From Roridomyces roridus (lineage: Eukaryota > Basidiomycota > Agaricomycetes > Agaricales > Mycenaceae): a DNA stretch of 64,000 bases. The DNA lies in contig JARKIF010000012.1 of NCBI GenBank assembly GCA_029378245.1, forward strand, positions 1,736,001-1,800,000, written 5' to 3'. The notes under the pieces are model-generated. The model saw only the letters and a list, made by a program, of their open reading frames with translations, ran no database searches and was not told where the DNA came from. Both the position numbers and the translations under genes were made by a program. Below, piece after piece: positions 1 to 64,000 of this stretch. Numbering within the stretch: position 1 is the first letter of the stretch; the number at the start of each line of letters is the position of its first letter.

Positions 1-642
1 CAGCTGGACGCCGATCGGTTGGGGCAAGGAAAAGTGCCAGCGGTACAGGGTCGAATGTGGCTGCGTGCGGCAATAGAGGATTGCCGAGCCACATCCGCAA
101 GGAAGCAAGAGTCGCCAGGACCGTCGTCAAGGCCCAGTGTGTCAAGTATGGGGAGGACGGATATGGGATGGTTCCACATTTGCGTAGACGGCCAGAAGTA
201 GAAGGAGAATCTTGTTGTCAGGTAGTCAATGCGATCGTGCTGCGTGCAGACCTGGGCAATGCTTTTCGGGGAGCCAGTCATCACGGGTCTGATCCACGGA
301 GTGGCTTTGGAGTGGCTGGCATTGTGCGCGACGCGCTTTGAGAGCCATGAATTGCCAAAACAGGATTTGAGGGGCTAGCCCTACTTGAAGGGAGTAGGGT
401 AGCTTGAGAACAAGAGGGCGGGATGAATCGTGCTCATGGTCAGAAGACAAGCCCGCATTGAGCCCGAAAGCGGTGACCGTCACGGTCCCTGACCCGAGAC
501 TGGGTAGGCATCAGTGAGCGGATCAAGCTCCGGAGTCACTGCCACCGGACCTCTTTCTTCCGCACCACCAACAAGCTGCCTCATTTGTGAATCTCTCTGG
601 ATGGCTTTTAAAATCAGATGTATGATCTATTTGACTCCTCTT
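1..642. other. left-edge region without a supported gene
   Basis: Short overlapping open frames occur on both strands, but none shows a family signature, splice-consistent exons or a clean start. The right end is the 3' flank of the DUF6697-like gene. I see nothing further to annotate. Confidence 0.5.
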
Positions 643-2539
643 CTACGCCAATCTCTGCTTTACTTGTCCACCCACTCTCAGGTCCACTCCCTCCGCGCGC
701 CATTTCAAAGATCCGGTCTGGACGACACTTCCATTCGAGTGCGGAGAACGCCGACACAGCGCTCGATACAGACCTTCGTCGAACCCAATACACTGCAACC
801 CAAAGCATTCCACCTTGATCTCTCCATCCGGGAAGCAGTCTCGTATCTTGGGCGACAAAATACCCTCCACTCCAGCGGCGCGTGCTACTGCCTCGGGAGA
901 CTGAATCACATCAACGCGCGAACGGAATGAAGGAAGAATCACGAACGACGTCAGGAGGAATCACCAACTCCTTTGGACATGTCGGGTCTTGTATACGATG
1001 AAGGGTGTAAATCCCTGCATAGAAGACTGACGGGCCGCAGTTGACGAATAAATCGATCTCAGTACCAACGGCCAGCGCGAGAGAGGTCGGTCGCTTCCAT
1101 CTGTTGCACTGGGCGGTATATTCATGTGTCGGATGGTACACCAAGGCGTGTACTTGATTCGGGGCGATCCATTGCATTCGGAGGGGAAAGTTCATGGCTG
1201 GTCTGCTGGAAGATCAGAGTTTCGACGGAAGAATATCAACAAGGACATACCTCGGTGTGTGAACGTCTGGTTTGAATATTGGTACTGATGTTTGCTGCAG
1301 AGGAATGGTATACACCGGCTCCAGGGTGCTGAACGTCGGCCGATTTGCTGGTATTGGGAATGGGCTGAGCAGTTTGTGATATAAGAAGCGAACTGTTTCG
1401 CGTTCTACGTGATGTCGGAAGACCTGGGCATTCCACTGTTCCTCCAGATTACCGTCAGTGGACTAAACGGAATGAGTTGAAGAGATTGATACTGAACGCA
1501 AAGTGAACGCACCGATGTCGCTTCAAAATGCTTTCCCATCGCGTCGCGCGTGGAGGCGACTTGGAGGTATTCCGTCTGCAACAACCCAAGAGTCTGCCGG
1601 AGACGAATCATTCGAGTGCAGACACGAGAGCAAGCCCAGACGTACCCGCTCATATCTCTCTGCCATCTTGAACCCGTCAAACATTAAATAGGTACTCGAT
1701 GAGATGAATCAGACGCACCGCTTGCAGCCGATCCTTCTCTTCAACGCACAGTCTCAGCGCGCCATCGTGAATATCGACATTATCTCTGAATCTCTGCAGT
1801 ATATATCAATCAAAGGTCTGTCTCTGAATTTATTGAATGAACTACCCGGTTAACGCATTTGATCTCGACTTGCAGCAAGTATACTTCGGTCTCATAGTCG
1901 CTGTTCTTGTTCTGGGGCCACCGAAATCAGAAATGCGAACGGGTTATGCGTCGAGTACCTGTGCCGCCACCCAGCTCTGCTTCAGTTGCTGTACTTCCTG
2001 TAGGAGGGTCAGTTGGGCGGCCCAAATCAACCTGGGGAGGGCTGACCCGTTCGTGTTGCTCTCTCTCGGAAGCCAGCGTCGCATCAGCTTGGGTAAATTT
2101 CTTGCAGCCATTTACTTGAATGATTAGCAAGGTTGGGGACGGCTCACCCGTTGGTGTTTCTCTCGCTCGCTCGCCAGAGTTGTATCCGCTTGGGTGAGTT
2201 TATGCTTCAATGCCGCCATTTCCTTGAATGATTTCAGCCCCAGATGGGAATAACTAAATCGGACGCGCGTACCGAGTTAACACGTTGGAATTCTTCGGTT
2301 TTGTGCTTCAAAGCACTCTCCGCATTCACTAGAGCGGCGATTTTGCTTCTCAGGTGCTGCATGTTCTTGATGAGTGGGAATATCAATGAAGAAGGGCGGG
2401 TATCGCTCACGGCCTGCAATATATCCCGCTCACTGCTAAGCTCGTTGATCTTGAGTCTAGCCGCAGCGAGGGAGTCGGACATGAGTTTAACGACATTGGG
2501 AGCAAGTTCGGGGTGTTTTTGGAGAATGGCGATGTCCAT
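643..2539 (-). pseudogene. coiled-coil protein with DUF6697-like C-terminal domain, one frameshift
   Basis: A multi-exon gene read right to left. The first exon (2539 to about 2265) begins MDIAILQKHPELAP and is helical. Several short exons follow with consistent GT..AG borders, including KHKLTQADTTLASE, EVQQLKQSWVAAQ, NSDYETEVYLLQVEIKC and LLQTEYLQVAS, typical of a coiled coil. The exon at about 1451-1250 (ERETVRFLYHKLLSPFPIPA) and the block at 1195-911 (IAPNQVHALVYHPT, VGTEIDLFVN, VFYAGIYTLH) plus 942-643 (ILSPKIRDCFPDGEIKVEC, FGLQCIGFDEGLYRAL) match, from memory, the Agaricomycete family annotated as DUF6697. Its biochemical role is unknown. At about 911-925 the domain changes frame with no room for an intron: a GCGCG run, then a stop in the first frame. 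This is either a pseudogene or a base-call error. A TATATA stretch lies just upstream near 2571. Confidence 0.65.
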
Positions 2540-3362
2540 TGTGATGAGGATCTGCGGCGACTGAGAGAAATATATACGTAACCGGAGAGCGGGACCGAGA
2601 GCATAGCCAGACTGCGTTATTTATTGGTGCCGCCTTGTTCGTTAGCGTCGATCTACCGCTCAGGAATGATTCATTCATTCCAGACCGTGATGGACGTCGG
2701 TTAGATAGTGAATTGCAAATATCTGGGGAAATTTATCACCGCGCGGACAGGCACGGAGGGGAGAGACAGCGTTCACCGAGTCCACAGTTTAAACTGGTGT
2801 GACCAGCGCTGAGCCGCCGATGAGTCGCGTGGCACCTCCAACTTGCTTGGTTCGTCTTGAACAGAAAGGAAGGCACCGAAGATTCGCCACTAGCGTCGAT
2901 CAACCGGTAAGTCGGACGAGGTACATGATCAACCTCATGACCTCACCTGGATCACCCTTGCTCTCGCTCTGCTGTCTCGTCCGACTTGCGACCATGTTCA
3001 GAGGTGATTCGCATTTCCTAGCGTCTGCCATGGTTCTGCGACTTGGTGAGATGCTCCCCTTGGCCGGGCCGGTCAGTAAAACATAAAATCACAAAAAAAA
3101 AAGATGCGCAGGGGTCATTCATTTGACCAAGGACGCGGGACCCTTGCTGGTCGTCGGGAGGCGGGCAGCAGAGCTTTTTTGGCATTCGAAAACCAGGTTG
3201 GATCACCTAACAATGAACCTCCGTATCCTTCAAATCGCGCACCAGGTCCCCTACCACTGACGCATCCAACGTGACTTGCAATGAGCTTCAACCCGTCCTC
3301 CCGAATTGAAGACTACGTTGCGAAGGAGGTGCAGAACTACCCTGCATACACACCAATGACCT
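2540..3362. other. intergenic region
   Basis: This stretch carries the likely promoter of the DUF6697-like gene at its left end and the 3' flank of the MYND pseudogene at its right end. The plus-strand frame at 2799-3086 has no recognisable domain and I do not call it. An A-rich run sits at about 3090-3103. Confidence 0.5.
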
Positions 3363-5353
3363 TTAATGCAACTCAAAATTTTCCTTGTCCGTCTCCTCAA
3401 TCAATTCCCGCACCAGCGCCTCAACCTCCGGAATCCCAAGCTTCTCTTCAGCAAGCCTATCCGCAATCCGTGGTGACCCATCAAAATACTGCGAGCTCGT
3501 GGCGGTAAGTGGAAAAGGAGTACTACTCCCGCCCGATCCATGCCCAATGCGAAGGGAATGCAACGTCAAACGCCCCCGCGCGCGTAAGAAGCGTCCCCAA
3601 TGGGGAATCTCCTCTGGTGTTCCGAGGATGCTGGCCGGCAGAATGATCAACTCTACTCCCATGACGGAGGTGTAGTCAAATCCAACGAAAAATGGTGTGT
3701 CGGGATTTTCGGACATGAATTGGACCATCCGGAGAGAGATGGCGGGTCGAGCGCGCTGATACTCGGAGTGTAGCAGCGCGCGGATGAAGGATCGTTCGCG
3801 GTGAGGGAGACCAACGGATGCGAACGCTAGCCGTTGATAAGTTGCGTCGACAAATAAGCCCAGGGAAACTTACTGGTGTGCGCATAAGCGAGGCGCTCGC
3901 ATTCCTTGCGGTGCCCATCGCGCCAATCGACGCGCTGACACTGCTCGGAACAGTACGCGGCAGTGCTACAGGCTTTGCAGCGCCGAAACTATTCCTTCTT
4001 GTCGATTTTGTCGCACTGACGGTGTTTCAGAGATTTTACATACAGCCGATCGAGACACACCTTGAAATTATAACAGGCGAGCGATGTCGTTCTGCCTGTG
4101 AGTTCCCAAGCCTCGAGGACTTGCATACGCTGATGCAACAACGATTTCAGCGCGTTCCAAAGTGGATACAAGACCGAGGTCGAAAACTCCCGGCTCCGCG
4201 CTAGTCGCTCGAGTTCGTGGAAGGACTTGTTCATTTCCACAACCACAAGATAGGAAATCAACGCCCGAGGCAACACCTCTCTAAGAAGGTCCGGGTACAG
4301 CCCCGCCTCCGAGATTGGTGCGGAGCCCATTTTTGCACCCCACAAGGAGCTTGAGCGCCTGAACGATCCAGGGATAGCCAGGGTTCTCGTCCATGAACCG
4401 GATCAGCAAATTAAGACACAACCCGACCCCGGCTGGCTGCGGAACCAATTCTCCGACCGAGGGGGTGCCAGTAATATCGAGGGTCGATACCAAGGAGGGA
4501 ATCAGTCCGTGCTCCACGATATCCGGACACGCGGTACATACGTTCTCCAGAAACACCAGGAGCGGCGCAATGGTCCCTGCAGCAATGTCGGGCTCCGATC
4601 CCGCCACGATCCGGGATATGTGCTGCGTGACGGTGTGGGTGAATACTTTGATGCTGCTGTCAAATTCCTCCAGCACCTCTGCCACATGTTGAGGCTTCTT
4701 GGTTTCGGGCGCAAGTACATGAAGAGGGAAGCAGTCGAACGACCGAGCGTCGCTATCATCCGCCTACTGCAGGAAGAAGACCCATATCCGGACAAGCAAC
4801 CGATGGATCCCGTTGGTCGCAAGGACAGCCAAACGAGTTTCCGGGTGCTCGCAGAAGACGATAAGGATTTGCGACATCGACATGTGCACCAGCAACCCGG
4901 GCGAGGGCTCCGAATTGATTGCCAGCAGAGCCTCGTAGTAGGACGACAGAAATTGCGTCCATCCCCAAACACCGGTCCAGAGCTCGGGGGCAGCAGCGAG
5001 AGGAAATCGGGAACCGCGCACCAGGGCCCTCAGGAAAGAGGGTGACGTGGTGGCATTTTGATGCGCGGCGGCAATAGCAGGGACTCGTCGAGGATAGTCT
5101 CCGAAGGGATGAGTGAAGGGTTCAAGTTGGCGTGTACAACTGGCAATAAGCCGAGTCTTTGCTCGTCCGACAGCGTGTCTCTCAGGTCACGCAATCTGGC
5201 CACGCTCTTGGACGAGCCTTTCATTGCTGCCAATGCGACCGGCTTCGAGGCTTGATAAGTGCATGACAGGAAGAAAAAGCCAAGTCTTACACGAAGTGAG
5301 TCTGGGAGCTTCGAGATAGCGGTCGCTCGAAGGGCAGGATGGATGGTGGTCAT
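3363..5353 (-). pseudogene. MYND-type zinc finger protein, decayed paralogue of the gene at 20648-22730
   Basis: It starts MTTIHPALRATAISKLPDS and matches the intact paralogue exon for exon. Shared pieces are the helical N-terminal region (VVHANLNPSLIPSE against VYVHTDPSLIPSSD), the ELWTGVWGW / ELWSRMWGW block, a MYND exon (CKACSTAAYCSEQCQ, then WRDGHRKEC) and the C-terminal block (RGRLTLHSLRIGHG against QGRLTLHMMRIPHE). Four lesions are visible. There is a frame slip at an AAAA run near 5049, an in-frame TAG near 4770, a frame slip at a GGGG run near 4345, and a TAG inside the MYND finger near 3985 where the paralogue has a Ser codon. Family members are usually soluble proteins with a C-terminal MYND protein-interaction finger and unknown partners. 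The combination of two stops and two slips makes this a pseudogene rather than read error. Confidence 0.85.
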
Positions 5354-5642
5354 GGTGGTGCAGAAACTTGGCAGAAACAAAAAGTGGGTCACGTGCCTAC
5401 ATGCCAAGCTATGATTGCTCCCCGTTCGACTCTGGGAGGAGCCAAAAAAAATCATCTCCCAACTTCTCTCGTTCTCGCGCGTCCAGGACCAAAAGGCGGC
5501 ACTGAGTTACAAGACATTAACGAATGGATTAAAATTACTATGTGAGTGCGGTGAGCTACATTTCTAAACAAAGGAAGGGCTTTCAGGTGAATATCGAACG
5601 AGAAAAAGAAAGAACGACAGAAAAACGGCGACGGTCGAGCCC

Positions 5643-6032
5643 TCAACCCCAGTGAATTCCGCCCAACGATCTCGATCGGCGGAGTGCCGTCGGGGTCACG
5701 GGGGAGCCTGAGCTGAAGAGCGGGGAAAGAGGATGTACGGCGGGGAGCAGCTCGAGCGATTGCGTTGTTTCAGCACTGGGCAGGCTGACCATGCCGATGT
5801 CGTGGGCGTCGCCTGGGAGCTGCTGGGGTCGTATGGCGAGTCGTAGGTGGAAGGGTTGCTGTTTCCCGACAGAGGGCATACACAGCTCCGGTGTCTCCGA
5901 CTCCGTGTCGTCGAGAACCGGGGTCTCGCCCAGAAGCGCGCCGATCTTTCGGAGAGAACGTACGAGTCGAAGACGTTCCGCGGGCGTCATTTGGGTGGAA
6001 AGGTATGACTCGGAGTCGTCGACCATGGCCAT
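5643..6032 (-). CDS. small hypothetical protein, 129 aa
   Basis: A single open frame starting MAMVDDSESYLSTQ. The segment TPAERLRLVRSLRKIGALLG followed by ETP resembles the short basic helix plus LGE(T/S)(V/P)P motif found in many small uncharacterised Agaricomycete proteins. The C-terminal half is low-complexity and rich in Ser, Pro and Leu, as expected for a disordered tail. There is no membrane segment or signal peptide. I do not know its function. Reading-frame quality and the motif are the only support. Confidence 0.5.
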   Translation of the reverse strand: MAMVDDSESYLSTQMTPAERLRLVRSLRKIGALLGETPVLDDTESETPELCMPSVGKQQPFHLRLAIRPQQLPGDAHDIGMVSLPSAETTQSLELLPAVHPLSPLFSSGSPVTPTALRRSRSLGGIHWG

Positions 6033-6356
6033 GGGTGGAGATCAAAAGAACGTGGAATGAAGGAAAGGAAGAAAGAAAGAAAGGTATGTCGCAGATCCCG
6101 ACATCGACCCTTCTTGACGATCGAAAAAGACGGTGTGCAGATCATGCTAACCGATGTGTTTGAGCTTGAGATCATGCTGCTCCGCAGTGAAAGTGACAGA
6201 GAGTGAGGAATTGGAAGGGAATTGGGATCAGCCAAAGTCCTTACCTTCACAGATTCATAGCGTCCGCGCAACTCGCTGACATACCTCGCCCTTCGCCCGC
6301 ACAGCTGGCCTCGAGTCCTTGAATTACGGTAGGCCTAAAGGTCGAGCTTCACGTTG
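6033..6356. other. intergenic region upstream of the small hypothetical gene
   Basis: It contains a purine-rich stretch (AGGAAAGGAAGAAAGAAAGAAAGG, about 6060-6083) and, from 6325, the left arm of the repeat that also occurs inverted near 8540-8617. No gene is supported. Confidence 0.45.
6325..6356 (+). repeat. left part of an inverted dispersed repeat, split by the TIR element
   Basis: TACGGTAGGCCTAAAGGTCG here equals the reverse complement of sequence at 8595-8615. The repeat resumes after the TIR element at 7054-7113. Confidence 0.75.
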
Positions 6357-7053
6357 CATCAGTAAAACTACAGAAAGCACTTTGAGGTCTTCGCACTCTG
6401 AACGAGGTCTTTGGACTTTGATACTTGATCTTCGAAGGACTTTAGAGGACTTTGACTTGTCGAAGGTCTTCCGAGGGTGCCAAGCCCAAAATGGAAACAC
6501 ATTCGAGGAATCAAAGTGCTCGAAGACCTCGCCACGCAGGAAAGTTGTATCTCTGCCACCCTAGGTCTGCCGATGGTCTTCTCAGAGTTCATTGCTCATC
6601 TGCCATGCAACAAGAGAAGAAAAAATTGGCGGGCAGTGTCGGAAGACTTTAGCCTGCTGAGGACTTTCGTGCCCCGACAACATGAAATTCCTGCCAAATT
6701 CGTGCGGAAGGCATGCATTGTGAAGGCGTTTGGAAGGCGATTGCAACTACTGTTCACTCCTTCCATGGACACTTGGTGTAGATAGCACATGTATGTATCT
6801 AGCATTGAATTGATTTTGGTTTTATATCATCCAATGTGTGCTCTTTCGGGTCTTTTGAAATCTCTTGGACGACTTTCAAAGGTCTACGGATGTCTTCCTG
6901 AAGTCCTCAAAGACCACACATGGTCTTTGGGGTGATGGTGGACCCTACTGTGCAAAGACCTTGGAACTCTGAGCTCTGGCAGGTCTTTTTGGTCTTTGAG
7001 GACTTCCCAAAGCCCTCAAAGACCTCAGAGTGCTTCTTGTAGTTTTACTGATG
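6357..7053. mobile_element. non-autonomous TIR element (MITE-like), about 0.7 kb
   Basis: The left end CATCAGTAAAACTAC and the right end GTAGTTTTACTGATG are perfect inverted copies. Similarity continues inward (AGAAAGCACTTTGAGGTCTT against the complement of AAGACCTCAGAGTGCTTCTT) for about 35 bp. The interior is built of diverged AGGTCTTTGGACTTT-like subterminal repeats and has no plausible transposase frame. It sits inside a repeat whose uninterrupted copy lies inverted at 8540-8617, which confirms the insertion. I could not define a target-site duplication. Confidence 0.8.
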
Positions 7054-7113
7054 TTTCAGATCAGTCAGCTGTCGGATGGACATCGGCTACGTCGGGTTTA
7101 CTCGGGCATCGTC
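7054..7113 (+). repeat. right part of the same dispersed repeat
   Basis: GACATCGGCTACGTCGGGTT and the following TACTCGGGCATC recur inverted at 8546-8580. One frame reads DIGYVGFTRAS in both copies, so the shared unit may include old coding sequence. Confidence 0.7.
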
Positions 7114-8244
7114 TTCCTTGCTCCCGACCACCACTACATCCTACTACGTCCGCCTTTCATTTGCTCCCTGTTGCCAGATACCTGTCACTGCGCCCTCACC
7201 CGCCGTCTCTAGCCTTGTTCCTGAGCCAGCAGGAATGGCAGCCGCACTTGGTAGGACAATGCCGAGTTTGTCCGTCTACATGAACATTGAGGTTCGAGAC
7301 TAACAGAGCTTTCTTGCCGCTGTTGCCGACGCCGTCTGTCCTTCCGCCGGCGGTCATACCTCGCCTCGCCTCCTGGGCTGAGGGCACCCACCACTTGACT
7401 CTTACCACGGTCCTCTGATGGGGGACCGTCGACCGAAGAGTGAGCTGAACAGGTGCTCACGGTGCGCAAAATTGGGCCGGAGACGTGTCGTACTCCACTG
7501 TTTGTAGTATTATGTGCCTAATACAGGCTGCACATTGATCTCATCTCAATGTTGTGCGAGCGGCAATCATACTTGTTAACGAAGGTTGGCGAAGACAGGG
7601 TGTAGTTTGATAAACGACAGAGTTCCAGTCTATCTCTCCCCACTGGTAGACTCCGCGTCACTGTCCTCCCAAGTCACGGCAACGTTTGGAGCACGCGTGC
7701 TGCTCAACAAACCTCTTGATACCATCCTTAGCGTCATCGTCGACTTCAGAGGCACTGCAGAAAATCAGTGAACTGCCGAGAAGCCTGTGAGACTAGACCG
7801 TTTTTGATGACAGCCTTCGTTGCAGCTTGCTGAGCACGGCGGGTGAGAACAGCATGCAGAGCAATTTGCGAATGAACGTACTTTGGATGCTTGGTTCCGG
7901 CCTCGGCCAACATTGGAGAACCTTTTCATGGCGAGGATGTTTCCCAATATAACTTCTTTGCTATCATTGCTCCAACGGGCGGCAGGCTCTGAATTGCGAC
8001 TGGGAGGATGGGTTTGATGGTACCTACTACATGGATGCTAGTGATTCCAGTGGGCGGTTGACATGAAGGGCTTAGAGGCGATCAAAGCAGCGCGGGGGGC
8101 AAGGATGACACCGCCGGTGATTTAGCGGTCAACAAAAGCAGCGACGTCGAGACGAGACCAGGGCAAGACCAGAGGGGCGTGATGGAGCTGCGAGCACGCA
8201 GGGCATTTGCGCACCAAAGTCTACGGAGCCAAAGGATGCAGACT
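7114..8244. other. region without a supported gene
   Basis: Only short frames are present (for example 7586-7771 plus and 7765-7947 minus), with no recognised domain and no splice-consistent continuation. Base composition is similar to the surroundings. Confidence 0.45.
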
Positions 8245-8832
8245 TCAACAGAACAGGAGATAAGCAGTTGAAGTAGCAGTGGTCGTCGCCGAGTCAGCGG
8301 AGCATGAGGCAAGGGAGGGGCTCTCCGAGTTGGTATCGGATCGAAGGCAGAGTATAAGGTCGTCAGCCAGGCGGGTGGGATTTGAGTGGGATGATTCTGA
8401 GAATGGATTGTCCGCCTTCTGTACGCGTGTGGGAAACGGGGACGGGAGGTCCGGCGTCGTTGGGAGCGGACGAGATGCAGGGTACATGATTGCGGCCAGA
8501 AGATGGTGCTCGGGAGCAAGGAAGAGGAAGGTCGGGAGTGATGCCCGAGTAAACCCAACGTAGCCGATGTCAGTCCGACGGCTGACTGAACGAACCTCGA
8601 CCTTTAGGCCTACCGTACCTTGAATATCAGCCGAGCATCTGATGTGTTGATCGCGCTTGATGTCACAGCCGACGCACCTGCACAGATCGATGTCCGTCGG
8701 GCAAGGTCGGGGAACATGGTGGGTGCCATACCGATAACCTTCATCGTGTGCCGAGTGCGCAAGGTAGTTCTGGGACGGAATGAAATCGGTTTTCCAAAGA
8801 CTTCCGGTGGGCATACCGCTGGGAGTGCCCAT
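8245..8832 (-). CDS. hypothetical open frame overlapping the dispersed repeat
   Basis: A 195-codon frame starting MGTPSGMPTGSLWKTDF. Its first 70 residues end at ADIQ, directly before GTACGG, which would serve as a splice donor. The dispersed repeat begins at that donor. The remainder (DIGYVGFTRAS, then a Pro/Ser-rich stretch) lies in repeat-derived sequence and may not be translated. No domain is recognised. Overlapping frames at 8610-9017 and 8848-9204 on the same strand are equally possible, so the exon structure is unresolved. Confidence 0.25.
   Translation of the reverse strand: MGTPSGMPTGSLWKTDFIPSQNYLAHSAHDEGYRYGTHHVPRPCPTDIDLCRCVGCDIKRDQHIRCSADIQGTVGLKVEVRSVSRRTDIGYVGFTRASLPTFLFLAPEHHLLAAIMYPASRPLPTTPDLPSPFPTRVQKADNPFSESSHSNPTRLADDLILCLRSDTNSESPSLASCSADSATTTATSTAYLLFC
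8540..8617 (-). repeat. uninterrupted inverted copy of the 6.33/7.05-kb repeat
   Basis: Read on the minus strand it runs TACGGTAGGCCTAAAGGTCG, then about 25 bases, then CTGACATCGGCTACGTTGGG. This joins sequence that at 6.3-7.1 kb is separated by the 0.7-kb TIR element, so it represents the empty site. Confidence 0.75.
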
Positions 8833-9564
8833 ATGGCTCTATGATGCTTATACACGCGATAAAAAGGGCCAGAATGTAGCAGCGAGGAGGCTAATTTTCT
8901 GGGCCTTGAATGCCCAAGGTTGGCCCAGTTTTTCTCTATCGCCGTAGTAGTGGTTAGCCGATTGCCTTGACCATGAGCGTAGCGACGCACAAAATTCCGT
9001 CCATGACTCTTTTCCATCAGGTACCTCGCAGTCCAGAGCCAACACTTCGTCTTTCAGGGAAACATCCGGCTTCGATATGAAGCCGACGGCGGCGCGTCGA
9101 TAGATTTTTGCGGCGTTAGCCTCGGCTTTGTTCAGGGATGAGAAGTGAGAGCATGCGCAAGGATACATCGGTGGCGGAGGACAAAGACCGTCACAAATAG
9201 ACACAAGCTTGTTCGGCTATCAACTGATCAATTCTCTCTTGACTCTTACCATCATCTTCCCTTTGACTCCACTCGGAATGGCTCCCAGTACAACGAATAC
9301 CCATCCTTTTCGCTGCTTCCTCGAAAATGGACCGATCCAATCCCGATTCTCAATCTGCTTGCTCCGAGAAGCCGAGAACTAATTCTTCCCGACATGGGAG
9401 CCCTTGCATTTATTCTTGCCACGTAGTCCTGCACTTTGTCAACTATTTTAACTCTCAAATAGTCGGCGGCGTCACAAATTTAGTCTCAGGAAAGACATAT
9501 TTATGTCCCTCGCTTGCTCTACTCTACGTCACCCACCTCTCACTCACTTCCTCCACGTAGTACC
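8833..9564. other. upstream region of the Kre9-like gene
   Basis: It holds only doubtful frames. The stretch just before the ATG at 9565 is pyrimidine-rich (CACCCACCTCTCACTCACTT), common near transcription starts in fungi. No clear TATA box is seen. Confidence 0.4.
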
Positions 9565-10553
9565 ATGTTCTCCCTCACGAAAACCATGTACGTCTCACTT
9601 GCGACTCAGATACCCTCCTAACGAATCGCATTCTGTAGCTGGCCTATTCTTGTGACGGCTTCGGGTGTCTTGTCGCTGACTCTCAACGCACCGACCACCG
9701 CACAGTCCGGCTCGAGCACGACAATCACTTGGACCAGTACCTCTACGGATCCGTGCGTTTACCTCGACTCTGTTTCAGTCGTACTCTGACCATCCCAATT
9801 CCCAGGACTTTCTCTATTGAGCTCGCGCACCCGGATCTCGTGAGTCGGTCAACCCAGGCGTATACTACCCAAATGACCTCGCCTCCCAGAATGCAGCCAT
9901 CGCTGTCGCCAATAACGTGAACCCCGCGAATAATCAAATCACTGTGACCCTCCCCATCGTCCAAGCTGGGTACGCCTCGCGTCTGGCTTGGTTGTGTACC
10001 TCACAACATTTATAGAGACGGATATACACTCGAGGCGGTGAACATCACGGACATCAACCAAGTATTTTCGACGAGCGGCGATTTCAGCATCGCCGCCGCT
10101 CCGAGCCCGAGTCCCAGTTCGTCTACGCCCATCGCTAGCGCGCCACCTTCTGCGCCCATCTCTGTGGCAAGTGTCCCTTTAACGCCCAGCGGTGTGAGTG
10201 GAAGCCTCCCGGCCAGCAGCCTGAGCGTGCCATCCCCTTCTGTGTGAGTGCCCGTTCTTGCTATTTCCGCCGATCCACCCGGTTCCACTGCTTCTGCAGC
10301 GCACGGGCTCCAGCTGTGTGAATCCCTTCCATACTCCCAGACCAACTGACTTGTTTTTAGCACCTCACCCACGGACTCTGCGACAGACAGCTCTGGCCCA
10401 CAATCTACCGATACTTCCGGTGCGGGGACCAACTCGGCATCGGCTGGAACGCCCTCCACGACAAGTGCAGCGCCGCCCAAGCTCCACGCTCTCACGACCG
10501 CGGTGGCGGGTGTTCTTCTGGCGTTTCTGTTTGCCGGCGCGTGGGTCCTTTAG
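9565..10553 (+). CDS. Kre9/Knh1-like Ser/Thr-rich GPI-anchored cell-wall protein
   Basis: Six exons give an uninterrupted 223-residue protein: 9565-9587, 9639-9752, 9806-9839, 9890-9969, 10016-10243 and 10361-10553. All junctions are GT..AG and in phase. The N-terminus (MFSLTKTIWPILVTASGVLS) is a signal peptide. The next 85 residues contain the Kre9/Knh1 hallmarks TITWTSTSTDPTFSIELAHP, AIAVANNVN, GYTLEAVNITDINQVFSTSG and DFSI. A Ser/Thr/Pro-rich stalk follows, then a hydrophobic C-terminus (TTAVAGVLLAFLFAGAWVL) typical of a GPI-attachment signal. Family members act at the cell surface and are linked to beta-1,6-glucan assembly, although the fungal paralogues are mostly untested. It ends about 200 bp from, and convergent with, array member A. 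Confidence 0.88.
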
Positions 10554-10756
10554 GTGGGGAGCGCGGGAGGTGCATCTTAATTTGGGCGAAGGACACGACT
10601 ACTTTTAAGTTTTCTCTTGTCTCGTTGAGCATAATTGAACTCTTTCTCCTCTCCATCTCCGCGAATTCACTCACACCTTTTGATTCTTGCCGAATCAACC
10701 GGGTGTGTATTCAAGAAATAGAACCTCAGTCCGTCGCTGTTGTGGCTACCTATGCA

Positions 10757-11962
10757 TCAATCTGCGTATCCAGGAGGCGCCCCGTCCATCGTCCTCATCA
10801 TGATCCCGCTCTCCAAAGTCCTGACCGTCCGCGTATGAAGCGCCTCATTCTGCTGCACGGCCATCTGTAAGCTCTGCTGCACCCCGAGACTCCCGTCCCG
10901 AATATCATCCTGCATCGTCTCGAGGCGTTTGTGTACTTGCTGGAGGCTGACGTGGAGAGGTGAATCCCCTGATGATGATGTCGATATAATTGAGGAACCT
11001 TTGTCCCTCGCGGTGGAGATGAAAGGGGTGATAGTCCCACCGCGCATTTCCGCATCGAGCATCTGCCGCCGGCCTGCCGACATGCGTCTCCGACGCACGA
11101 ATATGAAAATCGCGACGCCCAGCAAGCAGATCGATATTGCACCCAGTATACCGCCTGCAATCGAGCCGGCGGACGTCGTCCTACTACGAAAAATCATTAG
11201 ATTTACACTGGAAGAGTGGATGGGGGTGAAACCTTGATACGGCTGATGACTCGTTGCTGCTCGACGTCGTCAATGATAGAGGGGCTGTCGCACCACTGGA
11301 CTGATCGGCGGAGGGACTCCCCCGTGCGAGATCCGGGATTTTGGATTGAATGATAGATGGACTAGTTGTCGTGGGGGATTCGTGGGGGATGATGGATGGA
11401 CTCGTCGTTGTCACCGATGAAGCTGTTGACGGTCTTGCTTCTGGGCTGGCCGTAGTCCCGGTGTCTACCGATGAAGTAATTGACGGTCTTGCTTCTTGGT
11501 TGGTCGTAGTTGGGGTGCCAACCGCTACAGACGAGTCCGGGCTGATTGTCACGGTCGTCGCAGTGGTGGAAGGGCTCGTAGTCGACGTCTCTTGCGCTGG
11601 ATTGCTGCGTATCTTACAATGAGCCCATGGCACAGGATGGGAATCGCTTATGTACCTTACGGGCGCTTGGATGACAGGAGGACAGAGACCCGGTCCTTGG
11701 AGTACTGTCGGCATCCCAACTCTCTAGTCCCCGCAGGTGAGTAAATGCGTTTGCGAGCAATACGACGGCGACGCACGGTTATATACTGACACTGTCCCGC
11801 CCCTTGGTCATAGTTGCAGTTGAGTATATTCTGGTGAACGTTGGGATTGAAGTTCTGGCTGGTCAATGGCGTATTCGATTCGTCTTCTGGCGGACAGACA
11901 GTGACGTCGAGCTGGCGGCGAGACCGGAAGTGATCGACGGTGGAGAGTGCATCCGGATGCAT
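10757..11962 (-). CDS. array member A: four-Cys, single-pass membrane protein with C-terminal PPxY
   Basis: Four exons (11962-11777, 11723-11661, 11612-11233, 11183-10757) join in frame to 351 aa. The start is MHPDALSTVDHF, with no classical signal peptide. The ectodomain has CPPED, then CNYDQGAGQCQY and GPGLCPP, giving the family's four cysteines. About 120 residues of Ser/Thr/Pro stalk follow, then one membrane segment (SIAGGILGAISICLLGVAIF) and the basic stop VRRRR. The cytosolic part has ITPFIS about 25 residues inside, a coiled-coil-like stretch (QVHKRLETMQ, QQNEALHTRT) and ends APPGYAD. PPxY is a known ligand for WW domains, including those of Rsp5/Nedd4 ubiquitin ligases. The positive-inside rule predicts N-out topology. 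The receptor or adaptor role is inference. Confidence 0.85.
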
Positions 11963-12586
11963 GAGGGAGCGAAGCCACGAGAGACGTGGCAGAGGGGGGA
12001 CCAGAGGTTACATATCCAACCCAGCTTGACGTACGATGGACAATATATCAGGCAAAACAGGTAGCTGAAACGTGCATCTTTGAGAAACAGGAGAAATATC
12101 ATGGGAATCGAGAGCATACTTAGAAATAGTCTCTTTTTCCCGTGGGTCCGACGTTTTGCGCAGAAAACAGCTCTGCATCCAACTGGAGTGGCCGTGGGCG
12201 GCGGCGCCCTCGGCGCGAATCGGGGTCGCCCAGAGTAGGTAGTAACGATCAAACCGGTAGTAGGTATTCGTGCAGGACAAAAGCTCCGCCGTTGGTCTCA
12301 TCGGTAAGGCATCAGACGCACGTTCATGAATCAGGGGCGAGGGAGAAGCAGATGATGGTAGGAAGCAAGAGGGAGGCCAAACAATCACAAAGTTGTGACG
12401 GTGTTCATGATGACCGGAGTTCCGAACTTCCATATCTCCTGTTCAACCAGGCGAAAAGTGCTAAAGCCCGTCAGATGCATGCAGTCTCGCTCTCGAGCAA
12501 ATTCACTGGCTCGGCTCACAATCACAAGCTTTCCTCTCCAAAAATGCCCGCCAGTTTCAACTCCGAAAATTTGAACTTTGCGCTTT
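11963..12586. other. spacer between array members A and B
   Basis: No gene is supported. The region carries the upstream sequence of A and the 3' flank of B. Frames here show no domain and cross stops in every plausible splice. Confidence 0.5.
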
Positions 12587-13280
12587 CTAGCCTACATACG
12601 CAGGAGGAGAATGACCAATCGATTCTCGCTCCACTGGCACACGAGCCTGAAACGGCGCCCGAATAAGATTCGCCGCCTTGGATGAGATCCCCGAAGTCCT
12701 CGTGTCGATCGCGACAGCGTCGAATGGAGTGATGAGAGTTTCTGGATCGACGGCCTTGATTGGCCTTCTGCGCCTCAAATAACACATAGTTGCAATGGCC
12801 GACAGTAACAGCGCCAAGATGCCGCATGCGAGAACGATCGCTGCGCCGGTCGATAGTTTTGGATTGTGAGAACTCTGGACAGTCCCATCAACCGCGGGGC
12901 TGCTGCTCGTTGGCGCCCCACTGGTGCCAGTTGACGGAGTGGTGGGTGTGCTGATTTCAGACGTTTGAGAACTTCTGCCTGCGTTAGCACTCCTTTCGAC
13001 ATTGCATTGGCGATTTACCTGTTATCGGGCAACGAGACGTTGGGGCACAAAGCCGACCCATTCGACAATTTTTGTCCCAATTGCTGAGCGAGTAAGTCTG
13101 CAAGTACGTGTGTCGCAAAATGAGGGTACGCACAGATAGATATCCGCAGACTCCCGCCCCGCCGTTGTAGTTGCAGATTAGGACATCCTGGCCTGGGTTG
13201 GCAAGCGACTGCTGGTTGGCTAGTGGGATGCCCGCTTTGTCTTGGGGTGGGCATTGTAGTGCCTGTCGCGTATTGTGCAT
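12587..13280 (-). CDS. array member B: short PPxY membrane protein without coiled coil
   Basis: Three exons (13280-13134, 13083-13019, 12974-12587) give 199 aa in frame. It starts MHNTRQALQ and has CPPQDKAGIPL, CNYNGGAGVCGY and NGSALCP. The stalk is only about 35 residues. The membrane segment is ALLLSAIATMCY preceded by LSTGAAIVLACGIL, followed by LRRRR and then LITPFD. The tail lacks the coiled coil of A, C, E, F and G but still ends GHSPPAYVG. It also lacks the intron found before the membrane segment in A, C, E and G. The retained ectodomain and PPxY with loss of everything between suggest that these two ends are the functional parts. Confidence 0.85.
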
Positions 13281-13519
13281 GAGGGAAGAGAAAAGGGCAG
13301 TTGAGGTGCGTCGTGGGGTTGGATTAAAAATATGTTGACATCGTTTATGAATCACCCTTCGGAGGGTGTGATGTTGTATCCAACCCCCTTCAGGCACGCT
13401 CCGCATGGGCGCCAGGGAGAAAGTATGTAGCCCGAAAAGACGCTGCCTCACGCCGCGAGATTTGTCGATCCGATACACTGGCTGATCCGGCATTGCATCA
13501 TCCATAACGATGCACGCAC

Positions 13520-14573
13520 TCAAGCTCTGTCATTTGAGTACTCGGGAGGGGAACCATGATCTCCTAAATAATAGTGCAACTCCTGCTCCACCAAAGTCCG
13601 TATCCGGGCTTCGAGCGCCTGGGTCTGCAGTCCGTCATCATCGCCCCGAGTTGATTCGGCGTGGAGCCGTTGACGAGACTCCTGTGAGCTGCCAGGCGAC
13701 GGTTCCTCATCACTTGGGAATTCCACTGAGGTGCCTGAGAAGGGACGGTTAGATTTGGAATCCAGCACCGCGGAATCCGAATGCTGATCGGTGTATTCTG
13801 CCGGCAGATCGACAGCCATGACGGGACTGAACGGAGTGATGTCCGCGTCAGGGTGGGCTTCCTGATCCGTATGTGGCCGCCGCCGCCGCCGTTGACGCTG
13901 GTATACAACCACAAATAAGATGATCCACAGCAAACTGCCCACAGCGCCGAAGGTGATGCCTATGATTGCACCCGTCGATAAATGTCTGGTAATATTTCAG
14001 AATCGTTCATCTTCATTAGGTACACCGAAGGAAGATACCTGGCATGTGTATTTTGAGGCAATGGATTGAGCGAGTGTGAGGACGTGCTCGCGTCGGCCGA
14101 CGAGGGCGTTGTGTTTGGGGGTGACGACGATGACCCAGTGTTTGCATGCGAGGGGGACGTTAAGCTGGCTTGGGAGGCGGAGGCTGTAATCGCGGGCAAT
14201 GTGCTGGTCGTTTTCGCCGGGGTTGAAGGAACGCTTGAATCGACAGAGTTGGTGGTGGGCTGGGCGAGCCCTAGATCAGGGCATGCCGCTGATCCGTTCG
14301 TCAGGTCCTGATCATCTTGCTGTTCCGAATTAGGACAATTGTGGATCCTGGAGCTCACGGTGAGCGCACCAATATGTATCCACACTCCCCCGCCCCATCT
14401 GCGTAAATGCAATCTAGTAGAGTTTGGCTCGTTTGGGAAATAACATGGTGATCCGTCAGCGGTGATCCATTGTTGTCTTGTGCCGGGCATCCAATACTCT
14501 GACGCGCAAGATATGGCATGTGCTGTGCCATGCGGGATAGCGAATAGAGGGAGTAGAAGGCATCCAGATGCAT
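13520..14573 (-). CDS. array member C: four-Cys, single-pass membrane protein with C-terminal PPxY
   Basis: Three exons (14573-14370, 14319-14039, 13985-13520) join in frame to 316 aa. The start is MHLDAFYSLYSLSRMAQHM. Ectodomain motifs are CPAQDNNGSPL, CIYADGAGECGY and NGSAACPDLG. The stalk is about 70 residues of Ser/Thr/Ala/Pro. The membrane segment (IIGITFGAVGSLLWIILFVV) is followed by QRQRRRRR and DITPFSP. The tail ends with ARIRTLVEQELHYYLGDHG and SPPEYSNDRA. Introns fall at the family positions: phase 0 after CGYIL and phase 2 just before the membrane segment. It is closest in the window to truncated member D. Confidence 0.87.
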
Positions 14574-15074
14574 GAAAACAAGAGACCCCGAGGGTGGGGA
14601 GAAGGATGTTTTATACAGTGAGTCAATGCTCATGATGGCAACGGTGAGCGAATCACCGTGAGGTAGCGAGGACTTCTTTGTGCTCTTTTTAGAGCTTGGA
14701 CGTGCGTGAGAAGATCCGAGTAACTTCAGGCACCTCCGCTCGAAGGGTTGAACTGGGTTCAAACACCCGATCATGGTGGCATCGCTTGGGCATGGCGGCT
14801 AGTTTCTTGACTTGAACCACCAACTTCAGAGAGATTGCCTCACAAGTAGATTCTGTCAGGTTTGCGCAGAACAGTTGCTCGAGAAGTAACAGTTGTGCTC
14901 CCGGTCGGGCAAGGCAACGAACAAACATCAAGAGATCCTTACATTGTCGCAACACTGTTGTAGAAACCTAAAAGCATGGATGCCACGAGCTCGAGGTGAC
15001 TATTCACGCGTGAATGGCATCGGAAGCCCGTGTATTTCCCCGAACTACGACTGTGTCCGCTATCACCTGACAGA
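14574..15074. other. spacer between members C and D
   Basis: No gene is supported. Part of the left side is the presumed promoter of C. The open frames (for example 14689-14955) have no domain. Confidence 0.45.
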
Positions 15075-15603
15075 TCAATCCTTGATGGACGCCGAAGCTC
15101 GGTTATCCGACGAGTAATCGGGAGGGGAACTCTGATCTCCTAAATAATACTGCAGCTCCTGCTCCACCAAACCTCGTATGTGCACATGAAGTGTATCCGC
15201 CCGTGGTCCATCATCATCCCCAGTTGGGCTGGCTCGGAGCCGGTGACCAGATTCCCGGGGTCTGCCGGGACAATTGGCGGCAGGGTTTTTGGAATGCGGC
15301 GCCGCCGAGTCAGCTATGCCGACGCTGAAAGGAGTGATGTCATTGTCCGAGTGATTGATTTGATCCGTGTGCCGTCGCCGCCGTCGACGAAGGCAGATAA
15401 CCAGGACGGCGATGATGAACAGCAACGTTGCCGCCCCGGCGCAGCTGATCCCTATGATCGCGCCGGTTGATAGATGCTTGGTCACCCTTGAGGTAGCCGT
15501 TGGAGTGGGTAGATGGTGGGAGGACGCGAGCATATTTGCAAGTCTCCTCCACATTGGCAGGTAGGACGAGCGCCAACGAGAATCATGCCCAGCCCAGATG
15601 CAT
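15075..15603 (-). pseudogene. array member D: ectodomain-deleted copy
   Basis: The membrane and cytosolic half is well preserved: HLSTGAIIGISC, the segment LLFIIAVLVICL, RRRRRR, DITPFSV, then GLVEQELQYYLGDQ and SSPPDYSSDN. Upstream, a start remnant ATGCATCTGGG (at 15603, like MHLDA of C) is followed almost at once by a stop. Only the end of the ectodomain can still be read (NVEETCKYARV, matching xxGAGxCxYxxV). The CPxQD motif and the third exon piece are missing. I infer deletion of most of the ectodomain, leaving a pseudogene or a decoy lacking the extracellular part. It is most similar to C. Confidence 0.75.
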
Positions 15604-15759
15604 CGTGAACGGAAAGTTACGTTCCCGCTCCAGCTAGTTGCAACGACCGAGAATCTGTCGTTCAAAGATCACACCCACCACGGAAACCTGTGTATGATAC
15701 AATGATGTGCGTAGGATTTTCATTGGCGCTGGCGCGGGCTAATCTCACTACATAGTCTA

Positions 15760-17011
15760 CTAATTTGAATATCCAGGAGGAAGAACGTGGTTAGACAAGT
15801 AATACTGTAATTCCTCCTCCAACTGCTGGACTCGCGCCTGGAGCGATTCATTCTGCTTCCTCCCCGGGCCCCCGCTACTATGCGAACCATTCCTCGCCTG
15901 CATCAAGTTGAACAGGAACCTCTGATGTCTCGGGGTCGTTTCATCTTGTTCAAGTGGCTCCGGTGCAGGACTTCCAAAGCGCACACTGGAAATCGTGTCT
16001 GTCGCAAAGGTCTGAACCTGCCGCATCGGTTGAAATCCACCCGGGTCGCTAAAAGGAGTGATGACGGACTCCTCCCGATCAATGTACCGACGTCTTCTTC
16101 GGCACATGCATATGACCACAATGATGAGGGTGATTGCCAGTGTGCCGAGGGTGATGCCGATAATCTGCCCCGTAGATAGTTTTCTGCCGACCTTTTTAGA
16201 TTGATGGATGCCCGGCATGGGAGGTAACCAACCTTGAATGATGAGCTGTGCTCGACATGGGAGAGGACGAGTTGGTGGGTATGGAAACAACACTGGAGCT
16301 GCCAATTGTTGAAGATGAACTTGATATCGTCGCGCCTGATGATGAGGTGGGTATTGCGCTGTGGAACATTCAGTCCGTGTCGAGGAGAAGTTTCTGCCGG
16401 GCGACCTTGTGGATAAGGTAGACACAGACGGGGAGTTCGCGAGTGCCGAAATGATGGTGGTCTCTTTGGGAGGATCGTTAGAGGGAGTGTCTGACGTCGG
16501 CCGAGGCGACGGTGGAGCTTCGGTTGCAATTGAAGCCGCTGGAGACGTCGTCGAAGTTGTACGAGCAGGAGTGTTTGAGGTCTCTGGCGGAGGCGTCTGC
16601 ACCGAGGTGGTTGTTATCCTTCGAGTGGGTGTTGTTGGGCTAAGAGATTTTCGAACATCAACATAACCGGGATATCCTGAGCGAGAACGTACTGTGACGG
16701 CGGTATCTCCACCTCATCATTCAGATCTGGGCACAAGTCCGAATTCGACCCGGCCGATTCAATGCCCCCTCCCCCTGGTGCCTGCCGTTGCGCTGCTCAG
16801 TGGACGCCCAACAGGCGGAATGAAAGTAATGACACACTGAACGGTATGCACATATACCGGCGCCGCGGAGGGGATCGTAAAAACAACCCAGCGTGTTCCC
16901 CTCAGGCTCGCTTTTTAATAGCGGAGTGCCAGCATTATCTTGCAGGGGGCACTGAAGGTTTTGGCGGCGGTGGCGGGTTGTGCGTGAGGTAGAGAGAGGT
17001 AGAGTATGCAT
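15760..17011 (-). CDS. array member E: four-Cys, single-pass membrane protein with C-terminal PPxY
   Basis: Five exons (17011-16838, 16781-16693, 16639-16406, 16358-16233, 16183-15760) give 348 aa with all phases matching. The intron at 16405-16359 has a weak GTCGCC donor but is needed to keep the Ser/Thr stalk in one frame. Motifs are CPLQDNAGTPL, CFYDPLRGAGICAY, DLCPDL, the membrane segment IIGITLGTLAITLIIVVICM, RRRRR, VITPFSD, SLQARVQQLEEELQYYL and LPPGYSN. An older start at 17021 (MHPDAYSTS, like A) is in another frame. The present in-frame start is MHTLPLSTS. Confidence 0.82.
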
Positions 17012-17556
17012 CCGGATGCATGCAAGAGGGAAGACCCTGCGAGGAAAAGGGAAAGATGGAGGGAGGAAGAGTCGTTTTGGATCCAGATAAGTGTTGAGAT
17101 GGAACAGCAGATGTATCTTGCCGTCGTTGATTCGAGATTACTGCGGCTGATATGGCTCGCATGAAAATAGCATACCATCACTAGGCCTGCACCGTCCATG
17201 GGTCGAAGCTTTCAGGACAGGTCGTTCAGGTTTTGTCTTGGTTGAAATTCTTCGACTTGTTTGCAGACATGTCGAGTTCGTGCCCTCAATACCACCAAAA
17301 TAGAGGTGGGCTCCGGTGCCTGGAAGGATAGCTTTCCGCTGCAGCAACGAACATCGAGAAGCTTGGTGTTCATGATCATGATATCTAAAAGGGTGCACGA
17401 TAAGGAATTGATCGCGGCAGAAACGGTAATTGATCGGGACGAGAAAAGGCGAAAAGTCGTCTGAGTCCCGGTCAGGACGTAGCAATGAACGCACAGCCAA
17501 TGATTGGGATTTTTCGTTTTGTTTTTCATTTGAATCGGACTGTCCGAAGTCATTTA
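17012..17556. other. spacer between members E and F
   Basis: No gene is supported. It includes the 16-bp palindrome at the E start and purine-rich leader sequence. Small frames on both strands lack domains. Confidence 0.45.
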
Positions 17557-18298
17557 TTACAGCTGTGATTCATAGTCTGGAGGAGAATGATTCGGTGTCT
17601 CCTCGCCCAAATAACCTTGCAATTCGGACTCTAGATTCTGCAATCGAGCCCTCAGCGCATCGTTTTGCCGCATCAAACTCTGATCCTTGTCATCAGCCCT
17701 CGTGGATCCGGGTGTCCGCTCCAGAGTTTCCTCAGAGGAGGAGATCCCCGCCGCCAGCTTGGTAGATGCCGTCCGTCGCAATGGCGACTGTGAATTTACA
17801 GCGCTGAAAGGAACGACGGTGTCCTGGGTTTCGACTAGTTTCCGTCGGCTTCTTCGGACGCGTAAGAACGCCCAAATTGCCCCAGCAAGCAGCAGCAAGA
17901 ATACGACTGCGCCGACCGTTATGCCTGCGATCGAAGCGCGGGATATTTTATTCGTTGAAGTGCTGTTGGTTTCTTCTCAAATCAGTTGTGAATGTGGTGG
18001 ATGGATGGCATACACTGAATCGGACTGGAGGGAATCCGGGCATGACTCGGGGACTGAAGGCTCCGCTTGCGTCAGCAGGTTGCCTTTCTGAGCAAGGCGT
18101 CGCAGAAGTGCACCATGATCAGCCAGGCTCACCATGGTCCCTTAGAAGACGCACCGAGGAGTCATAGTGGCACGTCGTTCCGGTGCTATAGCTACAGAAG
18201 ATCTCGCTGGCACCGCTACTAGCATCCAGTGCTCCCATTTGGGAAGATAGCGGGTTGCCGTCCTTGTCTGTCGGTGGACACACGAGGATTTGAGACAT
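17557..18298 (-). CDS. array member F: divergent PPxY membrane protein, stalk nearly lost
   Basis: Exon 1 (18298-18155) starts MSQILVCPPTDKDGNPL and reads CSYSTGTTCHY, so the usual GAG before the third cysteine is replaced by GTT. The next exon (from about 18086) gives SVPESCPDSLQ. The last exon has SIAGITVGAVVFLLLLAGAI as the membrane segment, then RRSRRK, VVPFSA, QNDALRARLQNLESELQ and SPPDYESQL. Between SCPDSL and the membrane segment there is almost no Ser/Thr stalk. I cannot find a splice pair that keeps frame there (about 18000-17960), so F may be damaged or use an unusual site. The ends are clear; the middle is uncertain. Confidence 0.6.
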
Positions 18299-18791
18299 TT
18301 TGGCTGTATTATTGCGGTGCCTGATACGGGTGCGTGCGCTGAGGAGGAAGGATGAGAGGCGAGAGAACTTAGCCCCGAGACAGTGCGAAGGCCTGGAATA
18401 AATATCTGAGCTCCGGGCTCCCGCGTCAGCTTCTGTGATAGATGTGGAAGACGCGTTGGTGCCTTACGATCCCGAAACACGGTCCATGGGTCATGTCATG
18501 CCTGGAATGTGGAAAATACTAAACAATGAGCGGTTCGAGCAGTATGGGGTGACCAATTTGTAGCGCAGCACATCTAGTACCGAGTTTTCAAGGCGGTGAG
18601 TATTCCTTGGAAGCGCCACACTACGAGCGACTTGAACAGTGATGAAAGATGCATTGAAGATTCAATTCAGGAACCCGGTTGGCGATCCCCACGCTGCATG
18701 CACAGCCGGAACAATCAAGTCAGGTCCACCTGCGAATGCGACATTTTTTCACTCGGCGGATCCATCTGAACGATTCTATAACGCGCCTTAA
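18299..18791. other. spacer between members F and G
   Basis: No gene is supported. It contains the upstream region of F and the 3' flank of G. Confidence 0.45.
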
Positions 18792-19941
18792 TTAGTCCAA
18801 ATACCCAGGCGGAGAATGATCTATCGCCTCCCCGCCCAAATACCCCTGCAGCTCGCGCTCCAGCGTCCGTATTCGTATCCGAAGCGCTTCATTCTGCTGC
18901 ATCGCCTGTTCCAAATTCGCAGTACCACTCCCCTCGGCTTGCGCAGCTTCAAGCTGCTTATGGACCTCCCGAAGTTGGGCAGCGAGATATTCCTGCTGAT
19001 CCCGGGAGGATGACGAGGGCGTGAGCACTGTGCTGGATTTATCAGACATCGAGAGCCCGAGTCGCCAGGGAGTGCCTTGGGAGCTCGAGCCGGCTGTGGT
19101 ATTAGCGCTGAAGGGATGGGCCGTTTCCTCGGGCTCGTCTGGCTCGACTTGTCGACGTCTTCGTCGAGTATTCAAACAGAGAAGGATCAAGATCCCGAGA
19201 AGTAAGCATGCGACGGCGCCAACGGTGATACCTCCAATTGAGCCCGGAGATAGTGTTCTAGGAGCATATAAGTGTGGGCTTTGTCGTACGGTGAGAGGAA
19301 GTACTAACCTCAGTTGAGCTTTAGCGCCAAGGGATGATGTGGTGGGCGCAGCGATCGAAGAGTCGCTGGAACTGGGGAAGAAAGTACTCCCAACCAGTTG
19401 TGCTGACGATGGGAATAGCGTGGTCGAGGACGCCAGGTTGATATTGGAATTAGACGTCGGCGAAGCTGAAGAGGACGGTGGGAGAGAGGACGGTGGTGTT
19501 GGCGGTGGGGTAGTGGAAGACGAAGGCAGGGCAGTCGATGCTGTAGAACTAACACTCCCGTCCGTAAACACCCAAAGTATCATAGTATACACTCACCTCC
19601 GCTGGGACGCAATATTAGCATTGGCCACAGGACACAACCCCGACCCAGTCGATAGCGTCCCGTCCTTCATTCAAATCCATGAGCAAGACTTCTCGGTCAT
19701 AACCACAAACACGCACCACAAGATAGGCACACTCCCCCGCCCCACCATCGTACGTGCACGAAAAGATGTTTTGACTGAATGACCCGTTCGGGCCCGAACT
19801 CGCATTTGCACTGCTACCCTGGCCGCTCAACGGCTTGCCCTCGTCGTCTTGCGGTGGGCAGTTGAAGCCCTGGCGGCGCTGCCGTATCCGCACCGATTGT
19901 GAAGAAGAGGGTGTAGGAGCGACGATATCCAGATGCTGCAT
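18792..19941 (-). CDS. array member G: four-Cys, single-pass membrane protein with C-terminal PPxY
   Basis: Four exons (19941-19717, 19664-19597, 19554-19309, 19257-18792) join in frame to 334 aa. It starts MQHLDIVAPTPSSSQ. Ectodomain: CPPQDDEGKPL, a longer Ser/Asn/Gly insert, CTYDGGAGECAY, then GSGLCPVAN. The stalk is about 80 residues of Ser/Thr/Pro. The membrane segment SIGGITVGAVACLLLGILIL is followed by NTRRRRR and AHPFSAN. A coiled-coil-like region (LAAQLREVHKQLEAAQ, QQNEALRIRIRTLE) ends in ELQGYLGGE and HSPPGYLD. It is the rightmost member and is divergent from MYND-2, with about 700 bp between the two starts. Confidence 0.87.
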
Positions 19942-20647
19942 GGCGGAAAGGAGTGGGCGTCGACCTCGAGAGGAAGACGCAAGAGGCGGGAAGACGACAC
20001 ACCAGCTGAAGGAGGACCCCAGTGATAGCTCTTGATGGTGGAAGTGACCGTGGAATCGAGGATCCAGAAGAGATGGTAACAAGGGAACCTGCGTATACGA
20101 GGGGTGCAAATCGTCATCATCAATACCTGCCGCCAGGGCCTGAGATCGACAGACGGTAGTCGTGTCGGATGCACTGCCGCGGTGGAGGGAGATCACGGCA
20201 CACGGTACAGAGACGTATTCCTCCGAGGAGTTCCAAAGCGGAAACTGCACTCGCAAGATGCGTGGATTTTGCCTCCGTAATCGTAGATACAACTCGCCCG
20301 GGAAGAAAATGAGGAAAAAGTTGCCGTGGGACCGTGGCCCACGCTGTCAGGCTGGACAATCTCGGCGTGGGCAGCACGCAGTCGAGGTGGTGGCAGCATG
20401 CAGTCGAGGTGGAATTGGATCGCGTTGACGGGAGTGCATCGCAGTCACCGTTGCGCGCAGCAGCCTGCAGCAACGGGGACTGGAAGAGTGATGACGACGG
20501 AATATCTAAAGAGATGCGGGTGCAAGGAGGAGGAGGAGTTGGCAACTGGGCAGCGCGGGGCCTGATCATGACGTCATGACAGCACCGGCGATAAAGCTCC
20601 CATCTCGGCTTGATCTCGGCATCGCATTGACAACTTGACCGCTAACC
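19942..20647. promoter_or_regulatory. divergent intergenic region between G and the MYND gene
   Basis: Both neighbours start outward from here, so it must hold two promoters. A near-perfect 20-bp direct repeat (GCAGCACGCAGTCGAGGTGG / GCAGCATGCAGTCGAGGTGG) lies at about 20372-20412. No TATA box is obvious. Confidence 0.4.
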
Positions 20648-22730
20648 ATGACAACGACTCACCCTGCCTTCCTTGCGCGCAACATTTCGCGGCTCCCAGT
20701 CTCTATCAGGGTAATCTTCTTCGTAGACATCCCATCGCAAACGCTGACTCGTTAATTCACTTCCCCAGTCCGTCGCCCGGGGTGCGCTGGATGGATCTTG
20801 GTCGGACATGGAGGCTCTAGGCCTCGTCATCCTGCCAAAGACCGAGATGATCGGACTCTTGCCCATTGTCTACGTGCACACCGATCCGTCATTGATCCCA
20901 TCCTCGGACGCGTTGGACTTGGATACCTTCGCCGACCCACCGACTACACCATCCCCGCCAAAGTCGATAAAGTTCGCTGTCGCGAATTTTATGCTCCTTG
21001 CGTCGATAGTCGATCACAACCCGCATTTCCCCGTCGACGTGATCCCGGAGCTATGGTCCCGGATGTGGGGCTGGATGGAGCTCATTTTGGCGTACTCCGA
21101 CTGCACGGCAGCTGCCAGACCGAATTCTTGTGAGATGTTGAACATCCAGGGATCTCTTTGTCAAATCATCCGCGAATTCAGCCGACATGATACAAGCAAT
21201 GCTGTGATATTCGTGACGCCGGGCGTGCACCGTATGCTTGCTGCAGCATGGGCATCGATCATACCCAAGCTGCCGAACCCTCACAATCCGGACGCTGTGT
21301 ATCTGGCGACCCTGCCCCTACTTGCCATGACGTTCAATACCGAGACGTCAGATGACCTCGCCGAGATCATCGAGGGCTGCGGGGGCAGCATCACAGACCT
21401 CGCAAAGCTGTCTTTGGACACCCTTTCTATCATTGCGTCCAACCCTGAATGGGACATCGGCCCAGGAGTACTTCCCGAAGTTTTCAAATTCTTGGATTCT
21501 ATACACTCGCTGGACCATGCAGTTGCGGAAACCCTCCAACGTTCTGGTCTCGTCCCCGCCTTGGTGCGGACCCTCGGTGTGACAGGGCCTCCACCATCGC
21601 CGTTGGAATCCCTTGGGGGCCTACCGACCCCAACCAAATTGTGCGCCATTTGGCTCATCATATCCTTGGATACGACGCCTGGACACCCGTGCTTTTGGAC
21701 GATTCGAGCGCTTCGGGCCGGCCTTCTCGGCTATCTCCTCTATTGGGCTCGAAGACTGGAAAATGCACCAACCCCAGAGCTCGGAGAGCTCGTGGGGATT
21801 GTACTCCCGTCTACTCTGATTTTCCGTTCAGCCATCGTCCAGATGCAGCGATCTCTGCTAGAGGTCGAGACAGAATCTCGCAGCGACCAATTTATTCGCT
21901 CTTCTTTGTATCCCACTTGGGTAGCTTTGCAGTCCTGCTTCGATGAACGCGCGGAACTTCTGGAAGCTTGGGAGGCATCGGGGCGAGTCTCATTCGTCGA
22001 ATGTTATAACTCTCAGGTACTGTGTATTCAACGACATATATGCAAACTGAGCTCGCCCGCAACTAGTGCAATAAAATCAATCAAACAAAATCATTTCGGC
22101 GTTGTGCAAGTTGCCGCACGGCCGTGTATTGTTCAAAAGCGTGTCAGGTAGCAGATTGGAGGGGCGGCCATCGCGACGAGTGCACACCTCTTTATGCTCA
22201 ATACATCGGTTCGTACTTACTTGCCATCTCACGACTCCTCAATATTCAATCCTGTAAACACCCATCCAGAGCTCTCTCGGATTCTTCCCAAGCACCGCGA
22301 TCGCTCGTTCCTTCGGGTATTGCTCGATTCGGACTACCGCCGTCTGCAGGTCGAAATCGGCGTCAAAATGGTGCAATGCCTCTCAAATACCCTCTTTACA
22401 GCAGCGGATCTCTGCGTCGTCTTCAACTACGCGGACGTCACCGGTGTCCAGACCTCCGTCTACCATGTGCCGGTTGATATTCCGCTGCTTCATCACTCCC
22501 GCTGTTTGCGCTCGCAAGGCCGACTGACGCTGCATATGATGCGAATTCCGCATGAGAGGAGTGCGACGGGCGTTCCGTTCCCATTGCATTCGGCCAGCTC
22601 TCAATTTAACGATGGATTGTTGCGGATTGCGAGCCGTGTGGGTGTTGATGCGCTTCGGGACGGGCGGGTGGACGTGCTTGTGCGGGAGTTGATTGATTCG
22701 ATAGATGAAGAGTATCTCCCGTTCCATTAG
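20648..22730 (+). CDS. MYND-type zinc finger protein, intact paralogue
   Basis: Four exons (20648-20710, 20769-22016, 22067-22208, 22270-22730) give 637 aa with phases 0, 0 and 1. The start MTTTHPAFLARNISRLP matches the decayed paralogue's MTTIHPAL. The long exon is a helical region without a named domain. The MYND finger (about residues 438-475) reads CNKINQTKSFRRC, CASCRTAVYCSKACQ and WRGGHRDEC, giving the expected Cys/His pattern. The C-terminal 150 residues contain DSDYRRLQVEI, RGLTLHMM-type (QGRLTLHMMRIPHE) and VDVLVRELIDSIDEEY. Related fungal proteins are cytosolic or nuclear with unknown partners; MYND fingers bind proline-rich peptides. That is worth noting next to PPxY-bearing genes, but no link is shown. 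Confidence 0.88.
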
Positions 22731-23400
22731 GTTCTGTATGACTTCGGTTCATTTCAAATCCAATTGGACCGTTTCTCACATTAAAATCCTGCTCCCAATG
22801 GCAATTGCTGTAGGAAACAGCAAAGAAACAGCTCTCGAATCTCTTTCGAAACTGAGGCAGTTTTCATTAGTTTCGAAATCTCGAGCAGTTCCTCCTCCGG
22901 AGGTCACCCAGTTGAAATTTGTGCAAGGGCTCTTCTTGTTGAGCAGGAGGGAGCTTTGGTAGCGGTACGTATGCCACGCAAGTCTTTCCTCGATTCATCG
23001 TCCAGTGCGCGCCGCGGCGCTGAGTCGATGTACGTTAATATTGCAACTTGGTGCCTCGTGTCGGCTGTCCGGCACTCACGGTTGTGGCTACGCCTCAATC
23101 ATCCATGGAGAAGTGTTCATCAAAGAGAATGCAGCGCGCTGCTCGCTGTTACACGTGTCTTGAATATACTTGTTCCTCAGTGCGGCAGAGGTGGAAAGAA
23201 GGTGGACTTTACAAATCCGGCATGATCGGTGTGACTTGAATCAGTGACAGCAGCTGATGAGAGCTGATGCCGAGACGGATTGCAGAGTGCCGACAGTCAT
23301 GATCAGGCCGTGTGATTCTACGGTCCTTGAATGCTCGTGACCTTTGACATTTCGTTGTGACACCGCGGTATGGGTTGCGGGGGCTAATTGTGCTGGTGCA
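22731..23400. other. intergenic region downstream of the MYND gene
   Basis: No gene is supported. The frames at 22956-23225 and 23048-23239 have no domain. Confidence 0.45.
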
Positions 23401-23401
23401 G

Positions 23402-23692
23402 CCGTGGCAAGCAGCCCGGGACTCCCGGAGAATGCGTTCTCCTCGCCAACGGCGGCTCCGCCAAGTCTATCAGCTACTCCGGCGTCCCGAACCAGGCCAA
23501 CTTTTTCGAGTCGGGCGGTCTGCATGATCGGTGCACAAACGGTCCGACCATCGTCACTGGTGGCGGGTCTGGATGTGCTACTGCACCTGATGGGTGAGTC
23601 CAGAAATAATTACATTAAGGCAAGGTTCACTGATCATGATCATCTGGAAGGTTCAACCTCGAGAGCTTCAACTTCTCCTAAGCCGATGGCGT
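23402..23692 (+). pseudogene. possible fragment of a Cys-containing secreted-type protein
   Basis: One frame after a CAG acceptor reads RGKQPGTPGECVLLANGG, SISYSGVPNQANFF, GGLHDRCTNGPTIVTGGGSG and CATAPDG. A GTGAGT donor follows, then an acceptor and FNLESFNFS with a stop. Composition rich in Gly, Ser, Asn and Cys resembles a secreted protein. I find no start or signal peptide upstream, so this looks like the 3' end of a lost gene. Family unknown. Confidence 0.3.
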
Positions 23693-24350
23693 GAATAGGT
23701 TGCTACAGTGTTTCTGGCGTGCTTTTCAGAAACCTGTGTATATTAGTATTCTTATTGCAAAGAACTTCTATGTTTCCCTGAATAATTGCGGTCTGCGTTG
23801 GGTCTGCGGGAATAAGTGTTTCCTTTGCCGAGCCTGCGGATCAGGTAATCTGTCAGCGTGACCTCTCTGTGACACCGCTTCTCGTCTTTTCTCTCTCATC
23901 ACCGACCTTCTGGTGCTGCTGTCCCACCCAACCCTCGGTCTTCAAGCCTCGATACCCGACATGATCCGCACAATGAATGTATGCAGCGAGGTGCCACGTA
24001 CCAACCAACATCGGCGGGGGAGTTTTTGAGGATTGATCTCCGAGTCCGGTGCAGCCCATATCTCGACGATCGTTGGTACACACGACCTCCCATTCGACGT
24101 TCTCATCCGCCGAGATCGCGTCTTCACCAGGTGCCAGGTACTCCATCACGGTCCCTTCTGCCTACGGCCCCGCTTGTTCGATCGGCATTGGTGGGAGCTT
24201 GAAGCAGCCCGCTCTCGACTTGGATGGGCAGAAACAAGGGGCGCCGACGCCTCACGTCAACGATCGATCCAATACCTCGATTATCTGGTACGCCACACCC
24301 TCATCCTTCCTCATCCACTCTCCTCGATGTCGGATACCCCACCCACAGGC
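23693..24350. other. region without a supported gene
   Basis: Overlapping frames on both strands (23853-24149 minus, 24033-24470 plus) show no domain. It borders the remnant below. Confidence 0.4.
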
Positions 24351-25150
24351 ATCATCATGAACCTCGACGTCAATGTCAGTGATGTGCGCCTGACCATGAC
24401 CGGTAGAGCTTGGTTGTACCGGATTCTACCACTGATGTTACGCAGGGCAAGGAAGTACTGGTCATTCTAATTCTTCCCTATCTTCCCAAAAACCGCATCC
24501 AAGTCAGCGCTCTGCGTTTGCTCTCGCAAATCGAACTTCATTGATCTTGTTTCCTCCCCAGGCCACGCTCAGGAGTCGGTTCCGATAGCCAGTAACATCA
24601 ATCTGGGAGTCGCCTCAAAATTCACATCCGCTCCGTTCATTCGGAAATATACAAAGGCGCCCGAGGTGCAGCTACCCCCTCTCGTATGCGACGAACATCC
24701 CGGATCCTGGGACCCGACAGTCCCGATGGGCAAACCTCCCTCGTGTTCTCGTGCGTCTCGCTTGAGCAGGCGTTGAATTTGGGGTTACCGTTGAAACGGA
24801 GGAGCGGGGGAGAAATCGGGTGGAACAGTTTGTGCGCTGACTACTGCAGGTCATGGGCGAATTCGGACCAAGGAAAGACTTGCCTAAGGTTCGTGCTGGA
24901 ACGCGTTGCGGATCCTGGTGAAGGCGCGATGCAGTTGGATGTGAATGTGGAAGCGGTGTGTGCCTTTTTCGCTGCGGATCAAAGCGCCCGCGTCTAGATG
25001 CGGTATATCGCTGAGCTGTTGAGCAGGGTCGAGGGAACGTTTTGAAACGTACGCCGTATCTCCCACTATTACTGTTGTCAAATTGACTGAGGTTGACGAG
25101 GACATTGTGTATTATCAGTTCATTTTGTACGAACCGCGTCGATCCTGAGA
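24350..25150 (+). pseudogene. decayed hypothetical gene with two related segments
   Basis: Several plus-strand pieces look like old exons: MNLDVNVSDVRLTM (24357), EVLVILILPYLPKNRIQVSA (24459), ESVPIASNINLGVASKFTS (24574), MGEFGPRKDLPK (24855), MQLDVNVEAVCAFFAADQ (24930) and TVVKLTEVDEDIVYYQFIL (25073). The first and fifth are similar to each other. Stops fall between pieces and no continuous splice path was found. Family not recognised. Confidence 0.3.
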
Positions 25151-26080
25151 CCCTGTCGCGACAAACGGTCGGAAGATGCATACTTCCGCCGACCGCTGAT
25201 GCCAGTATGAGGATCTACTTACAGTACAAAAAGTCCTGGTTGATGTGATCTCGGTCTCATCCGCTACAGAACAGTACATCTTGTTCGTCGTTGGCTGGGT
25301 GTATTTGGGCCGGCTAACTAGAACGGTCTCCGACGGTTGCTTTCTTCATTTATTTTAGGACTCGCTATCGGTGAGATTTTCACTCCGTTCAAGACTTGCG
25401 CGTCCGTGAGCACCGGTGGATCGTGCACGCAGCCTTGGAGCGACTGTTATTTTTTCTTTTTGCTTGCCCGCTTGATCCGCATCACAGCTAATGATGGGAT
25501 GGGACCAGCCGCGTTGTGATCCGCCGCACTTCTTCCAGGCGGACCACGGCCCTTACGCGGGCAGTGCCTACCAAGGACTACCGGGCTCATGCCCGCGGAC
25601 CCGGGTTCATATCATTGCCCCACGACGTCTCGCTCGCGTCTAACCAACGTCTCACAGGCAGCAGACAGACATGAATCGCGATTATTTTCGTGTTTTCAAG
25701 CAGAAAATTTTGCCCAGGTGAGCACGTGGTCGTGCATTCAGTGACTTCTGATCTTTTCAAAACTAGTAGTGGTATAATGCACTGGTGCAATGACGCTCGC
25801 CTCTATTCTAACTAGCCGACACAGTCATCAGTGGCAGAACCCAATACACGCTAAGCGGTGGATACGGCAAGGCACGGCACCTACCCTGCGTGATCGTTCC
25901 AAATACGACATGTCATAATGACCTGGGAAGAACGGACCTTTTAAATTTGTGGATCGATTTCACAATGGCCGATGGCGATGGAGTTGCAGCACTGATGGAG
26001 CGTTGCATTTCATTTTTCCTGTATAAATGCCTTCTACGCTATTGAATTTCATCCCCTCCCATACACTCCAGTTTCCTTCA
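25151..26080. other. intergenic region
   Basis: No gene is supported. GTATAAATGCC at about 26020 is TATA-like, 60 bp before the ATG at 26083, which opens a short frame cut by the GCCGC-rich block. Confidence 0.45.
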
Positions 26081-26126
26081 ACATGCAGTCTCAGCTCGAT
26101 AATGCACCCACTTCCACGGCTCCTAT

Positions 26127-26400
26127 AAATCGCCGCACTGCCGCACTTTTACCGCTGCCGCTGCCGCACTGCACCGCGCCGCGCCGCCAAGTGTGCCACA
26201 CCACCGCGGTCAGTGCCGCCACTGCCGCGGTGATTTTCAACTGTAAGTAAATCACCAGAGTGGGGCGCGAGGAAGGTAAGGGCAGAGTATTCACCCTTCC
26301 GCATGTTGAAATCCCGTCTTACAAGCTTGTCACAATTACCGTCAACATTCAAGTGAAAATGGAAGTTGAACAGTTGCCGCACGGGCGTGGATTGATTCCA
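26127..26400. repeat. GCCGC-rich block, possibly a MULE-related fragment
   Basis: It starts with CGCCGCACTGCCGCAC and dense GCCGC units and closes with CAGTTGCCGCACGGGCG. The same GCCGCAC / GCCGCGTC / CAGTTG vocabulary fills both ends of the 7.2-kb MULE-like element at 33.5-40.7 kb. It separates a short start frame (26083, MQSQLDNAPTST) from the zinc-cluster frame downstream. I infer an inserted terminal fragment; no target duplication was identified. Confidence 0.35.
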
Positions 26401-26412
26401 ACCACGTAAACC

Positions 26413-27104
26413 GACACCGCCTGTGAGCGTTGTGTGCGCAAGAAATTTCCTTGCTCGTACATCTCCGTGGCGGAGCAGTACACGCACGCACCCCGAATTC
26501 TCCCCGCGCGATACGCCCCGAGTGCAACTCCTCCCGAAACTTTCACTCGTATGCCTCGCAGCTTGGGGAGAGCGGGTGGTTGGCCATACATCGATGGCGA
26601 ACAATATCTCGGAATGGGGCTCGCTCAGCAGGAACTGCTCCCGCCTACGCCTGCGTCCTTCAACACTGCGTACTCGCAATCCGACTGGGCCTCCCCGTAT
26701 ACTGCCGCCTCCACACTGTTCAACTATGGCGACTTCGACTTCACTCCCGGACAGTACCCAATCGATTACGACCCGTATATCGACGTCAACGCACAGGCGG
26801 GCCCTGAATATTACCCCACGAGCCATACATCATACCCTCCGACTTGCATACCAACAAATCCAATAAACTACCCCTTCTTGACGCCAAAAACGCGTTTGGA
26901 CGAACTTGATTTGGCGTTGTTGGCTTTCGGTTTCAACAATCCGAATGTTTATGCAGGGTGCGTCGAATTCATGTCTCCGACCTGCGCTGACCTTTTTTTC
27001 TCTATTCTCATAGAGGGTGTGTGTGTCCACCAGGGCTATGTTTCTGCGGACTCTCGGAGAATGAACCACCGGCTCCGAGTGCATCCGGCACGTTTTTGGG
27101 TTAG
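26413..27104 (+). pseudogene. truncated zinc-cluster-like protein gene
   Basis: The frame reads TDTACERCVRKKFPCSYISV near its beginning, resembling the second half (CxRCxxxxxxC) of the basidiomycete Zn2Cys6-type cluster. The first half of the cluster and a start codon are missing; an in-frame TAA precedes it at 26407. The body is rich in Tyr, Pro and Thr. A conserved-looking helix (LDELDLALLAFGFNNPNVYA) precedes an intron at 26958-27013. The last exon gives GGCVCPPGLCFCGLS, a small cysteine cluster, and stops at 27104. If intact it would be a transcription-factor-like nuclear protein. Loss of the N-terminus, likely through the GCCGC block, makes a pseudogene more probable. Confidence 0.5.
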
Positions 27105-28984
27105 AACTTGAGATTGGACACGGCCTTTTATTTATTCCATCCCACGATTCATTATGAGCATGTAACACGGAATATGTAAATTTATTATTTTACGCAAGAG
27201 GATGGATACACAGGATCGCTGTTCAAAGCAGTGCCGGACTATTCAATCGAGGCTCTGATATCTGGAGATCGGCGGTTGCAGGGCTCTCTACGCCAGGGTC
27301 GGAGTAAATGAAATTCTAGTCAACTATGACGCACGCCGAACAATTCACGCGAGAGTCGGTCGGTCACCCCAGAAGTTTCAAGAATCGAGGTGTAATTCAA
27401 CTTGAACACCGTGTTGATCGCATTCGTGCCTGCACGCACCGATGTTTGTCTATAATCTGAAGCCTCAGGCTTGATGGTCGCATCATTTCTGGTCAAGGTT
27501 CAATATCCCCTACTCTGTCAAGAGGAGGGTTCTGTGGGGCTGAATGGCCAAATCTCCTGCAAAACACATCCCATCAATTGACTCTTGTTTGTTCTAACTA
27601 GTAAGCATTATCCGTTCTTTAAGATTATGGCTCCATCACTGATGGCGCTTCCCCATTTAGGCAATCTCCTTTTGTCTTCCTCCCTCATCTTGCCACCAGC
27701 GAAGTCTTTTCTCAACAGCTTTCCCATCATTTCTTCCCAGGAAGGCCGTGTAAGCCCCACCGCGTGTCCGAATCGATTCCACGGTTTAACAGCATTCTGG
27801 CCTTTTCCAGTGATACAAGGCCGGCTTGAGGAGACGTATGCATTCCGGGCCCATTCCAATTTCGGCTCCCTCTGCTTGCTCCATCGATACCGCAGCTGAT
27901 AACGCGGAACAACAGCGGAGGAACTATTGGCTGGAAGATGACGCGTCGCCCGGCATTGCAGGCTTATATAGAGAACGCTGGATCGCCGTCTTTCCCGCAC
28001 CCACTTTCCCTCCTCCCCATCCCTTCGGAAGACCCTTCCCTTGCCCTTCCCGCTCCCTGCTATTTATTTTCGGCGCTGCTCAAAGTTCCTCAAATGCATT
28101 ATGCACCGACTGCGTGCGATACTCTTAGTACCAGCCGAACCGCACTTTGTGAATGGACCTACTGGACTTTCTGACTGGGCTGGGCCATCACGGTATTCAA
28201 ACTGGCTTTGAGTCAACTATGCATCGTCATTCGAATTCCACTCATCATCCCACTGGCTCAAGTCGAAGATTCGAACCCGGTCATCCAATACAACATCGAT
28301 TCCGAGTCCCGCATTAACATTCCAGCGTGAGGCGGACTCGACGAGATACGTGGAAACATGGGAGTGACGGTGTGTGTGATGTCCTTCTCACTCATTTGAC
28401 TGTAGACTCATTTGGCTCAGGTGGACACTTCCTTGCTTCAAGCCACGCGTTTTACATACCGCCCGGCCTCCTCTGATCCGACTCCACCAGCTCTCACGCG
28501 AGTGTTGACGCGTCCTCCGGTCGTTCCTTCACGCTCCTGAGTCAACAGGATTCGGGAAGGGGACTTACAAGACGCTGAGCCGGTGCTACCTTACCCTCGT
28601 ACGCTTCTCATACTCCTCATATCTAATCGAACAACTCTTTTAGCACTGATCTAGTGCGTCCTGATCCCTCCGTCATCATGTTCCCAACGTCTCCCGTTTA
28701 CTGGCACATCAATGTGTGTTTCCACGAACAGCACACTCCTCCACTCTTGCGTCGGCGTGGAGGGTTTGGAGGATCATGATGATGCGCGCAGGCAAGGCGG
28801 TGTAAGATTTGCCTCCGCTGTTTTGATCCCGTGTGCTCTTACTCAGTTACTGGCGTTGCTTCAGGCACCAAAGTTTCTAAGCTGGTCAACCACGCGTAGA
28901 ATCGCTGCGGGAGAGCCCAAGGGCTGGACATGCAGAGTAATACGTCACCGTGGGGCGCCGGCGCGACCGCGCGCGGGGACCCAT
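27105..28984. other. long region without a supported gene
   Basis: The largest frame (27608-28000 minus, 130 aa) has no domain and an ambiguous start. Other frames are shorter and overlap. Nothing else was identified before the MITE. Confidence 0.4.
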
Positions 28985-29507
28985 ACGAAGGGTAGGGATC
29001 GGCACCGTATCCGTACCAGTACGGCATACGTACGTACGGTACGGTACGTCGTCCGTACCGTGGCGAAGAGAGACCTCTTTGTCCGGGCCGTACCGAGGCC
29101 GTATTTCGTCCGTACGATACGGCGTATACGGCCGTATACGGTGATGACACTCGGCATGATCGGCAGCGTGATAAACAACGCATGGATGTCAAACATGTTG
29201 ACGGTTTCATGCAGCCGATGTGCCTAGGTGCTCGGCATTGATTGTCAACGGTGGGCGGACACCACAATCAGGCGTTGGGATGATGAATCACGGTGATGGG
29301 ATCAGTAAATCATGATGTGGAGCCCGCTATGGGTCGCGGACGCTCCTCACACGCCCAGTTCGTCCGTACGTCCGTATACGGCCGTACCGTACCGTGGCGG
29401 CCAAGGATAGCACCGTATCGTGCCGTACGTAGCCTCAGGACATCCGTACGTCCGTGATTTGATCCGTACCGTATACGGTACGTACGGTGCCGATCCCTAA
29501 CGAAGGG
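28985..29507. mobile_element. hAT-type MITE with 8-bp target duplication
   Basis: The element proper is 28993-29499 (507 bp). Its left end TAGGGATCGGCACCGTA and right end TACGGTGCCGATCCCTA are inverted copies. ACGAAGGG flanks it on both sides (28985-28992 and 29500-29507), an exact 8-bp duplication as for hAT elements. The interior is made of TACGGT/ACCGTAC units with many small palindromes (for example CGTATACGGCCGTATACG). It has no coding capacity. Confidence 0.9.
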
Positions 29508-30050
29508 AGGAGGGATCCAGGATGATCTCGGATCCATGTACCATGTTGATGTAGGCATATCCCGAATCCCGTTGTATATTCAAACTTCGAAGTGAGTGAG
29601 AAAAGTGGTATGAGCTCGAATAGCACAATGTCAATGCAATCCTGCCGGAGCGAAGCGGAGGCACGTCTTGTTCAATTGTAATGCAATGTCTCAGGGCGAT
29701 CTGTATCATGTCCGTGCAACTCCATGACTCCGATGGGCCCTACATCTTTTTGTTCGTTTATGAGCAGTCGCAGTCTTTTTTTTTTTTTGGGGGGGGGGGG
29801 GGGGGGAAGTAACCTTCAGTCAAATCAATTTTGTGACACTATTTTGAATTTTCAAAATCCCCTTGAAATCCCCTCTAATACTTGCAAGGCACCTGATCCG
29901 TGTAGACTGTAGTCAAGATGGATGATTGCAAGATGATTGTCGTGCCGACCCACTCAAGACCCACTTGCTTCTCCAGAGAAGTGAAAATCTCAGAGTAGGG
30001 GAACGGCGCTCGCGCCGCTATGGATATCATTACTCATGCTTACAAGACGG
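29508..30050. other. 3' flank of the UGT gene with a homopolymer tract
   Basis: A run of T directly followed by a run of about 18 G lies at roughly 29775-29806. No gene is supported. Confidence 0.5.
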
Positions 30051-31886
30051 CTAAAACGCAGCCAACCTCTTAATCTCCGCCGCCACCTCGCCTCTCCGCG
30101 CCCTCCTCAATTCCATCGCCATATTCACCGCATTTTCTTTGATCAACGCACCCTTCTCTCCTCGCGCTACCTCGAATGTGCGTTTGAACTCCGCCACCGC
30201 GTCGGCGACGCTCCCAGTGATCGGAATACCACCTCGAAGCGAGGGCCCAAGCTGCTCGCCCGTTCGGATTTGAAAGAGTTCGATAGCGACGGGATGAGGG
30301 TCTTGCGCAAGCAGCGCTGCGTTCACGGGCTGTTCTGCGGCAAGAGGCCAGATGATGAGAGGAATCCCTTGAGTCAACGACTCAGATGTTGAGCTGTGAA
30401 CAAAATGAGACACTCTCTTCTTTGTTTGGAAGACGAAAAGAGCAAACGTACTTGAAACCCCCGTGAGTGAGGAACCACCCAATCGCCCCGCTCTGGAGTA
30501 TCTCGCGCTGCTCGACCCAGAAATCACAAATCAGTCCTTTCCCACTCGAGTTGACGCGCTCGATGAGGTCGGTGGGGAGCGAAGCCAGTTTGCCGCCCAG
30601 CGTAAACAGGAAGGGGAATGGGCTTGGAAGGTCGAGTAGCGTTTCCACGAGTGCGAGGACGTGTTCCCGCGTGGCGAACGGGAAGTATAGTGACCTGTTC
30701 GTTGTCATCGTCAGGAGCTAAATCACACCGAGTCTGAGAACGCACCCGAAAGAGATGTAAAGAACCGATTTGCCGCCGTGTTGACTGACCGCGTTGTCCA
30801 AAAACGACTTGACCCTCTCGTTGGTAGGAGCAACGGTCCCGGGCACATTGTCCATCCAACAGGCATCGTTAGCTTGGACTCCAACCGGGAAGAATTCCTG
30901 CCCACGGTTTCCGCAGAACTGCTTCCAATGAAGCACGCCGATGGGCTCGAGACAGCGTGCCGTCGGAACGATATATCCGTTCGCCAGTTTGGCAAATTTC
31001 TGGGCGCCGACGAGAGCAGCGCCGAGGCCCTCAGGTGTCCCAGCTCCGCGCGCGAATCGCTCGTAGTCGTACATGTCAGGCGCACCAGGAAAGTTGATGA
31101 CGGCCCCAGACGCCTTGTCTGTCCCGTTCCAGGCGATGACAACCTGCATAAAATTAGAGAGTGAATACAGCCAGGCGTTCAACAAGATAACGCACGGCAT
31201 CCAAAATTTGCTCTATCGAGCGACCCTGGCGTCTCGTTTCGTCCGAAAAGATCTCCTGCGCAATCACCGCAAAGTCCAAATCCGTGAGATGTCCCGGCAG
31301 CGAAACGAGCGCCGTAGACCACCACAGGAGGGTCTTGCAATCCGAACCCAAGATCTGTTTGGTGGGCTCAAAAACGAATCCGCCTCCGAAAAAGTCCATC
31401 TGAGACTCATAAGACGATGAAGCGCCGTCGAGAACTCAGTCGAGTAGACACGTACGTGGAGTGTGCGCGGTTTCGGCCACCCTTGGCTGCCTTGTGCGAG
31501 TTTCGGCATGGTTTCTAGCCACCCCAAGATAAGTTGGGTGGTGACGAGTTTGAACTGCGTCGGTGAGAATGGCACCCTGCGTCAAGTCCGAGTCAGTGTG
31601 TAACTTGCACAGGAAACGCACTCACTCTACATCACCCACACCAGTTATTTGAATTCTTGTGACGTCGTACTCGGATGTCCTCAACTCAGCCTCCATCTGT
31701 GCGACTTCTCCATTTGAGACACGCAATGAAAAAGCTCTTGGAAGAGGACGTACCGAGGCTGTTATGCTGCACCATTGTAACCACCACGTTGGGATCTTGC
31801 TGCAGCATTTGCTTCGCCAGGTGTATGTAGCTGACGGTATGACCCCAGATCGGGACGAGCATTGCGGCGATGTGGTGTGGGGCCAT
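30051..31886 (-). CDS. UDP-glycosyltransferase (GT1-type)
   Basis: About seven exons read right to left. The N-terminal exon MAPHHIAAMLVPIWGHTVSY carries the GHxxPxxxLA-like acceptor-domain start. The exon at 31704 continues VAQMEAELRTSEYDV in phase. The middle includes MDFFGGGFVFEPTKQILG, VIAWNGTDKASGAVINFPGA and VLYISFG. The C-terminal donor-binding part has GAIGWFLTHGG, then STSESLTQGIPLIIWPLAAE and QPVNAALLAQ, which is the UGT signature (HGGxxSxxEs...P...EQ..NA). Enzymes of this family move a sugar from UDP-sugar onto small acceptors, usually in the cytosol. The acceptor cannot be predicted. No frame break was seen; the stop is at 30051. Confidence 0.85.
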
Positions 31887-32528
31887 GTTCTGAAAGGTGG
31901 TACCGATTATCGGTCTGAGGTATATACCGAGCAGACCCGGGTAAGAGTCAACTGTATAGCAGTGCTAGTCGCCGCTGATGGGTTCTTCGGGGTGCTCGCC
32001 GGTCTAGTACCCGTGGTGAGGCTGGTGGTGCGGAATCCGGATCCGGAAACCCCGACACTGTTCCGCCAACGATTCAAATTTCAGTCATGGTGACTGCCGA
32101 GTGCGTCAAAGTCAATGATACATTTACGTGGTTCATGTACCTGGATTGAATAAAACGCTTCTACTAGGCGCGACACCAAGCGGCGGAATTGCCACCCCGA
32201 CCATGCATTGGCCTGCAAATGTCAAAGAATTGAATTCGCCGTACCGCAGCGCCAACCACCGAGATTCCAGCTCCAGTAACGTGTGCAAGTCGAGGCAATG
32301 TTGATTAGATCGCCAATGGGTTGAATTGCGACCCCGAGTAAAACACGTTGATATATGGTTTTTACCCGGGGTCGGACCCCTATCGTAAACGCAGCCATCG
32401 CTAAACAAGCGCGTGCTCCACGAGCACAGCCTGGTTCCAAATATACTTGAACGTGAGCTAGACGTATCGATAATATAAAGCCCAGCACTCACCTCGTCGA
32501 CACTCGACCCGACTTTCCAACGCACACA
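31887..32528. other. divergent intergenic region between UGT and the LURP-one gene
   Basis: It must hold the UGT promoter and, at its right end, the LURP-one gene's promoter: TAATATAAAG at about 32471-32480 lies some 60 bp before the original start codon in the left target duplication. No gene is supported. Confidence 0.45.
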
Positions 32529-32979
32529 GGACAATGCAGTGTTCGCCCAAAGGGCAAAGCCCTATGAGCTCATAGCCCTTTGAGACCCCTCTGCAGAGGC
32601 CTATGAAAATTTTCGTGACATTTCAAAGCTCTCAGAGCCCTATGAGATCACGTGCCTTCCGCATCAATCAATCGATCAATCACCGGCGGGAGGCGCATCA
32701 GGTCACACCGAGGAGTCACGGCAACCCGCCCCCCTGTGTTGGCATCATTTCTACTCAAACAGAAGGCGAAATTAGCTGTCTGGTTCTCTGCATTCAGAGA
32801 ACTGCTCATCTCTGTGTTTCTGTCAAGATTCTGTGGCCTTAAATCTAATGTTCAAAAAAATGTGATTTTTTCTCAGAGGCCTTTGGGATGCCCTATGAGA
32901 AAAGCCCTTTGACCTTTGCAAGGCCTTTGAGCCTCCGGGACCCCGATTCAAAGCCCTCTGGGCGAACACTGGGACAATG
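32529..32979. mobile_element. hAT-type MITE inserted at the LURP-one start codon
   Basis: The element proper is 32537-32971 (435 bp) with ends CAGTGTTCGCCCAAAGGGC and the inverted GCCCTCTGGGCGAACACTG. GGACAATG flanks both sides (32529-32536 and 32972-32979), an exact 8-bp target duplication. The interior has CCTATGAG / GCCCTTTGA subterminal repeats and no transposase. The duplicated octamer contains the host gene's ATG, so the insertion lies directly behind the start codon and copied it. Confidence 0.92.
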
Positions 32980-33496
32980 GAACAACTCGCACCATGCCAA
33001 CCTCTCGGCCTCTTCCCCCAATTCTGCGCCCCGCAACAAATCGTGCTAATCCTCAAGGAGAACGTCCTCTCCTTCAGCGGCGACGACTTTATAGTCAAGG
33101 ATCAATTCGACAACGTCGTCATCAAGTGCGAGGGACATACCTTCAGCGTGGCGCAGCGTAAACGTGGGTCTTTTCGGCACTTGCAGTTTTCTTCCCCCTT
33201 CGAGATGGATGGTGCTGACGACTTGGAGCCCAGAGTTCTTGGATTCAGCAGGGAGGGAACTGTTCGAACTGAAAGACAAAATGTTCCATATTCATAAGAC
33301 GATGGTCGCGGAGGCGCCCGATGGCAAGGAGCTCATGGCAGTCAAACAAAAGTGGCATCTCCACGGTACGTTCTTCATCCGGTTCACAATTCAATAATTC
33401 GATATTCAACGCCGAGTCCTAGGATCCGAGATGGACGCCGCATTCGTCGACTTTGACGGCTCGGAGGTCTTGCTTGTCTGCAAAGGCGACTTCTTC
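32977..33496 (+). pseudogene. LURP-one-related protein, 5' half (split by MULE)
   Basis: Exons 32977-33163, 33234-33365 and 33423-33496 join in phase 1. They read the LURP-one-related / Tubby-C-like fold: APQQIVLILKENVLSFSGDD, QFDNVVIKCEGHTFSV, GRELFELKDKMFHIHKTMV, EAPDGKELMAVKQKWHL and VLLVCKGDFF. The frame then enters transposon sequence at 33497. The 3' half resumes at 40735 in the same frame. Members of this family are small cytosolic or membrane-associated beta-barrel proteins of unclear function in fungi. Without the insertion the gene would be complete. The start codon is the copy in the right target duplication of the hAT MITE. Confidence 0.88.
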
Positions 33497-33859
33497 GGAC
33501 ACGGATATTTCGCCGCGTCGGCCGAGTGGAGCCGCGTCAGCGCCATATTTCAATATATCATCGCCAGGCACCGCCATACCATCGCCGCGTACCCATATAC
33601 GACCGCCGCGTCACCTACGCGCATTGCCGCAGCACTACTTTCTTGTCGCCGAGGCAGCACCGCACTAGTTGCATGATCACTTCCGTCACCGTTGATGTGA
33701 TACGCTCGGGACCCTGGGCGTCCAGGTCCCTGTGCTCAACTTGCACCACACTCCCTGATTCCAAACAATACATACAATGACTTTCAGTTGAGGAAATACA
33801 CATTAAGTACATGTAACTACCCGCCACTCGTTGATTCCCATGACTCCGATCCACTGCCC

Positions 33860-36800
33860 TCACTCTTCCATGGTAACCCACCCCCTTCCTCGTCCCGTAA
33901 TTTTGGCTTCATCCACGGGAGGTGCGGGAGGTACGACCGGTGCATACACGACAACTCCCTGGTTGCGAGGCCTCAGCTCCCTGTTTGATTGTGCCGGTCT
34001 CTTCGCAGGCGGAGCATCTTCATCGGTGCCCTCATCCTCGGCTCGGCGTCGCGTGCGGTTGCGTGAAGTGCGCTTCGACGTCTCGTCTGAGGAAATCACC
34101 ACGGCTATACGGGGTCGCCGAGTTTCCGGTGGTGCCACACGTCCGTAGGTCGCAGGCCGGTATGTTCCATCGTTCAGCTCACCACTTGCGGAGGTCACCG
34201 TTGAATGCACGATGAAGGCTCGTCGAAAGCTGCAGTGGTGCTCTCCACAACGGATGAGCGACCTCCCAATGGGGCACCGGCATCGCCTGAGAGCCTTCGC
34301 ATTTCTTCACCTGAGCCACGAGCATACGGAACTTGGAAATGCAGTGCTTTGTGTCCAGAGCAGTGGGTTTGAGAACGATCAGCTTCGCAAGCATCTGTTG
34401 GAGCCAGCCCTAATGAGGTCATATATAAGCCGAAATCGCAGAAGTGACTGAGCACTCACAAACACGGCGTCTGAGGAGCTCATATCCGGCACGTATTTGG
34501 CGCGAACGAGTTGTTGCCTGAATTGAGTACGCAGCTGAGAGAGCGTGTTGCAGCCTTTGACGTCGAGATCAGGGGAGGCTGCGGCAGCCTCGGCAATATG
34601 CGCGGCCAGAATCACATGGAGTTTCGTGAGCAGGTTGTCGGAGCCAGGGAAAGAAGCCAGGGCTTTCATGTCGTCAAAGTCACGCCCGGCAGCAGCAGAG
34701 AGCACGGTGAGAGCGGTGTCCAACCAGCAAGAACTAAGCATCCAGCGAAAACACCTTTGAAACAGAATTTCTTTTTTCTCACGGTTCCGTGGGTCTGCGG
34801 CTGTCAAGCGTTCGATTGTGTCCGGCGCCCGGCCGTCAGTAGACCGTTTGGGACGAGGTTCGTGTCGACCGTGTTTCGTGAAGCCGTACTTGAGCCTCGT
34901 GTACTTCCAGTACTGGCGGTCTTTCCCATAAAATGGCTTTTGGCCCTCTTTCAAATGCGGTCAGGCTTTTCAGTCCAGAATGGTGCGGAACACTTACTGC
35001 GGGCTGCATCATAAATGCGTTCAAACGTCGTGATTATCTTGATGATTCCCGAGAAGCCGTAGAAAAGATTGTTGTCTCGACCAACCATCGCGTATGATTT
35101 GTGGTTCATGGACTCTGCTGCATTCGTGGACGCAGGAAGTGCGTCCCAGAGCTGCTTCGCCATGGTGCTAGCACCGTAGCAAAGCATACGACGATGTGAT
35201 GGACGCATCCACCATTTGGCCCACCCCTCTGCGCGCGGAAATTCATGCACAAGTTCGTCTGCACGCCTTTGCATATCATTCTCGTCGTCCGCTCGGAGAA
35301 TGTTGACAGCGAGTTGGCGAAAGAGTGTCTGCCTCTCCGGCGCTACCACTCGGCTGATATGGGCGATTCGAGTTATCTGGTTTCCGAAATGCTGTCGGCA
35401 GCCCTTCAAAAGACCCTCTGCTGCTTGAAGTAACTCGCGTTCGTCTCTTGCCTCGGGTGAAAATTCCAGCCAGAAATCAACGAAGGCTTGGATGAAGCCG
35501 TTTCTTTGCGCGTCGCTAAAATCCACAACCTAGATTTGAACTGTTAGCCTGGTCATAAAACGGACGAACATGACTCACATTCGCAAAGAGCCTGTCCGTA
35601 ACTGCATGGCTTCTCGCCTGGCACTCCTGGGCCATGCCGCGGAAGAGGTGTAGAAAATGTATGCGATAGTTGACAGTCTTGGCACCATTTGAATACGTCA
35701 TGAGGATCGGAACCCACGACTTGAGATGGATGGGGTCGAACGCCGAACTGATAAACAAGAGTTGGTTGTTTCCTAGGAAATAACCGTGGCACGCATCCGA
35801 GACTGTTCCATTCACGGCCTCGGATTTGATCATATCCTGGAGACCCATACGGCGCTGCCAGGGCGACTGAAAGATAACCATGTGTATCTTGTCGGCCCAA
35901 TGAAGCGCAATAGTCCAGGTCGGGTTTTGCTCCTGGAGCAGTCGGATTTTGGGTAGAAGACGCTCGTCTCGAGTCTGGGAGAAATCAGAAGATGAGAACA
36001 ACAGTGATATTGGCACGCACAGAATTCGCCGGCTTGAGAATCTTGGCCCGTTCGTATTGGACACGCTGAGGGTTGACAAAAACGGGGCTGATATCGAGCA
36101 CCGACTCGCCAGGCCCATCAACACCTGGTATCCCGGCGATCAACTTGGAGGGGCCGACACGAGGATGCGCCTTGACCATCTTGGCAAAGCGCGCGCGCTC
36201 TGCAGCAGTTAGATGACGAGTCGGGGGCGGCTCGTGGTTGTGATATCCAGAATGCTTGAAACGAGCGCCGTTCCGCCAGACCCAATATTTCATCTCAGCG
36301 TCGCAGCCGTGCCACTGCAAAGGATGGCCGCACGAGCAGCCATTGTCGAGCTGCTGATTTCTTCCACTCTGCTTCGTCTGTGGCCGCGTGATGACTTCGC
36401 AGAGTGCGCTTGTGCACTTCATCACGCCGAGGCACACACGATGCACATGTTTAGCGCCATGCTCCGTCTCTGCGTCTTTACTTCCGGTCTCGTTTTTGCC
36501 CGACCCGCGCGCCTCGCAAGCCCAATGGACCGTCAACTTGCACTCGTCGTAGTATCGGCGTTTATATTTCTCGTTCCACGTGCCACTCGGCCATGGGTCC
36601 CATTCTCGAATGCTGTGGGCAAAAAAAAGGAGCTTAATGTAGTATTCCAAAGGGATGCGAGCTCGTACACTCACCCAGAACCAGTAGAGACAGATTTATC
36701 CTTTGCAGGGGCCTCATCTTCACTTCCGGATGAGTCGCGTTCACTTGAAGACCCACGGCGTCTACGTTTGGAGGGTCGCTCGTCTTCGAAAACAACTTCC

Positions 36801-37346
36801 TTTCTCAGAGACCGGACCCCTAGCATATTCAGAAGGGAAGTGCTTCCGCGTTTACGATTCGGGTGGGAACCTGTAGCACAATTCATCAATGAACCAACAG
36901 GCATTTGAAAAACATACCAGTCTTTCTCTTGCGCGTTCCACGGCGAGACGCCGAGGTAATCCCTGGCGTGTCGACATTTCCATAGGTACGTTTCAAAGCG
37001 GTCGTGTATGAGGCTATCACAACTGTCAGCGTGAAGCAATGAGCGCGATGAATGGCGACACACCTGGATTACCCCCGATATACGCCATCTGTCCTCCTAC
37101 CGACGTTCTCTCTGCAAAGCGAGGCACCTCGGACGGATGATCTGCAAACTAGTGAGCCCTGGAACGCTACGATATTGGACGGTACATACATATAGGCAGG
37201 TGAGAATGCTCCTGTGGAATATCTTCATTGGCGGTATCTCGTTGATTGTGTCCGAAGATTCCCCCAACGAATGCTGTAAGTCGCCGCTATAATAGGTACT
37301 CAGCAGTGTTGCTCGCAGGAACGGGGAAGGGGGCGCTCACAAACAT
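33860..37346 (-). CDS. MULE-like transposase with GCM/WRKY-type zinc finger
   Basis: Many exons on the minus strand. N-terminal pieces are EHSHLPIY, VPRFAERTSVGGQMAYIGG, HDRFETYLWKCRHARDYLG and a basic/acidic linker (RRRRGSSSERDSSGSEDE). The zinc-finger exon (36614-36005) has REWDPWPSGTWNEKYKRR, VCLGVMKCTSALC, CSCGHPLQWHGCDAE and ARFKHSGYHNHEPPPTRH, the Cys/His layout of WRKY-GCM1 fingers. The core exons hold HGYFLGNNQLLFISSAFDP, KSWVPILMTYSNG, DFSDAQRNGFIQAFV and NAAESMNHKSYAMV. A final frame (to 33860) ends in a disordered tail starting ELNDGTYRPATYG. Near 34180 the frame changes by one base at AAGTGGTGAG without a splice site, so the last 105 residues may be lost. The start is probably at 37346 (MFVSAPFPVPAS). 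Confidence 0.75.
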
Positions 37347-37937
37347 CGGCGTGCAAACAGACAAGAAGCAGGGATGGGAGCTTGTCTTTCCGACTGGACG
37401 CGGATGTCAGAAGTGGAGGGGGCAGTGGAGCCGTGGCGAGACATACCAACTATGTGTACAATGCACCTTGGATCAGCTGGGGATGGGAGTGAACTTGCAG
37501 CGTCTTTTATACCAGAGAGAGGCCCCAGACTGTCGCTTCAGATCTTTGAGGGACTGTATTGGAGACCGAGGGCTGGACTATGAGAGGGGCGTCGGAAGAA
37601 TGGAGTGGAGTAGGTGAGACAGGGGAGCCGCATATCCAGGAATTGAAAGAGTCTAGGCTTGTGGATGAATTCAAATATGCAGCTCTGGATGGTGGAGCAC
37701 TGAAATCGAGCATTGGAGCGGGCAGAGAGATGCGCAAAAAGGTTCCATGGAAGCGGAAGGAAAGCACAGATTGACAGGCACAGCCACTGATATGATAGAC
37801 AAGATTAATCACGTTGGCGAACTTGGCCGAAACGGTCAAGCGGCCAATGCACTGACCAAGCTCACTTGTATTCTCATTAATCCGCAGAACGCGGGCAGCA
37901 GCAAATATTGTTCGGGAATTACACAACAATTTACCAC
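37347..37937. other. spacer between the two MULE genes
   Basis: No gene is supported. Small frames on the plus strand (37246-37617, 37559-37774) lack domains. Confidence 0.45.
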
Positions 37938-39351
37938 TCAATCATCCGTCCGATGTTGGTCCGATGCATCTGCATCTGAGTCCTCTCCGGCCTGTGAATC
38001 AAGCGCCATCTCGACCTCAGCCTCAGCATCCGGGGAATGAACGATGTGAGAACTCTTGTCCTTGTTTTTAAGCCGATTGCTGCGCCGCTTGACTGAAAAT
38101 ATAGACAGTGTCAATTGCAGAGTTTATTATATAGCCCGCCGACGACATACCGATTTGGACCCGTTCAGCCTGGTCATCGCTCGAAGACTTGTCCTCTGTA
38201 GATGCAATCGTTGGCCGAGTTTATTATGACTTGAAAAACATACCTTCTGCGTCCGGGAGAAACATTTTTGTCTCGATAGTTCTAACATCTCCATTCGATT
38301 GAGAAAGAGAGACCGGCGGCTTCGGCACAAATGCCTTGAGTTTATTCCCAGATTTTGGAAGCGAGTGAGTGTATGAGGAGTGGGTGTGGCGGCCGCTGTG
38401 CTCGAAAATTGCGCCCTCATTGTACTGCACCAGAGACCATTCCGCAGTGCAGGGACGGTGGCGAAGGGCAAGCCCACAAGCGCATCGCACCTTGATCTCC
38501 TTCGACACGTCCAATCCGGGCCCAATTTGAACAGTGCACTCTCCGGAGTTGCATTCAATAATACCTGAACAGCCATGAAGTGATAAACGCCCCTTGTCAG
38601 GCGTCGCGGCGGATGTGGACCCTCGCCGACCACCACGCAGTTTGTGAGAGGCCCAGTACAAGGCGACCTTCGAGGTGGCCGTAAATTGTTCCCGTGTGAA
38701 GTGAACACGGAATCTGCCATTCGGGAATCCATCCCAGGTTTTGAGGACACAATCAGGGATGCTGTCTCTGCTCGCAGTGCCGTCCTGGGGTAAAGCAGCA
38801 GAGACGAGAGCTTTGTGAGGGGTGTCCGAAGCCGGGGCCGATATTTCCACTTCCAACAATCAACAGGAGGATGAGGATAGAACAAGTCACATACAAGTCT
38901 TTGCAGCGAGAACATCTTCCTCCTCGCGGACATATCCGAGAAGTGTTGTCCCTGGAAAAGAGTTGATGTGAATAGCGGTGAGATGAGACGACTTAAACGT
39001 ACTATCTTCGGCATAATAAGGGGTTAGACGGGTTCGCTGTGCTTGCCCGGGCCGGTGTACTTGCAAATTATGCACCACAACAAGCAGATTGAGCACCACA
39101 ACAGTCAGGAAGAGTAGCACGAGCGTATGGAACGTAAGAACAGTCCATACAGTCAGCCAGCGCGAGAGGACCGGATACAGCCAGAGATAAAGCTGCACGA
39201 TTTTGTCCATATTCGTGGCTGCGAGAAGACAGAGAAGCAGTCCGATGACAATGGTGGATGTGGTGGACATGATCAAGAGAGGCATGAGAAAGGGGTGTCT
39301 TGCTTGATCGCGGTGAGGATGAATAAACACGTACCAAAATGTAAGATGCAT
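37938..39351 (-). CDS. membrane-helix protein fused to a GCM-like zinc finger, carried by the MULE
   Basis: Exons 39351-38895, 38849-38244, 38195-38151 and 38092-37938 join with phase-1 introns throughout, giving 420 aa. The first exon is hydrophobic, with about three membrane segments (STIVIGLLLCLLAA; LYLWLYPVLSRWLTVWTVL; LVLLFLTVVVLNLLVVV). The second exon has FPNGRFRVHFTREQF, CSGIIECNSGEC, VRCACGLALRHRPC and GAIFEHSGRHTHSSY, the same Cys/His/HTH layout as the GCM-type finger of the transposase but strongly diverged. The tail has a basic cluster (KRRSNRLKNKDK) and an acidic end (EAEVEMALDSQAGEDSDAD). Exon continuity in phase is strong support for one gene. Combining membrane helices with a DNA-binding finger is unusual; its role in transposition or host interaction is unknown. 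Confidence 0.7.
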
Positions 39352-40734
39352 TGACCTGACTATGCGGCGCTGTCAACGCGGCGAAGTCCACTTGAAAATC
39401 GCCCAGTCAGCGCCGAGTCAGCGCCGACTCATTGCCGCATCGCCGCGCATTGAACATCTCCATTCCAGTGCATAACCCGTCGTATATCCACCCCACAATG
39501 TAATTTAATCCCCAGATAGTAGGTTGGATGCAGATTGTGATCAGATGTTTTCCTCAAGCAGGCAAGGCACCTGTAAATGGCGCAGAAAACTTGAGGATTG
39601 CCGCGGCCCCAGCTGCATCGGCGCCGCACCATGGCCGCGTCATTCGCCGCATCGCCGATCCACCGGCTAGAACCAAGTTGTAGTGCCTGCGAAAGTACCC
39701 AAGGACCGGCCCGACCTGCACCTGACCGTCAGCGGCGAATTGAGAAGTTGATTGGTCGTCGCCCGCAACTGTGCCCAAGACAATACACAGATTTATTTGG
39801 TTGAGATACATCCGTCACTGGAATCCTCAGGTTGTAGTCATGTATGTCTGGGGAATCCAGGAAAGTTGGATTGATGATCCAAGTCCAACAGCAAGGAAAG
39901 CCAACAACCAGAGCAAATGAGAGACACAGAAATGGTACACTCTAGAGAGATTTGAGAGAGAGATGTGCAACTTGAAGATTCTTCTATCTCATTGAACAGC
40001 AACCCAGCTGGATGGACGGAGTGATGCATGCAGCATGGCCGAGAGCGAGATGCACAGATGTCGAGGCGAGTGGTGAGTGCATGGTGGTGTAAAGCCAGGT
40101 GTGATGTGTCAGCGCTGTCAACGGTTTCGGGACCGGGAATCAAACACACGGTCCGTGGGCGGAGTGCCGTTGATATCTTATCTATGACAGGTTTGACTAC
40201 TGTTGAAAGCCACTCCAAAGTTTTCGAGGTATTAATTCACGCCGCGATGCTACCGCAGAAGTGCCGTGACAACGCCGCATTCCGATGACCATCGCCGCAG
40301 ACCTTGGGAGAGGTGCCGCGTCATGTCTAGGAAGGGCCGAATTCAAAGAAGCTACTGCCGAGAAGGTGCCGCGGCGCGCTGCGGGATCGCCGAGTCAAAC
40401 TTGTCCGACGCGGCGAAGTTATGGTCAACTTCGCCGCGTCCGCCGCATCATCGCCGCACCATCGCCGCGTCGCCGCATCTTTGGCAGTTGAACACTAGCG
40501 CCGAACTCGGGATCCATACACTCAAGGGAGCTCACTCCTTGACCATCGTCGTGCACCACATTCGAATTCAATGTCCCTGCGTTACATGTGTGCCGGAGAA
40601 AAATGAACAGGAACAGTTGATTGGCAGCAATTTCGGTCAACTGCCGCGCTCTGCGCCGCGTCACTGCCAAATTAACGCCGCTTCCCCGCCGATTCACCCC
40701 AGACGCGGCGAAATATCCTGGCCCCGACTTCTTC
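39352..40734. repeat. right subterminal region of the MULE-like element
   Basis: Apart from GCCGC-type arrays at 39370-39450, 39600-39660 and 40250-40710, it holds an unassigned stretch at 39800-40230. The minus frame there (39838-40218) has no domain. Confidence 0.6.
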
Positions 40735-40950
40735 AACCGAGCAGCGACAATCACAATGAACGACGTACCTATTGCGCAGATTGGACGGGATTTCTGGAAT
40801 GGGAGACAGCTTTTCGGGAATGCGCAGACGTACCAAATTGCTGTGGCCCCAGGGGTTGATCTGGCGATGGTGGCGACGGTGGCTATTTGTATGGAGGAGT
40901 TGGAAAAGGCGAGGATGAAGGCAATTGAGAGGAGTCGAGCTGGGCATTAG
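40735..40950 (+). pseudogene. LURP-one-related protein, 3' half
   Basis: Directly after the right target duplication the frame continues NRAATITMNDVPIAQIGRDF, then WNGRQLFGNAQTYQIAVAPG and VDLAMVATVAICMEELEK, the usual C-terminal end of LURP-one-related proteins. It is in the same codon phase as the 5' half ending at 33496. Stop at 40948-40950. An internal ATG (40756) begins MNDVPIAQIG but would make only a fragment. Confidence 0.88.
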
Positions 40951-41198
40951 ATACAAAGGGAGGGCCCCTGTAGTTGTAAAATTCGATATTTATTTCATGT
41001 ACCTGTTGGGTAGAGTGAATTTCTCCGCCCAGGACCAAAGATGAGACGTACAAGACGTAAAAAAAGGAATGAAGTAGTGTGCAAGAGAGGCCTGTGGATG
41101 GTTATACCTGAACATGGAATAATAGAAACGCACTGCGAACCGACGCGAATCACGTTACAGCCTCCTTCAACGCCGTCAGCTCGTCCCAGGACGGCAGC

Positions 41199-41986
41199 TC
41201 AAGAGTCTCTGGTAGTTATCTCATACGGATTGAATGCCAATACCGAGCTGTCCTTCCGCGTGTGATCGACAGGCCGCGCAGATGGGAAATGTGGCGGCCG
41301 ATGAAACCTTCGAAAACGTATCGCCTGAGATGCGGGCGCGTAAAGGCCAGGGTGAAATTTACGCGCTGATGTCAAGAACGACGAGAGGTCGTCTGGATAG
41401 ACGCGCGCCAGATGATCCAGTGCCCTCCGAAACAGATACTGGATGTCGTACTTGTGGCTGAGCCGAGCAATTCCTAGGAGGTCTCCCGGCGCGGCTGGAG
41501 GCGGGGGAGGCATGAAGAAGCTGTCACTCAGTGACAGCTCACGGGACGACAACAAGCCACGCACCTCGAGTCAAAAATGGCCCTGAGAAACGACTCCACC
41601 TCTCTTGAGTTGTCTGGCAGCACCACGATAGGCATTTCGTCCGAGTTGGACGCCCTCTGTGGCATGGATAGTATATCGCTGAAGACAGACGACCGGGCAG
41701 CCAACACCGCGCCTGACACGAAGAATTCTCGGTCTTGGGCGCGGATGACCAGGCTGCCGTCGGAGAACCATAAGTCTGCCACGCGAGTGAATGCATTCGC
41801 TTGGTCCTCTATAGCCGGAGTGTCCTGTGTGCAGAGTGTGCGGATGAGGTCTGAGACAAAGGACAAGGCCGCTTGAAGGCCACTGATGTAAGCATCATCT
41901 GATCGGCCTCGTCGTTCCGAGTTTGCCGCCCCACAATGCCGGATTACTATGGGGTACTGTACCATTTCGATCAATTCGAATGGCAC
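41199..41986 (-). CDS. BTB/POZ domain protein, start region replaced by a MITE
   Basis: Two exons (41986-41565 and 41520-41199, phase 2) give 247 aa. The BTB core reads TRVADLWFSDGSLVIRAQDR, EFFVSGAVLAARSSVFSDIL and PIVVLPDNSREVESFLRAIF, then GDLLGIARLSHKYDIQYLF and RRALDHLARVYPDDLSSFL. BTB domains mediate homodimers and Cullin-3 contacts. The first residues (MPFELIEMVQYP) are encoded by the terminal repeat of the palindromic MITE at 41954-42189, so the native start is gone or displaced. The C-terminus is shorter than usual for this family; ELPSWDELTALKEAV lies in another frame just past the stop, suggesting a late frame slip or unspliced intron near 41220. The paralogue at 54545 is a pseudogene. 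Confidence 0.72.
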
Positions 41987-42189
41987 TTTGGGCTGTGACT
42001 TTTCATACGAATGGAACCATTAGTAGCCGAGCCCAAAAAGGCAATTTGATCCGTCGGCTAAGCTCGGCTATCACCGGCACACCTCGGCAGAGCCAAATCG
42101 CCTCCGTGACCCTGTGACATACGAAAAATTCCGTATGAAACGGGGCTTGTGACTTGTGACCATTCGAATTGATCGAAATGGTACAGTAC
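41954..42189. mobile_element. palindromic MITE, about 236 bp
   Basis: The left end GTACTGTACCATTTCGATCA plus ATTCGAATGG is repeated inverted at the right end (CCATTCGAAT plus TGATCGAAATGGTACAGTAC), a perfect 30-bp terminal inverted repeat. Secondary inverted similarity (CATACGAA / TTCGTATG) occurs inside. Target duplication is uncertain (ATGG on both sides is possible). Confidence 0.82.
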
Positions 42190-42559
42190 ATGGTACTTAT
42201 TGCCTCGTGCTGTATTCGATATCATCATGAGATGGGCTGAGATGGGTCTGTAGAACAAGCCGAGATACTTAACTGGGATGCTCTTTGACTGCAGTTTGAC
42301 TGCCATCATTTGAGAGGATTTGCGTTGCGGAGATTGCAGAACCGTCCTTGGAGGATTCTTCGAGCATGTCCACGCCACACCTCCGAATTTCATTCAGATG
42401 GATATCCATCCGGGCAGAGAAGAAAAGAAAACAGCACGAGCACGAGTCGAACTCTTGAAATTGGCCGGAACATCCAATCACTGATTCAATCGACCGGAAA
42501 TAATGCCGAACTCTTCGAACTTTTAATCATCTCGAGTAATCCTAGTCTATGTATCCTAT
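42190..42559. other. intergenic region between the MITE and the dimeric-barrel gene
   Basis: No gene is supported; frames such as 42058-42393 minus lack domains. Confidence 0.45.
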
Positions 42560-43321
42560 TCACTGTTTCAAAAGCTTCACATGCCCCAATACAAGAGTCG
42601 CCTTCTTCAACAGCAGCTGAACCGTCGCATGCAGTCCGGTACCTTCCTTGACTGCTTCCCAATGTGTCTGATCACGAGCGCTCTCAGCGTCCATTCCCGC
42701 AAAATTAGAAATAAAGGACGCACGTCAACGGTATTCCACCCAGCGATCACCACCACATTCTTCGTGTTATCCTTGCAGTAAGCCCACAAGCCCGGCGGAT
42801 GCACCCCAGTCGCAACATCCAGCCCTGCAATAAGGTCGTCGAATCCTTTAACCAGCTCGGCCTCCTGGGGCTCGACATCCGCGTTGATCGTCCAGAGCAC
42901 GAATTCGGTGACGGGGGCGGAGAAGGCAGCGGTTAGGTCTATGGCGCCGGTGTCGAGGTAATGCACCTCCGGTGAGTTGGCTGATGCGGCTTTGAGGCCG
43001 GCTAGGAAAGTGGGGTTTTCGGGGCCTCCGGCGAAGGATTGGTACTGTGGTTCGGATTCCCAGACTGTTGAACGGTGAGCGGATTGGAATCGCATACAAG
43101 TTCAAGGCTTGCAAGAAAAGACGTATACAGTCTTGCCGTCATCGATTTGCAAACCATGGAACGAACTGTGGCACAGTTACAGTCAAGTTTTGCGCACGAG
43201 AAATCACACACCTCACGCAACCCTCGGCGCTCCCAAGGTTATCCAAAGCCACCTTGACCACCGTCGGATCAGCGATATAGTTGCTCGACGCGGTGAATGT
43301 CACAATTTGGAGAATAGTCAT
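42560..43321 (-). pseudogene. ABM / dimeric alpha-beta barrel-like stress protein, probably broken
   Basis: The start MTILQIVTFTASSNYIADP and the following VVKVALDNLGSAEGC are the first strand and helix of an ABM-type barrel. The next segment, FHGLQIDDGKTVYVF, is recognisable but out of frame with exon 1 under any splice I can see. The main exon reads RSTVWESEPQYQSFAG, AIDLTAAFSAPVTEFVLWTI, PPGLWAYCKDNTKNVVVIAG and WNTVD. After a GTGCGT intron the last exon gives HWEAVKEGTGLHATVQLL and stops at 42560. Family proteins are small dimeric barrels, often called stress-responsive; substrates are unknown. One frame slip near 43160 is the reason for the pseudogene call. Confidence 0.6.
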
Positions 43322-43493
43322 ATCTGGGATGCCTGTGGGGGGTTCACTGCGGGCACGGACGTCCGAGCTTTATAAAGGCAACTGGGTTCGGGTTGATATT
43401 TCTCATGGTCTCCCGCGGAATGCAGCTAATCCGCTGTTCAGCTGATAGTGTCACGAGAACGGTGCATGTATTTCTGGACGAGAAAAAGGATTA

Positions 43494-45768
43494 CTACAAC
43501 TTGTTTGCGGCGGCCGCCTTGAGAATCATATCCGCCGCCTTTTCCGCGATTCCGTACAACCCCAACGTTGTGTGAGGGAACACGCTCAGCGGCATGACGG
43601 AGGCATCAGCTACCCGCAGATTTGTCGTGCCTGTGGGAAGGCGTAAGAAAAGAATACCTGTAGTTGCGTGCACGCACCGTATACAATTAATTCAGGAGAC
43701 ACCACCCCGCCCAACGCCTCGGGCATCATCGAGTTGGATCCGATGAAATGAATTCCAGGGGTGTAGGTCGCAAGGACCCAGCTCCTCACCTCGTCATCCG
43801 TCGCATCGACTGGCGGAACTCCACTCTGCGCCAACGCATCACTCGTAAGGAGATCGCTGAACGGCGGTGTAGTCGCAGCTTGTGCAATTCCCCTGGCCAT
43901 GCGCATTGCAATCTGGACGTCAATGTCTACAGTGAGGAAGCGCGTGTCGACGACGGGGTCCGCCGAAGGGTCGGTGGTGTTGATCCGGACAGTGCCACGC
44001 GAGAGCGGGAGGATCGATTGTGACCAGGCGTCGAGGACTGTGGAGCCGGGGGTAAAAAAGAGTTCAATTATTGGGTCTGCAGTCGGGTTAGTAAAGCGAC
44101 GTAAACGTGACTGGGTACGCACGGTCAATGCGGTAGGCGTCTGCCATGACAGATGCCTGCGCTTTGAAGGATTCGGCGTTCACCACACCGCCTACGGACA
44201 ATGTAAAGTCGGCGGACGAGTTGGACAGGGCTTCGCCAATTATGTTGGTGCCTTGTAGGAAGTCGTTAATCACGGTTGAGTTGTTAATCCCAGGGGTCAC
44301 GCACCATTCGACCCAAAGGCAAGCGTCGCCGTGGGATGCCCGACGACAATGCCGAGGAGAACTTTATCGCCCGCGGTAACATTCGTGTTGTTCGCAGAAG
44401 GATTAAGCGGTAATGAGACGTTCGTGAGCAAGATCTGGTCTTGAAAATTCGCGCCCACTCCAGGGAGGTTGAGTACGGGTTTGATTCCGAGAGATTGTAG
44501 GAAGCTGCCAGTTCAGTGCCCCACAAGAGAATGTAGATATTGTTCAAATACCTCGCGTTGCCAATTCCACTGTGTTGAAGGATCGCGGGGGACTAGACGC
44601 CTTCAGTGATGATAGAGTGAGCGGGAGGGAAAGCTCACGTAAAGTGCACCCGCAGAAACGACAACCTCCCTCGTGGCAGTAAAGCTCATCACTTTACCGC
44701 CCGCCGTCGGCTGCACCAACACCCCCGTAGCCGTAATATTCCCTCCTGCTGCTCCTTTCGTACTCACCTCATTCACGATATGGTCAGTCAGCACCGTCAA
44801 TCCCGTCCTGCCCTGGGCCTTCGGGTACAGATACGACCACGCAGAAGAAGACCTTCGATCCGCCTGGAGCGTGTCGTTGAAATGAATATGGTGGTAATAA
44901 TGCGCTACATGGCCGCCGGAGAAGCCCGTGCCCAGGTCGGGGGAGACGGAGAGGCCATACACGGATGGGCTCGTGCACGTTTCGATGGCAGCGTTTTGCA
45001 GATCAGGGGCGACGAAGGGCGTAGCGTAGGATACGCCTACTGGGCCGGCGAACCCGTGTACAACGCGGACGTAGTCTGCCCCGTCGGCACGCTGCGCCGC
45101 GTCTGGGGGTGAGAATGTTTCTGATTTTTGCATGTATCTCAGAGTAGGATGAGGATAATGAGGTTCAGGGTGGTAGGGAAGACGTACGGGAGAAAATCGT
45201 TCCACCCCCATCCGGGATTTCCAAGAGCTTCGAGGGCACTCATGCCTGCGAATGTCGGACGCGAACCCATCATGGCGTTGATAGCACTTCCTCTATGCAA
45301 ACGATCAGTGCTTGCGGATACAAAATCTGGCAGCTTACCCGCCGAGACAACTCCCGCTGTCAATCGTCAATACATACAGTAGCTAGGCGAGACAGTGGTA
45401 CGCACTGAGTCAAAGGCAACGAGCGAGTGCCATTCGCTCCGACTTGAGGCGGCGCGCTCATCTGAAAATGGCACGGAGAAGGCCTGCAGAGTGGATCAGT
45501 ACCGCACTCAAGTGAAAGAATGAACCGCGACGAACGTCCCAAAAGTCGTGAATGGGTCATTCACCACCTCATTGTCCATGAGATCTGGCCCACGTTCGAC
45601 GACGAGCACGGTATGGTTCACAGCGAGGCGATTCGCAATAGCCAACCCCGTCGTCCCTCCTCCGATGACAATAAACTCGTATGAGGTTTCGAGTCTTGTG
45701 GTGTCATTGGTGATTGAAGTTGCGCCAACGAGAGCGGGCAGGATGACGGATGCGAGGAGCAGAAGCAT
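43494..45768 (-). CDS. GMC oxidoreductase (FAD-dependent alcohol oxidase/dehydrogenase type)
   Basis: A multi-exon gene. MLLLLASVILPALVG is a signal peptide, so the enzyme is probably secreted. EFIVIGGGTTGLAIANRLA is the dinucleotide-binding GxGxxG-type motif and VLVVERG its acidic strand end. LGG + GSAINAMMGSRP (spliced) is the first GMC signature. Further blocks are NPGWGWNDFLPYVF, GPVGVSYATPFVAPDLQNA and REVVVSAGAL (second signature region). Near the C-terminus, GIHFIGSNSMMPEALGGVV contains the catalytic-region His, followed after an intron by NLRVADASVMPLSVFPHTTL and a final helix (AEKAADMILKA). Secreted GMC enzymes of mushrooms oxidise aryl or sugar alcohols and make H2O2. The substrate cannot be assigned. 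No frame break was found. Confidence 0.85.
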
Positions 45769-46287
45769 TGGGGTGGTTATTCGTATGGCGCCAGTGTAAA
45801 TTAAATAGAATTCCAATTCGCACGGCTGTACATGAGGTCAGGACGGCGGAATATCGTTTCAGAATGGGTGGAGAATCTCACGCACGAATCACATGTTGAT
45901 TTTCCAAAATTACGCAGATAAAAACGGTGGGCAGTCGAGGTCGACACGTCATAACGGAAGTGGATCAGCGGAAAGCCGCCGCCGCCGCCTCGGTACATAG
46001 GTCACAGGTGCAGAAGAGCCAGCGTTGGTGGCAGTCGTCGCAGAGTGGAAGCCGTCGGGATTCGAATTGGAAGATGAGGTGTCGACATGGTGGTTCGGGA
46101 AAGACCCGAATTGATGACAAACAAACAAAAGGCGGGTATCATTCCGATGCGTCATTCAATCAATACGTGATCTCAACTCAAGCAGTCTCAAAAGAGAGGT
46201 AGATGTGCTAGCCCGCCTTCCTCATTATAAGTAGACATAGTCGTGGACATTCGAAAAATTCGTGTCGCCATCAAAGCCAACCATTGG
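45769..46287. other. intergenic region between GMC gene and transporter
   Basis: It holds the GMC promoter side and the 3' flank of the transporter gene. A GCCGCCGCCGCC run lies at about 45976-45988. No gene is supported. Confidence 0.5.
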
Positions 46288-47135
46288 CTACTGCCACACG
46301 CCAAGTGGGAGTCGCACAATCGCCGTCTTCTCTGCCTCCAACATCTCGCTCACACCAATATAATATGCGATGAGCGCGCCCGCGATCCCAAATACGCCAC
46401 CAGCTTTGGTTAATCTGAGTTTGAAATTAAATACACCAAATTGAATCGAGGTGAGCGGCGTACCTGACGCTGCCGGTAAATTCTGCAGCGATGAGTGTGG
46501 TGTAGCACATCGAGAACACGCCAAGGAGGGAGGAATATGCGAGGTTGACGCGGATGACGGCTAGCCTGGGCGTCCAAATGTGTTCTCAGCCTTCAGTCCG
46601 TTCTCCTCTCGATTGACGTACAGGAAAAATAGTGTGAGCATCAACCACACGATGAGGTATATCCCAATCGCGTTAGCGAGCTCCTGTGGGTCTTCGTACG
46701 CGTCCGCGATCCCGAAGAATGGGATGAATATGCTGCCGTAGGACATCCAGAAGGAGCCGTACGATGAGAAGACTGCTCGGGCGGAGTTATCAATGTATAT
46801 TTTCTGGCATCCAAGGCGTGCGCACCAGTAGCACCAAACACATTCCCGCGTGGAAACTGCCACATCCCAGCAATGAACTGCGTCAATCCCCCCGCAAACA
46901 TCGCCATTCCCAATACGATATTCGAGTGTGTGACGGCGCGCGTTTGGACATTGACCATGGAGAGAATAAAGGTTGTGCCTGCGAATGCGAAGAGGCCCAT
47001 CGGGACGGGGTTCGCGATGCCCGAGGGGTGGGCGGGACCCTCGGTGGTGGGAACCATTGGCCCGCGTTCGGTGGCGTTACGACCGGGTACGTAGTGTTCG
47101 CGATATTCAACACTGGTTTGTTCTTTGTCCGACAT
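46288..47135 (-). CDS. GPR1/FUN34/YaaH-family acetate-type transporter
   Basis: It starts MSDKEQTSVEYREHYVPG. The family signature NPxxxGLxxFxxTTF appears as ANPVPMGLFAFAGTTF at the first membrane helix, followed by VLGMAMFAGGLTQFIAGMWQ, FPRGNVFGATG, (spliced) VFSSYGSFWMSYGSIFIPF, GIYLIVWLMLTLFFL, (spliced) LAVIRVNLAYSSLLGVFSMC and GGVFGIAGALIAYYIGVSEM. Six membrane helices are evident. A GTGCGC intron (phase 1) and a GTACGT intron (phase 2) restore the frame exactly. These proteins carry acetate or ammonium-linked flux across the plasma membrane. The likely role is monocarboxylate uptake. Confidence 0.88.
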
Positions 47136-49858
47136 GGGTATGCGGGGCGAGAGAAGGAATGCGGGGCGGCCCACAATTGTGTTAGTTATAAGGCCGAGCA
47201 AAGGTGAAGTGAAACGGCGCAAGGGGGTAGCATGAGAAAAGGACGACTGCGGCGTGTAGGAAATTCTGGGAGGAGCAAGTAAGAAACAGGTCATGGGAGC
47301 AACACGAGGCCGCCGAGAAGAAGAAAAAGCCACAAGAACGGGGAAGGGAGTTATTCCGATACTAGTGGCGACGAGATTCCACGGATACCCGGATGCTGTC
47401 AAGCGTTTGCGTGAGTGGACAAGGAAGAGCGAGTGATGGCCACCTGAACTTGATGACCTAGCTAGAGCTCAAAAGGCAAGGGTTTCCACACGAAAGAAAA
47501 GTCGCAAATCCAGGAAACTATGTGAGCTCTGGGGCTTGTGCGTCCTTCTGTTTCAGTATTTGCAGGGTTTTCGGTGGCATTGAGTCTGGTGCGAGAAGAG
47601 TTGGCTCGGAAGACAGGACGTGGTCATGGGAATGCGCGGGAAGCGACGGCAGCCACGATCTCACAGACCGACCAGCTGCGTATGCCAGTCAAGAAAACAA
47701 CCCATACGCAGGAGCGGTGGATAGGGCTTAGGTGTGACAGACTCAAGAAGCCCAACGCCGACGCCCCGGGAGTCGAAGACTGACGCAAGTGTGGGGAATG
47801 AGGGACAAGGCAGGCTCGGAGAGGCAAAAGGTGACGAGGAGCAAAGCTCACAAGAACGACGACCAGAGCGAGTGATGATAAGAGGAAACGTAACCTCAGA
47901 TGAGGGTAGATTGAATCCGCTGTACGTATCGGGGAGAAAGAGAGAGAGGTGGCCCGTGGGTGATTGGTGCTCTGCAAAACTATCCAGAAGCGTAAGTAGC
48001 ATCCCAGGTAGCACGAAACGCAACAATATTCGAGGAAATAGCACTGAATTTGAACAAATCCCGATGCGGCGGCGGCATGTACTGGTCCAGCCCAAGTCCA
48101 TCCCGAATCCGCCGAAGGGAGGAAGGAACGGCACGGGGGAGAGGGCCCGATGGCTGAAAAGCCGTAGTAGTGAACTTTGAGCTTGATCTCGTTCGTGAAC
48201 TTGCAGCAGCAGCATCATGTCGCAGATGAGAGCGGAAGACAAGGTGGCTATTGTTTGGTGTGTACAAATTTGATTGTCAGAATCACGATGATCCGTTAAT
48301 GCAATGGCGCCGGTAGCTCGGCTGTTGGATGGTCCCGTTGACTTGACGTCGGAGTTTGATGAAATTGATTGATTCCATAAGCGGCAGTGAAAGAGAGGGA
48401 ACGATGCCGACGCCGACGCCGACGCGGAGAACCTGTCGCCATCGCGGCGTTCAAATCAATTTGAATTTGGTCATCAGGCCGTCTTGGCCGGGCATAATGG
48501 GTAAATCGTAAACATTCAGGCGCAAGTTGAACGCAATCCTTCGCAATCAGGAGCGATAGCAAGATCGATCATGGAGCCTAATCTTGGACCCTCATAAACA
48601 CCGTTCATCCTCGCAATCCGTCCAACGTCGAGCATGATTGAAAGCCAAATGGCAACTTCAAGTGCAGCTGACGGCCGCCGTCCATTCCCAGCTATGCCCT
48701 CAGCGGAGCTAACCCTCCGTACTCACCCCGCCGGTAACGCCGTCATGGAATGAATAGATGGATGGCGGTGCCCGCGTGGAGGATCGGCGCTGATGGACAT
48801 CGGATATTTGCCGCTATCGCGCATGAGCTGACCGAGATCGACGCGGGCGGGGGAGGGGCGGGGTAGTGCCAACTCAAGAGTCCGTACTCTTTGGTTGGTC
48901 CGTCTCTCAACCAGCCTTCCTCCAGCGTGCACGACTTTCTTGACTCTTGAGTGCGGAGTCATCGTCAGGTCTCCAGGGTAACAAATGCGTAGCGGCGATC
49001 CGCCCTTCGAATTCTATGGATGATGATAGGGATATACACGGGGCGTTAGCTCCGTACTTCGTGTCTTCTCGTCACCTTCCTATCTGGGCAGGTCCTTTGC
49101 GGGCTATAATGCGACTTCATGTTCACTTCGTTCAAGCGAGCCTCATGAGGCCTCATGGCCGAGTCCAAACAACGTTGCTCAGGCATCGGCGAGGGAGGAC
49201 CCTGCGTGTTCATGCAATTCACAGGCGAGAATGAATTGTGCGGCCGCAGTGGAGATTGAAGCAAAATCGTAACCATGGAGTTTGCGATTGCATGGGTCGG
49301 AATCTATCTGATTTGATGGATAAGATTGGTGGATTGATCCGGGCTCGTGGCTCTTCGGCCCCGAGGACAACGATGATTTAATGGTTTGTGGATCATTCAC
49401 TGCATCCCCAGAGGCCTAGGAATTTCATTCGACGGCAGCTAATCTCTGTGAGCAGTTCAAATCCATTTAATTTTGAAACCACGAAAATCAAATTCATTAA
49501 CACGTTTGCACCACGAGTGCAACCCGGAATCATTCCAGAATATGCAATTGCGCTTGGCAAGCACGTGGGGAGCCTCATTCTGGTGCAATGTTGGTGCTAT
49601 TGGGGCGCTCACCGTCGCGATTGACGACAATTATTGCGGGTCTGGACCACTTTCTACGCCATCTGCTTTGCAACGCCTCCCGCCGCACGATGGACGGACG
49701 ATTTGGAGTGAAGGGCAACGCCATCATGTATCAGGGGGTGTATGATTACCCTGAATCATAATGTCGACATTCTTCGATCTGCGACGGGCGGGCACACCAC
49801 TAGCCGCATTCGGCAAGTGGTTGAACCTCCCCAAAGGAATGACCTCACAGAACTCGCG
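47136..49858. other. 2.7-kb region without a supported gene
   Basis: Frames of up to 193 codons (47661-48242 minus) and 148 codons (47734-48180 plus) overlap each other and show no domain, no splice continuity and no family resemblance. The right end is the promoter of small-protein gene 1. Confidence 0.4.
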
Positions 49859-49866
49859 TATAAATA
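49859..49866 (+). promoter_or_regulatory. TATA box of small-protein gene 1
   Basis: TATAAATA lies 90 bp before the ATG at 49949, followed by a pyrimidine-rich leader. Confidence 0.6.
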
Positions 49867-49948
49867 CTACGACCGGACGCCCTCAATCTTCAGTTCACTC
49901 ACCACCTCTCAACTCACCCACTTCACTCATCCACTTCTTCTCTTAACA

Positions 49949-50419
49949 ATGTCTATCCGCGCTGTTGGAATTGCCACCGCCCCCGCCGGTGTTTCCCCCG
50001 CCGACTGGTCCGTCAAGGTCCAGGCCCTCGCCGACAAGACCCTCGCTCTCCCCGCTGCGTCGGCCATCTCCAAGTACACCCTCGTGCGTCCTCCCACCTT
50101 CCCTCCTATCCCGTCGTTCACCCCTACCTCCTATAGCTCATCCCCAGCGACGAGCTCGCCTCCAAGCTCGCTGGCGTTGACGTCAAGCACGCCGCTGGCC
50201 TCCCCCCTGCCCCCAACACCATCGTCATCGAGTTCGAGTTCGCCGTGCGTCTCCTGGCTTTCCTTCTTCCCCGTTCCTTACTTACATCTTACGCAGAGCG
50301 CTGAGGCTCTCCTCGGCTTCGTCGGTGACTCCGAGACCCAGGCTCTCCTCGCCGGTGCCCGCTCTGAGGGTGGTGCCGACGGTTTCCTCTTCACCGTCCA
50401 GGCTGTTGTCAAGAAGTAA
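49949..50419 (+). CDS. small conserved protein 1, 121 aa
   Basis: Exons 49949-50083, 50137-50244 and 50297-50419, both introns phase 0. It starts MSIRAVGIATAPAGVSPADW and continues VQALADKTLALPAA, LIPSDELASKLAGVD, NTIVIEFEF and GGADGFLFTVQAVVKK. The paralogue at 53547 has the same intron positions and about half the residues identical. No named domain; the size and beta-alpha pattern suggest a small cytosolic barrel, which is inference only. A clear TATA box and strong C-rich codon choice suggest good expression. Confidence 0.8.
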   Translation: MSIRAVGIATAPAGVSPADWSVKVQALADKTLALPAASAISKYTLVRPPTFPPIPSFTPTSYSSSPATSSPPSSLALTSSTPLASPLPPTPSSSSSSSPCVSWLSFFPVPYLHLTQSAEALLGFVGDSETQALLAGARSEGGADGFLFTVQAVVKK

Positions 50420-51907
50420 AGGGTGTATGGCATAAATAATCGAACATTGTACATAAAATTCATCGTTTTTGGAATTTCTCTCTTCGTTGCGATTTTGAGG
50501 GCTCGGATCATTCATTATTTGGGCCATCCAAATAACGGCTTCTTGTCTCCTACTCTCATCTCTGGATCATCATCCATGCGTCAATCGCGTGCCTAGCCTT
50601 CCAAGCTCTGCCGTAGACTCACGTCTTCCGACCGTTGGTTCCTCCGTCCGAGACTGCTGCTTCGTTGTCGCCATTCAAGTCTCCTTCAACTCGCTTGCGT
50701 GGCTCGTTGACTCAGTCCTCACTCGAATCCGCCCATCCTCACACTAACTAGACTCGGAGTCGTCTTACTGACCGACTCCGTTACTTGCAAGCCAGTCAAA
50801 AACTCGTCCAACGGGGGACTTTGGCCTCGCTGTGAAAGCGGGCGACTTGGAGGTGCGTTTTGGCGTTGACTTGAATCAGTTGACTTCGCATTTCTTAGAT
50901 CCTTCCAGTGCCGACGTCGAGCACATGGTCCTCCTCCGAGGGAGCGTCAACTCGCCTCGGTGGCTACAATAATACCTCCCTCGAGTTCCTCGTCAGAAGT
51001 TCGTCCCCTGCTTTGATGGGCTCGCGCTCGCTTTCAGAAGAGAAGTGATAGTGTGCCCATGCGTTTGGTGGAAAACAGGTGCGTTTGGCGTTGCTTCGTC
51101 CGGTGCGGTACTCATGTGTCTGAGCAGCCCTCGGTTTCAAGTACTTACATTCTCCTCAAAGGCGCATTGATATCGACTCGTTGTCTACACAGCTCCGCTC
51201 AGTGCTTCATGCAGATCGTCTTCCTTCCTCCCTCGAGCTCTCTGTTCAAAGTCCTTGCGCTACGTCTGCTATTGCTGCTCGATCTACGAATCACGATCCA
51301 CTCGTACGGTGGCGTTTTATGATTCGAGTCTCCTCTCACCTCGATGCCCCTAGTCCAATTCGCGCCGAAGATCTCTCTTCTCATTAATTCCACTCGCTGG
51401 ATGTCCGTCCGGAAATGCGTGAGTTGTTTTGGGTCCTGCGGAGTCCGACGAAGCGAGTTCCTTCATTAGCGTCTCGGTGTAAAACAATTCAACGTTGGCG
51501 GTGCGATTCTTATTCCTGCTGTGTCGACTTGAAGAACATCGTCCTCCTTTTGACTCAACCCGATGGCTATACTTCCCTCGAACCGTTGGCTTTATCTGCG
51601 CTCACGGCCCTCAGGTTCAAGCAAGTATGTACATCCTCCTCGGCGATGCATCTTTATGTCCGCTCATGCACGTTCTCTTCGTTCCGCTCACACTCTCAGA
51701 CAGAGGCAATAAAATTACAAATAGCAATACAGATAAAAGTACAAGAAAGAAGACGATGTTTTTGGTCTTTTGTGATTATAGGTACGATTCCAAGATTAAG
51801 TGAGAGGAATATGATATACTTACCCCGGCGCAGGCTCCTCACCCGCCCTATCTGCGTGTCCAGTCCAGTCCAGTCGTGAATCTGCATCTTGGCCTCGAAA
51901 TCCAATT
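50420..51907. other. 1.5-kb region with diverged tandem repeats
   Basis: No gene is supported. Two stretches (about 51105-51215 and 51590-51680) are diverged copies: CTCAAAGGCGCATTGATATC and CTCGGCGATGCATCTTTATG after a shared CCCTC..GTTTCAAG / CCCTCAGGTTCAAG start. Confidence 0.4.
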
Positions 51908-52656
51908 CTAAAAGCCTGCATCGTTGTCGCCGTCGTAGGCGTACATGTAGTGAAATTCCACCCCGACCTGGTCCTCACATCCCGTAGGCGCGATCCGTGT
52001 CAAGACGTCGATACCACCGACGACGCTGCCAGCGTACTCGGAAAAGTACGTCTCGCCGTCGAGGACAGGTGTGAGGTGGAAGGGATAGGGGGGGTAGACG
52101 ACACACCACATTTCTTCTTCCCATGTCTGCTCGGGTTGGGCCTCGGGCTGGTCGTCGTCAGACCAGGAGCGAACAGGGAAAGGGGAGGTAGACCCGGAGT
52201 CCGAGGGCGGGGTGCGTGCAGGGATGGTACGGACAATGAGGTACGGCCGCGGGCGGGGTAGGGTGCAAGAGCGAGTCAGGACGCGTGCGATGGGAAAGGG
52301 GATACCTGGAGGCGTTGCAGGCTCGGGATCGTAGGTGGAGAGGGTGGGTGGCATTGACTTTTCGACCTGCGTTTGGGTCTGAATAGTCTGCAGAGAACGA
52401 GTCAGCCGGATACATATGATGGCTGGGAGGAAGAGTAAGAGACGCACCTTCTCGGTCTGCTTCTGCACATCCTTCTTCTTCTCCTGACAATCGACTGACT
52501 TTATCCTCCTCTGCCTACGCGCGGCACGTCGGGAGACGGGTTTCTCCGTACGAACGTCGAACCGAGGGACCACGTTTGTGCACTGGAGCAAACAAGGTCG
52601 GTGGCACGGCCAGTGGCAACGGGAAAAAAGCTTACGTCGGAGAAGGGAACAGCCAT
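51908..52656 (-). CDS. hypothetical protein with basic N-terminus and acidic middle
   Basis: The start MAVPFSD is followed by a 51-nt intron and CTNVVPRFDVRTEKPVSRRA. A basic run (ARRQRRIKSVDCQEKKKD) follows, then a GTGCGT intron near 52447. The last exon is Pro-rich (STYDPEPATPPGIPFPIARV), then WSDDDQPEAQPEQTWEEEMW and ends EFHYMYAYDGDNDAGF. No domain or membrane segment. The basic stretch could be a nuclear signal. It is preceded by a good TATA box and reads in frame throughout. Function unknown. Confidence 0.65.
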
Positions 52657-52812
52657 GATCATCAATTCGTCAACAATTCCTGAGTAGAAATGGTGGTGGT
52701 GGTGGTGCGTGATTCGATGAGATGACTCGAGGACGTGAGCTAACAGACAGAGGATCGGTCGACGTCCAGAGCTGGGCTGTTGTGGGGTAAGCAGAGGGAG
52801 ACAGACGCCGGC

Positions 52813-52820
52813 CTTTTATA
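52813..52820 (-). promoter_or_regulatory. TATA box of the hypothetical gene at 51908-52656
   Basis: TATAAAAG on the minus strand, about 157 bp before the ATG at 52656, within GGGCTATAAAAGGCC. Confidence 0.65.
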
Positions 52821-53462
52821 GCCCACGGCGTCCCTTTGTTCTGGCGCTGTGGCCTTTCGGGTGCATTGCGCATCATAAAGAGCTGATGGCTGTGCGAGTG
52901 CCACTTCATTGTTGTCGGTGTGGCACACGACTGATCATTGGCCTCGTGGACGCGGGTTTCTCCGAGGCGACTCCCTCGTGGAGGTTGGCTCTCACGATAT
53001 CCAGCACGTTGCGCAGAACGACGCCGACACCCGCCGACAAGCGACATCTTCGGAGGGTTAGCCCATGTCCATGTCATGGGAGGCGGCGTCGACGCACTAA
53101 AATGTAGGCTCAACGAATGCTACTGAATGACCGGAACTGGCGTCGCATATTTTCTCGGGATGCACGCGCCGATGTGTTGGGGGCGCATCAGATCGAAGCA
53201 TCACCGCCTCCCGACAGGTATATCAATCTTTTTCCAGTCTCGTTTCCCACAAAATTGAAGGTTGCTAGACTGCGTGCGGGGTGCGGGTAACTTCATCGCC
53301 GCACCATGAACATGCCATTAACACGGTGTATCATTGGTGTATCACCTTCAATCTCGATGGAACTCAATCAACCGCCGACTTGCAATCACAACCTCTGCGG
53401 CGGCCGCACCTTGCGGGGCGAGTAGCAGGCTCCGAGACGTGGCAACCACAAACGCGAAATCG
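52821..53462. other. divergent intergenic region
   Basis: It lies between the hypothetical gene and small-protein gene 2, which start outward. No gene is supported. Confidence 0.45.
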
Positions 53463-53470
53463 TATATAAA
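53463..53470 (+). promoter_or_regulatory. TATA box of small-protein gene 2
   Basis: TATATAAA, 84 bp before the ATG at 53547. Position and spacing match gene 1. Confidence 0.6.
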
Positions 53471-53546
53471 CTGCTTCGATTCATCAGTCCAACTCATCTC
53501 AAGCCCCCTCCTTCACTCCAAACCACCAACCCTCTACATAACCACA

Positions 53547-54019
53547 ATGGCCATCCGTGTTGTTGGAACTGGTGCAGCCCCCGCCGGTGTCTCTCCCGCC
53601 GATTTTGCGGCTCACGTCTCAGCTCTCGCGGAGAAGACCCTCGCGCTCCCCATCGCTGCATCTACCATCACGAAATACAACCTCGTGCGTTTGCGTGTTC
53701 TCCCCGAATGCCAAAAAAAAGTGTTTTTTCTGACACACGAGTTTGGTTTTCAGCTCATCCCGAATCACGATTTGAGTGCCAAGGTCGCTAACCTCGGACT
53801 CCCCGCCCCGCCCAACACTATTATCACCGAAGTCGAGTTCGAGGTGCGCATCTATCTATCCAACTGGTTGATGAACTGACGACGTCTGTGGAACTATAGA
53901 GCGAGGAGAAGCTCCTCGCATTCGCCGCCGACCCGGCTTTCCAGGCCATGGTGGCTGAGAGCAAGGCCAAGGGCAACGGCGCCTTCCTCTTCGCTGTTGA
54001 CACCGTTGTTAAGAAGTAG
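53547..54019 (+). CDS. small conserved protein 2, 115 aa
   Basis: Exons 53547-53684, 53754-53843 and 53900-54019, phase 0. It starts MAIRVVGTGAAPAGVSPADF and continues VSALAEKTLALPIAAS, LIPNHDLSAKVANLG, NTIITEVEFE and GAFLFAVDTVVKK. Intron positions are those of gene 1, so the two are duplicates, 3.6 kb apart and in the same orientation. Function unknown. Confidence 0.8.
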
Positions 54020-54544
54020 GCGGCCTAGAATGTATTCCAGTGGGGGGTTGGATGTATTTAAAATCTCGAATGCAGGAATCCCATGTAGAACTTTCACCAC
54101 TAATTTGGAGATGCCGGTTTTGCCAACAATGCGGGTTGTGATACATGTCATCGAAAACGCGCAAGTTGCAACCGCCAAGGCTTGCCCAGCCCAGCGCTAC
54201 CCAGTCACGTTCAAAGTGAGGGAGGGACTGAGCTGCCGGCCTTCCTCTAAGGGGATACCCACAACCTGTAAAAATATTCAGATTCCTCCCACACAAGTAG
54301 ACCTGAGGGATTCGAACCCTCGTCGAGACGTCTGCATTGCAATTACGGAGATCAAATTTCTCTCACTGCCGTTCAAAAGTGGTTCACGAAAACATTGCAA
54401 AAATAGATTCAAAAAGAAACCGGCATGATGATCGTGCCCGTTGCCGAGATAAGTATCCGGCATGCCGCCGATCACGTGCTCACTTACGCCAGTCGCGGCT
54501 TTCCTCCGTCTTCTTCGTCCACTGCTCCACCCTCTGACACGGCT
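54020..54544. other. intergenic region with a tRNA-like T-arm
   Basis: On the minus strand GAGGGTTCGAATCCCTC (about 54309-54325) is a perfect tRNA T-stem-loop followed by AGGTCTA, which could be an acceptor strand. No matching 5' acceptor strand, D-arm or anticodon arm is found upstream on that strand, so I read it as a 3' tRNA fragment. Confidence 0.45.
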
Positions 54545-54860
54545 ATGGACGAACAAGAAACCTCAACAAACACGTTTACCCGCGTGGCAGACCTATGGTT
54601 CTCCGATGGCAGCCTGATCATACGGGCTGAAGATCGAGAATTCTACGTTTCGGGCGCGGTGTTGGCTGCACGCTCGTCTGTCTTCAGCGACATGTTATCC
54701 ATACCGCAGGCGGCGTCCAATTCAAACTCAATGTCCATCGTGGTGCTGCCAGACAAATCGGGAGAGGTGGAGTCGTTTCTCAGGGCCGTTTTTGACTCGA
54801 AATGCGTGACCTCGTTGATGTCCCGTGAGCTCTCACCCACCGACCTTCACACAGCTTCTT
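54545..54860 (+). pseudogene. BTB/POZ protein paralogue, first exon
   Basis: MDEQETSTNTF, then TRVADLWFSDGSLIIRAEDR, EFYVSGAVLAARSSVFSDML and VVLPDKSGEVESFLRAVFDS match the BTB gene at 41.2 kb. Where that gene has the splice donor GTGCGT, this copy has ATGCGT, so the donor is dead. The second exon begins at CTTCTT (54855) and is cut by a TIR element at 54861; it resumes at 57003. Confidence 0.85.
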
Positions 54861-56194
54861 GTAAATCTATACGAAGTTTGTTTAAACAATGGGCGTTGCA
54901 ATGGTAAATCATGTTTAATCGGCGATTGGTGTATTATCTGAGACTGGGATCTGGGCCACCTAAGGGGTTTGACGATTTTTGCGAGGGATAGGTTTGTTTT
55001 GCTGGTTGTTTTGGACCCCAGGGAGGTAGACTAGGTTCCTACGAGCAGAACGAGGCCTGGGGCTTGGCATTCTGTCAAGGTTTGAGGTCATGGGAAGAAA
55101 TTTGCCGAGACAGGTCCAAAATTGGCTCAAACGGGCTAGTGGGCCAGACGTGGGAAGCGCCCTGCCTGTGGCGCGTAGAGGCAGCGGCGCAGCTGCAACT
55201 TGAAGTAGGGACACTGAGAGGGCTGGGGAGTCCCAATGTACACATTATTACCCCTCATCCCAGCCAAACTCAAGCCCGAATGCGGTTGGAACGAACTGGC
55301 TGTCCCACGTATCCCACAGGAGATTTTCAAGTCTACGCCTCTCGAATTGTGTCCGATATCGACCAGGGGGATATAGATGGTGTATTAGAACAATGTAGGA
55401 CATGTTTGAGCTACAAACGAGACAGTATGTGGGTGGTAGGAAAAGTCGGCTCTGAGCGGGTCCGACAGCGAGCTCCCATCCAGCACGGAAACAGACGGGG
55501 AGAGCGGAGTAAGTTCATGGATGCAAGTTCAGTATCATAGGAACGCACCTGGCTCACTATCTCCACCACCGAGGTCCTGTATTCCTCGTAAAAAGTTCCA
55601 AATGCCGCCATAGTGAAAATCGGGGGTTTGCGGAAGATGACGGCGATGACAAGATATGAGGACAGTTCAGATGAGGCGAAAGTGGCCAAATATGAGCTTT
55701 ACATGTGCCAAGTGGGTGTGCAAAGACTTGGGAGCAAAGCACCAGCACGTCGTCCGATGCAAGGGTGGCAAGCGGACGCCCATGTCGACACGCAAGCCCC
55801 GAGTAAGTCGGTCTGGCGACATGGAGCGGGTAAATCGGGGGGTAGGAAGAGTGGTAGTGGGTAGCCAGGGGTCCGCCGAGCATAATGAGCCCTGCAGATC
55901 GCGAAACGGCGCCGTGGTCGTGGAGAAAGAGGCTGTCGAGTGAAGCCAAATTAAGAAATCACGTTTTTTGCTCACACGCACCTCAGTCTGACAGCCACAG
56001 CCTCACGTCAACATCACCGATCTCCACCAAAATCGGTGTGCGAGGACGTCTGTGTATGTCCTTCATGATACCAACAACATTTGGGAAGTAGGTGATATCT
56101 ACACAGTGCTAATTCCCTAGTGGCCCACTAGCTAGTGTGGCCCACTAGGTAGTCGCTGATAATAAACAAGCCGGCGGCTGCTTGCCCTGAAAAA

Positions 56195-56305
56195 GGTAAG
56201 CGCTTGTGGGATTCGAACACAAGACCATCGAGTCGGAAAGCCAGAGAGACAATTGGAATACAGAGTTAGGACGTAATAGCCACTACGCCACAACAGCGAG
56301 TGGCA
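56195..56305 (-). other. tRNA-like sequence with A- and B-box
   Basis: On the minus strand TGGCGTAGTGGCTATTACGT resembles a D-arm/A-box, and TGTTCGAATCC a T-arm/B-box. The segment between is too long and pairs poorly for a normal tRNA. It lies within the 2.1-kb TIR element. A degenerate tRNA or SINE-type head is more likely than an active gene. Confidence 0.4.
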
Positions 56306-56817
56306 ACCGGAGCTCAGAATATGAAGGAGATGACCTCCAGTAGCATGATTTCTTGTTGGACTTGTTCCAATTCTTCCATTGGTCTCAGGTCAGCAGGCAG
56401 GGTAGTTGTTTAAACTCGGTTTCAACAGGGTGAGAATCTACCATCACCAGCACCAGAAGACTCCTACTAGGATGCTCACTGAAATTGATTCGGCTGGGAT
56501 TGGATTCGTCAGTGATTAAACATTAAACCAGAGTGTTTAATCACTTGAAAACACAATGTTTAAGCAATTAAACACCGTTTAATCCTCAGTCACAGTGAAA
56601 TGGTTCAAGTTGAACTTCCGAGACAGACTGGCATTTTTACCGGGCTGTAAATATAGTCCCTGATACACCCTCCCATACACTGAGCTTCTCCTTTGCGGAT
56701 ATAGCACAAACAAGCTCGAAAGGCACACTGTAACATTGAATGTGGCTACAGTTGAGTTGAACCTCAGTTCAAGTACAAATGAGGATGAGAGCCAATGTTT
56801 GCAGATGGCATCAATGT

Positions 56818-56905
56818 TCCTTTAGTGTAGTGGTTCGGTTGTCTATTTTGGTACTTTCCTATTGCGCCAGGTCTCGGTTCAACTCCCGGACTGGTCAGCA
56901 TTTTA
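56818..56905 (+). other. second tRNA-like sequence with A- and B-box
   Basis: TTTAGTGTAGTGGTTCGGTT resembles an A-box/D-arm and TCGGTTCAACTCCCGGA a B-box/T-arm. The T-stem has mismatches and the acceptor strands do not pair well. Like the sequence at 56.2 kb it lies within the TIR element, in the opposite direction. Confidence 0.4.
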
Positions 56906-57002
56906 CTTGATTCACGTTTGAACCTGGATTAATCTGAACACTGTTTAAACCTGATTTACCAATGAGACGCTGGTTGTTTAATCAAACTTGGTATGGTTAC
57001 TG

Positions 57003-57240
57003 GCTTCTTCATGCCGCCCCGACCTGGCCAAACGCGTATGACCTCCTCGGAGTTCTGAGGCTCAGCCACAAATACGATTTCAGTACCTGTTCCGAAGGGC
57101 ACTGGACCATCTTGCGCTCGTCTATTCTGATAGCCTATCGTCATTCATAACGTCGCTGGACACGTTTCACGGTGGTTTAGACGCGCCTGAATACGTTGCC
57201 GTTTAGTATTTCGCAGCGATGAATCACTTGGCTGTGCCAG
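57003..57240 (+). pseudogene. BTB/POZ paralogue, second exon
   Basis: After the TIR element the BTB sequence resumes: CTTCTTCATGCCGCCCCG, DLLGVLRLSHKYDF, then in another frame YLFRRALDHLALVYSDSLSS and TFHGGLDAPEYVAV. It corresponds to GDLLGIARLSHKYDIQYLF of the 41-kb gene. The copy has the transposon insertion, a dead donor and at least one frame change. Confidence 0.8.
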
Positions 57241-57404
57241 AGCTGCGGGTGTTTGACGCGCACAAGTGACGGAAGGCAGCGGATCTACCCAGTGTAGTTT
57301 TGGAGTTGCTCTCGTTCAGTACTAATGTAGATGAGAATCCGATAAATTCTGTCATATATACATGATGGTAAGAAAAATATCTGGCCAATCAATCTCTTCC
57401 AAAA

Positions 57405-58520
57405 CTACTGCAATACTGGTAAATGGGAACCTTGATCAATCTCGCCGTCAATCACTAGTACTTGATCTTCATTGTACACCCTCCGAAGCCTTTCATCAAT
57501 CTGCTTCACACTTTTTGCCTGAAATGACTGCTCAAACGAGGCTCGTGCTTGCTTCCAAAACTGGATGGCCCCTTGTGAATCCTCTTTCAGGCTTTGAATG
57601 TCTCCCAATCGCTGGAGACACTCCCCTCTGCTCCTATGGATATCCATCTGGGTGAAGCCATCCAGCGCAGCTTGAAATACAGACCGGGCGGTATCCACAT
57701 CATTCTCCAGAAGAAATATGTCCCCGAGCCGTCGTAGTGCTTCACATATTTGAAGTTTGTTGCCTGACAGAGTGGCATGGGCAACAAATATTGTGGTCCA
57801 GTCGGAGGCAGACCCACCCCAGTGAACTGGGTCTGCAAGACGCTCGAGACAATATGTAGTGACGTCTTTGTTTTTTCCACGATATGTGTTCAAGATCCGC
57901 ATAAAAACTGCTCTGACGGTCACAGGATTCCCATCACGAAGTTCCAGATCTGCTTCAAGCAAATCACAGTATGCAAGTCCTGCCAGGACTTTGAGGGCAG
58001 TAAACAATGACCGTGATTTTTCAACGTGTTCAAGAACTTGCGGCCCCTCTGCCCCAGTCATGATGTCAATGTGGGCCAGGTTCGCATGGGCAAAAGCCAA
58101 GTTGAAGGGGCCTTTCTCCGGGGAGGTTTTGTCCACAATTTCAAGCTGAATACTTCGTGCTAAATTGTACTCTGTCTTGATGAGCACCAGCTCAGCCGAT
58201 GTATTCTTCAAAGCCATATGGACAAGTCCCTCGGTAATTCCACAAAGCTTCAGCAAGAGCTTGGCTTTCTGACAGAGTGAGGCACTATGTTTGTAATTTC
58301 CCATGGTAATGCAGACATTGGCTTCAATGTGGAGTGCTCGAATTTGTCGATATAGATCCCCAGCTAGTTCTGAAATACGCTGTGCTCTCCGGGAGTGCTG
58401 TTGACACTCCGAATAGTCTCCCAGCTGCCAGGAAAGCCAAGCCATGCGGACCAGTGAGTTGCACTGTGTCTTGTAACTCCCACTGGCAAAACTTAGTTCA
58501 ATGGCAGTCTGAAAATGTTC
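57405..58520 (-). pseudogene. NLR-like TPR protein, C-terminal part (split by copia)
   Basis: Beginning at EHFQTAIELSFASGSYKTQC next to the LTR, the frame carries tandem TPR-type helices: RMAWLSWQLGDYSECQQHSR, RRAQRISELAGDLYRQIRAL, ANVCITMGNYKHSASLCQKA, FAHANLAHIDIMTGAEG, AVFMRILNTYRGKNKDVTTY, EALRRLGDIFLLENDVDTAR and ECLQRLGDIQSLKEDSQGAI. It stops at 57405. The upstream exons continue on the far side of the retroelement at 63290. In the family, TPRs follow an NB-ARC/NACHT NTPase and act in self/non-self or stress recognition; the NTPase part would lie beyond the window. Confidence 0.85.
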
Positions 58521-58700
58521 TATTGTTGGATGATGTTCGATGAGTGTGAACAAGAGAAGAATAATGCATTCCGTGGTTCAGCTACAGGCTTATGTACTAT
58601 GGATAATATCTAGAATATTCTACTATAGTGAAGAGAGACTTAGTAATAGCTGAGTAAATAGAATCGGGTAGAAGGTCGGGGAATAATGATTACTACGACA
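58521..58700 (-). repeat. copia 3' LTR
   Basis: In element sense it begins TGTCGTAGTAATC and ends CATCCAACAATA. It is flanked on the gene side by TGTTC. Confidence 0.92.
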
Positions 58701-58707
58701 CTCCCCC

Positions 58708-60189
58708 TCAAGCGCGAGTCATTCCAAGTCGAGAGACGAAATACTCGTGCTTGGACTTGTCGAGTGCTTTGGTAAACAAGTCCGCGGTGTTCTCCGAGGT
58801 AGGGCAGTAGGAAACTGATACTTCGTTAGAAGTGAGGTTCTCCCGAATGAAGTGGTGCCGAACGTCGATATGTTTGGAGCGGGCTTGGAAACCAGAGTTC
58901 TGCGCGAAGGAGATAGTGCCGTGATTGTCAACGGAGATGTGAGTGGGAAGATGGGGTGTGTAGCCGAGCTCAGAGAGCATGCTACGAAGCCAGAGAGCTT
59001 CGCGGGTGGCTGATGCAAGAGCCATGTACTCTGCCTCCATGCTCGATAGCGCCGTGGTTGGTTGCTTCTTTGAGTTCCAAGTCACGACTCCCCCTGCAAG
59101 GGTTGAGAGGTAGCCGGTGACAGATCGGCGGTCGTCAGGTGAATTAGCCCAGTCGGCGTCGGAGAATAACTCAATGGTGGAGTGCTGATCCGACGTGTAT
59201 TTGATACCGAGATTGACGGTGCCGCGAAGATAGCGGAAAACTCGTTTGACGGCGGTGAGGTGAGCGGGGCCGGGATTCAGACTGAACTGGGAGAGAGTCT
59301 GAACGGCAAAGGAGATGTCGGGCCGCGTGGAAATGGCGGCGTACATGAGTGATCCAACCATGTGCTGATAGACACGTTTGATCTCAGGGTGAGACTCCGA
59401 GTCGGGTGTCTTGGTGAGTTTCACGTGGGGATCCATTGGTGTGGCAGAGGGGTTGGAGTTCTGCATCTGGAACCGCTCGAGAATCTTGGTGATGTACTGT
59501 GACTGGCTCAGAAAGATAGAACCATCAGTGTCTCGAGTGATCTCCATTCCCAAAAGTTGGCGAATATCACCGAGTTTCTTGATATTGAACATCTGCTCAA
59601 GTTCGGATTCCGCGGCAACGATGAGCGCGGGCGATGATGCAAGGATGGTCATGTCATCAACATGAACGGCTATGATCGTGATGTCGGTGCCGCTACGTTT
59701 GATGTAAACGCACTGGTCGGATAGAAGGCGTGAGTATCCGCGGGAGAGGAATGATGAATTGAGCTCGATGTTCCAGACACGGCCGGACTGCTTAAGACCA
59801 TAAATAGCCTTGTTGAGTCGTAGTGCGAGAGTCGTGCCGTCCTGGTATAACTCGGGTTGTTGCATGTAAATCTCCTCATCGAGCTTGCCATTGAGGTAAG
59901 CACCGATAACATCAACCACGTGTATGTCGAGGTTGTAACGGGCGGCAAAAGCGAGAAGTAGACGGATGGTTTCCATGCGAACGACGGGTGCAAAAGTTTC
60001 GTCAAAGTCGATGCCGGGGATCTGAGAAAATCCTTTAGCAACGAGACGGGCCTTGTAGCGTGTGATAGAGCCGTTCTCGTCGCGCTTCACACGGAAAACC
60101 CATTTACAGGGAATGGCGGTGCGATCACGGGGTAAAGGTGCTGGGGAAAATGTATTGAGGTTACGGAGCTGATCCATTTCCTCATCCAT
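58708..60189 (-). CDS. copia reverse transcriptase and RNase H
   Basis: 493 codons without a break. CKWVFRVKRDENGSITRYKA and RLVAKGFSQIPGIDFDETFA open the RT. The catalytic VHVDDM is at about residues 175-180 (family YVDDM-type). RNase H has SDADWANSPDDRRSVTGYLS, TWNSKKQPTTALSSMEAEYM and KHIDVRHHFIRE. Motifs look active. It is in a different frame from integrase, overlapping the end of that frame. Confidence 0.92.
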   Translation of the reverse strand: MDEEMDQLRNLNTFSPAPLPRDRTAIPCKWVFRVKRDENGSITRYKARLVAKGFSQIPGIDFDETFAPVVRMETIRLLLAFAARYNLDIHVVDVIGAYLNGKLDEEIYMQQPELYQDGTTLALRLNKAIYGLKQSGRVWNIELNSSFLSRGYSRLLSDQCVYIKRSGTDITIIAVHVDDMTILASSPALIVAAESELEQMFNIKKLGDIRQLLGMEITRDTDGSIFLSQSQYITKILERFQMQNSNPSATPMDPHVKLTKTPDSESHPEIKRVYQHMVGSLMYAAISTRPDISFAVQTLSQFSLNPGPAHLTAVKRVFRYLRGTVNLGIKYTSDQHSTIELFSDADWANSPDDRRSVTGYLSTLAGGVVTWNSKKQPTTALSSMEAEYMALASATREALWLRSMLSELGYTPHLPTHISVDNHGTISFAQNSGFQARSKHIDVRHHFIRENLTSNEVSVSYCPTSENTADLFTKALDKSKHEYFVSRLGMTRA

Positions 60190-61418
60190 CGCTTTCTTCC
60201 ACTCAAGCCAGTCGGGCCGTGACTTAGCCTCATCAACTGTGAGTGGATCATTGGAGATGGGATCGAATTTACGGCAGGCAGTGCAAAGCCGAGTAGTGCA
60301 CTGTCGGGCTTAGCGTACTTCCAAGTGCGTGGGCCGAGAATGATGTTGTCCTCCGAGATGGCACTGCTGATGTCGCGTGGTGCCTTCGGGCGGGGTGCAG
60401 TGGCCGGTGATGTGGGAATGGATGGGGCAGGTGTCAGAGTGCTCGGAGTGGGAGCAACGGGAGACGGTGGAGTGATGGGGGCGGCTGTTGGCGTCGTTTG
60501 CGTAGCCTCAGGCTCAACCGGAGTGGATTTTGACGTGGAATCCAATAAACTCTCCCCCTTGAGCGGAGGCGGAGCTGTGTCAGATGTGACAGGTTCCCGG
60601 ATGAAAGTGATGTTCCGTGAGGTAAGTACCTTGTGCGTATGTGGGTTGTAGTAACGCCAAGCACCGGATTCGTCGGAAAGTCCAACAAATTTGCAAGATT
60701 TAGTCTTAACAAAGACTTTACCGTTCTTGCCATCCTGCTGCAAGACTTCGCAGGGATTGTCGAATTCCTCTAGAGCACTGACGTCAGGCTTCTTTCCTGT
60801 ATAGGCCTCGTCCGGTGTAATCTTATCACCGAGAGCGCGCGAGGGTGACCTATTTTTCAGGTACGTGGCGTAGGCAACGGCTTCGGGCCAGAGGGAAAGG
60901 GGTAAGCTGTGTGCGGCGAGCATGGCACGAGCATGCTCAATAAGCGTGCGATTGAGCCGCTCGGCAACACCGTTCTGCTGAGGTGAGTAAGGTGCCGTGA
61001 GCTCAAGACGGATGCCGCGGAAGCCGAGATAGTCGCGAACTGCCTTAGAAATGTATTCCTTGGCGTTGTCACAATGAAAAGCTTTGACACGTTTGCCGGT
61101 TTGTGTGGAAATGTACGCATCATAGTGCTGCATTTTGTCTATGACCTCCGTGCGCTTCTTCATGAAGTAGAGGATAGTGCGGCGTGTCTTTGCGTCCGTG
61201 AAGCTGATGTAATAGCGCTCGCCCGAGATGCCGGTGACGCGCGATGGTCCCCAAACATCTGTGAAAGTGTTGTCACCGATGTCAGAATATGTCCGTTCAG
61301 CCTCGGCTGGAAACGGAGTGACGTGTGACTTGGCTTTGATGCATGCCACGCACTGTGCTGAGGGTGTGCTGGTGGGATCAACCCTCATCCCATTGACCAT
61401 GTTGTTGTTCTTCAACAT
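60087..61418 (-). CDS. copia integrase
   Basis: The frame includes the end of the zinc finger (CVACIKAKSH), the catalytic core with SFTDAKTRRTILYF, AFHCDNAKEYISK and PYSPQQNGVAERLNRTL (D,D,E), and a Pro/Thr-rich C-terminal region. The upstream half of the zinc finger (WHRIFGHISPASIRML) is in the same frame just before its first ATG. At about 60265 the sequence switches frame by one base into the RT frame (RKFDPISNDPL is out of this frame). Confidence 0.9.
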   Translation of the reverse strand: MLKNNNMVNGMRVDPTSTPSAQCVACIKAKSHVTPFPAEAERTYSDIGDNTFTDVWGPSRVTGISGERYYISFTDAKTRRTILYFMKKRTEVIDKMQHYDAYISTQTGKRVKAFHCDNAKEYISKAVRDYLGFRGIRLELTAPYSPQQNGVAERLNRTLIEHARAMLAAHSLPLSLWPEAVAYATYLKNRSPSRALGDKITPDEAYTGKKPDVSALEEFDNPCEVLQQDGKNGKVFVKTKSCKFVGLSDESGAWRYYNPHTHKVLTSRNITFIREPVTSDTAPPPLKGESLLDSTSKSTPVEPEATQTTPTAAPITPPSPVAPTPSTLTPAPSIPTSPATAPRPKAPRDISSAISEDNIILGPRTWKYAKPDSALLGFALPAVNSIPSPMIHSQLMRLSHGPTGLSGRKRWMRKWISSVTSIHFPQHLYPVIAPPFPVNGFSV

Positions 61419-62872
61419 CCGGATGGATGCCGGCGAGATATGGCCAAAAATACGATGCCATTTGTCCCATGAGTGTGCGGGAGCAACGGCGCAAAGGTTG
61501 GTACAGTGGAAACGGCGGGTGCAGTCGGAACGGGTGATGGGACTGATGGAACAGCGGGCATGGCGGCGGCGGCGGCCGTGATGCGGTTGGCAGGTTGAGT
61601 GATCTGGAGTAAGTAGAGGTTACCGATCTTTCTGCCACGCATGATTTCGCGTCGACTGGATTCCTTGGTGAATACGTGCATGTAATCACTGTCAAATTGG
61701 ATCAGAAAGCCAGCATCGGCAATGCGGCTGATGGACAAGAGGTTGTATGGTGAGCTGGGGACGTGAAGGGAATTATTGAGTGTGATGTTGTATGCCGAAC
61801 TCTTGACATGAGAGGCAATGACAGCGGAGCCGGTGCCGTCGCATTTCACACTGCCGAAACCAGTGATGGTTCGGTCACTGTGCGCGTAAGTGGTGAATAA
61901 TTCCCGCTTCTTGATGATGTGAGATGTGGCGCCGGAATCGGCGAGCCAGGCGTCAGGGGACAGAGCGGGTGCGGTGGAGTCCCGTGCCATAAAAGCAAAA
62001 TCAGGTGATTCGGGGCTGGGGATTGGTTCCGCGATGTGTGCATGATTCTTATTGGCATAACGCTCCTTCGATTGGCGCGTGTTCTGCTCCTTCTGGGACT
62101 GTGTGAATGTTCTCCCAGCTTTCACGTCGCGGCAATCCGAAACCATGTGCCCAATTCTGCCGCAGCCATAGCATGTGACTTTGGCGTTGAATTTGGCGGG
62201 CTTGCCGAATTTCTTGCCGTGTGCCGGGAGCGCTACCTCGTCGGATGAGGGTTTGGCTCGTCGCCGGCGGTCCTGCTCGAGAATACGAGCCACGAGTTTG
62301 GTGGAGTCCGTCAACGATGCCGTGTCGATGCCTGAGGTAAAAGTGTCCCAGGAATCCGGCAGTGACGTGAGAAGGGTGATGGAGTATTCCTCCTCCGATA
62401 ATTTGGCGCCCTGGGCGGCCAACTTGGTGCGTAGATTTTTGAGAGCTCGAATGTGCTCTTCAACGTTCCCACCTTCCTCGCAATGGAGGCGTGAGAGTTG
62501 TCGACGGAGAAGGACGATGGCGATCACACCTTTCAGCTGATAGGTGTCGGCAAGGGTGGTCCAGGCTGTGGATGACGATGTGGCGTCAGTAATGTACACC
62601 AACGGATCGTCGGAAACACGAAGACGGATCTGGGAGAGGGCCTGTCGGTCCTTACGATCCCAATCAAGAATTTCCTTCGCCTTCGCGCCCTGTGGATCAA
62701 CAATTTCTCCACTGGCGTTAAAGGTGTGGACGGGGCGTGGAATGGTACCGGTGACATATTCGATCAGATTCTGATCAGTGAGAATGTCGGTCATTTTCAC
62801 AGCCCATGTAGCGTAGTTCTCCTCCCCAAGGAGATGCTGGATGCGGTAGGCGGATGTCGATGATTCGGACAT
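61412..62872 (-). CDS. copia gag and protease
   Basis: MSESSTSAYRIQHLLGEENY opens a gag of UBN2/DUF-like copia type (NYATWAVKMTDILTDQ). The zinc knuckle has C234, C237, H242 and C247 (CYGCGRIGHMVSDC). The protease active site DSGATSH is at about residues 312-318. The frame ends THGTNGIVFLAIS, where integrase would continue one base earlier, near 61480. Confidence 0.92.
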   Translation of the reverse strand: MSESSTSAYRIQHLLGEENYATWAVKMTDILTDQNLIEYVTGTIPRPVHTFNASGEIVDPQGAKAKEILDWDRKDRQALSQIRLRVSDDPLVYITDATSSSTAWTTLADTYQLKGVIAIVLLRRQLSRLHCEEGGNVEEHIRALKNLRTKLAAQGAKLSEEEYSITLLTSLPDSWDTFTSGIDTASLTDSTKLVARILEQDRRRRAKPSSDEVALPAHGKKFGKPAKFNAKVTCYGCGRIGHMVSDCRDVKAGRTFTQSQKEQNTRQSKERYANKNHAHIAEPIPSPESPDFAFMARDSTAPALSPDAWLADSGATSHIIKKRELFTTYAHSDRTITGFGSVKCDGTGSAVIASHVKSSAYNITLNNSLHVPSSPYNLLSISRIADAGFLIQFDSDYMHVFTKESSRREIMRGRKIGNLYLLQITQPANRITAAAAAMPAVPSVPSPVPTAPAVSTVPTFAPLLPHTHGTNGIVFLAISRRHPSGC

Positions 62873-62906
62873 GATAACAATGTGGGGATGGTGATCCTAG
62901 GTTTAG

Positions 62907-63072
62907 ATCGAGAGGCGTCGAGTGTGCGTCGAAAAACGGTGATCAAGGCGTGTGACGGTTTGAGCTGTCAAGCTGGCGTGTGATTATCGAGAGGCGTCGA
63001 GTGTGCGTCGAAAACCGGTGATTAACGTGTGTGACGGTTTGAGCGGTCAAGCTGGTGATAGACGTGTGATTA
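62907..63072 (-). repeat. 79-bp tandem repeat in the copia leader
   Basis: Two units (62907-62985, and from 62986) share ATCGAGAGGCGTCGAGTGTG, then CGTCGAAAA.CGGTGAT and GTGTGACGGTTTGAG. The repeat lies between the primer-binding site and gag. Confidence 0.85.
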
Positions 63073-63109
63073 TTCGGGAGAAGTTCAGTTACGGCCGGGG
63101 CCCATAACC

Positions 63110-63289
63110 TATTGTTGGATGATGTTCGATGAGTGTGAACAAGAGAAGAATAATGCATTCTGTGGTTCAGCTACAGGCTTATATACTACGGATAATATCT
63201 AGAATATTCTACTATAGTGAAGAGAGACTTAGTAATAGCTGAGTAAATAGAATCGGGTAGAAGGTCGGGGAATAATGATTACTACGACA
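63110..63289 (-). repeat. copia 5' LTR
   Basis: 177 of 180 positions are identical to the other LTR. TGTTC follows at 63290-63294. Confidence 0.92.
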
Positions 63290-64000
63290 TGTTCCTTGGC
63301 TAGGGATGAGTCATTGAGCCGACAAACACAATAATATTCTCCTATAGCGGAGTGGAAATCAGCTGTGTGAGTTGAGTATGTACATTAGCACTTGAATGTA
63401 AACTGCCATGGTAAAACTACGCACATTCCAAGACAAGATCCTGAACACCCGCAAAGATTTCCTCACCCCTCACAATTAAAGATTCAGGATCTGAGCTCAA
63501 TTGTGGGCTGACCAGCCAGGAGTTCAGAACTTGTGTTATGTATTGCACCTCCAAGTGACTGTCTTGCAGCTCTGGCAAAACAGTTGGTATCTTCTTCATA
63601 ACATCGGTGCAGCCCTGGCCTGTCAACCGCATGAATGAATTGAGGGCTATGGCGGATTCAATGCTAGATTTGCGGTCTGGGCTATCAGGACCAAGCCCCA
63701 ATACAATGAGGTTCCTCAAGTTCCCACGGTTGGATGTCAGGCCCTTCAGTGTGGAGATGCCTGACACTAGCCCAAAATTTTGGATTGATAGCTTGAGTAG
63801 TGGATGGAAAGCTTCTCGGAGATGGCGAATGTGGGACTGTACTGGTGGGTGGACAAGGGCCAGATACTCTCGAATTGGGGCAAGCAATTTGAGACGAGGG
63901 GGATTATCAGAGCTCATGTATCCCAAAGATGTTCGAAGCAGTACTGCTTTGCATGTAAGAATATCATCAATAGGTATGTTGCTCTGCTGCAGTTCTGAAT
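63290..64000 (-). pseudogene. NLR-like TPR protein, upstream exons (partial at window edge)
   Basis: The right exon reads CKAVLLRTSLGYMSSDNPPR, RLKLLAPIREYLALVHPP, IQNFGLVSGISTLKGL and ITQVLNSWLVS, typical of the region after the NTPase module in Agaricomycete NB-ARC/TPR proteins (RLkxLxPIREYxxxxHPP). It ends at a GTGCGT donor (63424-63419); a CACAG acceptor near 63360 leads into DFHSAIGEYYCVCRLNDSSL, which runs into the LTR at 63289 and continues in the same frame at 58515. The gene begins outside the window. Confidence 0.85.

Follow-up and report, generated by a model that had tools for sequence, protein, structure and literature searches.

The window examined here, a 64,000-nucleotide stretch of the Roridomyces roridus genome, carries an array of seven same-strand loci (A to G) running from 19941 to 10757 on the minus strand. 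In each, a transmembrane (TM) helix is followed by a poly-Arg stop, a PF motif and, at the C-terminus, a PPxY. An earlier note on this DNA had claimed seven same-strand paralogues in 9.2 kb, and the loci were found at exactly these positions. Its further claim of one shared architecture stands for the TM/poly-Arg/PF/PPxY part, which occurs in 7/7 loci, but not throughout, as D has no ectodomain, B has no coiled coil and F has almost no stalk.

18792..19941, minus strand: gene G, 332 aa; exons 19941-19717, 19664-19597, 19548-19309 and 19257-18792; C-terminus PPGYLD; equals FB45DRAFT_1030456
19597..19941, minus strand: four-Cys ectodomain of G, the type example; exons 1-2, with a phase-0 intron after CAYLV
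18792..19257, minus strand: TM/poly-Arg/PF/coiled-coil/PPxY module of G, encoded by the last exon after a phase-2 intron; helices in the AF2 model at residues 184-212, 262-285 and 290-318
17557..18298, minus strand: gene F, 207 aa; exons 18298-18155, 18087-18014 and 17962-17557; PPDY; stalk nearly absent
15760..17011, minus strand: gene E, 348 aa; exons 17011-16838, 16781-16693, 16639-16406, 16358-16233 and 16183-15760; PPGY
15075..15603, minus strand: locus D, truncated; MHLGWA* start remnant at 15603; TM/tail open reading frame 15554-15075, 159 aa, PPDY; four-Cys ectodomain missing
13520..14573, minus strand: gene C, 316 aa; exons 14573-14370, 14319-14039 and 13985-13520; PPEY
12587..13280, minus strand: gene B, 199 aa; exons 13280-13134, 13083-13019 and 12974-12587; PPAY; short tail, no coiled coil
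10757..11962, minus strand: gene A, 350 aa; exons 11962-11777, 11723-11661, 11612-11233 and 11180-10757; PPGY

The model of gene G is identical over its full length to the NCBI protein FB45DRAFT_1030456 of R. roridus (P0001). Splice sites of the gene models were picked by eye, and because a profile search with six aligned proteins returned only G as a public protein, the way the exons are joined in A, B, C, E and F is supported by consistency of splice phase and homology, not by transcripts. In 6/6 genes with an ectodomain, the first intron directly follows CxYxx in phase 0, shifted one residue downstream in F, and the final intron ahead of the TM and tail is in phase 2; splice phases, Cys residues and PPxY are conserved among these six intact models at about 40% identity. 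The C/D pair gave a Ka of 0.32 and a Ks of 0.67, a ratio of about 0.48 over 126 codons. No second haplotype of the array was seen: ectodomain searches returned one array, and apart from itself the right flank matched three diverged pieces, all on the same contig. The sole match outside the array in one ectodomain search (C46, E 0.195) was dropped once its locus had been read, where by eye an HSF-like gene lies.

The four-Cys ectodomain and its relatives

The six ectodomains agree without exception in C-P, D, P-L, C-x-Y, G, C-x-Y and C-P. The motifs proposed earlier (CPx[QET]D..G.PL, CxY...GAGxCxY and CP) hold at these core positions, with two deviations: in A the G of G.PL is missing, and F has no GAG. 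The domain also occurs at three other R. roridus loci (L090-L092, with two copies in L090) whose products look, by eye, secreted and GPI-type, which agrees with the earlier view of the outer domain as extracellular in kind; cluster and secreted-type domains are homologous by hhalign (97.9%, E 6e-13). Like the cluster genes, these relatives are interrupted by a phase-0 intron just downstream of Cx[YF], found in 4/4 of their domain copies when the DNA was read by eye. Unlike them, they begin with a signal peptide encoded in one exon with the four-Cys domain and end in a hydrophobic stretch (by eye) without Arg stop or PPxY tail. The cluster has the domain and intron of this family and lacks its signal peptide and GPI-type end; in the cluster a charged tail comes after the TM.

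Single-sequence searches reached less far. At E<=1, a secreted-type query matched 0 of the six cluster genes, and the P0001 ectodomain region recovered only P0001 itself among 14 candidate proteins. The Mycena latifolia protein P0002 has nearly the same layout as the cluster proteins, without the PF motif, and likewise has an N-terminus that is not signal-peptide-like; its ectodomain as query matched only G, weakly (E 0.017). In Pfam, every match of the seven models fell below curated cut-offs, and the domain regions of L090-L092 had no family listed at E<=1. In NCBIfam, P0001, P0002 and one secreted-type relative had no match above cut-off. Ectodomain profiles found no sequence match among solved structures at E<=10. 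The AF2 model, which is weak (pLDDT 60, pTM 0.26), shows one helix for the TM and two in the tail, the latter ending before the PPxY segment; with it as query, 0/51 Foldseek matches reached E<=0.001.

Topology and the PPxY tail

The best 11-residue mean N-terminal hydropathy of the seven models is -0.29 to 0.83, whereas L090-L092 reach 2.14 to 2.83, and on this basis none of the seven has a signal peptide; surface delivery of the cluster proteins is therefore assumed. The earlier note had not mentioned the missing signal peptide. The 500 bases upstream yielded eight hydrophobic ATG frames at 5/7 loci, strongest at gene A; they were unconserved, and a hidden upstream signal-peptide exon was rejected. 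Basic residues flanking the TM number 5-6 in the first 12 positions after it versus 1-2 before it, which by the positive-inside rule would place the proteins N-out/C-in and PPxY thus on the cytoplasmic side. With that side taken as cytoplasmic, the layout of PY-motif transmembrane adaptors, a single TM plus an inner PPxY, is present at 7/7 loci. The Ser/Thr fraction before the TM is 0.23-0.34, and by eye gene F has almost no Ser/Thr stalk.

Eight of the 73 gap-free columns in the seven tails are invariant, three of them from PP.Y and two from PF. Outside PP.Y, mean pairwise tail identity is 33%, which bears out the statement that the rest of the tail varies. PPxY is present in all seven with the letters first reported, though not always within 15 residues of the end, as D's PPDY begins 16 from it. 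Among shuffled tails, 0.14% (194 of 140000) have a PPxY in the last 16 residues, against 7/7 real tails, which are paralogous and so not independent. Taken from the sequences, the view that PPxY is under constraint in these tails is supported. The tail of gene B has 62 residues and, by eye, no coiled coil; Lys residues number 1-3 per tail and Arg residues 8-13.

The tail extends well beyond the array. A search with a query region that ended before PPxY gave nine matches, one of them the query's own gene, and 9/9 carry PPPGY at or near the C-end (P0009 continues for 22 residues beyond it). Among the loci read, PPxY lies within 30 residues of the end in 26/26 distinct tails, one near-copy excepted, L019, which has PPLAY where L017 has PPPAY. 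One contig, C96, has seven tail matches within 15 kb. These tail-class proteins (L017-L064, P0004, P0008-P0016) resemble the cluster in their TM, Arg stop, RIRxLE-type coiled coil (absent in B) and C-terminal PPxY; PF is found in many, not all, and the C-end is often SxWALGLSDExPPGY. They differ from it in their ectodomains: mostly by eye, the coiled-coil/PPxY tail was found under at least four other ectodomain types, including a Kre9/KNH Ig-like domain in L020 (25.9 bits, cut-off 24.6) and, by eye, Cys-rich, jelly-roll-like and LTWSGG types. Tail homology across ectodomain classes was found by hhalign (95.5%, E 1.5e-8 over 37 columns; in a second comparison 97.5%, E 6e-12 over 59 columns), with scores that include coiled-coil and PPxY columns and may be inflated. 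A PPGY-stop pattern run on the same genome was set aside: 8/14 places were read, and 4 of these 8 gave a frame that ends in PPGY, none visibly linked to the array family.

The earlier note had presented the proteins as a stand-alone, unmatched family. Ectodomain and tail searches and hhalign do not support this, as both halves belong to wider, unnamed families of the same genome. Since ectodomain and tail each occur apart, the cluster proteins are fusions of two modules, without a signal peptide.

Readings of the array

We favour, with a probability of about 0.5, a reading of the cluster proteins as N-out/C-in two-module surface proteins whose PPxY docks a Rsp5/Nedd4-type ligase and controls their own turnover or that of a partner. 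As the sequences show, the outer module is the small four-Cys domain that secreted-reading proteins with GPI-type ends also use, and the inner one is a TM, Arg stop, PF, coiled coil and C-terminal PPxY common to many proteins with other ectodomains. The TM may serve as a reverse signal-anchor, the coiled coil may form dimers or clusters, and PPxY probably docks the WW domains of a Rsp5/Nedd4-type ligase; once its ectodomain is engaged or clustered at the wall, the protein itself, or a partner brought along, would be ubiquitinated and endocytosed. With 1-3 Lys in each tail, self-ubiquitination is possible. Three loci of the genome (C480, C223 and C18) have WW triplets with HECT matches close downstream, the Rsp5/Nedd4 layout, and could read the cluster PPxY. 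Precedents for PPxY-type docking are Rcr1-Rsp5, Comm-Nedd4 and PRRG4-Nedd4, described in PMC5578492, which also states that Rcr1 activity in chitin deposition does not need Rsp5.

A possible if tentative alternative is that these are secretory or endosomal transmembrane ligase adaptors in the style of Rcr, Comm and Shisa, in which the outer domain would bind lumenal cargo and PPxY would bring in the ligase, so that what is degraded is the partner, not the protein itself. Ear1 and Ssh4 are further transmembrane ligase adaptors of this style. Like the cluster proteins, the Comm, Rcr1-Rcr2, PRRG and CYYR1-Shisa proteins described in PMC5578492 have one TM, a cytoplasmic PPxY/LPxY and a short outer domain, which in Shisa and CYYR1 is Cys-rich; Comm and two PRRG proteins also lack signal sequences. 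Tails poor in Lys relative to Arg would suit this role too. Yet the cluster differs from these proteins in its Cys pattern (CP..CxY..CxY..CP), in its added coiled coil and PF motif, and in a tail that occurs under several ectodomains in one genome; the nearest relatives of the outer domain read as secreted wall-type proteins, and the long Ser/Thr stalks of most members fit the cell surface. The Pfam matches listed for G (E<=10) and A-F (E<=1) include no Rcr- or Shisa-type family, a null that assumes such models are in the library and is subject to HMMER filters, which drop most weak matches.

The Ser/Thr stalks would suit Mid2/Wsc-style mechanosensors of wall integrity, with the stalk as a spring, a tail that signals to Rho-GEF/MAPK and a PPxY that only sets receptor turnover, a reading we consider unlikely. 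Mid2 and Wsc sensors (PF04478, PF01822) share with the cluster the Ser/Thr stalk, single TM, Arg-rich stop and short tail; protein E scores 21.8 bits against PF04478 Mid2, just below the cut-off of 23.2, and a Mycena venus tail relative is labelled Mid2 domain-containing in UniRef. However, no member passes the Mid2 cut-off, PF04478 is not listed for A, B, C, D and F (E<=1) or G (E<=10), and the WSC family is listed in Pfam for none of the seven models. The TM and stalk regions also match many unrelated families weakly, which suggests composition effects; F has almost no stalk, and the cluster differs from these sensors in its missing signal peptide and its C-terminal PPxY module. That the array is decaying and mostly non-functional, its signal peptides lost, D truncated and its tails drifting, would account for the missing ectodomain exon of D, the lack of a signal peptide in all seven models, unlike the secreted relatives, the C/D ratio and the single public protein model (G), but is improbable given six intact models in which splice phases, Cys and PPxY are conserved, and an M. 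latifolia protein of nearly the same layout that also has no signal-peptide-like N-terminus.

Beyond this array, we raise as a doubtful proposal that bonnet mushrooms (Mycena/Roridomyces) might maintain a large birth-and-death repertoire of receptor-like proteins, in which one TM/Arg/PF/coiled-coil/PPxY module is swapped under many ectodomains, several of them in tandem arrays, as on C96, with surface recognition and recruitment of a WW-HECT ligase as the common output. To our knowledge, such a cell-surface recognition layer has not been described in fungi. That one genome has the four-Cys domain both in secreted-type proteins and in proteins with a tail but no signal peptide makes a change from wall to transmembrane protein testable. 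If the tail is indeed a common output, PPxY and the coiled coil would tie dozens of surface-type mushroom proteins, so far unstudied, to a single kind of ligase, and one WW pull-down could therefore assign an output to a family that is unnamed in the libraries searched.

The array and its surroundings

The seven minus-strand loci (A to G) at window positions 10757-19941, in a fungal assembly of 90.8 Mb, form a real array, as the earlier note had described. A search with a profile of six aligned array proteins gave at least seven matches at E<=0.01 among 7982 scored public candidates. Gene G was confirmed by a public Roridomyces roridus protein, FB45DRAFT_1030456, identical along all 332 aa (100%); it was the only one of the six to return a match to its own model among the matches listed. 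Because only G was returned, the exon joins of A, B, C, E and F, whose splice sites (like those of G) were picked by eye, rest on intron regularities: a phase-0 intron lies directly after CxYxx in 6/6 spliced models (A, B, C, E, F, G), and the last intron, before the transmembrane (TM) segment and tail, is phase 2 in all six. The single architecture claimed for all seven has to be corrected: locus D is a TM/tail exon alone with a broken start and no ectodomain, B has no coiled coil, and F has almost no stalk.

Other features of the window are as follows.

20748-22730 (+) and 3363-5045 (-): frames resembling each other (by eye), one on each side of the array
41528-42019 (-) and 54407-54907 (+): two closely similar BTB/POZ-type frames, the second by eye
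43610-44179 (-): C-terminal part of a GMC oxidoreductase
46641-47468 (-): GPR1/FUN34/YaaH family protein
49712-50419 (+) and 53322-53879 (+): frames that resemble each other and have the stretch APAGVSPAD in common (by eye)
58708-62896 (-): Copia-type retroelement (Pfam RVT_2, E 1.1e-67, in 58708-60309)

The first BTB/POZ frame passes PF00651 (23.2 vs 20.5 bits). Frames 20748-22151 and 49712-50419 (+) have no Pfam match at E<=0.01; diverged pieces of the former lie at C24:1829891-1832333. Integrase- and gag-like frames overlap the retroelement (by eye).

Two modules wider than the array

The array is built from two swappable modules, each of them wider than the array itself. Sequence comparison indicates that the tail, from TM to C-terminus, is one. 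Invariant gap-free columns number 8/73 in the seven tails, five of them supplied by PF and PP.Y, and mean pairwise identity outside PP.Y is 33%. PPxY fell in the last 16 residues of 194/140000 shuffled tails; the earlier placement within 15 residues of the end in all seven stands except for D, whose PPDY is 16 from the end. Against its own genome, the G tail gave 20 matches at E<=1, of which 14 had E above 0.05. A consensus-like tail gave 56 of 74 candidates at E<=0.001; among the 56 are near-identical copies located on other contigs, as well as three matches with internal stops. When the loci from both queries (L015-L064) were searched leaving PPxY out, 49 of 50 had a tail ORF, the exception being L021, which is gene E and has PPGY. 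PPxY lies within 30 residues of the end in 26/26 distinct tails (best ORF per locus, merged when at least 90% alike), to be read with caution as the queries themselves held PPxY and merging masked one exception, L019. A query ending before PPxY is a cleaner test of retention than this locus set: it gave nine matches from 55 candidates, the gene of the query among them, and PPPGY was present in 9/9. In P0009, one of the nine, PPPGY has 22 residues after it. The near-identical copies L017 (C469) and L019 (C179) read PPPAY and PPLAY, a natural loss of PPxY.

A Kre9/KNH Ig-like (KNH-type) ectodomain stands above the tail in locus L020 (25.9 bits, cut-off 24.6); the tailed protein P0004 (21.5 bits) and L017 (16.4 bits) fall below the cut-off, and the KNH family was absent from matches at E<=1 when the whole of P0004 was searched. 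At least three further ectodomain kinds, described by eye, also carry the tail. In profile comparisons, both of which take in coiled-coil columns and the PPxY region, cluster tails matched the broad tail class at 95.5% (37 columns) and the KNH-type class at 97.5% (59 columns). A KNH-like Ser-rich protein adjoins gene A at 9565-10553 (+), with a GPI-type end by eye, 21.7 bits (under the 24.6 cut-off) and one uncertain intron; the cluster's tail class is carried by KNH-type domains elsewhere.

The four-Cys outer domain is a module too. A consensus-like query gave 11 own-genome matches (E 6e-11 to 0.06). Six are the cluster genes; of the other five, C13 has two and C157 one, and the single matches on C57 and C158 share the same score. 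The C13, C157 and C57 loci look secreted by eye, with a signal peptide, the domain (two copies at the C13 locus), a Ser/Thr/Pro-rich stretch and a hydrophobic C-end. By our reading of the DNA, 4/4 of their domain copies have the cluster's intron position and phase, and hhalign relates the two sets of ectodomains at 97.9%. Counting against this link, a single secreted-type sequence used as query found the secreted loci and 0/6 cluster genes at E<=1.

N-termini and start sites

To the claimed architecture we add that no model among the seven has a signal peptide: N-terminal hydropathy is -0.29 to 0.83 in the cluster vs 2.14 to 2.83 in the secreted relatives. The M. latifolia relative P0002 likewise has none, and also lacks the PF motif. 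A lost upstream exon explains poorly why the cluster has no signal peptide, since the secreted relatives encode signal peptide and four-Cys domain in one exon.

A near-palindrome, CATGCATCYGGATGC, occurs in three mismatch-free copies, which coincide exactly with the starts of genes A, C and E.

11949-11963 (-): first copy
14560-14574 (-): second copy
17008-17022 (-): third copy

Exact copies appeared in 0/100 shuffles; with up to three mismatches, the 7 found are no more than chance (14/100 shuffles reach 7). In gene E the first ATG of the element (17021) is out of frame and the in-frame ATG is 17011, so conservation may be at the DNA rather than the peptide level.

Topology and possible output

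Positive-inside polarity would place PPxY in the cytosol. An AlphaFold2 model gives the outer domain a beta hairpin (pLDDT 72-89) and supports the TM helix as well as two helices in the tail (72-96 in blocks of 10 residues; last TM block 56), but as a whole is weak (mean pLDDT 60, pTM 0.26), and no solved structure matched its fold at E<=0.001. In domain matches, clusters of three WW domains are followed by HECT, no more than about 0.5 kb downstream on contigs C480 and C223 and about 0.5 kb downstream on C18; this is the layout of Rsp5/Nedd4 ligases. By analogy with Rcr1, Comm and PRRG4 (PMC5578492), PPxY would dock WW domains, and the proteins would cluster and undergo endocytosis. The same text reports that Rcr1 activity in chitin deposition does not need Rsp5.

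No paper on a four-Cys/TM/PPxY family appeared among the literature matches listed, and to our knowledge no surface recognition layer of this kind has been described in fungi. The passages of PMC10197012 considered here deal with intracellular NLRs, HET and gasdermin proteins, with no surface receptor family among them. The array would add a new form to the known single-pass adaptors with PY motifs, with WW docking as its putative output.
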